From Pseudocercospora fijiensis CIRAD86 (Eukaryota; Ascomycota; Dothideomycetes; Mycosphaerellales; Mycosphaerellaceae), in the NCBI RefSeq assembly GCF_000340215.1, contig NW_006921549.1:442001-506000 (forward strand): a DNA stretch of 64,000 nucleotides, written 5' to 3'. The notes under the pieces are model-generated. The model was not told where the DNA came from and searched no databases. It worked only from the letters and a program-made list of their open reading frames with translations. The position numbers were made by a program, and so were the translations under genes. Shown here piece after piece: positions 1 to 64,000 of this stretch (position 1 is its first letter; each line of letters starts with the position of its first letter).

Positions 1-500
1 TATCCTAGGATACTCTTCTCGTACTTTTTATACTCTTTTCTAATACCTTACCTATAATCGCTCCGCGATAACCGAGTAAATATAAGCTATAGGATTTCCG
101 CTCGGTACCTTAGCCTTCGAGATACGGCGGAGTTAATTCTCTATAATACGTAGCGCTATTATATAGCGATAGATACGTACTAAGTCCGGTAACTCGAAGA
201 AGAGTTAAGACAGCGACCGAGTAGGAGATTAATAGTATATTAGTAGAGTCGAGGTCTTATAAGCGAAGTACGAGATAATATAGGCTCTTAGTCGTATAGA
301 GTAACGTACTATATAAATAACTAGGCGTACTACTCTTATTTACTTACGACCTATATCCTAGGATACTCTTCTCGTACTTTTTATACTCTTTTCTAATACC
401 TTACCTATAAGCGCTCCGCGATAACTGAGTAAATATAAGCTATAGGGTTTCCGCTCGGTACCTTAGCCTCCGAGATAGGGCGGAGTTGAATTTAGAGCGA
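1..500 (-). repeat. 353-bp tandem duplication inside the hAT element (copy I)
   Basis: The sequence starting TATCCTAGGATACTC at position 1 recurs at 354. The first unit is whole from the window start, and the second diverges near 490. The same pair of units occurs inverted in copy II (17985-18690) and copy III (53148-53860), so the duplication predates the spread of the element. It overlaps the reading frame of the unrecognised ORF between H3-B and H3-A. Confidence 0.85.
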
Positions 501-719
501 TAGCCGGCACTCGTAGCTAGTATATAGAGACGGTTATAGGCCTTTTCCTACTAAATAACTAGCTTATTTAGTATAGCCTACCTAATATTTCTTATATTTC
601 CTAGCAATAGGCCTAGGTTACTTATAAGATTACTATAGCTAGTAAGGACATTACTAAAGAATATCTATACTATAGTAGGATACTATTATTACGCTAGCTA
701 TTTATTAAAAGGAGGCTTT

Positions 720-835
720 CGCCTATTACTATACCGGCTATATATGCCGGCTATATTTCAAAGTTTGCCGTACCTGCCTTTTTTAGCCGTACCTGCCTTT
801 TTTAGCCGTACCTGCCTTTTTAGCCGTACCTGCCT
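720..835. repeat. GCCGGC dyads and 21-bp minisatellite
   Basis: Two GCCGGCTATAT-type dyads (733-754) are followed by four head-to-tail units of about 21 bp built on GCCGTACCTGCC plus a T-run (767-835). Copies II and III keep only one unit of this minisatellite, so it is expanded in copy I. It lies in the spacer between the 353-bp repeats and H3-A. Confidence 0.8.
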
Positions 836-1321
836 TCTTTCCTTACTCTAACGTTACTATAATATAGGCTTGCGCGACGCTTACTCTATTGCCTAGCGCT
901 ACCGCGATACTACCTCTCTCGCTTTATTTAACCTTCGTATCGATACCTATACCTCTACGCTCTATATCTACTATCTCTATAATACCCTCGCTCCGCGCGC
1001 GCTTTCGTATATCTTCGTAACGCACTTTTTTCCTTAATTCGACGACTTTTATAATACCGAGTCTACTTAACTAAGTTACGACGCCTCGTAAGAAGGAACC
1101 TACTACTTCTACGGGTCGTAATACGACCGGAAATAGTAGAACGAGTATAGTATATTAACGTAAGAAGGCTACTACTACTACCGCTAGATCCGGTACTAGA
1201 AAGGGCGTCGCGAGTAAGGCTCCGCGTAAGATAACGGCGGGTAAGGCTCTACGTAAGACGACGACTAGCGCTTCTACTACTAGTAGTAATAATCGTACGA
1301 AGCGTCGATAGCGCCTAGGAA

Positions 1322-1412
1322 GTAAGTCCTATTTATAGCCGGCAGCGTAGCCGGCAGCGTAGCCGGTAGCGTAGCCGGCATTCTTACTATCCTTTTACTA
1401 ATCCTTCTTTAG
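1322..1412 (+). other. Predicted spliceosomal intron of H3-A containing GCCGG minisatellite
   Basis: The donor is GTAAGT, the branch-site-like sequence is TTTACTAAT, the acceptor is CTTTAG, and the length is 91 nt. Splicing joins GGA-A to CC-GTA and restores the conserved Gly-Thr-Val of H3. The intron body is several TAGCCGGCAGCG-type units. Equivalent introns lie at 17083-17180 and within copies III and IV. Confidence 0.8.
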
Positions 1413-1596
1413 CCGTAGCCCTCCGTAAGATTCGAAAGTATTAGAAGAGTTCTAATCTCCTAATCCGTAAAGCTCCTTTCTAACGACTTATTTACGAAAT
1501 TGCCTAGAATTATAGAACGGACCTTCGCTTCTAAGCCTCCGCGATAGGCGCCCTTTAAGAGGCTATAGAAGCCTACCTAGTTCGTATCTTCGAATA

Positions 1597-1793
1597 TATT
1601 AGGGCTAAAGAGGCTATACGTAACTAGCATATAATTAGGCCGAGTAAAGCTAGGGTCTTAGTACCTTAGGTAGGGCTTAGCGCTTAGCGTTAGGCTAACT
1701 AGCCTACCTTCCTCCTTCTCCTCCTAGTTCTCTATCGAATACTACTAGTATCTACTACTACTCTATCTACCTACTAATATAACCCTTCTTATA
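1597..1793 (+). repeat. 5' LTR of Ty3 element 1
   Basis: It starts TATTAGGGC (TG to TA by RIP) and ends TTATA (CA to TA). It differs from the 3' LTR at 8 sites, all transitions, 7 of them CpA/TpG to TpA. The CpA is still present at the 3' LTR terminus. Confidence 0.95.
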
Positions 1794-2049
1794 TAGTATT
1801 CGATCTATCCTTTAAGGGCAGCAGCTAGATAGTCCTTATTTTAAGCTTTTAGCGGTATAGCTACGAAAACCATCGATTTAACTATATTACGCCCGAAGAA
1901 CGGGACCTATACGTACTATTCTACTAAAAACAACCGTACCAATTATTAAGCAAGGCCTTCTATACGGCCTATTATACTAAGTTAAGCACACTAGGCCGAT
2001 ACCTACTAATTCCGCTTTATCCGCACTATAAGGGGCTATAATATATTAT

Positions 2050-3420
2050 TAGTCCTACCCCCTATTATAATAGCCGGCTTATTACGAAGCAATAACAATC
2101 GCGGCGCCGCTAGTAGCGCTAGCAACGACAACGCTAGTAGTACAGTGCCTACTAAAGTACCTACTAAAGCACCTCTTAAAGTGCCTCCTACTAAAGAGCC
2201 TACTAGAGGGCCTACTAAAGAACCTATAATCGAAGGGCATAACCCCTCGTTGCCCGTTAACGAAATTCTTAGCAATATTGTTAACCGTCGATATAGCTAA
2301 CTAGCCTTTAGGCCCTAGCCGGTAGCGAGACTCTAAGAAGCTACCTAGAATAGGCTCGCTACTCTACGCTAAGAACAATAGCTAAAGGATAATCTCCTCG
2401 AGATTCGCCGCCTATAGGAGTCCCTAGCAACTAATACTAAGCTAATAGTAGGGCCTTCCTTACTAACTATTTAAAAGAAGGATGCAAAACTTAAGGATTG
2501 TATTGTATTTAATAGCTCTAGTTAAAAGCAATATAATAACTATATTCGTAACTATAAGCTTAACTAGCGCAATACGCCGAGAGCGCTGCTAGATAACTAT
2601 TCCTTAGTTGTCTATACTATATAGTATATTAACGGCGACCCTAAGCGTATATAGGATAACTATTTTAATTCCCTTTACGACTAGACCGCTATTTAACAGC
2701 AAGACTATAAGACTACTATATTAAACACCCTTAGCAACCCTATATTACGCTAGTAGCACGCCTAAGACTAATACCTACGTGCTAAACAAAAGGCCGACTA
2801 AACCTCTCGATCCTTCGAGGCCTACCTAAAGACCCTTAAGGACGACTTGCTACCTAAGACCGACTCTATCTAGATATCTAAGATACGACCTAAACTAAGA
2901 TAGGAGCTAGTCCTTAAATTAGACCGCCGCCGTATATTCGAATAGGCTAATCTAATACGCATTTGATTTATAGTCGAAGTAGAAATAGCTAAACGAGCTG
3001 TTTAGCTCTAATAACGGTTAGAATCTAAGATACGCCTAGCTACCTATCGTAGCCGCGGAGGAAACTAAGGTTCCTACTAAAACAATAATGCTAATAATAG
3101 GAATAGTAACAACGATCGTAGAAGAGGCCGTAGCCGACGGCTATATAGAGGGGGCCGTAATAGGGGCCGTAGAAGGGGCTCGTATCCTTATAATACTAAT
3201 CGCTCGACTAACAATAGTAGCAGCTATAGTAACCTCCTAACCGGATTGAAGTGCTTCAATTGTAATAGCACTAGCTATCTACTAGGCTAATGCGATAAAC
3301 CTAAGGACTAGGCCCGAATTAACCGTACTACCGCTAAGCACCGAAAGCACCTCTTAGTAGCTAACGCTACCCCTATAAGCTAACCTTCGAAAAAAGAATA
3401 AGCGCCGTACTAACTATTAG
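2050..3420 (+). pseudogene. gag of Ty3 element 1
   Basis: The frame opens with a repetitive PTK(V/A/E)P stretch (about 2156-2230), then a capsid-like region. A Ser/Arg/Gly-rich basic tract (about 3050-3200) is followed by a zinc knuckle at about 3250-3293 of form C-x2-C-x4-Y-x4-C, whose fourth ligand His is mutated to Tyr (CAC to TAC). Numerous TAG/TAA occur at Gln positions. The start is uncertain because ATG codons are also mutated. A small ORF on the opposite strand (2036-2275) is only a shadow of the Pro-rich repeat. Confidence 0.8.
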
Positions 3421-6400
3421 CCTTGTACGGCGTAAGACTATCGATATTGTGCTAGCTATTATACGTACCTGTCTCGTATCGGACTCGCATAGCACTAATT
3501 ATAAAACTAAGGTTATACTAGATCTAGGGAATTCAGTTAGTGCCCTTATTAGCTATCGCCTAGCTAAGCAATTAGACCTTCGACAATTGCCTAGGACTAA
3601 CCTACTAACCCTTGCTTAGTTTAATAACGCTCGGCACTTAACCTATAGAGCCTACTATGTTTATATAGTCCTAAAGGACGACCTCGGAAATGAACGCCTA
3701 CTAGACTTTACTGCCTACGTAGTAGATATAGATAGCCTATATAGAGGAGCTACTATTATTATTAGCAACCCTATCCTTAAGCACTACGCCGTAGCTATAG
3801 ACCTAGGCAGCTAATAGTAGCGATTTGGAATCGCTAGGAAAGAGGATATTAAACACATTAATACTAGCGAGTGCCCTAACGATATTAGGGTCCTATTTAT
3901 TAGCAACCTAATACCTGCTTTAGCTAATCCGATAGCTAATCTTCTCGGTAGAGATAATAATAAACCTATGCCCCCCGATAGTATAGACCCTAATTAACTC
4001 GCTCGTATCCTATAGCCTATTCGCGAGACCTATATTAATATATTTAAACACTACCTAGCATCGACATTGCCTATATTTAAAGAGACAGACTATAAGATCG
4101 ATATTATATAGGGCAAGGAGGTTCCTTTTAGGCCCCTCTACAACCTTAGTAAACGCGAGCTTGCTATACTACGTAAGTACTTAGATAAGAACCTAGCTAA
4201 TAGTCGAATTTAGTATAGCAATAGCCCTGCTAGTGCACCTATCCTATTCGTACTAAAGAAGGATAGTAGCCTACGTCTATATATTAATTATTGTAGGCTT
4301 AACGCTATTACTATTAAAGACTACTACCTACTTCCGCTTATTAATAAGACCCTCGATCGCCTTTCTAGCGCCTATTTCTATACTATATTAGACATTAAGG
4401 ATGCGTACTATCGTATCTGTATTCGTAAGGGCGATAAATGGAAAATAGCCTTCCGTACTCGCTATAGCTATTTCGAGTACTTAGTTATACTATTTAGGCT
4501 AGCTAACGCCCCTATAATATTCTAGTCCTATATTAATCGGGCCCTATTAGGCCTATTAGATTACCTCTATATAGTTTACCTAGATAATATCCTAGTTTAT
4601 ATACACTTACCTAATATTGCGGAGTACTAGGCTATAGTCCGTAAGGTACTCGATCGCCTAAGAATATATAGCCTATATTGCAAGCCTTCTAAATGCACCT
4701 TCGCTACTAAGGAGGTAGCCTTCCTTAGCTTCCTCGTATTAACCGAGGGTGTTAAGGCTAATCCTAATCGGATTACGACTATTACTAAGTAGCTAACGCC
4801 TACTAGTATTAAGGAGCTTTAATTATTCCTAGGTTTTACTAACTTCTACCGTCGGTTTATTAAGGGCTATTCGAGGTATATAATGCTACTAACTAAGCTT
4901 ACTAAAACTAAGGCTAATCTATCTAGAGAGTTTAAATAGACTAACAAAGCACAAGCCGCTTTTAACGGTTTAAAGTAGCGCTTTACTAAAGTCCCCTTAT
5001 TGCACTATTTCGTACTAAGCAAGCAGATCCGAATTAAAACTAACGCTTTACAGTTCGCTGTATTAGCTATTATGTTATAGTAGGCTAATAATACCTATTA
5101 GCACCCGATTGCCTTCTTCTTTCGGAAGATAATCGATATAGAGCGTCGGTACGAGACCTACGAGCAAGAGCTCTTAGCAATCGTAGAAGCCTTTAAGCAC
5201 TAGCGCTATTATCTCGATAGTGCTTAGCACCCTATTTAGGTCTATACGGACTATAACAACCTCCGTAGAATTACGAAGGTTACTAGGGTTATAGGTCGAT
5301 AGGCTAGATAGGCCGTCTACCTCGCTAGGTTCGATTTTAATATATTATACCGGCTAGGCGTAAGTAACCCTACCGATAGCCTATCGAGGCGGCCTAATTA
5401 CGACAGCGAGACCTAGCACATTAATTCTTTGTTTCTAACCCTATAGTATAAGATTGCTATAGCCCGTATTATAAATAAGCAAGCGTAGGATAAGCGGCTT
5501 ACCGGACTCCGCGACGGCTTAAAGTATATTAATGCTCTTGCTATATTAATAGTGCGTATTAAGGATATAGATAGGAGAAGTTATAATAACTCCCTAGTCG
5601 ATATCGCTATATATAGTAACAGCGATTAAAGCACTACTATAGTTAATCCGGCTGCTAGTACTATTAGATATATATAATACGTACCTCGTTTAATAGCGAG
5701 GGTACTATTAAATAACCTTACAAATAGGGATAGTCAATCGTTTATAGATAAGCTATTACGTACTTAGTAGAGGGACGCCTTTGCTACTAAACGTATCGAT
5801 AAGCTTATAAGTAGGCGAAAGACTCGATCTAGTAAGAGTAATAATTAGTCGATCGACGACAAGGGTTACTTAAAGTTTAAGGGCAGATACTATATCCCCG
5901 CTAAACAATCGATTAGACAAGAGCTTCTTAAGCGACACTATAATAGTAAGCTTGCCGGTTACTATAGTATAGAGAGGTCGCACGAGCTACTATCGCGTAT
6001 ATACTACTAGCTAAATAGTAAGCGGGATATAAAGGACTACGTAAACACGTATACCGTATATCAACGTATTAAGGCACTAAAGTATTAGCCTTTTAGCGAG
6101 TTGTCCTTATTGCTAATCCCTTGTAAGCTATTTGTAGAGCTTATAATAGACTTTATTATAGGTCTTCCCCCTACTAAGCGAAGAGGAAGCAAAGACATCT
6201 TTAACGCTATCCTAGTCGTCGTAGACCGGTTTACTAAGAGCGCTCGCTATATCCCCGCTCGGAAGGATTAGACGGCTATTAGCTTGGCTGGGTTACTGTA
6301 GGATGGTATCTTCTGTAGCTATTAGGGAACCCCTAAGGGGATAGTCTCTAACCGAGGCTTAATATTTATATCTTATTATTAGAGCGAAATATGCCTATAG

Positions 6401-7275
6401 CTAAGACTAAAGTATCGGCTATTAATAGCCTTCTATCTATAGACTAACGGTTAAACAGAGAGGTAGAATGCTACCCTGTAGCAGTACCTGCGTAGCTATA
6501 TTAACGAGAATCCTAACGACTAGGTCAACCTCCTATAACTAGCTAAATTCGTATACAATAACAGTGTCTACTCGTTAACTAAGGTATTACTATATATAGC
6601 TATAATAGGCTAGAACGCCGCTATACTATAAGACCCCCTATCGCTCGAGGCCGAGCGTAAGGAAAGGGAAGCGGGTTAACCGGAGATACTAGCGGCTATT
6701 AATAGGATTCAAAAGATGCGAGAGATTTACGCTAAGATAGCTAACAAACTAGCAAAGGCCTAAGCCTGTTAGAAGGTCTACTATAACAAACACTATACGC
6801 TAATAACCTTTAAGCAAGGCGATATAGATATACTAAGTACTAAGAACCTCCGTATCCGCAAACACCTATTACCTAATAGTAAAACAAGGCCTAAGCTCGT
6901 ACTAAGATACATTAGCCTATTCCGCATTCGAGAGGCTAAGGGTATATAGGCCTATTAACTATAGCTTCTACCTTATTACACTATCTATAATACCTTCTAT
7001 ATATCCCTCCTTAAGCCGTACTACCTACGCGAAGGGGATGAAGCACCTACTAAATCCGAGGACATACTAGCTAATAGCGAAGAGCTATAGTCTATAGAAC
7101 GTATCCTAAAGCATCGGACTAGGTAAGGTAAGAAGGAGTACCTCCTAAGATAGTAAGGCTATTTACCTAAATAGGACTCGTAGGAAGCTAAAGCCTCTTT
7201 TAAAGATATAACTAAGTTGTTAGATAAGTATTAGACTAGCGTAAAGAACAAGAAGAAGGCTAAAAGCTCGTAATG
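3420..7275 (+). pseudogene. pol of Ty3 element 1: protease-RT-RNase H-integrase-chromodomain
   Basis: The protease site is near 3510 (ILDLGNSVSALI). RT at about 4140-4760 shows RLNAITIKD, LDIKDAY and the catalytic box at 4574-4600 as VYLDNILVY, with the second Asp mutated to Asn. RNase H at about 4990-5250 shows TNALQFAVLA and YETYEQELLAI. The integrase zinc region is at about 5900-6090, and the core at about 6130-6270 shows DFIIGLPP and VVVDRFTKSAR. The last 180 bases (about 7090-7270) resemble a chromodomain (KKEYLL, GYLP, DITKLLDKY). Dozens of TAG/TAA make it non-functional. Confidence 0.9.
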
Positions 7276-8516
7276 TTACTAAGGCTTAGGATTAATGCTA
7301 CCCCCGGGGTGCTATTAGCTAACTAATTAGAGGCCGGCAAACTAGGACAATAAGACTATACTACTATAGCGGACGCGCACCGAGCATTAACGAACGCGCT
7401 ATAATGCGTTAACTAATCGCCTACTCTTTTAAGGATTCTACCTCTTTACTAACGCGCTCTATAGGTCCCCCTCTTATTCCTTCCTTCTAACAAGGCCTCG
7501 AGGCCTAGGCGACCGGCGAAGGCGGCGTACGCGTAAACGAATAGTGCTAGCAACGACAATAATAGCGCTATAGTACGAGTAGCGGTATACTAAAGGGCGG
7601 CACGGCCGGCGCGGCTATATTAGTAACGGTATTACGGAGTATATTGTTAGTTAAAGAAGGAAATCGGAAGCAAGGTAAAGTTAGCGCTAAGACGACTAGC
7701 GCCGCTATTATTAATATTACCTACTCGCTACTATTACTAACCTTACCTATTATTGCTACTATACCTATAAAACAACCTTACCTATACTAACTAGGTTAAA
7801 AAGGTTAAGCCGTTCGAAGGACTTAGAGACTAAAAAAGATTAAGCGATTAATAGACTAACTAACTAAGGGCAAAACTATAGAGCTAAGCTAGCCGGGGTC
7901 GATCTTGCGGATAATAGGTTACTCCTCGATCTTTCCGACCCTTTAAGCGAGGCGAACCTTAACTATTACACTTATAATAGCCTTTACCTATAGAAACTAG
8001 ATGAGCTGTGTTTTTCTAAAAAGATAAGATAAGATTGACAATTGAAGGCTACTAAACCTAACCAATTAGGGCTAGTGAAACTACGATAGTAAATAATAGT
8101 CCTCGTAATAATAAGAATAATAACCCTCGGAAGCGGACAAACCCTCGGAAGCGGATATTGCTAGGTCTTTTAGAGTAGACGCAAAGAACTCGGAACGATA
8201 TTACTTAGAGCGGAGGCAGTACTATAATACCTCGTACGTCTACCTATTATAGCAGGGAAGACGCGCTTGTATTGTAATTAGTCCATAGTCCTTAATTCTC
8301 GTAGTTATATATTACTTTATTATATATAAGGATAGCGTAGTTAGAGTTAGACATTGTGTTAGAAGGTAAGGTTTGATATAGTTATATAATTAGGTAGTTA
8401 AGTGTTTAATTTAGCGCGGCTAAGCAGCTTATTAGACTTGCTAAGTTAGTAGTAATAGAGGTTAAGATTAGAACATAGACAGGCTACGAGGGCGCGGCCT
8501 TTAGAAGGGAAGCGTA
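7276..8516 (+). other. 3' non-coding part of Ty3 element 1
   Basis: About 1.2 kb lies between the chromodomain and the 3' LTR. I find no reading frame resembling a known family on either strand. It ends with a purine-rich stretch AGAAGGGAAG at about 8503, a plausible polypurine tract just before the LTR. Confidence 0.6.
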
Positions 8517-8713
8517 TATTAGGGCTAAAGAGGCTATACGTAACTAGTATATAATTAGGCCGAGTAAAGCTAGGGTCTTAGTGCCTTAGGCAGGGCTTAG
8601 CGCTTAGCGTTAGGCTAACTAGCCTGCCTTCCTCCTTCTCCTCCTAGTTCTCTATCGAATACTACTAGTATCTACTACTACCCTATCTACCTGCTAACAT
8701 AACCCTTCTTACA
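8517..8713 (+). repeat. 3' LTR of Ty3 element 1
   Basis: It is 197 bp, starts TATTAGGG and ends CTTCTTACA, and is followed by the target duplication GAATA (8714-8718). It keeps more CpA/TpG than the 5' LTR. Confidence 0.95.
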
Positions 8714-9224
8714 GAATATATATTTCTCTTCTACCTCTTTTCGGACTATACTAATACTATTTTAGCGGTTAACCTTATAGCTATCTACGCGAAGCGTATA
8801 ACGATTATAGATAAGGATTTTAAAGCACTCGATTAGATTCTAAAAGGCTAGAATATCTATATTCGAGATAGTGCTAGGTAGGATAGATATTCTAGTAGGA
8901 AGGATGTTCGTAGTATCGTCTATAAGCTTTTCTATATACGAAATAAGCCGCTATTATACGGCGCTATATACCGCGCACTAAATACTCTCTAAGTATATAT
9001 ATATAGTATAGTATACTTTATTAGCCGTACGGAATAGAAGTCTTCGAAAATCCCGTTAGTACTAAGGAGTTAAAAGGCCGGCTACGCTACTAGCTACGCT
9101 GCTAGGGTTTTTAAAGAACTAAAAGAAGATAGACATTCCGGTTAATTTGTATTAGTTTAGATTTTAATAAAAAGAAAATAGGGAAAAATAAGGAAGGTTA
9201 AAGAGCCTAATACTAATAGTTATA

Positions 9225-9731
9225 GGCATTATCCCTGTTTTCTAGACTATATTATATACCTGCCTTCGCGACTCTACCTACTACTCCTTCTAAATATCCT
9301 TATACTCTACCTACTAGAAATTCAACTAGGTACCTAGACTTATAGCTGCCTCTATATCTTTTACTATCTTCTATAGGTTAAAGGACTCCTCTATAGCAGC
9401 CTCTACCTCCTTATATAATACAAAGTTACCGCCTACCCTATCCTTAATATCTCCTAAATAACGAAGAGTTCTAAGGAACGAACTAGTATTCGGCCTTAGT
9501 ATAGCGAGTAACTAGTAGAACGTTCTATAGAGCTGCCTTATAGCTCTTTTATATACTATACCGATACCGAGGGAGGTGCTATCCTAGTACTTAATATTAG
9601 AGAATAGTTTAGTTAGAAAGTACTAGAACTTCTTAAGGAAGGCTTCTAGGGAAATCGATAAGTTCTGCCTAAATCTAGATAATAACATTCTACCGAGTAG
9701 TACGGGAATTACATAGCGAGCGAAAAGATGA
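9225..9731 (+). pseudogene. ORF-C of the hAT element, copy I (unrecognised)
   Basis: A 169-codon frame is interrupted only by TAG/TAA at probable Gln codons and ends in TGA. Visible segments include LYNTKLPPTLSLISPK, NELVFGLSIASN and REIDKFCLNLDNNILP, suggesting a helical soluble protein. The same 507-bp frame, with no indels, is present in copies II (15860-16366), III (43734-44240) and IV (57245-57751). That length conservation, despite heavy point mutation, argues it was coding. The N-terminus is not defined. I do not recognise the family. Confidence 0.6.
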
Positions 9732-10073
9732 ACTTCATACCTAATAAGTGTAGTTTCTAAACTAAACTATAATATGCTTGTATATATGTATGCTTTTAAT
9801 TAGTTAGTGCCCTTAGCTAATTATCTATAGATTTAGGGTTATATAAGTACCTTCCTATAACTGAAAAATGCCGGCTACGCTACCGGCTACACTCTCGTAT
9901 CTTATAAAGGGCTTGCTTCGAGTTACGTAGACATTCTTACACTTCTTAGAAACCGATAAATTCTATAGTTCGAACTAGCTAATCCTGTAGTTGCTTAGCA
10001 AACTAACCTAAACCAAACTAGATCTTCGGCTTAGCAAACTAAACTAAACTAACCCGAACTACTACGGGGTCTA

Positions 10074-13000
10074 GACTAAAGCATACGTATTGCCGATTAA
10101 GATCTTTAACGCCGAGAGAGGGAGAGAGGTATAGGTACCTCGTACCTAGTATATTACGGACTAAGGATTAGATTTAAACGTTATCTACCTATACCTCCGT
10201 AAAGGTATAAAGCTACGGCCCTAACGACAATAATTTTTAAGATATTTAGTATAGGCTCTAGCTTACTCGTAGCTCGTAATATTATACGAAGAAGACTAGT
10301 CTACCTAGTAGTCGTAAGCCTCTACTACCTACGAGAGGGTACGAAGAAGCGTTACGTATAGCTCTCTAGGACTTCGAAGGCTACGCTACTAGGCGGTACG
10401 ATAGCGGCCTAACGCCTATACGGGGTAAATATAAGAAGGGAAAGAGCCCTAAAGCTAGTATAAAAGACCTTAAGAACTAGTTATCTCTACTTTAACCCCT
10501 TCCTTATTAAACGCAAGTAGTAGGAATAGGTATAATACGAACCTTCTACTTCTACTAATACTATACCTACTTACTACTCCTTAGGTTAAGACTTCTTATA
10601 GTAGGTAGAATATATATAGAAGGAATTAATAGTATTAGATTAATAGAGAAGGTATATATAGAATTAAGAAAGTACCTATAAAGAGCCTAAGAAGGTAGTA
10701 GAGCTAACCTCTACCTAGGAAGGATAATAAGATACTTCCGCTAGATAGACTATCGATACCCTAAAAACTCCGCCTAGTAATAAACCTCTACTATAATCTT
10801 TCGAGTACCTTACGCCGCTCTTTACTAGTAGAAGCTCGAATATATTTAAATACACGTTTGCTTCTACTACAGAAAGGCTAGATATAGATCGTATTATAGT
10901 TATTAGCGAAAAGTAATATAGTACGAGCGAGAGAAACAATAACAATACGAGACACTCTCTCCTACTAAGAACTAATAGGCGCTAACGCCTCGAAAGTCGA
11001 CCTTAAAGAAGCTACGGGCTTACAGCTCTACCGATATTGTATTACGCTTAGAGAGTATAGAATCTTAGCTCCTATAAACCTATTACGAGCGCTAGCGTAT
11101 AAGGACTTTTAGACTAGACTTATAAACCCTTTAAGTCTGCCGCACTTTAGCTATATTAGGCCTTTTTTATAATATACTTGCTAATAAAGGAGGAATTACT
11201 AGGCGCTCTAATAATAAGCTTACGGTCCGCGATAAACACTTTTAAGAGAATAATTATACTATACTCGAGATTGCGAAGATTAATATTAGTCGATACGCGA
11301 CGTACTATATTAAGGACGATACCTAGTTAGGCTTTAGCTACGAAAGCAAATTTATATTTAGATTAGAACTAAAGTGTTTTTATTCCGACTATAAACTTTA
11401 ACGATCTACTTAATTTCGCTACTAATTGCGACGGGAATAGACCGCTCTTTAGCGACTTTCTAGTAGCTATAGTAGGCCGAAACACGTATTAAGAGATAAG
11501 TAGTAGCGGTAGCAATATATTAAGAGCGATATTCTCGTATCTAGAGGAGGCTAAACTACGTACTAAGAGATAAGCAATATGTCTAGAATATTAAGTCCGG
11601 AGAATAGTAAGACTAAGGCGTCTAGATATACCCTATCTCTATCTTAGTCGTATATAATGTCTACTATCCTTTATTAGCTAGGAAGTAGTAGCTAACCGAT
11701 CTCTTCTATAAAAAGGTCTTCTCGTATAGGCGTAAGATCTAGGTAGCTAATAGGCTCGTAGACTCTATAATCGAGAATTTTAGAGAGTACGTATATCTCG
11801 TAATATCCGAGAGTCTCGCTATAGGCTAATACTCTTTTAGTCGAGTACTGTCTAGAAAATCCGTAATACGAAATTATAGCTAGTTTAAGAAAGGCGTATA
11901 GAATGCTATAGAATAACTAAAAGACGAGCTTACTATAAATTGTTCGCTCTCTAATTATTTAAAACACCCTAATTAACCTAAGGTATAAGATAGTAGAGGA
12001 GTACTGCTTTAAGAGTAGCAAATCGCGCTAGCTTAAGAAGGGCGTAAAGAAAGTATCGAAAGAAACGAAAGCTATACTAACCGCGAATCCTAAACGGAAT
12101 ATATAATAACTAGGAATACTAAAAGATATACTACCTACGAATGTTTCGTTCTTCGTCTATTTAAATACCCTAAAACAAGCTAAGGTATAAACGAGTAGAG
12201 AAGGACTGCTTCCGGAAGGTGTTTAAAGTCTACGGCCGTTAGTACTATATAAGTATATATATAACCCCTATCTAGAGAAGTAATATTACTAGCCTTAGAA
12301 CGATATCGAAAAAGAAAGATTACGTAGAACGTATAGGATATAAAGGCTACGGCCGATAGCTAGTATATACTACGAGCTTAAGGGTATTGCTCTCTAACGG
12401 CAATTGTAGAGAGCAAATTAATATAGATCCTATCCGTAAGGCATCTGTCTTAAACCTTAAGTTAGTTATACCGATAGCCGACTCTCGATAGACCCTTAAA
12501 CGTTTTAGTCTACTTAAGCTCTATCGTAAGAGATCTAAGCGTATTAAGACTCCTTATACTCGTAGCTTTACTAGCTATAATAAGGTCTTCTATAACTACC
12601 TTAGCCTAAAATAGTTAAGCGATCCCTATCGAGTATTTATAGGTAGCAATAGTTATAGTTAGACTATAGTTAGACTCCCGCTAGTTAGTTAATACGAAAA
12701 CCCTATAAGTACTATCGCTCTAATATTACCTCTAGTTAGTTACTAGGATATATTATTCGCTACGGTAGGTACGACCTCGGTATTACGTTTAAAGGAGGCT
12801 AACTAATATTAAAAAGGGAAGTAGAGCGGACGACGAACGCTTCTACTATCTACGCTAAGTCGTATACGTTACCGATACTAATGTTTCGCAGATTAGATAA
12901 GGTTAACGGGTATACCGATACTAATAGTATTTATAAGTTCTTTCTAGAAGTAGCTAGAATCTTTATATTAATAAAGGAAGTATAGATAATCGCAAGCGCT

Positions 13001-13464
13001 ATAGCTACTAGAGACTCGCCTATCGTCCCTACCTTATACGAAATATATAATAGTAGATTAGTAAGCTCTATATTAGTAGAAGATTGTCGTCGTCGTCGGC
13101 TATACCGTTAGGACTAACTAGGAGGTAGTACGTCTAGCTAATCGAGAAACCCTAAGTAGTAAGTATCTGTACTACGGACGAAGATAACTATTTACTTACT
13201 ATAACTATAAGAAAGGCCGTACTACTACTAGAAGATATCGAAATATCTAACGAATCTATTAGTATTTAGAATATAGAGCAATATATATAAACCTTAGTTA
13301 TATATAACGTTAACTATTCTTCCTTAGTTAGACCTAATAACGAAGGAAAAAGTCGACTCGTAGAATATAGATCTAGTCGTCTCGAGCTAGGTAAGATCTA
13401 GGTAGCGAGTATACGCGGGATATAGATAAGTAGGCGTATCGAGGAGAGCTCGCTTCGATAAAAG
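10074..13464. other. Unclassified RIP-degraded segment between two divergent hAT copies
   Basis: The segment is bounded on both sides by hAT terminal repeats pointing outward from it (10073 and 13465). On the + strand a long frame whose stops are all RIP-type can be followed from about 11.9 to 12.5 kb (for example NTLINLRYKIVEEYCFK and ETKAILTANPK). A second possible frame lies at about 10.3-10.5 kb. Neither resembles a family I can name. No LTRs, TIRs or structural RNAs were seen. It may be an older element or host-derived low-copy DNA caught in the block. Confidence 0.5.
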
Positions 13465-13483
13465 TAGACCCCGTAGTAGTTCG
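13465..13483 (+). repeat. Left terminal inverted repeat of hAT copy II
   Basis: TAGACCCCGTAGTAGTTCG is followed by GTTTAGTTTAGTTTG-type repeats. The same end occurs at 43383 and, reversed, at 10073 and 58092. Confidence 0.85.
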
Positions 13484-13760
13484 AGTTAGTTTAGTTTAGT
13501 TTGCTAAGCCGAAGATCTAGTTTAGTTTAGGTTGGCTTACTAAGCAACTATAGGATTAGCTAGTTCCAACTATAGAATTTATTAGTTTCTAAGAAGTATA
13601 AGAATATCTACCTAACTCGAAGTAAGCCCTTTATAAGATACGAGAGTATAGCCGGTAGCGTAGCCGGTATTTTTTAGTTATAGGAAGGTACTTATATAAC
13701 CCTAAATCTATAGAGGGTACTAACTAGTTAAAAGCATATATATATATATATATATATATA

Positions 13761-15793
13761 GATAGATAGATAGATATTTCATTTGCCTGTTGTAGTGCCT
13801 TTCGGCCTATGTAGGTCTGTTTCTATGTATTGTTTTAGGTAGGAAACTAACTTAGTTAGTAAAAACCTCCCTCCTGTCCTATTTATAAGTGTTGATCTTC
13901 CTCGTTTCCTTGTTTTCCTTCCTCTAGGGTACACTAGTATTATAGTTGTTACCCTCTAACTACCTTGCCTGCTACTTTGCCCTTCTTTCCCCCTCTTCTT
14001 CCCTCCTTCTTATCTACTCCTTAGTTTCCCTTACTAGTGCGAATTGTTATACAAATCCCTATTTAATAATCTACTTTACTATCCTCTTTAGGTCTTCTTT
14101 GCTCTAGATTAGCTTGTCGTATTCCCTTTCTATTACTTTTTATCTCTAATCACTTCTGCCTTCTAACTATTAAGGGCAGACTAGCAGTATATACTTAGGG
14201 TTCTAAGATTAGTAGCTATATTAGTAAGCTCTGCTTTCAATTCCTAGGACGTTTCTTCTAAATAGGTAAGATCTAAGTCTAATATGTTTAGATCTGATTT
14301 AGATAGCTAGGCTTACCTCGGCCCTGTTTAGGTCCTTATAGAGCTAGTAGTTATATTAACCAAATTTGATTAGTGCCTTTAGGGTTCCTAGTCTAACTTG
14401 TGTTTTGTTCTATTCCTGCTCCTATAGGTATCTAGCAATTGATTCTGCTAGGCTTTATTTCTCTCCCTTTAGCTTGTCTTCCTTTAGCCTTGTATTTAGT
14501 CCCTAAAGCTCTTTCTCTAGCATTTCTCTTATTAAGACTCTATATTGCTCTAAGTCTTTAACCTTCTAGGGAGTTATTTGTAGTCTATCTCGCCTCCTAG
14601 TCCTAATGCACTAGGCTTTTATCTTGTCTAGTGCCTTTTAGATAGTCTATTAGGCTAGGTATTCTATTGTCTTTGCTGCATATTGGTGTCTTAGTCCCTT
14701 AAAGTATTGTTTGACTAGTAGGATCCCTAATTCTATTTCTACTACCCTTATTAGTATAGTTTTGTATGCTCCTAGGATTTTCTTTAGGCTTTAGGTTTGG
14801 GACCTACTAACTGGTTACTTAATCCTCTTTAGTGTTTTCTCCTAGGCTATCTATATCTGTGCTCTATATAGTATTACTAGCTTGACAATTGCTTTATATA
14901 TAACTTTAGCTTTCTCGAATATAGCCCCCTATATAGAGGCTATAAGCCTATTAATAGATTGTATATTAGTATCTGCCCTCTGCTTTGCCTTCTTTACTTA
15001 TAGTCCCTAATTCAGTTTTGGATCTAGCTAGATCCCTAGTACCCTAAGCTCTGCTAATAGTTAGGTTTCAAAGCCTTAGATAGTAATTGATTGCTTTATA
15101 TTATAGGTTGATTTAGCCTTACTAAAGTGGATAAGCTAGTACTTTTCTAGGGCGAATTTTGCTCTATATCTCCTTACCTATTTTTTATACTCCTAGTGCT
15201 TCTCTTCTAGGATCTTACAGTTGGTTTCTATTGTTTTAGACTAGGCTAGGATGTTTATATTATCTACAAACCCTAATGCTAATATGTTTTTTGATTCTAG
15301 GAGTAGGAGTAGGTCTGCTATAAAGATAAGGAAGAGGATTAGGGAGAGTGTTAATCCTTAGGGGATTCCCTTTTTAGTTAGTATTGGATCTAATTTGAAT
15401 TTGCCTAGAATAAGCTATATTAATCTTTTCTATAGGAAGGACTGGATAAATTAGACTATCTAGTTTAGTATAGCTTTCTGTTTAAGTATATATAGGAGCC
15501 TTTTATAGGAGACATTGTTAAAGGCTCCTAAGATGTTAAGGGAGAGGAGGGTTACTACCTAGTTTTGACTATAGTGCTAGATATACTTGATCTATTCTGT
15601 GATTAGTTCTATAGCTATTAGTATTGACCTCTTCTTTCTTTCTCCTATCTAGCCTTTAGGAAGGATGTTCCTTTCCTCGGCAAAGGTTGTTAGCCTTTTA
15701 GCGACAATTTTTTCTAGCACCTTGCCTATTGTGTTAAGTAGGGCTATTAGTCTGTAGGCCTTAAGCTGTGTATAGTCTTCCTTCTAGGGCTTC
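13761..15793 (-). mobile_element. LINE copy 1 (5'-truncated, 3' end at left)
   Basis: It aligns along its length with the 3' part of LINE copy 2 (19751-21782). The 3' tail is a GATA repeat (13761-13775 as seen on the + strand), and the body stops at 15793 in the middle of the RT domain. It sits inside a TA microsatellite: TA runs flank both sides (13737-13760 and 15794-15813), where copy III has one uninterrupted TA run at 43667-43686. Truncation at the 5' end is typical of target-primed reverse transcription. The catalytic FVDD box of RT reads FVDN near 15255-15275. Confidence 0.9.
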
Positions 15794-15859
15794 TATATAT
15801 ATATATATATATAAGCTATTATAGTTTAGTTTAGAAACTGTACTTATTAGGTATAAATT

Positions 15860-16366
15860 TTATCCTTTCGCTCGCTGTTTAATTCCCTAACTACTCGGTA
15901 GAATGTTATTATCTAGATCTAGGTAGAACTTATCGATTTCCCTAGAAGCCCTCTTTAAAAAGTTCTAATACTTTCCTACTAAACTATTCTCTAATATTAA
16001 GTACTAGGATAGCACCTCCCTTAGTATCGGTATAGTATATAAAAGAGCTGTAAAGTAGCTCTATATAACGTTCTACTAGTTACTCGCTATACTAAGGCCG
16101 AATACTAGTTCGTTCCTTAGAACTCTTCGTTATTTAGGAGATATTAAGGATAGGGTAGGCGGTAACTTTGTATTATATAAGGAGGTAGAGGCTGCTATAG
16201 AGGAGTCCTTTAACCTATAGAAGATAGTAAAAGATATAGAGGCAGCTATAAGTCTAGGTACCTAGTTGAATTTCTAGTAGGTAGAGTATAAGGATATTTA
16301 GAAGGAGTAGTAGGTAGAGTCGCGAAGGCAGGTATATAATATAGTCTAGAAAACAGGGATAATGCC
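15860..16366 (-). pseudogene. ORF-C of the hAT element, copy II (unrecognised)
   Basis: Same 507-bp frame as 9225-9731, on the opposite strand, last gene before the left terminal repeat. The differences from copy I are transitions, and many TAG/TAA replace Gln. No known family is recognised. Confidence 0.6.
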
Positions 16367-16487
16367 TATAACTATTAGTATTAGGCTCTTTAACCTTCCT
16401 TATTTTTCCCTATTTTTATTTTATAAAAATCTAAACTAATACAAATTAACCGGAATATCTATCTTCTTTTATTTCTTTAGAAAACCT

Positions 16488-16535
16488 AGTAGCGTAGCTA
16501 GTAGCGTAGCCGGTAGCGTAGCCGGCAGCGTAGCC
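16488..16535. repeat. GCCGG/TAGCG minisatellite between H3-A and ORF-C
   Basis: Five head-to-tail units of about 11 bp of the TAGCGTAGCCGG type. Equivalent arrays are at 9061-9106, 44355-44410 and 56579-56625, with differing unit number. Confidence 0.8.
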
Positions 16536-16765
16536 GGCCTTTTTACTCCTTAGTACTAACGGAATTTTCGAAGACTTCTATTCCGTACGGCTAATAAAGT
16601 ATACTATACTATATATATATATACTTAGAGAGTATTTAGAGCGCGGTATATAGCGCCGTATAATAGCGGCTTATTTCGTATATAGAAAAGCTTATAGATA
16701 ATACTATAAATATCCTTCCTACTAGAATATCTATCCTACCTAGCACTATCTCGAATATAGATATT

Positions 16766-17451
16766 CTAGCCTTTTAGAATCTAATCGAGTGCTTTAAAAT
16801 CCTTATCTATAATCGTAATACGCTTAGCGTAGATAGCTATAAGGTTAACCGCTAAAATAGTATTAGTATAGTTCGAAAAGAGGTAGAAGAGAAATATATA
16901 TTCGAAGATACGAACTAGGGGGGCTTCTATAGCCTCTTAAAGGGCGTCTAGCGCGGAAGCTTAGAAGCGAAGGTCTAGTATATAATACTAGGCAATTTCG
17001 CGAATAAGTCGTCGGAAAGGAGCTTTATAGAGTAGGAGAGTAGAACCCTTCTAATACTTCCGAATCTTACGGAGGGCTACGGCTAAAGAAGGATTAGTAA
17101 AAAGATAGTAAGAATGCCGGCTACGCTACCGGGCCCCGGCTACGCTACCGGCTACGCTACTAGCTATAAATAGGACTTACTTCCTAGGCGCTATCGACGC
17201 TTCGTACGATTATTACTACTAGTAGCAGAAGCGCTAGTCGTCGTCTTACGTAGAGCCTTGCCCGCCGTCGTCTTACGCGGAGCCTTACTCGCGACGCCCT
17301 TTCTAGTACTAGAGCTAGCGGCAGTAGTAGCAGCCTTCTTGCGTTAATATACTATACTCGTTCTACTATTTCCGGTCTTATTACGACCCGTAGAAGTAGT
17401 AGATTCCTTCTTACGAGGCGTCGTAACTTAGTTAAGTAGACTTAGTATTAT
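16766..17451 (-). pseudogene. Histone H3-like gene A (H3-A), copy II
   Basis: This is an uninterrupted version of the gene. Exon 1 (17451-17181) gives a Lys/Arg/Ser/Thr-rich tail of about 90 residues including RKGVASKAPRKTTAGKALRK, recalling the KSTGGKAPRK tail of H3. The intron is 17180-17083. Exon 2 gives VALRKIRKY-stop-KG, KAPFRRLIREIA, LDLRF-stop-ASALDAL-stop-EAIEA and LVRIFE. Then comes a probable intron remnant, then AVNLIAIYAKRITI, IDKDFKALD and stop at 16768-16766. Canonical H3 order (alpha-N, helix 1, loop 1, helix 2, loop 2, helix 3) is preserved. Loop 1 has H3 rather than CENP-A length. Length is 686 bp, identical in copy III. It lies downstream of H3-B on the same strand. An ORF on the + strand at 17477-17659 is antisense shadow. 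Confidence 0.92.
17083..17180 (-). other. Predicted intron of H3-A copy II
   Basis: The donor GTAAGT is at 17180-17175 and the acceptor AG at 17084-17083. It holds GCCGGC dyads in a mirror arrangement (ACCGGGCCCCGG near 17121). The splice restores GTVALR. Confidence 0.8.
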
Positions 17452-17984
17452 AAAAGTCGTCGAATTAAGGAAAAAAGTGCGTTACGAAGGTATACAAAGG
17501 CGCGCGCGGAGCGAGGGTATTATAGAGGTAGTATATATAGAGCGTAGAGATATAGGTATCGATACGAAGGTTAAATATAGCGAGAGAGGTAGTATCGCGG
17601 TATCGCTAGGCAATAGAGTAAGCGTCGCGTATGCCTATATTATAGTAATATTAGAGTAAGGAAAGAAGGTAGATACGGCTAAAAAAGGCAGGTACGGCAA
17701 ACTTTAAAATATAGCCGGTATATATAGCCGGTATAGTAATAGGCGAAAGCCTCCTTTTAATAAATAGCCGGCGTAATAATAGTATCCTACTATAGTATAG
17801 ATATTCTTTAGTAATTCCCTTACTAGCTATAGTAATCTTATAAGTAACCTAGGCCTATTACTAGGAAATATAAGAAATATTAGGTAGGCTATACTAAACA
17901 AGCTAGTTATTTAGTAGGAAAAGGCCTACTACTATCTCTATATACCGGCTACGAGTGCCGGCTATCGCTCTAAATTCAACTCTA

Positions 17985-18690
17985 CCCTATCTCGGAGGCT
18001 AAGGTACCGAGCGGAAACCCTATAGCTTATATTTACTCGGTTGTCGCGGAGCGCTTATAGGTAAGGTATTAGAAAAGAGTATAAAAAGAACGAGAAGAGT
18101 ATCCTAGGATATAGGTCGTAAGTAAATAAGAGTAGTACGCCTAGTTATTTATATAGTACGTTACTCTAAATAACTAGGAGCCTATATTATCTTATACTTC
18201 GCTTATAAGACCTCGACTCTACTAATATACTATTATTCTCCTACTCGGTCGCTATCTTAATTCTTCTTCGAGTTGCCGGACTTAGTACGTATCTGTAGCT
18301 ATACAATAGCGCTACGTATTATAGAGAATTAACTCCGCCGTATCTCGAAGGCTAAGGTACCGAGCGGAAACCCTATAGCTTATATTTACTCGGTTGTCGC
18401 GGAGCGATTATAGGTAAGGTATTAGAAAAGAGTATAAAAAGTACGAGAAGAGCATCCTAGGATATAGGTCGTAAGTAAATAAGAGTAGTACGCCTAGTTA
18501 TTTATATAGTACGTTACTCTATACGACTAAGAGCCTATATTATCTTATGCTTCGCTTATAAGACCTCGACTCTACTAGTATACTATCGATCTCCTCCTCG
18601 GTCGCTAATACGCTATCTTAATTCTTCTTCGAGTTACCGGACTTAGTACGTATCTATAGCTATACAATAGCGCTACGCATTATAGAGAAT
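17985..18690 (+). repeat. 353-bp tandem duplication, copy II
   Basis: Two adjacent units share GGCTAAGGTACCGAGCGG (17998 and 18349) through TATTATAGAGAA (18319 and 18680). They differ mainly by transitions and one short indel. The first unit begins at a GCCGGCTATCG dyad. Confidence 0.9.
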
Positions 18691-18965
18691 TTCTCGTTAA
18701 AGTTTCTCTCTCGTAGGCTTGCTATCTACCTCGTAGCATAGAGGATTAAAGTGCTAATACTAAAGAATCTCCTTATAGTTAGGATACTAGGGCTCCTTAG
18801 GACCTTTATATTTTAGGTCTAAATCGAGACGTATTATAAACGTTCTATCGCCCTTTCGCTTACTACCCGCTAGGTCGCGATATACGAAGAAACTAATCTA
18901 AATATAGCTCGTCTCTATAATAGCCGGGTAAATATAGAGCGCTAGGTTTCTACTTCGTACCTTAG
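18290..18965 (-). pseudogene. Unrecognised ORF downstream of H3-B (possible C-terminal extension)
   Basis: The frame is the same as the H3-B frame and begins after a GCCGG-containing, intron-like gap (about 18970-19035, donor-like GTATCC, branch-like TTCTAAT). Readable segments are NLALYIYPAIIETSYI, YRDLAGSKRKGDRTFIIRLD, DLDLKYKGPKEP, HFNPLCYEVDSKPTREKL, and a charged coiled-coil-like VR-stop-LEEELR-stop-RISD. Stops are again at Gln-type positions. It may be a C-terminal part of the H3-B protein after splicing, or a separate gene; the sequence does not decide. Copy III holds the same frame (about 53500-54125). No family is recognised. Confidence 0.45.
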
Positions 18966-19989
18966 ATTTAGGGATAGCGCGGAGATAAAATTAGAAATAT
19001 AGCCGGCACCTATAGCCGGTAAAAGGATACGAAAATAGGCCTCCTCCTAGGTTAATCTAACGACTAAATATAATTTCTAACTAATCCGCTATAAACCGAC
19101 GCCGAATTTTAGCTAGAAGCTATATATCTTTATTTTAAATAGTAACCCGCTTCGTATAGATAGTAAGGAGGTTTAAAAGCTTAAGCTCGGTTACGAGAAA
19201 TGCCTCCGTAGCTTCCTAAAGAGTACTAATCGCCTTAGCCGTAAATCGTATACTAGACCGAAAATCTAATATAATTTCTCGGACGAGTCGCTAGAAGGGA
19301 GTCTTAGGGATTAAAAGCTCGGTCCCTCTTTTGTTTTAGAAAAGCCGGATCTAGCGAAGGGTAATAGTACCTAGTTTAAAGCGCCGCTTCTTTATCGTCG
19401 AGTCTTGCCTTATTCCCTTTTTTTTAATAGAAAGATAACTTTTCTTCGCGATAGTCTTCGTCCGCCTACTCTTTTTAGCCTTCTCCTATCTATCTAAAGC
19501 CTTCTTATTTTTCGGTACTATTTTCCGAGGAACCCCCTTCCTTCGTATATACTACGGAGAGCCTTACTCTTCCGATATATCGTTCTCGCTACGGTCTCCC
19601 TATACTTAGCTTACTTTACCCTTACCCTTTAGCCTCTAAAGATATTTATCTATACGTTTAGGCGACGAGGGTATATCGGTAGGACCTAGAAAATTAATAA
19701 GTATATAATCGTAAGGAGATACTAATACTTCTTACCTTCTAGAATAAATAGATAGATAGATAGATATTTCATTTGCCTGTTATAGTGCCTTTCGGCCTAT
19801 GTAGGTCTGTTTCTATGTATTGTTTTAGGTAGGAAACTAACTTAGTTGGTAAAAACCTCCCTCCTATCCTATTTATAAGTATTAATCTTCCTCGTTTCCT
19901 TATTTTCCTTCCTCTAGGATGTACTAGTATTATAGTTGTTACCCTCTGACTACCTTGCCTACTGCCCTACCCTTCTTTCCCCCTCTTCT

Positions 19990-22900
19990 TCCCTCCTTCT
20001 TATCTACTCCTTAGTTTCCCTTACTAGTACGAATTGTTGTATAAATCCCTGTTTAATAATCTACTTTACTATCCTCTTTAGGTCTTCTTTACTCTAGATT
20101 AGCTTATCGTATTCCCTTTCTATTGCTTTTAGTCTCTAATTACTTCTGCCTTCTAACTATTAAGGGTAGACTAGTAGTATATACTTAGGGTTCTAAGATT
20201 AGTAGCTATATTAGCAAGCTCTACTTTCAATTCCTAGGACGTTTCTTCTAAATAGGTAAGATCTGAGTCTAATATGTTTAGATCTGATTTAGATAGCTAG
20301 GCTTGCCTCGGCCCTGTTTAGGTCCTTATAGAGCTAGTAGTTATATTGACTAAATTTGATTAGTGCCTTTAGGGTTCCTAGTCTAACTTGTGTTTTGTTC
20401 TATTCCTACTCCTATAGGTATCTAGCAATTAATTCTGCTAGGCTTTGTTTCTCTCCCTTTAGCTTGTCTTCCTTTAGCCTTATATTTAGTCCCTAAAGCT
20501 TTTTCTCTAGCATTTCTCTTATTAAGACTCTATATTGCTCTAGGTCTTTAACTTTCTAGGGAGTTATTTATAGTCTATCTCGCCTCCTAGTCCTAATATA
20601 CTAGGCTTTTATCTTATCTAGTGCCTTTTAGATAGTCTACTAGGCTAGGTATTCTATTGTCTTTGCTGTATATTAGTGTCTTAGTCCCTTGAAGTATTGT
20701 TTAACTAGTAGGATCCCTAACTCTATTTCTACTACCCTTATTAGTATAGTTTTGTATACTCCTAGGATTTTCTTTAGGCTTTAGGTTTAGGACCTGCTAA
20801 CTAGTTGCTTAATCCTCTTTAGTGTTTTTTCCTAGGCTATCTATATCTGTGCTCTATATAGTATTGCTAGCTTGACAATTGCTTTATATATAACTTTAGC
20901 TTTCTCGAATGTAGCCCCCTATATAGAGGCTATAAGCCTATTAATAGATTGTATATTAGCATCTACCCTCTACTTTGCCTTTTTTACTTATAGTCCCTAA
21001 TTCAGTTTTGGATCTAGCTAGATCCCTAGTACCCTAAGCTCTGCTAATGGTTAGGTTTTAAAGCCTTAGATAGTAATTGATTACTTTATATTATAGGTTG
21101 ATTTAGCCTTACTAAAGTAGATAAGCTAGTATTTTTCTAGGGCGAATTTTACTCTATACCTCCTTACCTATTTTTTATACTCCTAGTACTTCTCTTCTAG
21201 GATCTTGCAATTGGTTTCTATTGTCTTAGACTAGGCTAGGATGTTTATGTTATCTATAAACCCTAATGCTAATATGTTTTTTAATTCTAGGAGTGGAAGT
21301 AGGTCTACTATAAAGATAAGGAAGAGGATTAGGGAGAGTATTAATCCTTAGGGAATTCCCTTTTTAGTTAATATTAGGTCTAATTTGAATTTGCCTAGAA
21401 TAAGCTATATTGATCTTTCCTATAGGAAGGACTAGATAAATTGGACTATCTAGTTTAGTATAGCTTTCTATTTAAGTATATATAGGAGCCTTTTATAGGA
21501 GATATTGTTAAAGGCTCCTAAGATATTAAGGGAGAGGAGGGTTGCTACCTAATTTTAACTATAGTGCTAGATATACTTAATCTATTCTATAATTAGTTCT
21601 ATAGCTGTTAGTATTGACCTCTTCTTTCTTCCTCCTATCTAGCCTTTAGGAAGGATGTTCCTTTCCTTAGTAAAGGTTATTAGCCTTTTAGCGATAATTT
21701 TTTCTAGCACCTTGCCTATTATATTAAGTAGGGCTATTGGTCTATAGGCCTTAAGCTATGTATAGTCTTCCTTCTAGGGCTTCCTTAGTACTACTGTTAG
21801 GGACTTCCTAAATAGTCTTAGGTAGTGTCCTAGTGCTAGGCTTTATAAAAAGATATTAGCTAGTGCTAGGGCTAGCCCCTTCCTATATGCTTTTAGAAGT
21901 TTATTGTAGATCTTGTCTTCTCCTAGTGCCTTATTGCCTAGAATTTTCTTTAGGATCCTTTTAATAGTTTCGGGTTTGACCTAGGTGTCTCTTAGTATAC
22001 CTAGTAGTAGAGTCTCTTATTCTTTCTCCTTTATGTCTAATAGGTCTGCTTATACTTTTCTATAGAAGAAGTGTTAGCCTAGGGCTCTTACTTTCCCTTC
22101 TATTGTAGTCTATATTTGTCCTTATTAGTCTATAATGTCCGGGAATTGTAGTAGTATGTCCTTGTCCTATTTAGGTCTCTTTGCCTATTTAGCTATCCTC
22201 TATATCTCCTCTAGTTTCTTTATAATCATTCCTATTATAGATCTCTATTCTTGTATCTTGTCTTTCTTAATCTAGATCTTCTTTTCTTAGTAGGCTTTGT
22301 TATAGTTGTCCTATACTTCCTAGGTATAGGTTTGTATCTACTGCCTCCTAGCCTTTCTTACTACTTTAACCTTCCTTATATACTTACTAGTCTAGTATAG
22401 TTGCTAGTATAGTGAATGTTTCTTTACTAGGGTATGCTTTCTAGCTACCTATTTTAGGATTCCTATTAGTTCTTCTACTGCCTTATTAATGTCCTCTAGC
22501 CTTAGTAGGTGCTTTATTAAGAGTTCCTCTAGTTTTAGGTCCCTTTCTAGTTCCTCCCTAATCCTACCCTATTAGGCACCTTTCTAGTTAAGCTTCTCCT
22601 CTAGTTCCCTTTCCTAATTAGCTTAGATATTTAGCTCAATCTATACCGGGAAGTGGTCTAATGATTCTTCTAGTTCCTAGTTGACCCTGCATCTTGTAAT
22701 CCTGTTCCTAATCTAATATAATGCAAAGTATAGGTCTAGTATACTACTGCTTCCTCTTGCCTCCTAAGTAACTAGTCCCTTTAGGGTAACAATTTCTATT
22801 CCTTCCCTCTCTAATATATCAATTAGTCTTCCTACTAGGAAGTAGTAAGCTAGGGTAAAGTCTAAGCCCTAGAGGGGGTAGTAGAGGTTGAAATCCCTAA

Positions 22901-23335
22901 GTAGGATTTAGTAGGTGTTCCCCTAGATAACTCTAGGTAGTCTTTCTAGGGTTTTTAGTTAGGTACTGCTTCTTAAGTCTAGTAGTAGGTTGTATATATA
23001 GTAGACTTAGAGTATACCTTAGGATGTCTCTACTTGAACTAATATTAGGTCCCTATCCTCCTATAGTATAGCCTGCTAGGTTTCTATATCTATCTCCTTA
23101 CTAATATAGATATATGTCCTTAGGGCTCCCTAGTTATAGATAATTAAGTAGTATCTTAGGTCTTTAACTGTTGCTAGTCTCTTTATATATAGGTTAAGCT
23201 AGGGCTCTTAGATTACAATAATGTAATGTTCTTTTAGGTTTAGTGCTTAAAGGAAGCTCCTCTACACCTTGTCTTTACTCTTATTAACATTGTACTATAT
23301 AATGTTTAGTAATATTGCAATGTTTATTAGGTTTT
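19990..23335 (-). pseudogene. ORF2 of LINE copy 2: endonuclease and reverse transcriptase
   Basis: Reading leftward, the endonuclease starts near 23335 (ATLLNII-stop-YN then KEHYIIAI-stop-EP, the AIQEP box). The RT carries KPQKEDYIQLKAYRPIALLN-like and LSLNILGAFNNIS-like motifs and a FVDN catalytic box near 21230-21255, with the second Asp changed to Asn. TAG/TAA stops occur throughout at Gln/Trp codons. The left limit is approximate. Confidence 0.85.
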
Positions 23336-23339
23336 ATCT

Positions 23340-24616
23340 ATATCATTTCCCTATAAGTTTTCCTTTAGTCTTCCCTTACTTTAGACTAACATTTAACTAA
23401 GCTTTGTCTGCCCTACTTCCTTTCCTATAATATTAAGGTATCTTAGTCTCCCTAGTTGCTAGTAACTCTCTTATGTTAGTAAGGCCCTAAATATAAACCT
23501 ATTATCTTGCCTAGACCTCTTTTATAGTACTTAGCTAGGTTGCTTCTATACCTAGCTGCCCTAGCTTGTTATATATCTTTTTAGTATATTGATTCTAGCT
23601 TCCTTTACCTTCCTAGCTGCCTATATTCTTACTAGGCATTCCTTCGCCTAAGAGGGGTATCTTTTAGTATAGTATGTATATCTTGCTTCTCCTTTGTATG
23701 CTTTGTATTCTTTGACCTAGTAATCCCCTATATAATAGGAGTAGGTGTTAGTTATCTTTATACACTTAGCTGCTAAGTGTCTATAGTGTTAGTATTTAAA
23801 GCACTATATTATCCTATAGTTGCTTCTATATATCTCTGTTTCCAATCTTTTAAAGTCCTAGAACAACCCCTAGTCTAGCACTATATTAGCTTACTCTATA
23901 CTCCCTACCTAGATAATTAGGGAAGACTGCTTCTTAGTCTCTTCGATTTTCCTTTTAATTTATGCTACTTTTGTAATCTTTAGGCCTAGGCATATAGCTT
24001 AGTTTTGTCTCTATAGGCTCTTAATATCCTATTCTTCCTTAAAGCTTCTTGTTATACTATAGGCTATAATTATAAATTACTGTTAGGAGACCTTTACTGT
24101 TTTCCCTATCTTAGTTGTCTATTCTTTTTGTATTTCTAGCTTCTTTTTGTCCTACTCCTATGCTATAAACAGCTTGATTACCCCTTTACCTTCGTTCCTA
24201 GCCCTAATTACCTCTTTAATTGTAATTCTTTCTATAATCTCTTTTCCTATAAGTCCTTAGATTTCCTTTTGCTCCTATAGGTCCGTAATATAGACTCTAA
24301 CAACTATCCTCGGGGGTTTTAGCGCCTCCTCACTAGCTACTGCTACCTAGGTGCGGTAGTTTAGGCTTGTCTCCTATTGTTTCTTCGTAATCTTTACTGC
24401 GACTATATTAGCTACCTTTGTGATTACGTAGCTTGCCTAGTTATAGATTGCTTTCAGTCCTCTAAGGAGTTCTAAGATTATTATCCTATATGCCCTCTTA
24501 GGGGTTCTTCTATCTTCCGCCTTTAGCACCTCCTCTACCCTAGTATATAGCGCTTTCTATTCGTCCTCCCTTCCTTCTTGACTGTCTTCCCTTCGTCTCT
24601 GATTGTTCGCTACCAT
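23340..24616 (-). pseudogene. ORF1 (gag-like) of LINE copy 2
   Basis: ATG at 24616-24614 starts MVANNQRRREDS. The C-terminal part has degenerate CCHC zinc knuckles near 23830-23640, as in the clearer copy at 60784. ORF1 proteins of this LINE group bind nucleic acid. Ends in a different frame from ORF2. Confidence 0.8.
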
Positions 24617-24909
24617 TCCTCTAGTATTATATACCTCCTCTATATTTCTAGAATAAATAGTCTTCTATTAAACCGCCTTAGTAGGTTATCGTTAGATTCG
24701 AATAAAGGATAGTAGCTTAAGGAAGGGGAGGTAGCCGGCTTAGGAAGGCCCGAAGAGCCGAATCCTTAAGGTATATTTATCTTTAAGAATATAGGGAAAA
24801 GGAAGAAGGAGAGGAAGAGCGAATAGAGAATTAGAAATAGTCTATAGGTAAGCGGGGTCGGTTACTATAGCAACTAGTCTATTTAGGTCCTAGGAATTCG
24901 AAATACATT

Positions 24910-24945
24910 TCGGATATATACCGGCTATATACGCCGGCTATATTA
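24910..24945. repeat. GCCGGC dyads after the hAT transposase
   Basis: ACCGGCTATATACGCCGGCTATATTACC overlaps the presumed end of the transposase frame. It may form a 3'-terminal intron or spacer. Equivalent at 55183-55208. Confidence 0.6.
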
Positions 24946-27700
24946 CCTTATACGTAAACGCTTCGTCTCCTTAAAGCTACTCTAAGCCTATATACGTTTC
25001 CGCTTCTCGACCTAGTATCGCCTTCTACCTCCGCCCTCCTCTTCTTCGTTATCGCTAATTAGGGTTTCGCTTAGACTAAATTTCGTATTCTCTTTGCGCT
25101 CCTAGGTTTCTTCGATCTTAAGGTTTTCTAATTCCTCGATTAACTCCTTTAGTATAATCTTTAGTAACCTACCTTAGCGATTCTAGTAGAGGAGATAGTA
25201 TCGGAATACTATAATAGATTCGAAGGTAATAGGCGAGTATATTCGATTAAAGCGGCCCTAGTAACGAGCGATACTAAAAGACCTCTTATAGCCTATACCT
25301 ACGCTCGGGATAGCGAGGACGTCCCGAGCGACCGACGCTATCGTTAGAAACTTAGGCTCTAACTGCTACTATATAGCGAGAATATCGTCTCCGAATTCGT
25401 CTAGAAGACCGGTAAGATCTAGAGATTATTAGCCCTCTTTCCGAGCCTACGGGTTTATACTTGCTCGCGCGCCGATAGAGATCGAACTCTTCTTTATTTA
25501 CTTTAGTAGTTGCTTCCTCTTCTACCTCTACTTCCTACCTACGAAATAGGTATAATATCGGAGCCTTCTAAACCTTCTTTTTCTTTATAGGAGCTGTATT
25601 TAGACTAGTTTCTTTCCGACGCTTATAGAATATCTTTTCTAGAATAGTCTAGTAATGCTTCGGCTATACCTCGTCCGCCTTCTATTCCGGCCTCTACTAG
25701 TATATATCCTTTTCTACCGGGTTAAGTAAGTACGTAACGCTATAGATATCCCCGAACGACTTGAAGGTAGTACTATAATATTTGTATAACTTAGTATAGG
25801 AGGTGTCTATAGCTTTCGTTATAGCTACTTTCTAGGGAACGCTCTTCTTAGCTAGCTTAGCTACGGTTTCCTCGAGCTCGTTAAAGAGCTAGTTATAGTA
25901 CGTAAAAATAAGGTAGATCGTTAGTCCTCGGGTTCTTCTAATCGTAGTAGTAACCTTCGCGTAATGCTTACTAATATCGACGAGATACTCCGCTTAGCGC
26001 TATTCGGCGGCGGTAAGGCCGAGCTACTTAATACCCTCGGAACTCTAATAGATCTCGAGAGCGGTACGTAAAGTATATTACCTCGTAACTATATAGAAAG
26101 TCGAATCGAACCGGGTTTTAACGTCTTAGGTAAAACGGAGTAGGCGCTAAGGAGGCCGCTTTTGCTATCGCTTATTCTATACGATATTCTAGATATCGGT
26201 TTTAGGGCGCTCGATTAGGTTCTTTTAAATAGCCTCGAATCGGTTATATCTCTATAAGCTCGAGTTCGTATATATTACTAGACGACGAAGCTAGAGAAAA
26301 AGAGTTAGAACTATACTAGGTTGCCGGCTATAGGTACTAGCTACGGACAAAAGTTATACCTTATATAAAACGAGAGCGAGGCTCTCTACTTTATCCCGTC
26401 TTATTACTATAACGAGTTTCTCGACTTTCGACTTTGCTTTATCCTTATCTAGGATCTTCTATTAGTCGTCGTTTAATAGTACAATTTTAAGCGTCTTAAA
26501 GAGGGCTCGGATCGCGATTTAAACTATATAAGCGAGGTAGGGAAACTTCTATAGGGATATAACTAGCAACGACGTCGGCTCCGATTTAATAGGGCTAGAG
26601 ATATTACTAGGCTCCTCTTTATCGTTATTATCGTACGTATTATCGTACGTATCCGGAATCGTAGCGAGCTTAATATTCGGAAGATTAAGCTAGATTATAG
26701 ACCTTATAATCTCCTCTACGTACTCGACCCTATCGATATAATTAGTAATTTTAAAGATATATACGAGTGAATTATATATACAACGCCTTATATAATGTTC
26801 GATTATTACTAGCGTTGTCCGTAGTAATCGAGATTAGTTTCGTTATTACGCTAACCCTGTCTATTGCTATATAGACAAGCTTCGCTATATCCTTACTAGT
26901 ATAGGAACCTAGAATTTTAGGGAATCCGATTATAAGTTCCTAGAGTTTCTAATCCGAATTAATAAAGTATAGTATAATCGAGAGGAAGGAGGCTCTTATA
27001 GTCCGGCTTAACTAGCTATCGATAGTAATAGCTACTCGGCGAGTATTACGGAGGATCTCCCGAATGTCGTCTAACGTAGCCTCTTTATTCTTTTCGAATA
27101 TAATACGCTAGGTTATCGCGCCGAGAAATAGGGGAGGGTAGTTTATAAGATATAGGTATATCTTCTATATAGACTCCCTTTCGTAGAAGTCTTCCGGAAG
27201 ACCGTTTATAGCTAGCATTTCGTTTGCTAGTTGCTTAAAGTCTTCGGGGGAGAAATCGGTAGCCTTTAATCCTAGAGCTTCCTTAAGCGTAGCCTATAAT
27301 AATTAGCTAGATCTCTACGGTTAATTAAAGTAGCCGGAATCTATAGCCGGAATCTGTAGCCGGCAGCTATAGCCGGCATTTTAGAAGACGTACCTCTTTC
27401 TAGAACGCTATATCTATATTAACTCTCCTCTCTCCTTAAGATTCCCGACACTGTTTAGAATAGAGATAGTTCGTAGGCGATAAGTTCCTATCCCCTAGTT
27501 TCGGGTATTTTAAGATTAAACTATAGAAGTTATAGACAATTACTAGTTAACCTTTAAGTCGAGAAGTCGTATAACGGTATAATGCCCCCTCTATAAAGAA
27601 CTTCTAGAATATATCCGTTCGCTCCTTACTCCCCTATTATATCGAGTACTTCTAGAGTTTATACTCCTTTAAACGTAAGTATAAAAGGAACTATATCTTA
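24943..27700 (-). pseudogene. hAT transposase (copy II)
   Basis: Reading leftward, the RNase H-like core at about 27070-26800 shows RRVAITIDS-stop-LSRT, ASFLSIILYFINSD, IGFPKILGSYTSKDIA and ISITTDNASNN, the hallmark GsHtG...TDNASNN series of hAT transposases. The C-terminal dimerisation domain (about 25380-25190) reads PKFLTIASVARDVLAIPSVG then SFSIARY and FESIIVFRYY, matching the hAT dimerisation motif. An acidic tail (DNEEEEGGG) leads to TAA at 24943. The start is uncertain; a Gln/Trp-broken frame continues to about 27700, interrupted by a GCCGG array (27338-27382) that looks like an intron. Copy III retains only the C-terminal 629 bp. It catalyses cut-and-paste transposition in intact members. 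Confidence 0.9.
27338..27382. repeat. GCCGG minisatellite within the hAT transposase gene
   Basis: Four units built on ATAGCCGGAATCTG/ATAGCCGGCAGC break the transposase frame. By analogy with the H3-A intron this is probably intronic, but I could not fix splice sites. Confidence 0.65.
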
Positions 27701-28160
27701 TAGACCTATTAATTAAACTGCTCTATATACTCGGGTTTCTAAAGATACGCCTAGCTAGCCTTTTCGAAGATTTCCGGGTTAATACTCGATATTCTTATAT
27801 CTCCGAACAACCTTCTACTTAGACTCCGTAAAGGTAAGGACTAGGTAGTAGTACCCTATAATAAATTCCTACTACTAGGATTCGGAGAGGATAAATCTAG
27901 CCCTAATCGTCGTCTAGGACTCGATAGGCTCGAAGGTAAGTATACGACCTCCTCTCGACGTTATCGCAATCTCGCTCGTATACTAGACTGTTTCGACTTT
28001 CGACTATCGTCTCGTTATTACCCTTCCTAGTATAGCGCCTAGTATATATACAATATCGGTCGGTATGTTTTAAGGTTTCGTACGGTAAGGTAAGGACTTA
28101 GGAGTAGTAGATATATACTAGTAGCTATAGGGAAACACCCTTTCTTTTATAGTATCGTAT
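27701..28160. other. Spacer upstream of hAT transposase
   Basis: I see no clear coding frame. It probably holds the 5' flank or an N-terminal part of the transposase gene whose start is masked by RIP. Confidence 0.4.
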
Positions 28161-28164
28161 CGTT

Positions 28165-28290
28165 AGGAATAGCTAGGTAGTAAATAGCTAGCTACCTTTT
28201 TTTTGTTTCCTAGCTACCTAACTACTAGATTTTTTTTCCTAGCTACCCTAGCTAGCCTAACTACTAGAATTTCTTTCCTAGCTACCCTAA
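28165..28290 (+). repeat. Short tandem repeat CCTAGCTACCTAACTACTAGA
   Basis: Three imperfect units of about 40 bp, each with a T-run followed by CCTAGCTACC(C)TAACTAC. Between the transposase and the ORF-D gene. Confidence 0.8.
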
Positions 28291-29700
28291 CTACCTAAAT
28301 TTTGCCTTCTATATAGCGGCTCTCTCCTACTAACGGAACCGAGCTACTATACCTAACGAATCTAAGCTCGTTTTTAGTCTTAATCTATCCTCTTTCGGTA
28401 TAAGATACTCGATAAGTAAATACTTAGGCCGAGTCTAACTACGAAACCTAAGACTAACTAATAGCTCTATTAACTAATCCTAATCCTCGAACTCCTTCCG
28501 CTTCTTAGTAAAGACCTTAAAGAGCGCTCGAGCTTCTTCGGGTACCTACGGAGTAGTCGAGATAAAGCCGTATCGCTAAAATAGGTAATCCTTCGGAGGC
28601 TTATATAGAGATTTAGAGAATTCTAACGCTAACCTATCCTACTAGTAGCTTAGATTCCGGATATAAGCCCTCTCTACCTTAGTAAAGATTTTATATAGTA
28701 GTAGTACTCTGCCTTCGAGAAACGCTTTCTATTTACCTATTAGTATCTGCCGGCTACGAACGCCGGCTATATATACCGAGTATAGAATAATTACCTATAC
28801 CCCTTCCTCCTATAGTAACACTTCTACCGTCCCTAGATACCTAGCCCCGATCGCATTAATCGTAAGCTACTTTGCCTTTATAGACGCAAAGGCTTCGCTC
28901 TAATACTAATAAAGAGACTTCTACTCTATATCGAGGATATAAAGACGACTAGTCTCGATTCTAATCCTTACTAGCTTTTCGTAGTAGCTTTAACTATAAT
29001 TTTCTAGATTGATAGGACTTATACCTTAGCCCTTTACTAGTATCTCGTCTCTTTAACTGTACTCGATCTACTCCTAGCGCTTATCGTCTATAGCGTTAGG
29101 CCCTAAGACTATACCTATTACTAGATCGACGTATAGTATCTCCTCGCTTTTTTTAGTTCCTTTATTCGTAGTATTAAGCTCTATCGCGGTATCCTAAACT
29201 CTAGTATTGTTGTTCTCGGCTATCTAAACATCTCCGTTACTATCGGTCGTATCGATAGAGGTAGCGGCTATAGGTCTAAATGCTATTAGTTAACGTGTTA
29301 AAGAAAAATATACCGGCTATAGCTGCCGGCTACGGCTGCCGGCTATAGCTACTAGCTACGGCCGCTAGCTAGATTAACTTACGCTACTAGAACTTTACGC
29401 TCGAAAACTAGCCGCAATTCTTTCCTCCTCTTAGCCTTCTCTTAGGTTGTCTTCTTATTCCAACCTTTACTTTTTTCTATAGGCGCTAGCTATCGATAGA
29501 ATGCCTTATTCCGCGCCTTTCTTCTCTTATCCTTAGCTCTTTTATCCTTATCTATCTTCTCCTTTCTCTCGTAGTCTTATACAGAATTCTTCTTCGTAGA
29601 GTACTCCTCTTTAGTCTTACGCTTTTTAGTTAGACGCTTAGGCAAAACAAACTCGCGGTCTTTAGTTCTATCTTCTGTTTAGCGCGGGGCGCGCTTCTCT
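28290..29700 (-). pseudogene. ORF-D of the hAT element: Lys-rich protein gene with introns (unrecognised)
   Basis: First gene from the right end. Exon 1 (about 29695-29393) encodes a very Lys/Arg/Glu-rich segment (LPKRLTKKRKTKEEYSTKK, KDKRAKDKRRKARNKAFY). An intron of 110 nt (29392-29283; GTAAGT ... AACTAATAG) contains GCCGGC units. The following frame runs to about 28290: TAATSIDTTDSNGDV, EILYVDLVIGIVLGP, LVRIRIETSRLYILDIE, PEEARALFKVFTKKRKEFED, RPKYLLIEYLIPKEDRLR. A second short intron-like gap (28776-28738) also holds GCCGGC. All stops are RIP-type. No family recognised. The basic N-terminus suggests nucleic acid or chromatin association, but that is inference. Confidence 0.55.
29283..29392 (-). 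other. Predicted intron in ORF-D with GCCGGC array
   Basis: Donor GTAAGTT (29392-29386), branch/acceptor AACTAATAG (29291-29283). The array of GCCGGCTA(C/T)(A/G)GCT units lies at 29311-29370. Confidence 0.65.
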
Positions 29701-29835
29701 CTTACTATTATAAGGGAAAGGGGCGGGGGCGCAGCGTATAGTAGTTATTGTCGGTATAGGTATAGAGGAAGAAGTTAAAAGTATAAGAATATCGCGAAGC
29801 CCTAATTGTTGCCGCCTACGTAACGTTATATAGGT
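29701..29835. other. Spacer 5' of ORF-D
   Basis: A GC-rich stretch (GGGGCGGGGGCGC near 29720) is followed by AT-rich sequence. It is the likely promoter side of the ORF-D gene, but no defined motif was found. Confidence 0.3.
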
Positions 29836-30430
29836 AAGCTTTCGCAACTACGGCAACTACGCCCCGGTAATAGTAACTACGCCCTAGCAACGGCAACTAC
29901 GCCCTAGCAACGGTAACTACGCCCTAGCAACAGTAATAAAGCGTAGTAAATACAACCTAGTAACTATTATAGCCGGCAATCGTAGCCGGCAGTCGAATAA
30001 GAGTGTCTTTATAGCAAAATGTTACGGTTACTCGCGACAGATCGTTAAGTGACTTCTTATTACGTACAAGCCGAGGCTTCTTTAGAGAGGCTAATACAAG
30101 CGGGAGGCAGAGACAGAATAATTGGTATAAAGGTAATTCCAATTAGTAAGTAGGTAATATAAGTTAAACGCCTCGAGCTATAAGGGCATTCCGGCGTTCC
30201 TAAATACAAAGGAGATATCTTGTCTATAGTCGTAAGCGACGTAAGCGACGCTGTCGCTCTCGACCGCTCCTATCGCTCCTAGTAAGATAGAGCGACAGCT
30301 TAGCCTACTAGTCTTAGCGTCGCTCTAAGATTATATAAGGACTCTAACTAATTAGATCCGTAATACAAAACTACGCCCTAGTAACGGCAACTACGCCCTA
30401 GTAACGGCAACTACGCCCTAGCAACGGCAA
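29836..30430 (+). repeat. 20-bp minisatellite GGCAACTACGCCCTAGCAAC, split by a solo LTR
   Basis: About five units at 29846-29935 and three more at 30369-30430. An accompanying segment ATTATAGCCGGCAATCGTAGCC...AAGAGTGT appears on both sides of the LTR (29966-30008 and 30459-30501). The array was therefore already a larger tandem duplication before the LTR arrived. It lies just inside the right end of the hAT element. Confidence 0.85.
30020..30365 (+). repeat. Solo LTR (346 bp), copy 1
   Basis: It begins TGTTACGGTTAC and ends CCGTAATA, with a 5-bp target duplication CAAAA at 30015-30019 and 30366-30370. A second copy of identical length and different TSD lies at 41919-42264. No internal region is present, so it is the product of LTR-LTR recombination. 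The start resembles the LTR start TGTTACGGGG of Ty3 element 2, but the two are otherwise different. The ORF on the minus strand overlapping its start (29957-30142) is not a gene. Confidence 0.93.
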
Positions 30431-30501
30431 AAGACCGTAGTAAATGTAACAGAGTTACTATTATAGCCGGCAATCGTAGCCGGCAGTCGAATAAGAGTGT
30501 C

Positions 30502-30649
30502 CTTATAGTAAAACTAATACAGTCTCTAGTTCAAACTAGGAATCTATATAGTTCGAAAAAACCAAACCGGAACTAGGGAGCTAGTTCGCCGCTAAGAAAC
30601 CAAACTATATACGTTTGGTAGTTCGGAAACCGAACCACTGCGGGGTCTA
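30502..30649 (-). repeat. Right end and terminal inverted repeat of the hAT element
   Basis: It ends GAACCACTGCGGGGTCTA, the inverse of the left end. The 100 bases inside carry GGTTTG/CAAACC-type motifs (for example TCGAAAAAACCAAACCGGAA), typical of hAT subterminal repeats. It is followed by the octamer TTTATCGT (30650-30657). Confidence 0.8.
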
Positions 30650-30764
30650 TTTATCGTTATTAGAGCCGTTTAGTTAGGAATTTATATCTTTTTATAGTAT
30701 ACTAAGTTTATTTAAATGTTTAATCTATTATTATTTAGAAATAGGAATTAAACAAGATTATATA

Positions 30765-31217
30765 ATGCTAATAGAGAATAGTAACGGTTTAGGGAATCAA
30801 GGTAACGTAGTAAATAATAACGGTTTAGCTAACTAAAGAAATGGAATAAATAATAACGGTTTAGCTAATTAAGGCAACGTTGTAAATAATAACGGTTTAG
30901 GTAATATTCCTAAGGATATCGCTTATACTAATAGTTTTACAAGTATATAAGAAACTACAGTTAGAGATTCGGTAATAGCTAACGGTTATAACAATATAGT
31001 TAGTCATTAACCTTACGCTACTAATTTAGCTAATAGAATAGCATTGCTTAGAAATAGGGATTATTATTCTTAAAATAGCGAGACATTATGTCTATAAGAC
31101 AATCAATATATACGTGTTATAAATACAGTTTTTAGACCTAATTATAACCCTAGCCGTATGTATCCTAATAGTCGTTAATTTATAGCCTAATTAAAAAGAT
31201 TGCCTTAATTATATTAA
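30765..31217 (+). pseudogene. Unidentified mitochondrial ORF with NNNGLANQGN repeats
   Basis: ATG to TAA, 151 codons, interrupted only by TAA at Gln-type codons. The N-terminal third contains four NNNGLAN-type repeats of about 14 residues (30770-30905). The remainder reads TTVRDSVIANGYNNIV, ANRIALLRNRDYYS and VFRPNYNPSRMYPNSR. I do not recognise it. Its position next to the join with the plasmid polymerase block would allow a plasmid origin. Confidence 0.6.
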
Positions 31218-31363
31218 ATTAAGATTTTATAATAATATAATTAAAAAAAAACGGGTTAGCGCCGGGTTAGTTAGGCGCCTTATTTAGGTTAAGGATTTTC
31301 TATATTGTAATTATAGTAACCTAATATTTAAATTAATATATTTTCTTTTAATATTACCTATAA

Positions 31364-31433
31364 GCCTTTATAGCTTAACGGTAGAGCGGAATACTGTTAA
31401 TATTATAATATATGTTTAATTTATATTAAGGGC
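31364..31433 (+). tRNA. trnN: Mitochondrial-type tRNA-Asn (GTT), relic
   Basis: 70 nt. Acceptor arms GCCTTTA and TAAGGGC pair along 7 bp. The D arm is GCTT-AACGGTA-GAGC and the anticodon loop is CTGTTAA with anticodon GTT. The T arm is ATATG-TTTAATT-TATAT. One anticodon-stem pair (G-A) is broken and the T loop has TTTAATT where TTCAATT is usual, a C-to-T change. It is not expected to work in the nucleus. Confidence 0.85.
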
Positions 31434-32370
31434 TAAAAATCAATAAGTAATAGCTTTGTATATGTTTATAATAAAATTATAATTCATGCGAGCATAGGCT
31501 TAATAAATTTAACTATTCGATTTAAGAAAAATTTTAAAGAGAATATATAACGCATTTTACCTAATTGAAATACAAAACCTAAATTTAATACTACTACATT
31601 TCTTTTATCGCATCTATAATTCTATTCCCTATAATATGTTTTATTTTACCGTATATCTATATAACTATAGTACTAAAATTATTTATATGTAAACTTTCTA
31701 CGAAGCGAGCTATATTATTACGAAGCTTTAGGAATAGTTATAACAAACTTCAACCGTTGCTAGAATGTTTAGTAATAACTAATTCATTTAATGTTATAGA
31801 TACGATTCTAGATTAGTAAAGTACCTTTGTTTTAGATAATATTCTATACCTATTTTCAAGGTATCTAGCAAAGTTGATATTAGAACTAAAATATAAAGCT
31901 TGTATGCTTTAGGTTTCCATAGCAAGATTAGAATTACTATTACTATTTAGGGTATACTATAGATTTAATTGTAAACGTATATTTATATATAATGAAATAG
32001 ACTCGATAAAAATAGGGGATAATAAACTGATTTAAGATTAATTGAATAACCTCTATAGCTACTGTTTTACTATTAATTATTAAAGATACTTTATATATAA
32101 AGTTACTACTTAAATAAGCGAATAGTATAGCAATTATAAAAGTAGTTAAACATGTACTTAATACAACTTTACTATTAATATAATAAGCTATAAGTAAAAA
32201 AAAGTAAAAGATAAAGCTATAGAGTGTAAACCTAACCGTATTTTCTTATTAATTGTATTAAAATTACCTAACTTTTTAATAAGGGGTTTATTAGTAGTAC
32301 TTCTATATTCTATCAGTAGCTTAATAAATATAATGTTAAAATGCCTTAATTAGTTACTTTATTATTAAGA
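31434..32370. other. AT-rich mitochondrial-type sequence without recognised gene
   Basis: About 900 bases of AT-rich DNA. On the minus strand a frame with few stops (LNQFIIPYFYRVYFIIYKYT near 32035) hints at a degraded membrane-type or plasmid ORF, but I cannot identify it. No rRNA-like conserved blocks were seen. Confidence 0.4.
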
Positions 32371-33505
32371 GGTAAATTATCGGGTTGTGCTGTTTTAAAG
32401 TTATATAATAACAACAAATATAATCTTAATAAAGAGATAAAACGCCTAGAAGAAGATTTTTAAAAATTTTATAGAAAATCAAGATTTTACTAATAAAATA
32501 AAAGAAAGGGAATTAGACGTTGCGGATTAAGGTAAAATTACTAAACTTACAAAATTTATTAAGACGGGCTAAAAAAAGATAATTTTGTCGCTAGGTTAGA
32601 CTAATAAATAGATTAGGCTAGTTATAATAACAAAGATATTAAGAAAAAATATTTAGAAAAAGTAGTTAATAGTGCAAAAGAGGATTTAGAATCTTTAGAA
32701 ACAATACATTTTAAATTAGGGGATAAGGAAGCTAGGAGATTAGCTAAAAATTTAATAAAAAATTTAGAAGCTTAATAGAACAAATCGTTAGAATTAATAG
32801 AAAAGTTAGATAAAACTTATACCTATATTGCTACTAAATAATACTTCTTCTGAATTCTTACCTTAAAACTTATTAGACGTATACCCTACTAATTTTAACT
32901 CCTTCGACCCTTTTAAATATTAGTCTTTTAACAATAAAAAAATATTTTTAGTTACCTTAATTTTTAATAAGAGTTATATAATTAAGACTTCTAAATTGTA
33001 TAAGAAGTATAACTCTTTTTATATAATAGTATATATAGTTATTTTTTATCTTTAGCTTCTATATTTTCCTTAGTTCTGAATAAAAAAGTATATTTTTTTA
33101 CATTATAAACTAGTATTAAGCGCTCGGGTTAATGCTAGGGTTAACAAGTTCAATAATATAACTTTAAATTTTGATTATACAGACTTGCCTTTGGAATAAC
33201 AATAGTCTATTTAGGATGTTATTTCTAAGTATCCTTTCGTAATTATACCTTCTATAATAGGAATTACTATAGTTATAGTAGTATTTATTAGATTATTTAA
33301 CGTTTCTGCAGAAGAATACAGGCAATATCATAATCCGATAATTAGAACTTTTAAGCTAGAATAGATAAATTGTAATAATATATCGGTTGAAAGGAGTTTC
33401 GAGAATCTTTATTAAATCTAAGAACTGTCTTTTTCTAATTTGAATTCAGAGGAATTATCTGATTTCTTTTTATAACTATATATTCCTACTAATAATAAAA
33501 ATACT
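32370..33505 (+). pseudogene. Remnants of unidentified mitochondrial ORF(s) upstream of nad4L
   Basis: Two readable stretches lie on the + strand. At about 32640-32840 there is a charged, coiled-coil-like segment (KKKYLEKVVNSAKEDLESLE, RRLAKNLIKNLEA). At about 33210-33500 there is a hydrophobic helix (FVIIPSIIGITIVIVVFIRL) followed by VSAEEYRQYHNPIIRTFKLE. Frame changes and TAA stops separate them. A membrane-anchored product is likely. No standard mitochondrial gene matches. Confidence 0.45.
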
Positions 33506-33514
33506 AAAAAAGGA

Positions 33515-33790
33515 AAAAAATTAATTTATTATAAACACTCTTTCTTATAGGTATATTTGGCTGTATATTAAATAGAAAAAATATTATTCTAATGCTTATT
33601 TTGATTAAAATCATGTTACTAGCAATTAAATTTTGAATACTACTTATATTATTCAATTTTAATAATATATTAAGTTAAATTTATTCTATATATATAATTG
33701 CAATTGCAGGTATAGAGTCTGCAATAGAATTAGGTATATTAGTTGCATTTTATAGGTTAAAGAGGAAGTGTAGCTATAGAATATAAATAA
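33515..33790 (+). pseudogene. nad4L: nad4L (NADH dehydrogenase subunit 4L), mitochondrial copy
   Basis: It reads FLIGIFGCILNRKNIILMLI, then MLLAIKFW with TGA as Trp, AIAGIESAIELGILVAFYRL and RGSVAIEYK-stop, the usual fungal ND4L C-terminus. One extra A near 33763 shifts the frame before RGSVAIEYK, and one Gln codon is TAA. The terminal TAA overlaps the nad5 ATG by one base (TAATG), the arrangement common in fungal mitochondrial genomes. The N-terminus is poorly preserved. Confidence 0.85.
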
Positions 33791-34577
33791 TGTACTTAGT
33801 TTTAACATTATTGCCTTTATTAGGTTTAATTACTTCTAGTTTTTCTAGTAGAAAAGTAGGTATAAAAGGGTCTCATTTAATTATATATAGTTGTGTTATA
33901 GTTACAACTACACTTTTTATACTTAGTCTTTTAGAGGTAGGTATTTATAATCTATTAGTATATGTTAGTCTATTTAAATAAATAGACTTAGAATCTCTTT
34001 ATATATTATAAGGCTTTAACTTTAATTCTTTAACAGTATTAATGTTAATACCTGTTCTTATTGTTTCTTCCCTAGTATATATATATATTCAATAGGATAT
34101 ATAAGTAATAACCCTTACAATCAAAGATTCTTTAGTTATTTAGGTTTATTTACTTTTATAATAATTATACTTGTTACCTTAAATAATTTTTTATTAATGT
34201 TTGTAGGATAAGAAGGAGTAGGTATATATTCTTATTTACTAGTAAGTTTTTAATATACTAGAATACCTGCAAATTAAAGCTCTTTATCCGTGTTCTTAAC
34301 TAATAGAGTTAGAGATTGTTTTTTAATAATAGGTATATTTGCTGTTTTGTAATCTTTTAGTAATATAGACTACTCTATAGTATTTTCTTTAGCACCTTTA
34401 ATATCAAATAGTAGAATAACTTTAATAGGTATATGTTTATTAATAGGTGCGATAGCTAAAAGTTAACAAATAGGTCTTTATATTTAATTACCTATAGCTA
34501 TAGAAGGACCTATACCTGTTTCTGCTTTAATATATATAGCTACTATAGTTATAGCGGGAGTTTACTGATTAATGCGC
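33790..34577 (+). pseudogene. nad5: nad5 (NADH dehydrogenase subunit 5), N-terminal part
   Basis: ATG at 33790 opens 63 uninterrupted codons (MYLVLTLLPLLGLITSSFSS), then continues with frame disruptions through [26 protein letters not shown]-stop-[46 protein letters not shown] and EGPIPVSALIYIATIVIAG. Trp codons expected as TGA are mostly TAA, and His in SALIH is Tyr. It ends after the LMR motif at about 34577, where non-mitochondrial DNA begins; the C-terminal half is absent. The intact product is a membrane subunit of respiratory complex I. Confidence 0.93.
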
Positions 34578-34769
34578 TAATAAGTCTAGGGAAGCAGAAG
34601 GCTAAGCCCTAAAGGCGAGCGCGAAATAATAGTCTACGTAAGCTATTAATACCCTCTACGCAACTTATACTAAAAGGGCTTATTAATAAGCGTATAACGA
34701 TCTACGCAAGCTATTAGTACCCTCTACGTAACTTATACTAAAAGGGCTTGTAAATAAGCGAGCTATATA
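34578..34769 (+). repeat. 68-bp direct repeat between nad5 and the Helitron end
   Basis: Two units starting TCTACG(T/C)AAGCTATTA at 34633 and 34701 share ACTTATACTAAAAGGGCTT. They differ mainly by transitions. It may be flank of the Helitron or part of it. Confidence 0.75.
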
Positions 34770-34790
34770 CTAGCTATAAGCGATTGTAAC

Positions 34791-34812
34791 TATAAGCGGT
34801 ATACCGCTTATA
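34791..34812. repeat. Perfect palindrome, putative Helitron 3' hairpin
   Basis: A perfect 22-base inverted repeat without a spacer, lying 17 bases from the CTAG candidate terminus. It resisted RIP change on both arms. Confidence 0.75.
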
Positions 34813-35899
34813 TTCGCGCTCTATGCTTATAGCTCTCTCTTACTAAGCTTAATCCCTTTAAAGTATACTCTAATACTCTACTTCTACGAATCTTCTACTC
34901 GTCTAAGTCCTACTTATATCTACTTTATTACTATAATCCTCCTACTAACCTACTTCTTACTCGGTACCCTATATGTCCGCTATCTCTATGTCCTATAAAG
35001 GCATTGCTTCCTAAGTGCCTATTATATCCTGCTACTATTCCTAGTTGTCGTACGTAGCGGCCTATTACGTTATTATTACCTCGTATATTATTTCCTCTTA
35101 AGTATTACAATCCTCGAAACGAGTAAAGACGTTAATACTATAACGGAAGTATAAGCTAACGCTATCTACTAAAGCTAGTCTGTATTCGAATTTATAATTA
35201 AGCTAATACTACGGGTACTAGTCTAAGAAGCGACGGGCTAGTTAAGCAATATTAAGAACTTCGCCTAGCTATAGCAAAGCATACTATATATAGCGCGATA
35301 TATAATCTTAAGGAGCAATAGGGTTTGTCTAGCTAGTCTGCTATCGCTATAGCTATCGTGCCCGCTATACTTACTAACGGTTCGCTATAACTCGCTAGAG
35401 GAAATCCGTATTTACTAGATTAGTTATAGGTAGCTATAAGGTAGGAGGGCTATATACTAGGTAGATAGTACCTATAGGCTACTATTAAGTAGATTAGTCT
35501 TCCTATCCTAGCTAATCTTGCTAGGTAGGCTCCTAAATAGTATACAGAGGTGCCTACTAAGGAAACTTCTCCTTAAACTTCTTAACTAAAGTCTAGACTA
35601 AGCGTATATAGACACTGCTATATCTTAGCGGCTAACGATAATTATAAGGTTTAGGCGCAGCCTATATAGAGTTAAGAGCAATCTAATTTAAGTTAAATAG
35701 TAGTTAGGGATCCTACTTAAGAATCTTCTTTATCTACTTAGCGCGGGAAATAGCTTAAAGATTCTTTCACAATTAAGCTCGCTTTTATTCTTATCGCTAT
35801 TAAAGCTAAGCCTCTTACTAACGACGTAACTATTCTTGTCTGTCTTGCTAACGACGTAGCTGCTCTTATCGCTTCTTTTATATATCCTATCGATTATTT

Positions 35900-38800
35900 C
35901 GAGAAGGGGCCTACGGTACTAGATTAGGAGCTTCCGACGATAGTATATATCTAGCGGATAGTATACGCTAAGGTCGACGACGAATGTAATCGTTATATCG
36001 AGTAATAACTAACTACTAAACTTTGCTTTGCTTAAAGCGCTTATAAAAGTCGAATAGCCCTTTAAACATTAAGTTAGTAAGCTTGCGAGCCCTAGAAATA
36101 GCTATATATAATAGGCTAGGTATAAAGTCCTTCTTAGAGATATTAAGAACAACTTTGTCTAGTATTATACCCTAAGACCTATAGACTCTAATAGTATAGG
36201 CAATAGTTATCGGGAACTATATACGAATATAGCGTATATCCTATCGCTAGTTATATAGCTACTTATAGCGGACCGTTATAATAGGTACGACGTCGGGAGG
36301 TAGGCTATACTTATTATTTAGATCGTATTAATTATTAAGTGTCGGACTAGTATAATTGTCGAAATATACAAGTACGACTATTAGAATACGCGTAACGATG
36401 TCTATATGTTTATCGCCGTTATCCTCCTAGATAATATCGCAAATAGTACTAATACTACTATTAACTACGCCGCCCTTAATCTAGAGATTCTTAGTTACTA
36501 TAACCCGAGCGCCGATATAGAGTAGTAGTTAGGGATAGAGATTACTACTAGTCTTATAAGAGGCCTACGCTATATATATAGTGCTAGAATACTTAGTAGC
36601 GGCGATGCAAATTAGAGTATTGTTATCTCGTATCGCGTCCTAATTATATATATTAACCCGCTTCTTATATAGATAGAGGCGTAGTATATTATTAAAAGAG
36701 TCCTGTTTAGCTTGTAGTAAGTTGCCTTTAAGTCGCTATACGAGTGTCTCCTAATAGTTAATACTTATACCTCTAGGCGCGTTACGAAGGCCTTTAAGGG
36801 CTTTACGGAACGCGTATACTATCGCGTCGGAGCCTTGCTATCGCTAAATAACGTTAAGCTAAATAGTGCGATTAAACATCTAATAGAGGGTATATCCGGC
36901 GATGTCCTCGGGTATACGGAGGTCTTCGTACTTCGAAAAGAGAGGCCTACTACTAATAGGCAATAAGTAGTTCAAGTTACTAGTAATAACGATACTACGG
37001 CCTCTAAATAGTAGCTTATTTCCGCTTACAAAGGAACTAACGACCTATCGAAGGCGCCAATTAATCTAGTAGAGCAAAGTTAAGTCTATTATAGACTTCT
37101 CGTCGATAATAATATATATAACCTTAAGAACTATAGATCTAAATTAATTAAGCGCTTGTCTATCGAGAGGAATATACTCCTTTATCGTTAATAGTAACTA
37201 GAAGAAGGAGTATAGTATACGACCCTTTACGCTATTAGTAGTAGCACTAGTTAGTGCTAATCGAATAATCGGATCTAGTAGTATCTAGGCTTAATCTCTA
37301 AACTACTATCGCTCGATACGATTAAACTAGTCTATAAGTCGCTCTATCTTAAATAAGAGTATATTAATAACAAAGGACTTGCTAATACTAGCCTTCCCGT
37401 CTATATTAAGTAGGAATAGTAGCGGCCCTGTTAGATTTGTAAGGGTATTGTTCTAGTAATCGACGACTATATCGAAGAATAGGTTCTAAGTAGGAGCTAA
37501 TCTATTTATACGTTAAGCGAGGTCCGTAGGGATACTAATACGCTAAGCCCGCTTAGTACCGCGGAGATTCTTCTAAAAGTCCTTAATATCTAAGTATCGA
37601 ATATTATACTAACTAATATAAGAGGTCTAATTATACTTACGGCCGATCTATTAATTGCCTAAGTCGTTAAGGTCTTTAATTTGCTCTCCTAGGCGGCGTA
37701 GAGAGAGGGTAGCGGCAAGTAAGGCCTTATCGGCTCGCTCTAGTTCTGTATCGTAATACTCCTCTTCGAATAGGTCTAGAGTTAGGTCTAGTAGGCTAGC
37801 TCCTATATATTTATCTAGATAATTGTAATTACTACAGTACTACTCGTAGGTACTAGACTAAGTTATATAAGCAGTAGGAGGATTGTTAGTATCTCTAGTA
37901 TTATCTATAAAGATATAGCCGTTATTAATAGATAGATACGTACTATTAAAAGAATAATACAAAGCAATCTTAGTCCGGCACTAGTCCTAGTAAGTTCTAT
38001 CTTTACTATCGGGGACGGCACTATACTTTAGGTACTAATTAATAACTCGTACGTTAGCTCGCGGGCGCTTCTTATACGTACGGAAGTCCTATTTAGTTAG
38101 GAATTCGAACAATATTAGGTTAGGTCGATTAAGAAGGTTAGACTTAGCAAATTTGCCCTTCTTAATGCCGTAATACTTAAGCAATAGTAACTTGCCTTAT
38201 ATAACTAAGTCTCCTATATCCTTATCGTATCGCTTAGGCCGAGACTAATCTTCTAGCTTGCGATAGTCGAGTTTTTATACTTAGCGAGAGCCTTATACGA
38301 GCGGAAGATTAAGCAGTAAATGCATTTCTTCCTATACTAAGATATTATGCTCTCCGATAAGCTTATTAAGCATTTTAGCAAAGAAAGATACTATAGGGCG
38401 AGTACTAGCTGTATTAATCTTTAGAACCACTTTCTTACTAAGCTCTAATAACGACTCGCTACGCTTCTCTTACCGAGCATAGCACTTGCCGAGATAGTCG
38501 ATAGTAGTGCCTTTATCGGTATAAATAGCGATATTATTATTACCTAGCTAAGTAGCTTATATAGTACGGTTATAACTATTTATACAAGTATCGTTACGAG
38601 GGCTATCGTATATCTAATATCGAGGGTTAAGGTTCTTAGCAAAAGTACCCTCTATATAGAGGTCGCGAGGGAAGTAGAAGTAGCAAGTTACTACACCCAA
38701 GTCTTTATTCTTACGCTAGTAGTACTTATAACTATATGTATAACGCTGTAGGCGAGCTTCTATATAATTACTAATACCCTACGGTATTAATGTAGGAAAT

Positions 38801-41050
38801 ATACGAGCGTAAAGCTTCTAAGTATTATTAAACTCATTTAGTAGAATCGTATTAAAGTCGGATATTGTTAGCTAGTGCTACTATAGAGCCTCTAATAAGG
38901 CATCTATTTATACGGCGCCTAGGTTTATAGTATCGGCTTGTGCCTATCGCTAGGCCTCCTACTCCTAATAAATATCATTAATAGTAGTACCTATACCTTT
39001 AGGGATATATACGTATAGAACGGCTGCTTTAAAAGGATAATTAGCTAGGCTCTCGAGCTCTTATTAGGTACCTAGGCGACTATTAGGCTAGGTGCCTTCT
39101 TGCAAGTTGCGGGTTTAGGCGAATACTAGTATTGTCCTACTAATCTGCGTTTAACTAGCCTCATAGAGGTAGAGGCAGTTTATTTTCGTTATACTCCTTA
39201 AGAGCATTTAGCCTATATATAATAGACTCGCCTTCCTAACTATCTAGCAACTAAGAAAGGCGCTCTTTATTAATAGTAACTCTAGCGTATTCGGGGTTGT
39301 TTCGAACTAAATAATCGAGCTACGCCTTTAGTACCTATCGTCGTACTTTAAAGTCTATTACGAAGATACGATTAGTCGTATTATCTCTATTCGCTAGACG
39401 AAGAATAACTATCTCGAGATACTCCGGTATAAGAGGCAGTTCCTTCTAGACCTTACTAGTGTCCTAAAAGAAGTTAACGACATTATTCTTATAACGCTAC
39501 TATATGCCCTTAATTAAGCGTATCTCGATATAGACGTAGATATAGGCAATAAGTATCTCTTCTATTATCGACAATGCTAGTAGCGGCTTACTAGCTCGAT
39601 TTTAGTAGGCTACTCTCTAGGGTCTATACGATTCGCTCTAGATATAAGATTAGGTAAACCTATAGGCTTGTTATAATCTCTCGACTTACGGTAGCGCTTA
39701 TAGTTCTTAAAGGTCTTAGATTATAGGTTTTAATCTAATTCTATATTAAACTAACGCTCCTTATAACCCTTCTAAGTATCCTTATTCTAATAATACCTAA
39801 TTTCCTAAGGATATTATCGAGCTTATCGACGAACTCCTTAACTAATTCTAAGTCGATTATATATAAAGTAGGAGTGTAGAGGTTATTACGATCGAGCGTA
39901 AGCGGTAGGTCTTCGCCGGTAAGGAAATAGTTATTATACTTCTAATCCTCCTCGGCCTATACCTATACTATACGAGCGCCTTAGCCTTTATAATAGCGAG
40001 GTACTCGTCGACCTTACTATAGGTCTTATAATAGACGATATATTCGGCAACTATACTCGTACTCTATTTCGTCGTTATACTTATAAAAGAATAATATACG
40101 CTAGGTCTTATATATTCCTAACTAGTACTACTTTAACTATATCTCTCGATCGAAACTAGCTGCGGTATAGTACTAGTAAGTAGTCGTATATAGTGCTATA
40201 ATACGCGTAATAGTACGTAGTATATTGTAAATCTCGTATTAAAACTAAAGGCGCTCGTCTAGCCGCCTATTAGGATTAGGATCGCTACTAGCCGTACTAA
40301 ATGTCTCTAGCAATTTAAAGTCGCTACTAAAGTTGTTACTACTAGAAGCTAGGTCTTATAGACCCTTCTATATACGCTTAGCATTGCCGGTAAGAATATC
40401 GGTAATACTTAGTATTTAAGAAACATTTTCTTCTCTAGTACGATAGCGCTAATAATAAGAGCGCGAGATATCGTACTATATAGTACGAGTAGTTATAGTC
40501 TGCGGATCGTTACTACTATACTAGCTATATCGGTAACGACCTATAGCGCCTATCGAAGATTCTAGTAGATATAACGAAAGACGTAGCGATATCTACGAGA
40601 GTCGAGGCGGAGGTAGTATTAAGGAAGTATAGGGATCTAGTAGAGGCTTCTTCTATAGATTTCTAGTACGAGGAGCGCCGACGATAATATTACTACTAGT
40701 AGAGATAGGGCTTAGACCTAGGCTCGGATTTGTGCTAGGAGGTATAGGCGGCGTCGACTAAATATAGATTAGCGTATAATTAGACGAAGGAGTAGATACT
40801 AGCCGACCGCTACTAATACGGCTACTACTTCGCTTCGAAGGTATCTATTAGCTATTATTATTATTATCTACTAACTTTCTCTTACCCTTAGTACTAGGCT
40901 TCTTCGATTAGCATTTCTCGTAGGTCTTGAGCTTCTTCTTACCCTTTACGAAGAAGCGCTACTTCTTCTAAAGACCGTAGCTAGAGTATATATCCTTTAG
41001 TCCTTCGTAGTTATTATTAACTTCGCTATCGCTATTATCGCTAGGGTTAG
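35900..41050 (-). pseudogene. Helitron Rep/PIF1-like helicase polyprotein
   Basis: Reading leftward, a Lys-rich N-terminus lies near 40980-40860. The Helitron_like_N region is around 38960-38270 (YARIFPTLIPQGISNYIEAR, LGVVTCYFYFPRDLYIEGTF, NNIAIYTDKGTTIDYLGKCY, MLNKLIGEHNIL). The PIF1-type helicase follows, with a Walker A-like NIDGKASISKSF near 37420 (Gly to Ser changes), Walker B-like DEKSMIDLTLLY near 37095, and FGGRSIVITSNLNYLLPISS near 37010. The catalytic Y2 and HUH motifs were not located with certainty. RIP stops occur throughout. Intact relatives nick and unwind DNA for rolling-circle transposition. Confidence 0.85.
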
Positions 41051-41059
41051 GACGATCTA

Positions 41060-41815
41060 TTAGCAGGTTCTTCTTTAGTAGTCCGCCGCCGCTAGGAAGT
41101 CCGCCGCTAGATACTACTACTATAGAACAGGTACGCGTTATTATATAGATAGTCTAGACCTAATTAAGTCTAGCGTACGTATCGGTAAGCGTAGAGATAA
41201 GCTTATTATATATCTTGTTATCGCTAAGATTAACTATCTAAATCTAACCCTTAAGGTTACTTAATATACTAGTTAGTTATAACTCTAGCTTATTAAGTAT
41301 AAAGTCTAATATACGGCGGATATTCCGTCTAATAAAGTTCTTACTATAGAAGAGCTTATACTACTCGCGGATAGTCTATTCGAGCTAGTTACGCCCTCGA
41401 GCGAGTATCTTACGGTCGCGGCTAAAATATATATAGAGCGTATAACTAGTGCGATTCTCTAGTTCTAGTAGAGGCGGCTTAAGTAGCATCTTTAAATATA
41501 CCGCTACCTTAATATAGTAGTAAATAGTGCGATCTTAATATAGTAGGAACGGATACGATCTAATACGTTACGACTATATACTTATCTATAGTTTATATTA
41601 AGAGGAAGGTCGAGGTTATCGCGTATATAGAAAAGCGGAGTACGAAGTAGAAAGGGAAGGAATTGTCTGTTTATACCTAACGTTGTTCTTAATGCAAGCG
41701 CTATACTAATCTAGGATTAGAACCCTAGAAGAGTAAAGGTACGGCTTGCTATATATAAATATACGGACTACTATACGTTTCCGTTAGGTAAATAACTATA
41801 TACCTTATTATAGTT
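41060..41815. other. Helitron 5' region, no clear gene
   Basis: The minus-strand frame becomes uncertain upstream of the Lys-rich start. It contains CTTATA/TATAGC-rich sequence and no family I can name. Probably the 5' part of the Helitron. Confidence 0.35.
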
Positions 41816-42640
41816 TTATAAGCGCTAGCGCTTAGAGGGAGGGGGGATAGTCGTTCCTTCTAAACCCCCCGTCCCTTACCGCGTAGAGTGCTCCTATTAT
41901 AACGTTGCCGCTTAGAGGTGTTACGGTTACTCGCGACAGATCGTTAGGTAACTTCTTATTACGTACAAGCCGAGGCTTCTTTAGAGAGGCTAATATAAGC
42001 GGGAGGCAGAGACAGAATAATTAGTATAAAGGTAATTCCAATTAGTAAGTAGGTAATATAAGTTGAACGCCTCGAGCTATAAGGGCATTCTAGCGTTCCT
42101 AAATATAAAGGAGACATCTTGTCTATAGTCGTAAGCGACGTAAGCGACGCTATCGCTCTCGACCGCTCCTATCGCTCCTAGTAAGATAGAGCGACAGCTT
42201 AGCCTACTGGTCTTGGCGTCGCTCTAAGATTATATAAGGACTCTAACTAATCAGATCCGTAATAAGAGGCTAGGGGGATAGTCGTCGTAGGCCCCTCCTA
42301 AACCCCCTAAAGCCTTACTGCTTTAGTATCTATATTACTTTACCTACATTAGCGCTTAGAGGAAGGGGAGATAGTCGTTCCTTCTAAACCCTCTATCCCT
42401 TACTATACGGAGTACTCCTATTATAACGTTGCCGCTTAGAGGCTAGGGGAAAAGTCGTCGTAGGCTCCTTCTAAATCCTCTAAAGCCTTACCGCTTTAGT
42501 ACTTATATTACTTTGCTTATATTAGCGCTTAGGGGGAGGGGGATAGTTATTCTTTCTAAACCCCCTCCCCTACCGCGCGGAGTACTCCTATCTTTGCTAA
42601 CGTTAGCGCTTAGGGCAGGGCTATAGTCGCTACGCTTCCT
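41815..42640 (+). repeat. G-rich tandem array, 173-bp period, with embedded solo LTR
   Basis: Units start TTAGCGCTTAGAGG(A/G) and recur at 42351 and 42524 (period 173). A related start lies at about 41829 and a partial at about 42605. Each holds two half-units with the shared core AGTCGTTCCTTCTAAACCC or AGTCGTCGTAGGC(C/T)CC. The first unit is split by the solo LTR at 41919-42264. The runs (GGGGGAGGGGGA) are unusual in this AT-rich window. Confidence 0.8.
41919..42264 (+). repeat. Solo LTR (346 bp), copy 2
   Basis: Same length as 30020-30365 and about 95% alike by eye, with 5-bp duplication AGAGG at 41914-41918 and 42265-42269. The empty site GCTTAGAGGCTAGGGG is seen at 42434-42450. It retains TGG in two places (near 42206-42217) where copy 1 has TAG, so it is less mutated. 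Confidence 0.93.
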
Positions 42641-43382
42641 AAAACGCCTATACCTACTACGCGGACTACTTATCCGTTACCTACTTCGTTTATCGTATTA
42701 TACCTCTCCTATATATACTACTTAGCGTAGGAGATTATATTAGCCTTAGGCTGCCGTCGTTATCGTATTAATTACTTTTATTAGCGTAGTTTTGCTAGTA
42801 ATATACTTAATTAACTTAACTCGGTCTACTTCGATCTAGGTCTAAAGTTAATCGATCGAGGTTCGTTACGCTAGAGACTACTTATTTATTAAAGTATTAA
42901 TTATTTATACTGCTAGTTTATAGATTAAACGCTTAATCTATAGTATTGTCCGAACCTTACCTCGCTACCTGCCTTTTATAGTTCCTTTCTTCTAACTACG
43001 CTACTATAACGCTAGCGACGACAATAGTATATTAGTATATAAGAATTGTAGCCGTACGTCTAATTATAATATAAGCGCGTTCTTATCTACTATAATAGGC
43101 GAATATAAGAGGTATTATAGTACTAACCCCGCTTTAAGTATATTCGTCTAAGTTCTTTACGTCTACTCTAGAACAAATAGACCTAGCCCCCTCTTCTTCT
43201 TAGACGTACGTAGATTATATAATCTATCTAAACTAAGCTAGGGTACCGAGTTGAAATTTTAGTAGGTTTCTTAAACCGCCGTAAGACGCGCGATCTAGGT
43301 TCTTAGTTGCCTTCTAAACTAACTATATAGGGAATTGTCGGTAATATATCGCGAGGTTTCTTTAGAAGTCTTATAGTTTAAG
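42641..43382. other. Unclassified segment between the G-rich array and hAT copy III
   Basis: About 740 bases without a recognisable gene. There are some RIP-type stops on both strands and no repeats matching the rest of the window. Confidence 0.35.
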
Positions 43383-43733
43383 TAGACCCCGTAGTAGTTC
43401 GGGTTAGTTTAGTTTAGTTTACTAAGCCGAAGATCTAGTTTAGTTTAGGTTGGTTTGCTAAGCAACTATAGGATTAGCTAGTTCGAACTATAGAATTTAT
43501 CGGTTTCTAAGAAGTATAAGAATGTCTACGTAACTCGAAGCAAGCCCTTTATAAGATACGAGAGTATAGCCGGTAGCGTAGCTAGTATTTTTCAGTTATA
43601 GGAAGGTACTTATATAACCCTAAATCTATAGACAATTAGCTAAGGGCACTAACTAATTAGAAGAATATATATATATATATATATATAAGCTATTATAGTT
43701 TAGTTTAGAAACTTTACTTATTAGGTATAAATT

Positions 43734-44240
43734 TCATCCTTTCGCTCGCTATTTTATTCCCTAACTACTCGGTAGAATATTATTATCTAGATCTAAGTAG
43801 AACTTATCGATTTCCCTAGAAGCCCTTCTTAAGAAGTTCTAATACTTTCCTACTAAACTATTCTCTAATATTAAGTACTAGGATAGCACCTCCCTCGGTA
43901 TCGGTATAGTATATAGAAGAGCTATAAAGTAGCTCTATATAACGTTCTACTAGTTACTCGCTATACTAAGGCCGAATACTAGTTCGTTCCTTAGAGCTCT
44001 TAGTTATTTAGGAGATATAAAGGGTAGGGTAGGCAGTAACTTCGTATTATATAAGGAGGTAGAGGCTACTATAGAGGAGTCCTTTAACCTATAGAAGATA
44101 GTAAAAGATATAGAGGTAGCTATAGGTCTAGGTACCTAGTTAAATTTCTAGTAGGTAGAGTATAAGGATATTTAGAGGGAGTATTAGGTAGAGTTAGGAA
44201 GGTAGGTATATAATATAGTCTAGAAAATAGGGATAATGCC
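43734..44240 (-). pseudogene. ORF-C of the hAT element, copy III
   Basis: Same 507-bp frame as copies I, II and IV, ending in TGA at 43736-43734. Unrecognised. Mutated at Gln codons. Confidence 0.6.
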
Positions 44241-44528
44241 TATAACTATAAGTATTAGGCTCTTTAACCTTCCTTATTTTTCCCTGCTTTCTTTTTATAA
44301 AAATCTAAACTAATACAAATTAACCGGAATATCTATCTTCTTTTAGTTCTTAAGAACCTAGTAGCGTAGCTAGTAGCGTAGCCGGTAGCGTAGCCGGTAG
44401 CGTAGCCGGCCTTTTTACTCTTTAGTACTAAGGGGATTTTCGAAGACTTCTATTCGGTACGGCTAATAAAGCATACTATACTATATATATATATATACTT
44501 AGAGAGTATTTAGAGCGCGGTATATAGC

Positions 44529-44694
44529 TAACAAGGGGCGGAAGTGTATAGGTGCGTTTAATATCGAGTACTTGCTACGAAGAGCCTAAGTCTAAGAAGC
44601 AACGCGAGTTAAAGTACGCGAAGCCGATAACTAAGCTATAACTATATATGCCAAGCCTTATATAAACAGGGTCTAGAGAGGTTACCCCGTAATA
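44529..44694 (-). repeat. 3' LTR of Ty3 element 2
   Basis: It differs from the other LTR at six positions, all CpA/TpG versus TpA. It is intact at both ends apart from CA to TA at 44692-44694 (sense TG to TA). Confidence 0.95.
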
Positions 44695-44759
44695 TTACCC
44701 CCCTTTCAAACTAGCGCTTAGCCCTCTAAGGCGGTAATACAATATCGCTAAAACAAACA

Positions 44760-44783
44760 ATTAATTAATTAATTAATTAATCG
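44760..44783. repeat. AATT microsatellite
   Basis: Five to six perfect ATTA/TTAA tetranucleotide units in the 3' non-coding part of Ty3 element 2. Confidence 0.9.
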
Positions 44784-45199
44784 CTATAGGGTATATCCTT
44801 TCTAAAACTCTATCGTAAATCGTAATATATATAAAGACGGTTAGCGCAGCGACTAAACTATACCTAACAGGTTAAAGGGACCTCTATTCTACGGTAACAA
44901 GCTAACTATATCTCTAACTTGCGATAGGGACCGTTTATCGTAACTAAGCGGTACGCCTTATGCCTTATAAACAACTGGTTATCGTGTCTAAGCGGCACGC
45001 CTTAAGCTACGTCGCAAGCTAGTATTAATAGCGCCGCTAGCGGGCCGGTCTATAGTAGTGCCTATTATAGCAGGTATAGGTATCGTATCGTTCTTAAGCG
45101 TTAGATTAACTTTATCCGCGGTAGTAGAAGTCTTAGCGACTATGCCCTTATCCTTAGTGCCGCTATTAGCTTTAGTTATCGTACTAACCTTAGCTAGAT

Positions 45200-48100
45200 C
45201 CTAGTCTATAGGCGGCTTCTAACTCTTTAGCTTCGGCGCTTGCGGGTTCTTATAATAATAGTTAGCGATTAGATTAGCTACGCTGTCTTTTAAGTTAATA
45301 TAAGGTTTAGTCGTAATAGCGCCGCCCTTCTAGCGAACGGTATACTTAACTCCCTTATATACTAGTCCCGTCTACGCGCTATCTAATACCTCCTCGACCT
45401 CCTAATACTCTTTAACGGTACTATTATCGGCCTCTACTAGATTACGCTCGGGTTCGTACTACTAGTTCGGAAAGGTATTAGCGGCGGTTATATTAGAGAG
45501 TCGTAGGAGCTTAGTATAGAAGACGTTATAGATACGTATACTACTCGGTAGCTCGAGGCGATATATATCGGTCGCGATAACTTTAACGACTTTATAGGGT
45601 CCTATAAACTTATAGTTAAGTTTCTTACTAAGGCGCTTAGTCTTAATGTTCCGTATGTCTAGCTAAACCTTATCGCCGACTTTATACTATCGAGCCGGTT
45701 TACTACCTTACGCCTCGCGCGTAGCCTAAATATAGGTAATCTAATTCGCATAATAGTTATAAATCTTCTTTATATACGCGGCGAAGTCGTTAGCAAGTCG
45801 CTTATTAAACTTCTATATAGAGGGTACGTACGTCTTAGTACTCGCTTGTGTGCCTGTATTCGGATGCCTGCCGATAGTAGTGTAGAAGGGTAAGATGCTA
45901 GTCGTAGCTAACTTGTAGTTATTTAAAGCAAACTCGTATAGATAGAGGTAATCGACCTAGTCGTCTTATATATAATTAACAAAGGCGCGAAGATACTACT
46001 CTATCTCTTTATTCGTTTCTTCCGACTAACTGTTAGTTATAGGGTAGAAGGCAGTAGACATCTTGCGCTTAGCTCCCTATCTCTCGCAAAGGGTCTTCTA
46101 GAAGCGGCTAGTCTACTACGTGCCTCTATCCGAGAAGATCTACTTAGGGAGGCTAGTATCCTTAAACACTCGCTATACTAGTGTCTAGGCAGATATATCG
46201 GGTTCTAAATCTACGACCGCTAGGAGATGTTTGCGCTTTATTAAGCGACAAGTTAGGGTAAGAATGTTCTTATATAGCATACCTTCGAAGTTATAGCTCC
46301 TAGGGAGCTAAACAACAAAGTTAATCGTAATAACACTATATACTCCGTTAGGAGGTAGCGGTTGTTTTAGCAGTCCTTAGTATCCTTTACGGGAAGATTT
46401 AATTCTCTTATAGATATAACAAACCTTTATATATTTAGCGACATCCGTATACATACCCGGCTAGTAGTAAGAGCGGGCTATTATATCGTAGGTAATCTCT
46501 CTACCTAGGTAACTAGCTAGAGTAGAGTCGTATATATCGGAAATTACTTCTCCTTGTAGGCTATTAATATCCGGTATATACGTATACCCTTAGATATAGA
46601 TTATATTGTCCTTAAGTTTATACTCGCTTAGGTTGAATCTCAAATCGCCGATACTATTAATATAGTATAGAAGGCGTTTTACCCCCTCCTTTAAAGCGGC
46701 TTTAATAACCTTAGTAAGCTTGTCCTTCGCGTACGCTACGGAGATTATTTCCTCGATAGAAGCCTTATTAGCTTCTAGAATAGCTAACGTATAGCGATAC
46801 TGTCTCTAAGCTATAGTAGCTAGTTCTACTAAGACCGTAGCTACTATAAGGGAAGATCGTAGATTCGTACTTTAGGTAACAGATTGTATAGCTTTAGTAA
46901 TACCTACTATCGATGCTTTACGTCTTTAGACGTATCTATATCTTAGTCTCGTCGAGAGAGGGCATTAGCTCGATTATTAAGCCTACTAGGGCGATACTCG
47001 ATCTAAAAGTTAAACGAGGATAGGAACTCGGACTAGCGCGCCTAACGGCGATTAAGTTGCTTAGTCGTTATAAAGTATTAGAGACCCCGATAATTAGTAA
47101 TTACTCGAGAAGGGTTGCTTATTAATTTAGGGCGCTATTCTTTAAAGGCGCGGACAATAGCTATAAGCTCTTTATCGTAAATCTCGTAATTGTATTTAGC
47201 AGGATTTATCTTATTAGAGTAGAAGGCAACTAGGTGTGTCTAGCTATCCTTGCTAACTTGCGAAAGCATACCTCTAGTATACGTATCGGAGGAGTTAGCC
47301 TCGACGACGTAAGGTTTAGTAGAGTTATAGTATATTAGCACTAGTACGGTAGTAAAGGCTTTCTTTAAAGCATTAAAGGCCTTCTAGTAGGCTTCTGTTT
47401 AAGTGAAGGGTTTTGCTAGTGTCTTTATAGCCTATTTCTTCTGTTTCTAACCTTTAGTTAGTTTAGTAAGAGGGTAGACGATTATCGAGAAGTTCTAGAT
47501 AAACCGCCTATAGAAATTAGCGAGGCCGAGGAACGAGAGCACCGCCTTTATATTCTTAGGCAGCTACTACTTAACAATAGCCTTAATCTTATTAGGATCT
47601 ATCTCTAAACCCTAACTAGCGATAATAATAATGCCGAGGTATTTAATATAGGTAACGAAGAACTTAGACTTGTTAATGTCTAGCGGTAGGCGTGCCTTTC
47701 GGAAGCATTCTAGAATCTTCTTTATATGTGCGACATATATAGTATAGCCGGCAGTATAGTCCTTACTAAAGATAATAGCGTTATGAAGGTATGCCGTAAC
47801 GATGTTATCTAAATACTATTTAAGTGCCTTGTTAATATACGCCTAAAAGACGCTCGGCGTATTAGAGAGACTAAAGGGTACAACTAGATACTCGTAGGTG
47901 CCGTAACGGGTTGTAAAGGCAGTCTTCTACTCGTCTCTAGCGCGAATACAAAGTTTATTAAAGGCGGCAATAACATTAAGTATAGTAAAGATCGTAGCCC
48001 TACTTATATTAGACATAATCTTACGTACTTAGGGTATCGGGTATCGGTTCCTAATAGTAATAGCGTTAATAGCTCGATAGTTAATACAAACTCGCAAGCT

Positions 48101-49080
48101 ACCGCCTAGCTTCTTAATAATAAGCATAGGTAATATAATACGAGAAGTAGATAGTCGGAGCTTACCTACTTTCCTACCGTTATAGACATACTTATATACC
48201 GCCTCTAGCTCCTGTCGACCTATCGGGTACAGGCGTACGTAAGGTAGTTTAGCGCTAGGCTTAAACTTAATAGCTATATCGGCATCGGGCCTATACGGCG
48301 GTAAGGTGTTAGCAACCTTCGGATCGAAATAGTCTTTATAATCCTTAAACTATTCGGGTAAGAGAGCGTCGATATCTAGGTCCGGCTTATCCTTTATAAA
48401 CTTCTCGAAGTCTATAGTAGTAATAGTATTTAATTTAATATCTACTATATTAATCGCTATTAGCTCGTCGGTGCTAGTAGGAAACTCCTAAATAAGGTAT
48501 CCCTTAGCTAGCTCTTCTTTAGTAAGGCTAATAGCCTCTTCTGCATCTATAGACGCTGTACTAAGGGGAGAATCCTTATTACCCTTCTTACAGGTCTCGT
48601 ATCGTAGGATTATAAGAGTGCTAGTATAGTAATTGTTATACTTAGGTCGGAAAGTTAACGTTATATCTCTCTAGCGGATCTCTAGGTCGTGCTTCTATAT
48701 CTAGTCTATTCTAAGGATTAGATCGCGATTGCCCGTATTAGTAATATAGAGATTACAGTTTTCGATGTAACTATTTAGGTCTAGGCGTATAGTAGTATAC
48801 TCGGTAGCGAGACCTATAGTGTTATTTGCTATAGTAAGACGCTAAGCGTTAGGTAAGAGTTTACGGTTTAGTATCTTCTTCGCGAAGTCTGTACTATAAA
48901 AGCTAGACTTAGCGCCTAGATTAATAAGGGCGCGCACTATAATATATATTCTATTAGCTATTATAATATAGCTATAGACGACGAAGTTCTTAGTACGTAA
49001 AGGAACGTTACTAGCTTCTATTACCGAGATTACGTTTATCGTAACTACCGAGTGTTTGCGTATAATAAGTAGCAAATTAC
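45200..49080 (-). pseudogene. pol of Ty3 element 2: protease-RT-RNase H-integrase-chromodomain
   Basis: A 77-codon open stretch (49075-48842) still encodes the protease, with ALINLGAKSSFYSTDFAKK, whose catalytic Asp is mutated to Asn. RT carries a YLDNIV catalytic box near 47825-47800, again Asp to Asn, followed by IIFSKDYTAGYT and LDINKS. The integrase zinc site at about 46530-46350 reads LASYLGREITYDIIARSYY then VCYICKRIK with His and Cys partly changed to Tyr. The GPY motif FIGPYKVVKVI is near 45590. The last domain (about 45420-45230: EVEEVLDSA, VKYTVR-stop-KGG, NLIANYYYKNP) is a chromodomain-like tail. Confidence 0.9.
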
Positions 49081-51600
49081 CTTCTTCGGCGAGTTCTTAG
49101 GATATAGGCGTAGAGAGTCGTAATCGATAGTAATTAGGCATAGGAAGATCGTTCGGCGAGGCCGGTCGTAGTAGGTCCCTACTAGACGCAATTAGTAAAG
49201 ACCTCTAAGCGCCGCGTCGTACGTTAGAGGTTACTCGTTTTCCGGGCCCTAAGTAAGCTGCTTTACGCTATTATTATTCTCTTTAATAGCAACTGCGCTT
49301 ACGTTAGTCTTCTAGAAGGGCTTTATCGGATAGGACGAGTACTACTTACTATAACCCGTCTACTTATAGGCAAAGCAAACCTCGACTTCCTTCTCCTTAG
49401 CTTTAGCTAAGTCTTCCTTAGTTAAAGTATAGTATATAATACTAGCCTTCTTAGTAGCGGCAATATTATATTCCTCCTTAATCTTCTCTTCTAAGCGCTG
49501 CTTACGCGGCTTACTAGGGTCCTTGCTACTAGTAGTAGCATTCTTCTACGTAGCCGGTGTAGTAGGATTCTTTAGTATAGTAGGCTTCTTAGCTATAAGG
49601 TCCTAAGCGCGATTAGGGATGTTATCTAGATTAACCTTAATCTACTAAAGGGCATCCTTTATATCGGTAAGGCTACTAAAAGAGCGGCCCGCGATCTGCC
49701 TACGTAGGTTAAACTTAACCTTCTCGCGTAGGAGAGCTATTGCCTCCTTATAGAGGTCTTCGGTCTTTATATAACTAAGGTAGATAACGTATCTATAGAA
49801 CTTCGTATAGAAGTTATCGAATATCTAGTTAGTAGACTAAGTTAGGTTACGTAGTGCCTATCGTCGCTAGCGCTTCTTATAGTAAGTGCTATATCTACTG
49901 TTCTCTAGAGTGTCGATCGGATTACGCTAAGTCTTAAAGGTGCCTACGTTCTTATATAGAAGAAGGAGTAAGCGGGTATTACCGGTAGTACGATTGTATA
50001 TAATAGTAAGTAATTCGTCCGTATCGCGGACCTTTAATTCGAAAAGTATATACTACTTAACGAGGTCCTTCTATTCTTCGAAGTCTACCTTGTCTACCTT
50101 CTTATTACTAGAGTACTTCGGTAGGAGGTTATAAGGGTTCTTCCGGTTAGTAGTATAAGTATAAGTCTATAGTGTATTCGGAGCGCTTATAGAACGAGCT
50201 ATATTAGGAGCGACGGTTCTAATAGGGCTAGCGGCGCTAGGCTCCTTAAGAGGCATACGCTAAGTACGCTTATTAAGTAGGATAGAGTCTGTAACTCCTC
50301 TAAAACCTACGGTCGGCGATCCTAGCCGCGAAGCGGGTAGCGTCGGCTATTTCTTTATATCGAGTAGCTAGCGTAATCGTAATAGCTTAGGTATCGAAGC
50401 TTCCTTAGCTAGGCGGGTAGCGTTAAGTTTATCGATACGTGCCTTAGTTAGTCTACCGCTACCGGGCGTCTTCGGTATACTAGTCTTAAACTAGGTATCG
50501 TAGTAGGTTAGGGTATACTTCCTAGTAAAGACTACTAAGTCGTATACCTAAGCCTCTAAGTCCTTACGCTTATTGCCTAGGTCCTATATACGGGTCTATA
50601 GCGACTTAATCTCCTCGACGGCTTCCTTACCTTCTTTCTTAAGCTCAGTAATACGCGCGGCTTAATAAAGGTTAGTACCTCTAGTCTCGAGGGCTTCTTT
50701 AGCCTCCTTATTCTCTGCCTCTAAGCGCTTATTATCGTCTTCGAGACGCTCGGTCTCTTCCTCGAGCTTAGTAATACGGGCCTTAGTATCGTTTAAGGAA
50801 ATCTTAACGGCCTTACGCTTCTCGCGTTAGTTAATAGCGAAGTCCTTATTATAGTTAAATAAAAGCTTCTATTCGTCGAGTATGTCTATCTACTCGTCCT
50901 TATATAGAGTAACTAATAAAACTAGCTCCCTAGTATCCTTTACCTTAAAGTAGCTTAAATCGTACGCGCGCTAGTAATTATACTCTTAATCGCTATCGCC
51001 TATTCGTTCGATCGAAACGAAAGCGGTAAGAGTAAGCGTATCTCCCTTTTATATAGCGGTACCCTACCTACTATCTCTAGTAACGCGGCGGTTATATTCC
51101 GCCTATAATTCCTTTCGCTACCTAGCTATCTAAGCGACGCGCTTACGCTCCTACTCTTACTAGATACTAGCTAGAGTCTCTTAGGAGGGACTACTAAGAC
51201 CTCTAAAAGGGTTCTAAGATAGTTATCCTCCTACTCCGCTATACTACCTAAAAATGCCGCCCTCTATATCGAGGAAGGTGTCTTCGAGTCTGCCGTCTAC
51301 TTCGTATAGGGCGGGTACTCCGTTCGGGTTTAGTATAGGAATAATTAGTCTTCCTCGATTGCTACCTACGTATAACTGCTTAGTAAAGTAGTCGGGCTTC
51401 TATATTAGAAATAGGATTCCCCGATTGTCGGTCGGGCTCGTTATACGCTTTCTCCTAAGTACGATACGCGAAGGGTAAGTCGAGAGTAGTATCGGCTCGT
51501 CGTATACTACTACGAAGGTACTAGTTATCGTAAATAAAGAGTTAATCTAGTCGAGCTAATATTCTAGCGGCTACTTAGCGCTTCGGTATTCTAAGTAGCG
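49080..51600 (-). pseudogene. gag of Ty3 element 2
   Basis: Minus-strand frame with a long charged coiled-coil-like region (about 50880-50500, rich in Lys, Glu and Leu). A degenerate zinc knuckle near 49385-49330 reads C-F-A-Y-K-stop-T-G-Y-S, where Cys and His have become Tyr. RIP stops throughout. The start is not determinable. The + strand ORF at 49940-50134 is antisense shadow. Confidence 0.75.
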
Positions 51601-51647
51601 TACGGCGGTCGCTAAATAGCTTCTAAGCTTCTAAGGGTAGTAAGTAA

Positions 51648-51813
51648 TAACAAGGGGCGGAAGTATATAGGTACGTTTAATATCGAGTACTTGCTACGAA
51701 GAGCCTAAGTCTAAGAAGCAACGCGAGTTAAAGTACGCGAAGCCGATAACTAAGCTATAACTATATATACTAAGCCTTATATAAATAGGGTCTAGAGAGG
51801 TTACCCCGTAACA
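51648..51813 (-). repeat. 5' LTR of Ty3 element 2
   Basis: 166 bp, ending CCCCGTAACA on the + strand (sense start TGTTACGGGG), followed by the target duplication ATAGC. Confidence 0.95.
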
Positions 51814-51929
51814 ATAGCGCCGTATAATAGCGGCTTATTTCGTATATAGAAAAGCTTATAGATAATACTACGAATATCCTTCCTACTAGAATATCTATCC
51901 TACCTAGTACTATCTCGAATATAGACATG

Positions 51930-52615
51930 CTAGCCTTTTAGAATCTAATCGAGTGCTTTAAAATCCTTATCTATAGTCGTAATACGCTTCGCGTAGATAG
52001 CTATAAGGTTAACCGCTAAAATAGAATTAGTATAGTTCGAAAAGAGGTAGAAGAGAAATATATATTCGAAGATACGAACTAGGGGGGCTTCTATAGCCTC
52101 TTAAAGGGCGTCTAGCGCGGAAGCTTAGAAGCGAAGGTCTAGTATATAATACTAGGCAATTTCGCGAATAAGTCGTCGGAAAGGAGCTTTATAGAGTAGG
52201 AGAGTAGAACCCTTCTAATACTTCCGAATCTTACGGAGGGCTACGGCTAAAGAAGGATTAGTAAAAAGATAGCAAGAATGCCGGCTACGCTACCGGGCCC
52301 CGGCTACGCTACCGGCTACGCTACTAGCTATAAATAGGACTTACTTCCTAGGCGCTATCGACGCTTCGTACGATTATTACTACTAGTAGTAGAAGCGCTA
52401 GTCGTCGTCTTACGTAGAGCCTTGCCCGCCGTCGTCTTACGCGGAGCCTTACTCGCGACGCCCTTTCTAGTACTAGAGCTAGCGGCAGTAGTAGCAGCCT
52501 TCTTGCGTTAATATACTATACTCGTTCTACTATTTCCGGTCTTATTACGACCCGTAGAAGTAGTAGATTCCTTCTTACGAGGCGTCGTAACTTAGTTAAG
52601 TAGACTTAGTATTAT
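51930..52615 (-). pseudogene. Histone H3-like gene A (H3-A), copy III
   Basis: 686 bp, the same length as copy II with only a few base differences. It has the same basic tail, same intron with GCCGG units, and same Gln-to-stop pattern in VALRKIRKY, IREIA, DLRF and the helix 2 motif. Start ATA in place of ATG. Confidence 0.92.
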
Positions 52616-53147
52616 AAAAGTCGTCGAATTAAGGAAAAAAGTGCGTTACGAAGGTATATAAAGGCGCGCGCGGAGCGAGGGTATTATAGAGGTAGTATAT
52701 ATAGAGCGTAGAGATATAGGTATCGATACGAAGGTTAAATATAGCGAGAGAGGTAGTATCGCGGTATCGCTAGGCAATAGAGTAAGCGTCGCGTATGCCT
52801 ATATTATAGTAATATTAGAGTAAGGAAAGAAGGTAGATAAGGCTAAAAAAGGCAGGTACGGCGAACTTTAAAATATAGCCGGTATATATAGCCGGTATAG
52901 TAATAGGCGAAAGCCTCCTTTTAATAAATAGCCGGCGTAATAATAGTATCCTACTATAGTATAGATATTCTTTAGTAATTCCCTTACTAGCTATAGTAAT
53001 CTTATAAGTAACCTAGGCCTATTACTAGGAAATATAAGAAATATTAGGTAGGCTATACTAAACAAGCTAGTTATTTAGTAGGAAAAGGCCTACTACTATC
53101 TCTATATACCGGCTACGAGTGCCGGCTATCGCTCTAAATTCAACTCT

Positions 53148-53860
53148 ACCCTATCTCGGAGGCTAAGGTACCGAGCGGAAACCCTATAGCTTATATTTAC
53201 TCGGTTGTCGCGGAGCGCTTATAGGTAAGGTATTAGAAAAGAGTATAAAAAGTACGAGAAGAGTATCCTAGGATATAGGTCGTAAGTAAATAAGAGTAGT
53301 ACGCCTAGTTATTTATATAGTACGTTACTCTAAATAACTAGGAGCCTATATTATCTTATACTTCGCTTATAAGACCTCGACTCTACTAGTATACTATCGA
53401 TCTCCTCCTCGGTCGCGAGTACGCTATCTTAATTCTTCTTCGAGTTGCCGGACTTAGTACGTATCTATCGCTATACAATAGCGCTACGTATTATAGAGAA
53501 TTAACTCCGCCGTATCTCGAAGGCTAAGGTACCGAGCGGAAATCCTATAGCTTATATTTACTCGGTTATCGCGGAGCGATTATAGGTAAGGTATTAGAAA
53601 AGAGTATAAAAAGTACGAGAAGAGTATCGTAGGATATAGGTCGCAAGTAAATAAAAGTAGTACGCCTAGTTATTTATATCGTACGTTACTCTAAATAGCT
53701 AGGAGCCTATATTATCTCGTACTTCGCTTATAAGATCTCGACTCTACTATTATACTATCGATCTCCTCCTCGATCGCTAATACGCTATCCCAATTCTTCT
53801 TTAAGTTGCCGGACTTAGTATATATCTATCGCTATATAATAGCGCTACGTATTATAGAGA
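53148..53860 (+). repeat. 353-bp tandem duplication, copy III
   Basis: Two units as in copy II (17985-18690). They differ from it by scattered transitions. Confidence 0.85.
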
Positions 53861-54125
53861 ATCTCTCGTTAAAGTTTCTCTTTCGTAGGCTTACTATCTA
53901 CTTCGTAGTATAGAGGATTAAAGTACTAATACTAAAGAATCTCTTTATAGTTAGGATACTAGGGCTCCTTATAACCTTTATATTTTAGGTCTAAATAGAG
54001 ACGTATTATAAACGTTCTATCGCCCTTTCGCTTACTATCCGCTAGGTTGCAATATACGAAGAAACTAATCTAAATATAGCTCGTCTCTATAATAGCCGGG
54101 TAAATATAGAGCGCTAGGTTTCTAC
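53500..54125 (-). pseudogene. Unrecognised ORF downstream of H3-B, copy III
   Basis: Counterpart of 18290-18965 in the same frame. Several additional TAG/TAA and Gly/Arg changes are seen. Possible C-terminal extension of H3-B; unidentified. Confidence 0.4.
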
Positions 54126-54252
54126 TTCGTACCTTAGATTTAGGGACGGCGCGGAGATAAAATTAGAAATATAGCCGGTACCTATAGCCGGTAAAAGGAT
54201 ACGAAAATAGGCCTCCTCCTAGGTTAATCTAACGACTAAATACAATTTCTAA

Positions 54253-55043
54253 CTAATCCGCTATAAACCGACGCCGAATTTTAGCTAGAAGCTATATACC
54301 TTTATTTTAAAGAATAACCCGCTTCGTATAGATAGTAAGTAGGTTTAAAAGCTTAAGCTCGGTTACGAGAAATGCCTCCGTAGCTTCCTAAAGAGTACTA
54401 ATCGCTTTAGCCGTAACTCGTACACTAAACCGAAAGTCTAATATAATTTTTCGGACGAGTCGCTAGAAGGGAGTCTTAGGGATTAAAAGCTCGGTCCCTC
54501 TTTTATTTTAGAAAAGCCGGATCTAGCGAAAGGTAATAGTACCTAGTTTAAAGCGCCGCTTCTTTATCGTCGAGTCCTACCTTATTCCCTTTTTTTTAAT
54601 AGAAAGATAATTTTTCTTCGTAATAGCCTTCGTCCGTCTATTCTTTTTAGCCTTCTCCTATCTACCTAAAGCCTTCTTAGTTTTTAGTACTATTTTCCGA
54701 GGAACCCCTTTCCTTCGTATATACTATAGAGAGTCTTACTCATCCGATATCTCGTTCTCGCTACGGTCTCCCTATACCTAGCTTACTTTACCCTTACCTT
54801 TTAGGCTCTAAAGATATTTATCTACGTATTTAGGCGACGAGGGTATATCGGTAGGACCTAGAAAATTAATAAGCCTATAATCGTAAGGAGATATTTATAC
54901 TTCTTACCTTCTAGAATAAATAGTCTTCTATTAAACCGCCTTAGTAGGTTATCGTTAGATTCGTATAAAGGATAGTCGCTTAAGGAAAGGGAGGTAGCCG
55001 GCTTAGGAAGGCCCGAAAAGCCGAATCCTTAAGGTGTATTTAT
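54253..55043 (-). pseudogene. Histone H3-like gene B (H3-B), copy III, uninterrupted
   Basis: Exon 1 (55043-54908) starts at ATA (mutated ATG) followed by NTP-stop-GFG, then SYYPLFES and RRFNRRLFILEG. A 50-nt intron (54907-54858, GTAAGA ... TTAATTTTCTAG) joins GAA-G to GT-CCT. Exon 2 holds the Lys-rich tail and the H3 fold: FKLGTIT, TELLIPKTPF-stop-RLVRK, VTAKAIS and the helix 2/3 region to 54253. The LINE target site TTCTAGAATAAATA is intact here, which proves that the copy II interruption is an insertion. Length 791 bp. Confidence 0.9.
54858..54907 (-). other. Predicted 50-nt intron in H3-B
   Basis: Donor GTAAGA, acceptor TTCTAG, with TTATTAAT as a RIP-altered branch site. Splicing joins the frame of the N-terminal exon to the H3 frame. 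In copy II the same intron lies at 19687-19736, immediately beside the LINE insertion site. Confidence 0.7.
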
Positions 55044-55205
55044 CTTTAAGAATATAGGGAAAGGGAAGAAGGAGAGGAAGAGCGAATAGAGAATTAGAAA
55101 TAGTCCGTAGGTAAGCAAAATAGGTTACTATAGTAACTAGTCTATTTAGGTCCTAGGAATTCGGAATATATTAAAGATATATACCGGCTATATACGCCGG
55201 CTACG

Positions 55206-55834
55206 TTACCTTCTATATAAACGCTTCGTCTCCTTAAAGCTACTCTAAGTCTATATACGTTTCCGCTTCTCGACCCGATATCGCCTTCTACCTCTACCTT
55301 CTTCCTCTTTATTATCGCTAATTAGGATTTCGCTTAGACTAAATTTTGTATTCTCTTCGCGCTCCTAGGTTTCTTCGATCTTAAGGTTTTCTAATTCCTC
55401 GATTAAGTCCTTTAGTATAATCTTTAGTATCCTACCTTAGCGACTCTAGTAGAGAAGATAGTATCGGAATATTATAATAGATTCGAAGGTAGTAGGCGAG
55501 TATATTCGATTAAAGCGGCCCTAGTAACGAGCGATACTAAAAGACCTCTTATAGCCTATACCTACGCTCGGTATAGCGAGGACGTCCTAAGCGACCGACG
55601 CTATCGTTAGAAACTTAGGCTCTAACCGCTACTATATAGCGAGAATATCGTCTCCGAATTCGTCTAGAAGACCGGTAAGATCTAGAGATTATTAGCCCTC
55701 TTTCCGAGCCTACGGGTTTAGTACGTACCCGCGCGCCGATAGAGATCGAACTCTTCTTTATTTACTTTAGTAGTTACTTCTTCTTCTACCTCTACTTCCT
55801 ATCTACGAAATAGGTATAATATCGGAGCCTTCTA
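55206..55834 (-). pseudogene. hAT transposase C-terminal fragment, copy III
   Basis: Holds the dimerisation domain (about 55650-55450: VGIGYKRSFSIA-type motif) and the tail to TAA at 55206. Truncated at 55834 by the junction with copy IV, so this copy could never have supplied transposase. Confidence 0.85.
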
Positions 55835-55837
55835 AAT

Positions 55838-56358
55838 CGCGAGTAAGGCTCCGCGTAAGATAACGGCGGGCAAGGCTCTACGTAAGACGACGACTAGCGC
55901 TTCTACTACTAGTAGCAATAATCGTACGAAGCGTCGATAGCGCCTAGGAAGTAAGTCCTATTTATAGCCGGTAGCGTAGCCGGTAGCGTAGCCGGTAGCG
56001 TAGCCGGCATTCTTACTATCTTTTTACTAATCCTTCTTTAGCCGTAGCCCTCCGTAAGATTCGAAAGTATTAGAAGAGTTCTAATCTCCCAATCCGTAAA
56101 GCTCCTTTCTAACGACTTATTCGCGAAATTGCCTAGAATTATAGAACGGACCTTCGCTTCTAAGCCTCCGCGATAGGCGCCCTTTAAGAGGCTATAGAAG
56201 CCTACGTATTTCGTATCTTCGAATATATATTTCTCTTCTACCTCTTTTCGGACTATACTAATACTATTTTAGCGGTCAACCTTATAGCTGTCTACGCGAA
56301 GCGTATAACGATTATAGACAAGGATTTCAAAGCACTCGATTAGATTCTAAAAGGCTAG
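55838..56358 (+). pseudogene. Histone H3-like gene A (H3-A), copy IV, 5' truncated
   Basis: It lacks the first part of the tail. It then has SKAPRKITAGKALRK, the GCCGG-containing intron (GTAAGTCC at about 55949), and VALRKIRKY-stop-KSSNLPIRKAPF-stop-RLIREIA-like sequence with the same Gln-type stops. After a probable intron come the AVNLIAVYAKRITI-type motif and the stop at 56358. Confidence 0.88.
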
Positions 56359-56646
56359 AATATCTATATTCGAGATAGTGCTAGGTAGGATAGATATTCT
56401 AGTAGGAAGGATGTTCGTAGTATCGTCTATAAGCTTTTCTATATACGAAATAAGCCGCTATTATACGGCGCTATATACCGCGCTCTAAATACTCTCTAAG
56501 CATATATATAGTATAGTATACTTTATTAGCCGTACGGAATAGAAGTCTTCGAAAATCCCGTTAGTACTAAGGAGTTAAAAGGCCGGCTACGCTGCCGGCT
56601 ACGCTGCTAGCTACGCTACTAGGGTTTTTAAAGAACTAAAAGAAAT

Positions 56647-56763
56647 ACAAAAGATCAAATCGCCGATCTACTAACTAAGGCACTATCGGCACCTATATTT
56701 ACTAGACTAAAGGATTTATTAGGCCTATAAGGACTTAAGCTATCGTCCAGAATCGAAACTGTT
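56647..56763 (+). pseudogene. Ty1/copia RNase H C-terminal fragment
   Basis: TKDQIADLLTKALSAPIFTR then LKDLLGL-stop-GLKLSSRIETV is the conserved end of copia RNase H. Only one stop (CAA or CAG to TAA) is present and CpA is retained. Joined tail to tail with the RT fragment on the other strand. Confidence 0.85.
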
Positions 56764-56769
56764 ATATCC

Positions 56770-57152
56770 TACTATTCTATTTCCTAATTAAAATAAGCCG
56801 CTAAGTAGAATAACGATCGCCAAGTTTCGGGCCTTGCCGTTTAGCTAAAGGTTTGATCGTAATCAATCCCTTTTACTTAGTTATACCCTTTTACTACCTA
56901 TCGGGATTTATGTTTTACTACCTCGCCTTTCTCGTTTAATTTTGATTTATAAATGAAGCGTCCTTTTAGCGCTTTTCGGTCCGGCGGTAGTTCTACTAGT
57001 TCCTAGGTGTTTTGAGCTTGTAGATCGGTAATTTCTTTAAGCATAGACTCTTTCCACTTCTCGGAATTAGGACTATTAATAGCATCTTTATACGTATCCG
57101 GATCGGTAATATTATCGTCCGCTAAGTACGCTATTTCGTCGTTATTTCTAAG
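56770..57152 (-). pseudogene. Ty1/copia reverse transcriptase N-terminal fragment
   Basis: Reading leftward: DPDTYKDAINSPNSEKWKES, EITDLQAQNT-stop-ELVELPP, GRFIYKSKLNEKGEVVKHKS, GIDYDQTFS and RPETWRSLFYLAAYFN. These are the classic opening motifs of copia RT. Few RIP stops, with TG/CA dinucleotides kept, unlike the surrounding hAT copy. Confidence 0.88.
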
Positions 57153-57244
57153 ACATTCCGGTTAATTTGTATTAGTTTGGATTTTGATAAAAAGAAAATA
57201 GGGAAAAATAAAGAAGGTTGAAGAACCTAATACTTATAGTTATA

Positions 57245-57751
57245 GGCATTATCCCTATTTTCTAGACTATATTATACACCTGCCTTCGCAACTCTACCTA
57301 ATACTCCCTCTAAATATCCTTATACTCTACCTACTAGAAATTCAACTAGGTACCTAGACCTGTAGCTACCTCTATATCTTTTACTATCTTCTATAGGTTA
57401 AAGGACTCCTCTATAGCAGCCTCTACCTCCTTATATAATACGAAGTTACTACCTATCCTATCCTTAATATCTCCTAAATAACTAAGAGTTCTAAAGAACG
57501 AACTAGCATTCGGCCTTAGTATAGCGAGTAACTAGTAGAACGTTCTATAGAGCTGCCTTATAGCTCTTTTATATACTATGCCGATACCGAGAGAGGAGCT
57601 ATTCTAGTACTTAATGTTCGAGAATAGTTTAGTTAGAAAGTGCTAGAACTTCTTAAGGAGGGCTTCTAGGGAAATCGATAAGTTCTACCTAGATCTAGAT
57701 AATAACATTCTGCCGAGTAGTTAGGGAATTAAATAGCGAGCGAAAGGATAA
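57245..57751 (+). pseudogene. ORF-C of the hAT element, copy IV
   Basis: Same 507-bp frame as the other copies, ending TAA where copies I and III have TGA. Unrecognised. Confidence 0.6.
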
Positions 57752-58799
57752 AATTCATACCTAATAAGTACAGTTTCTAAACTGAACTATAATGGCTTAT
57801 ATATGTATACGCTTTTAATTAGTTAGTGCCCTTAGCTAATTGTCTATAGATTTAGGGTTATATAAGTACCTTCCTATAACTGAGAAATGCCGGCTACGCT
57901 GCCGGCTACACTCTCGTATCTTATAAAGGGCTTGCTTCGAGTTACGTAGACATTCTTACACTTCTTAGAAACCGATAAATTCTATAGTTCGAACTAGCTA
58001 ATCCTATAGTTGCTTAGCAAACCAACCTAAACTAAACTAGATCTTCGGCTTAGTAAACCAAACCAAACCAACCCGAACTACTGCGGGGTCTAACGATAAA
58101 GTAATATGTAAAACATAATAGTAAAATGCCCTTAGTGTAATTGTAAATAAAACTGTAAAACCTAAATTAATAAAAAATCTTTTCTTTATTATAGGTAAAA
58201 ATCAATTTTTTATAGTATACTAATCAAAAAGATAGTAATGATTTGTAAACTGTTAGTAATATATAAGTCCTAGTTTATTATTCATATATCGCGTATGTTT
58301 TAATATAAACTTGTTATTTTTTGCTAGGACAGTTACTACCTATTAAACCTATATCTAGCTATATATTAGTTTATATTTCTATTAGAACTTACTTTATTTA
58401 CATTAGTCTAGGTTTTTTATTCGAACTTAGCTGCTTTTAGTATCTAAAGTTGTTTATATAAAAATTAGACCCTTTATTTATATATTATTTATTCTAATCT
58501 TTCTAGTACCTATTATATAAACACCTTTGAATTTAAAGAAAAGCTTCACTATTAATATATTTGCTCTATACGGATTATTTACTTATTTTTGTTAAAAAAA
58601 TATTCTTTACTTATTTATATGTTATTTCTGTATTCTTTATAGAAGTTATACTTGATAAATATATCCTAATAAATATAATAGCTACCTTTATTAAAAACTA
58701 TTATAAAATCTTTATTTCATAACAGGCTTATTAGTATCTTTAGATACTTTATATATATGTATATGTATTAATATCTTTAAATATTTTTAATGCATATAT

Positions 58800-59190
58800 A
58801 TATTTTTTATACTAACCAAACCCTAAGTAAAAATAGCAATATGTTTTTAAAATTAAAAGAAATTACATTCTATATTATTAATTAGTTTGTTTAATTTATT
58901 ATTTATTAACTTATGTCGTTTCTTTTTATTAAAATCGATAAAGTTTTGCATTCTATATTATTAATTAGTTTGTTTCATTTATATGATTAGATATTTTTTG
59001 CACTAGCCAAACTCTAAGTAAAAATAGTAATATATTTTTAAAATTAAAAAAGAATTTAGATTCCATATTATTAATTAGTTCGTTTAATTTATTATTTATT
59101 TACTTATATCGTTTTTTATAATAAAATTGATAAAATTCTATATTATATATTATTAATTAGTTTGTTTAATTTATTATTTTTTTACTTAGC
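58800..59190 (+). repeat. AT-rich tandem repeats upstream of dpo
   Basis: TATTATTAATTAGTTTGTTTAATTTATTATTT-like units recur at about 58873, 58956, 59067 and 59147. A longer unit ACTAACCAAACCCTAAGTAAAAATAG recurs at 58811 and 59003. This resembles intergenic repeats of fungal mitochondrial plasmids. Confidence 0.75.
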
Positions 59191-59394
59191 AATAAACTAT
59201 TAATATAATGCCATTATCTTTTACCTTATAAAACGATATATAACGTTTATTGCAAGGTATTATAGAAACAAAAATAATTTCTTTTATAAACTTTAATATA
59301 TAAACGTAAGATCGTTTGTCTATATAGCACTAATTAAATTAGTGTTCCTTAAGATGTTTTGTTAGGTATTCTTATAATTATTAAAAAAATAATA

Positions 59395-60775
59395 TACAAA
59401 AGTTCAATTTCAAGAAGTTTAGGTATTAGATAGTTCTCTAGTAAACCTAATAAAACAATAACTCAAGTTTATTTTCTAGAAGAACATTTACAAGATGTTA
59501 AAGCTTTTAATAAGTGTCTGAGTTTAAGTAGGTTATTATTATATAAAGTTTATATAGTTTATATTAAAATTAGATATAATGTTAATCACTTCTTTATATT
59601 AGATAATTAAATTGGTTTTAGTTACAAAGGATTTTTATTAGGTAGTAAACTATTTAATATTATTAATTTAAGATTGTCTAGTTATTATTCTTAGTATAAT
59701 ATTAATATAGAGAATATCGAGTATTTTTAGGTCAAATTTATTTTATTCGATAGAAAGTTCTATAAAGATTTTATAATAAGTGCAGATGTTGTTAAAGATA
59801 TAAAGAGAGTTAAAAGGCAAAAAACTAAAATAGCTCTAAGTGTACCTAATTATTAATTACTTTATAAATCTTATATACCTTTAATAGAAGATTTAGATAC
59901 GAAGGGTAATATTAGTAATATTACTGTTTACTTAGAAGGTATTAAAGTTAATTTCTTATAATTAATATTAGAAAAGACTAGTTTTATAGTAGATAAACAT
60001 AAAGATACTATTACTATCTTTAATAAAAATTATAATTTTTATTTAATATAAGATAAAATTTCTTATATTTTAGCAGTTAGAATCTTAGATACTAATAACA
60101 TTAATATACTTAAATATAGTTTAAGTGGTATACTTGTTAATAATACTAGTAATTGTTATAGTAATAATAGTATAATAAGAAAAATATATAATCAAAGTAT
60201 TTATATTAATAAAAATAAAGTTGTTACTAGGATTATTAGTAGTATAAACATACGTAAGCTAAAGCGTTATAAACTTAAATATAGTTATTAATCTGTAAAT
60301 CCTAATATAGGTTAAATTAACTTAGAAACTTATTTAGGAAGTAATAGTATATAAAAAATATACGCAATTAGATTTAGAACTAATTTAGATAATAAAGCAT
60401 ACACTTATTATATTAATAAAAACTTAGATAGTAGTAAAATAGTATTAGATATAACTAATGAATTATTAAGACGTAAATACAGTAATATTGTCTTTTATTA
60501 TTACAATTTTAGTAGCTATAATTCTGTTTTTATATTAAAGATTCTTAACAATTATAATAAGATAGTTCTAGAGAATCTTTTATTAAAATATAATATTAGT
60601 TGTATATTAAAGGATAATAAAATTTTAAAGCTTATTATTAGGAGAGATAGTAGTAAACTTGAAATATATAACAGCTATTTTATATTCCCTAGTAGTCTAG
60701 CTAAGTTAGGTAAGGGTTTTAGAGTTCCTACTTAGAAATCTATATTCTCTTATAAGTCTTATATAGGGGTATTAT
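59395..60775 (+). pseudogene. dpo: Mitochondrial plasmid-type DNA polymerase (family B), N-terminal half
   Basis: A frame of about 455 codons with RIP-type stops. Exonuclease motif I reads GQINLETYLG at about 60310-60340 (DxE with Asp to Asn). Motif II at about 60493-60545 reads YYYNFSSYNSVFILKIL (His to Tyr, Asp to Asn). The segment YNSYFIFPSSLAKLGKGFRV at about 60666-60730 is typical of protein-primed plasmid polymerases. The polymerase motifs (SLYPS, DTD) would follow, but LINE copy 3 begins at about 60776. Intact versions replicate linear plasmids with terminal proteins. Confidence 0.85.
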
Positions 60776-60783
60776 TAAAAAAA

Positions 60784-62060
60784 ATGGCAGCGAATAATCA
60801 GAGACGAAGGGAAGACAGTTAAGAAGGAAGGGAGGACGAATGGAAAGCACTATATACTAGGGCAGAGGAGGTGCTAAAGGCGGAAGATAGAAGAACCCCT
60901 AAGAGGGCATATAGGATAATAATCTTAGAACTCCTTAGAGGACTGAAAGCAATCTATAACTAGGCAAGCTACGTAATTACAAAGGTAGCTAATACAGTCG
61001 TAGTAAAGATTACGAAGAAACAATAGGAAACAAGCCCAAACTACCGCACCTAAGTAGTAGTAGCTAGTTAGGAGGCGCTAAAACCCCCGAGGACAGTAGT
61101 TAGAGTCTATATTACGGACCTATAGGAGCAAAAGGAAATCTAAGGACTTATAGGGAAAGAGATTGTAGAAAGAATTGCAGTTAAAGAGGTAATTAGGGCT
61201 AGGAACGAAGGAAAAGGGGTAATTAAGCTATTTATAGCACAAGAGCAGGACAAAAAGAAGCTAGAAATACAAAAAGAATAGACAACTAAGATAGGGAAAA
61301 CAGCAAAGGTCTCCTAATAGCAATTTATAATTATAGCCTATAGTATAATAAGAAGCTTTAAGGAAGAACAGGATATTAAGAGCCTATAGAGACAAAACTA
61401 AGCTATATACCTAGGCCTAAAGATCACAAAAGTAGTATAGATTAAAAGGAAAATCGAGGAGACTAAGAAGCAGTCTTCCCTAATTATCTAGATAGGGAGT
61501 ATAGAGTAAGCTAATATAGTGCTAGACTAGGGGTTGTTCTAGGACTATAAGAGATTAGAAACAGAGATATATAGAAGCAACTATAGGATAATGTAGTACT
61601 TCAAATATCAATACTATAGACACTTAGCAGCTAAGTGTACAAAGACAACTAACACCTGCTCCTATTGTATAGGGGATTACTAGGTTAAAGAATGCAAAGC
61701 ATACAAGGGAGAAGCAAGATATATATACTATACTAAAAGATACCCCTCTTAGGCGAAGGAATACCTAGTAAGAATACAGGCAGCGAAGAAGGCAAAGGAA
61801 GCTAGAATCAATATACCAAAAAGATATATAACAAGCTAGGGCAGCTAGGTACAGAAGCAACCTAGCTAAGTGCTATAAAAGAGGTCTAGATAAGATAATA
61901 GGTTCACATTTAGGGCCTTACTAGCACAAGAGAGTTACTAGTAACTAGGGAGACTAAGATACCTTAATATTGTAGGAAAGGAAGCAGGGCAGACAAAGCT
62001 TAGTTAAATGTTAGTCTAAAGCGAGGGAAGACTAAAGGAAAACTTACAGGGAAATAATAT
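60784..62060 (+). pseudogene. ORF1 (gag-like) of LINE copy 3
   Basis: ATG at 60784 (MAANNQRRREDS-stop). A Lys/Glu-rich N-terminal half is followed by three zinc knuckles at about 61590-61760: YFKYQYYRHLAAKC (two Cys to Tyr), CSYCIGDYQVKEC and IYYTKRYPSQAKEY. TAG/TAA replace Gln in many places. ORF1 proteins of Tad-like LINEs package element RNA. The end overlaps the start of ORF2 in another frame. Confidence 0.85.
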
Positions 62061-62064
62061 AGAT

Positions 62065-64000
62065 AAAACCCAATAAACATTGCAACATTACTAAACATTA
62101 TATAGTACAATATTAATAAGAGCAAAGACAAGGTATAGAGGAGCTTCCTTTAAGCACTAAACCTAAAAGAACATTACATTATTGCAATCTAAGAGCCCTA
62201 GCTTAACCTATATACAAAGAGACTAGCAATAGTTAAAGACCTAAGATACTACCTAATTATCTACAACTAGGGAGCCCTAAGGATATACATCTATATTAGT
62301 AAGGAGATAGATATAGAAACCTAGCAGGCTCTACTATAGGAGGATAGGGACCTAATATTAGTTTAAGTAGAGACATCCTAAGGTATACTCTAAGTCCACT
62401 ATATATACAACCTACTACTAGACTTAAGAAGCAGTACCTAACTAAAAACCCTAGAAAGACTACCTAGAGTTATCTAGGGGAACACCTACTAAATCCTACT
62501 TAGGGATTTTAACCTCTACTACCCCCTCTAGGGCTTAGACTTTACCCTAGCTTACTACTTCCTAGTAGGAAGACTAATTGATATATTAGAGAGGGAAGAA
62601 ATAGAAATTGTTACCCTAAAGGGACTAATTACTTAGGAGGCAAGAGGAAGCAGTAGCATACTAGACCTATACTTTGTATTATATTAGATTAGGAACAGGA
62701 TTATAAGATATAGGATCAACTAGGAACTAGAAGAATCATTAGACCACTTCCCGGTATAGATTAAGCTAAATGTCTAAGCTAATTAGGAAAGGGAACTAGA
62801 GGAGAAGCTTAACTAGAAGGGTACCTAATAGGACAGGATTAGGGAGGAACTAGAAAGGGACTAAAAACTAGAGGAACTCTTAACAAAGCACCTACTAAGG
62901 CTAGAGGATATTAACAAAGCAGTAGAAGAACTAATAGGAATCCTAAAACAGGTAGCTAGAAAGTATACCCTAGCAAAGAAACATTCACTATACTAGCAAC
63001 TATACTAGACTAGTAAGTATATAAGGAAGGTTAAAGCAGTAAGGAAGGCTAGGAGGCAGTAAATACAAACCTATACCTAGGAAGCATAGGACAACTATAA
63101 TAAAGCCTGCTAGGAAAAGAAGATCCAGATTAAGAAAGACAAGATATAAGAATAGAGATCTATAATAGGAATAATTATAAAGAAACTAGAGGAGATATAG
63201 AGGATAGCTAAATAGGCAAGGAGACCTAAACAAGATAAGGATATACTACTACAATTCCCGGATATTATAGACTAATAAGGACAAATGTAGACTATAATAG
63301 AAGGGAAAGCAAGAGCCCTAGGCTAACACTTCTTCTATAGAAAAGTACAAGCAGACCTATTAGATATAAGGGAGATAGAACAAGAGACCCTACTACTAGG
63401 TATACTAAGAGACACCTAGGTTAAACCCGAAACTATTAAAAGGATCCTAAAGAAAATTCTAGGCAATAAGGCACTAGGAGAAGATAAGATCTACAATAAA
63501 CTTCTAAAAGCATACAGGAAGGGGTTAGCCCTAGTACTAGCTAATATCTTTTTATAAAGCCTAGCACTAGGACACTACCTAAGACTATTTAGGAAGTCCC
63601 TAACAGTAGTACTAAGGAAGCCCTAGAAGGAGGACTATATATAGCTCAAGGCCTATAGACTAATAGCCCTACTTAATATAATAGGCAAGGTACTAGAAAA
63701 AATTGTCGCTAAAAGGCTAACAACCTTTACCGAGGAAAGGAACATCCTTCCTAAAGGCTAGATAGGAGGAAGAAAGAAGAGGTCAATACTAATAGCTATA
63801 GAACTAATTACAGAACAGATTAAGCATATCTAGCACTATAGTCAAAACTAGGTAGCAACCCTCCTCTCCCTTAATATCTTAGGAGCCTTTAACAATATCT
63901 CCTATAAAAGGCTCCTATATATACTCAAACAGAAAGCTATACCAAACTAGATAGTCTAATTTATCTAGTCCTTCCTATAGGAAAGATTAATATAGCTTAT
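62065..64000 (+). pseudogene. ORF2 of LINE copy 3: AP endonuclease and RT (3' part outside window)
   Basis: The endonuclease opens with NIATLLNII-stop-YNINK and AI-stop-EP-stop-LNLYTK near 62075-62210. LLRDFNLYYP (a GDFN-type box) follows near 62500, then SLDHFPV near 62735. RT starts near 63420 (ILGNKALGEDKIYNKLLKA, LKAYRLIALLNIIGKVLEKI, GGRKKRSILIAIELI, LLSLNILGAFNNIS). The FVDD box lies beyond the edge. Confidence 0.88.

What the first reader, a model, noticed from the sequence alone, without database searches (positions are those of the whole stretch)
16766..17451. A histone H3 gene (H3-A) carried inside a hAT transposon
The frame encodes alpha-N to helix 3 of histone H3 (VALRKIRKY, KAPF, REIA, DLRF, ALQEAIEA-type, AIYAKRITI), preceded by a long SKAPRK-type tail. 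In copy I all five conserved H3 glutamines are TAG/TAA, the expected RIP product of CAG/CAA, so the pre-RIP gene was a real H3. It lies between the terminal repeats of a hAT element and is present in all four copies in the window. I know of no described hAT element with histone cargo. Its role is inference: it might mark or repack element chromatin, or dilute host H3 against silencing.
Basis: partly seen in the sequence, partly recalled or inferred. Interest (0 to 1): 0.96.

Follow-up and report, generated by a model that had tools for sequence, protein, structure and literature searches.

The report
Histone H3 genes inside dead transposons
The window holds mutated remains of a histone H3 gene carried by a jumping DNA element; this was published in 2019 for what is very probably the same fungus, though the sequence shows details, such as introns, that change part of that account.

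Summary
The H3-A observation is real. On the minus strand, 17361-16766 is a RIP-killed histone H3 gene. It is one of two H3 genes (H3-A, and cargo 1 at 19719-19102) in a ~9.9 kb hAT-type element with inverted termini starting TAGACCCC and 8-bp target duplications. Genome-wide, PF00125 gave 772 candidates, 150 scored, 148 of these with stops; the host H3 is intact on contig C6. This is not new: Dhillon et al. 2019 (PMC6710886) described it in Pseudocercospora fijiensis (784 H3-like copies, 471 elements, original on scaffold 6), and Manning et al. 2013 (PMC3538342) a hAT element with H3 in Pyrenophora. What I add: (1) the published '16-aa insertion' in the second H3 looks like a 48-nt intron, and another intron lies one codon from host intron 2, against capture of a spliced transcript for this gene; (2) the two cargo H3s group together, apart from host H3 and CenH3 (support 95/96); (3) a weak hAT dimerisation match that the paper could not find; (4) tests for selection on the H3 frames are suggestive but mixed. 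Novelty: already known. That the cargo ever served the element is inference.

The parts
17181..17361 (-). H3-A tail exon (SKAPRK-type repeats); true start codon not determined
   Evidence: blastn with the A1 tail and translation
17083..17180 (-). H3-A intron 1, 98 nt, GTAAGT...CTAAT...TTTAG with a minisatellite inside; one codon from host H3 intron 2
16900..17082 (-). H3-A core exon (TVALRKIRKY ... RIFE)
   Evidence: PF00125 E=5.1e-15
16852..16899 (-). H3-A intron 2, 48 nt (the published '16-aa insertion'); donor reads ATATAT in this copy
16766..16851 (-). H3-A last exon (VNLIAIYAKRITIIDKDFKALD.ILKG, then stop)
19102..19719 (-). cargo 1: second, different H3 gene, one frame, no intron seen
   Evidence: PF00125 E=3.7e-21
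25222..27200 (-). transposase region of the element (corresponds to A1 3074-5052); the dimerisation stretch is mapped from A1 copies to about 25386-25267
24646..30649 (-). 5' part of a family A element; terminal repeat at 30649
15809..19751 (-). middle to 3' part of the element with both H3 genes
13465..13674 (-). 3' end of an element, terminal repeat at 13465
51939..52244 (-). H3-A core, second copy
54274..54894 (-). cargo 1, second copy
56044..56349 (+). H3-A core, third copy
1415..1599 (+). H3-A core, fourth copy, first piece
8714..8842 (+). H3-A core, fourth copy, second piece

Best explanation
[quoted passage not shown] Shown here: the H3 identity, the element ends with 8-bp target duplications, three sequence families (A, B, C), RIP-type mutation, and two intron-like stretches in H3-A whose removal restores H3. 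Inferred: one ancestral H3 was captured and later duplicated inside the element; for H3-A the gene structure favours capture of genomic DNA (or of a source gene with introns) over capture of a spliced transcript; while the element was active the H3 genes were transcribed and spliced. Whether they helped the element or only rode along is open; I lean to passengers (about 0.55) over helpers (about 0.35). The copies I read in the window make no histone today.
For: PF00125 in copy I (E=5.1e-15) and in cargo 1 (3.7e-21). 150 of 772 candidates scored genome-wide, 150 over the cut-off, 148 with stops inside (TAG/TAA; one also has TGA). Termini and 8-bp duplications CAAAGTAC, GTTACGAG, GAAGTAAA in 3 of 3 copies with both ends read, plus two short elements with the same termini. 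815 of 846 variable columns among 14 family A copies are transitions, 629 of them C/T before A or G/A after T. Intron 1: GTAAGT...TTTAG in 18 of 18 copies; intron 2: 48 nt in 18 of 18, GTATGT donor intact in 2 of 18, its first G kept in 7 of 14 A and 0 of 4 B copies. Dimerisation profile PF05699 matches 14 of 14 family A copies at E<=0.1, best 2.2e-4. Lengths, TIR, TSD, two H3s per element, copy number and the place of the host H3 agree with PMC6710886.
Against: DUF659 was found in 0 of 14 copies of the stretch I tested, though the paper reports it; the first member's PF05699 score (17 bits) is below the curated cut-off of 21.4; no transposase relative was found. Intron-like patterns as such are not rare in the element (6 in sense, shuffle mean 2.8), the donor of intron 2 is RIP-changed in 16 of 18 copies, and no transcript was seen. 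The species name is inferred from agreement with the paper.
Confidence: 0.9

Rival explanations
1. Passive passenger (the published view): a host H3 transcript or retrocopy was captured by the hAT element, amplified with it and killed by RIP; it never did anything for the element.
For: Cargo 1 runs through both the host intron 2 position and the core without an intron. Transversions by codon position give no sign of constraint for cargo 1 (A v B 4/1/5, p=0.21) or for H3-A between A and the window copies (6/3/3, p=0.8). Copy I has a proline within helix 2 (EAPLV). PMC6710886 argues for it.
Against: H3-A has intron-like stretches. H3-A A v B has excess third-position transversions (8/7/16, p=0.02). 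Fixed A/B indels in H3 coding parts are multiples of three in 5 of 5, against 9 of 36 elsewhere beyond position 5100 (p=0.003), but 3 of the 5 are in cargo 1, by whose PF00125 score the loci were picked.
Confidence: 0.55
2. Working gene of the element: the H3 genes were spliced, translated variants that helped the transposon, for instance by making nucleosomes with tails that lack the usual K9/K27 methylation contexts.
For: Two H3 genes are kept in families A and B, and cargo 1 also in C. Frame-keeping indels and the A v B transversions above. No ARKS/ARKT motif in the A1 tails as printed (read by eye). An unrelated hAT element with H3 and ESTs for it exists in Pyrenophora (PMC3538342, passages).
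Against: The mixed and partly biased selection tests above; no expression evidence here; H3-A in the window copies has decayed beyond RIP.
Confidence: 0.35
3. Host DNA spread by segmental duplication.
For: The window is full of long direct and inverted repeats.
Against: Shared termini, different 8-bp duplications, and unrelated flanks at 14 of 14 family A right ends; the host H3 locus on C6 lies in non-RIPed sequence (TpA/ApT 0.58 in L035 against 1.88 in copy I).
Confidence: 0.01

Closest known systems
H3-carrying hAT element of Pseudocercospora fijiensis, Dhillon et al. 2019 (PMC6710886; parts 1-5 of 7 read)
   Same: Length 9.5-9.9 kb, 8-bp TSD, TIR of about 20 bp, one or two H3-like sequences per element, all extra copies RIP-killed, original H3 of 136 aa with two introns on scaffold 6, 784 copies against 772 candidates here. 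Very probably the same genome.
   Different: The paper reads the 16-aa insertion as a mutation, sees no introns, concludes that a transcript was captured, and finds DUF659 but no dimerisation domain. Here: intron-like stretches in H3-A, a weak dimerisation match, no DUF659 match in the stretch tested.
H3L in the hAT element of Pyrenophora tritici-repentis, Manning et al. 2013 (PMC3538342; passages seen)
   Same: hAT element with transposase and an H3-like gene between its termini.
   Different: 5.6 and 2.3 kb, about 26 nearly identical, mostly intact copies with ESTs; no sequence similarity between the elements according to PMC6710886 (not tested here).
Transduplication by plant DNA transposons (Pack-MULE type; as mentioned in both papers, otherwise recalled)
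   Same: Host gene pieces carried between terminal inverted repeats.
   Different: Varied cargo, as recalled; here one cargo type in two copies beside a transposase region.

Membership tests
histone H3 | core histone profile over its cut-off | tested here: met
   H3-A core 56.2 bits, cargo 1 76.1 bits, cut-off 26.4
histone H3 | closer to H3 than to CenH3 | tested here: met
   H3-A 58/83 to host H3 against 48/83 to host CenH3; cargo 1 49/86 against 46/86, a narrow margin
hAT superfamily | 8-bp target-site duplication | tested here: met
   3 of 3 copies with both ends read
hAT superfamily | short terminal inverted repeats | tested here: met
   TAGACCCCG.AGTAGTTCGG at both ends
hAT superfamily | transposase with C-terminal dimerisation domain | tested here: inconclusive
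   PF05699 in 14 of 14 family A copies at E<=0.1, best 2.2e-4; the first member is below the curated cut-off
hAT superfamily | DUF659 domain as reported in PMC6710886 | tested here: not met
   0 of 14 copies of A1 2897-3640; RIP damage and the choice of stretch limit this, and the paper reports the domain in 277 of 471 elements
RIP-inactivated repeat | CpA to TpA transitions | tested here: met
   629 of 815 transition columns in that context
element of PMC6710886 | H3 captured as an intron-free transcript | tested here: not met
   intron-like stretches in H3-A in 18 of 18 copies; cargo 1 shows none
element of PMC6710886 | identical terminal sequence | not testable with these tools
   the sequence is in a figure and a supplement that I did not see

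The most novel reading that the evidence does not exclude
The H3 genes were working, spliced genes of the transposon: one captured H3, taken with introns, duplicated into two specialised H3 variants whose tails lack the K9/K27 methylation contexts and which helped the element against heterochromatin until RIP overtook it. With the unrelated Pyrenophora element, this would be a repeated strategy of fungal hAT elements.
Probability: 0.3. Interest if true: 0.75.

Novelty: already known. Interest (0 to 1): 0.33.

Why it matters
The find itself is in print, so its worth is as a correction and a test case. If the second H3 kept introns, the published capture route changes. If the H3 frames were kept by selection, a transposon carrying its own nucleosome part becomes a testable counter to heterochromatin silencing.

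Tried and rejected
Segmental duplication: rejected by shared termini and distinct 8-bp duplications. Plain 16-aa insertion: less likely than an intron, since the GTATGT donor is intact in 2 of 18 copies, CTAAT and TTTTAG are present in 18 of 18, and removal gives exact H3 length. For intron 1 the CTAAT signal is in 17 of 18 (B_L025 reads CTAGT). Caution: the pattern as such occurs 6 times in sense in A1, shuffle mean 2.8, maximum 9, so the case rests on place, frame and conservation. Cargo 1 as a CenH3: rejected, slightly closer to H3 and outside the CenH3 group. Top hit P0062 (177 bits) is a plant protein with a doubled H3 core, not a relative of the element. Transposase relatives: none of 3437 candidates at E<=0.001. 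PDB search with the dimerisation profile: 2 flagellins at E about 0.8, chance. Eight of the genome's 47 dimerisation matches (L009-L016) do not align to A1 or B1; the other 39, and the 21 DUF659 matches, were not compared. Transversion tests on cargo 1 alone: no signal.

Selection bias: loci were taken from the top of the PF00125 list, whose matches are mainly cargo 1, so intact cargo 1 frames are favoured. H3-A was not used for choosing; its own fixed A/B coding indels are 2 of 2 multiples of three. I read 14 A, 4 B and 2 (partial) C copies of hundreds.

Unexplained: intron 2 has 0 transversions in 48 positions in each of the three comparisons A-B, A-window and B-window, while the H3-A exons have 31, 12 and 33 in 261.

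One search failed with a script error and was rerun.

Full report
What is there. The window is C18:442001-506000 of a genome of 73,937,190 bases in 30 contigs. On the minus strand, in the H3-A region, the tail reads GVASKAPRKTTAGKALRKTT in one frame and the core VALRKIRKY.KGSTLLLYKAPFRRLIREIA...AIYAKRITIIDKDFKALD in another. The core of copy I passes the Pfam core-histone profile (E=5.1e-15). H3-A core sequence lies at four places in the window, and a second, different H3 gene (cargo 1) at two, 19719-19102 and 54894-54274.

The element. I fetched about 10 kb around 20 PF00125 matches: 18 with stops, plus the two without stops, the host H3 (L035) and CenH3 (L034) loci. Comparison gave families A (14 copies) and B (4 copies); three stretches upstream completed the left ends. 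The element is 9922 nt in A1, 9531 in A2 and about 8.6 kb in B1. The flanks repeat 8 bp in 3 of 3 copies with both ends read: CAAAGTAC, GTTACGAG, GAAGTAAA. A third family, C, is represented by L040 and L041, about 89% to A. Order in A1: transposase region about 2400-5100, cargo 1 5643-6263, H3-A about 8030-8627. The hAT dimerisation profile hits 14 of 14 family A copies at E<=0.1, best 2.2e-4, which PMC6710886 could not identify; DUF659, which it reports, I found in 0 of 14 copies of the stretch tested.

RIP. Among 14 family A copies 815 of 846 variable columns are transitions, 629 of them C/T before A or G/A after T. At the H3 glutamines of H3-A, 18 copies read: Q55 TAG 18; Q68 TAA 14, TAG 4; Q76 TAG 14, GTC 3, ATC 1; Q85 TAA 13, TAG 4, CAA 1; Q93 TAA 16, TAG 1, CAA 1. 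In copy I four of five are stops and Q68 is CGA.

Introns. Host H3 (C6) has introns at TAR|KSTGG and within KP(G|G)TVALRE (read by eye). H3-A has GTAAGT...TTTAG between RLG and TVALRE in 18 of 18 copies, 79-116 nt, with a variable minisatellite inside. That is one codon from host intron 2. Inside the core a 48-nt stretch sits between FE(T) and (CG)VNL in 18 of 18 copies; its donor reads GTATGT in L026 and L027, its first G is kept in 7 of 14 A and 0 of 4 B copies, and the usual change is the TpG to TpA that RIP makes. Removing it gives FE-SV-NLIAIYAKR against FE-DT-NLCAIHAKR in the host. Its 48 nt equal the 16-aa insertion that PMC6710886 presumes to be a mutation. That paper concludes from the absence of introns that a transcript or retrocopy was captured. 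Cargo 1 fits that; H3-A does not. The transposase region also has an intron-like stretch, A1 4810-4855, between stretches read in different frames, and the 1-nt A/B indel at 4817 falls in it. I found no paper that makes the intron point in searches (open PMC subset only).

Relationship of the two H3s. Core identities: H3-A to host H3 58/83, to host CenH3 48/83; cargo 1 49/86 and 46/86; cargo 1 to H3-A 49/81. In a tree of 27 rows the six cargo rows are parted from the 21 others by a branch with support 95/96 (midpoint root). Branches are long and RIP bias is shared, so this is moderate support for one capture followed by duplication.

Was the cargo selected? On transversions only, which RIP does not make, by codon position 1/2/3: H3-A A v B 8/7/16 (p=0.02); cargo 1 A v B 4/1/5 (p=0.21); cargo 1 v H3-A 20/13/24 in A (p=0.08) and 20/15/28 in B (p=0.02); host H3 v H3-A 14/9/20 in A (p=0.04) and 16/14/19 in B (p=0.2); host H3 v cargo 1 21/14/22 in A (p=0.2) and 19/13/24 in B (p=0.06). 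H3-A of B v window copies 8/10/15 (p=0.09), of A v window copies 6/3/3 (p=0.8), which speaks against constraint, as does a proline in helix 2 of copy I. No correction for many tests was made. Fixed A/B indels in H3 coding parts are multiples of three in 5 of 5, against 9 of 36 elsewhere beyond position 5100 (p=0.003), while intron 1 has +1 and -1. Three of the five are in cargo 1, by whose score the loci were picked, so I count this as suggestive only. Overall: mixed.

What is known. PMC6710886 (read parts 1-5 of 7) reports for P. fijiensis 784 H3-like copies in 471 elements, 133 full-length elements of 9.5-9.9 kb, a 20-bp TIR and 8-bp TSD, all copies inactivated by RIP except the original of 136 aa with two introns on scaffold 6, and the event in five further species of Cercospora, Pseudocercospora and Sphaerulina. 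My numbers agree, so the genome is very probably that one. PMC3538342 (passages) reports the first case, in Pyrenophora tritici-repentis, and asks whether the variant H3 alters chromatin. The finding is therefore already known. What I add is the introns, the dimerisation stretch, the grouping of the two H3s and the mixed selection evidence.

Noticed in passing
window 30649 and 58092: The 5' end of one element (flank ACGATAAA) and the 3' end of another piece (flank ACGATAAA) carry the same 8-mer, lie 27 kb apart in opposite orientation, and both border very AT-rich DNA (31-35 kb, 58-61 kb): probably one insertion split by an inversion between element copies.
   Followed up: partly
window 19752-24644 (-): Insertion inside the element with a reverse transcriptase match (RVT_1, E=1.6e-18); 13754-15793 repeats its low end over 2040 nt at 94.6%, as a truncated LINE-like copy would, and 60783-64000 holds an inverted copy.
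   Followed up: partly
window 1600-8713: A 7.1 kb insertion splits the fourth H3-A copy exactly in the core; 205-nt direct repeats near its ends (1595-1799, 8515-8719) suggest an LTR element.
   Followed up: partly
L025 7002-7384 and L036 4136-4508 (both on the H3-sense strand): Short elements of about 0.37 kb with the same termini and their own 8-bp duplications sit inside family B copies: non-autonomous (MITE-like) relatives of the H3 element.
   Followed up: partly
L034 (C5:606604 region): An intact CenH3 (CENP-A) gene of the host with introns elsewhere than in H3.
   Followed up: partly
window 16899-16852 and family A/B counterparts: Intron 2 of H3-A shows no transversion in 48 positions between families while its exons do; unexplained.
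   Followed up: no
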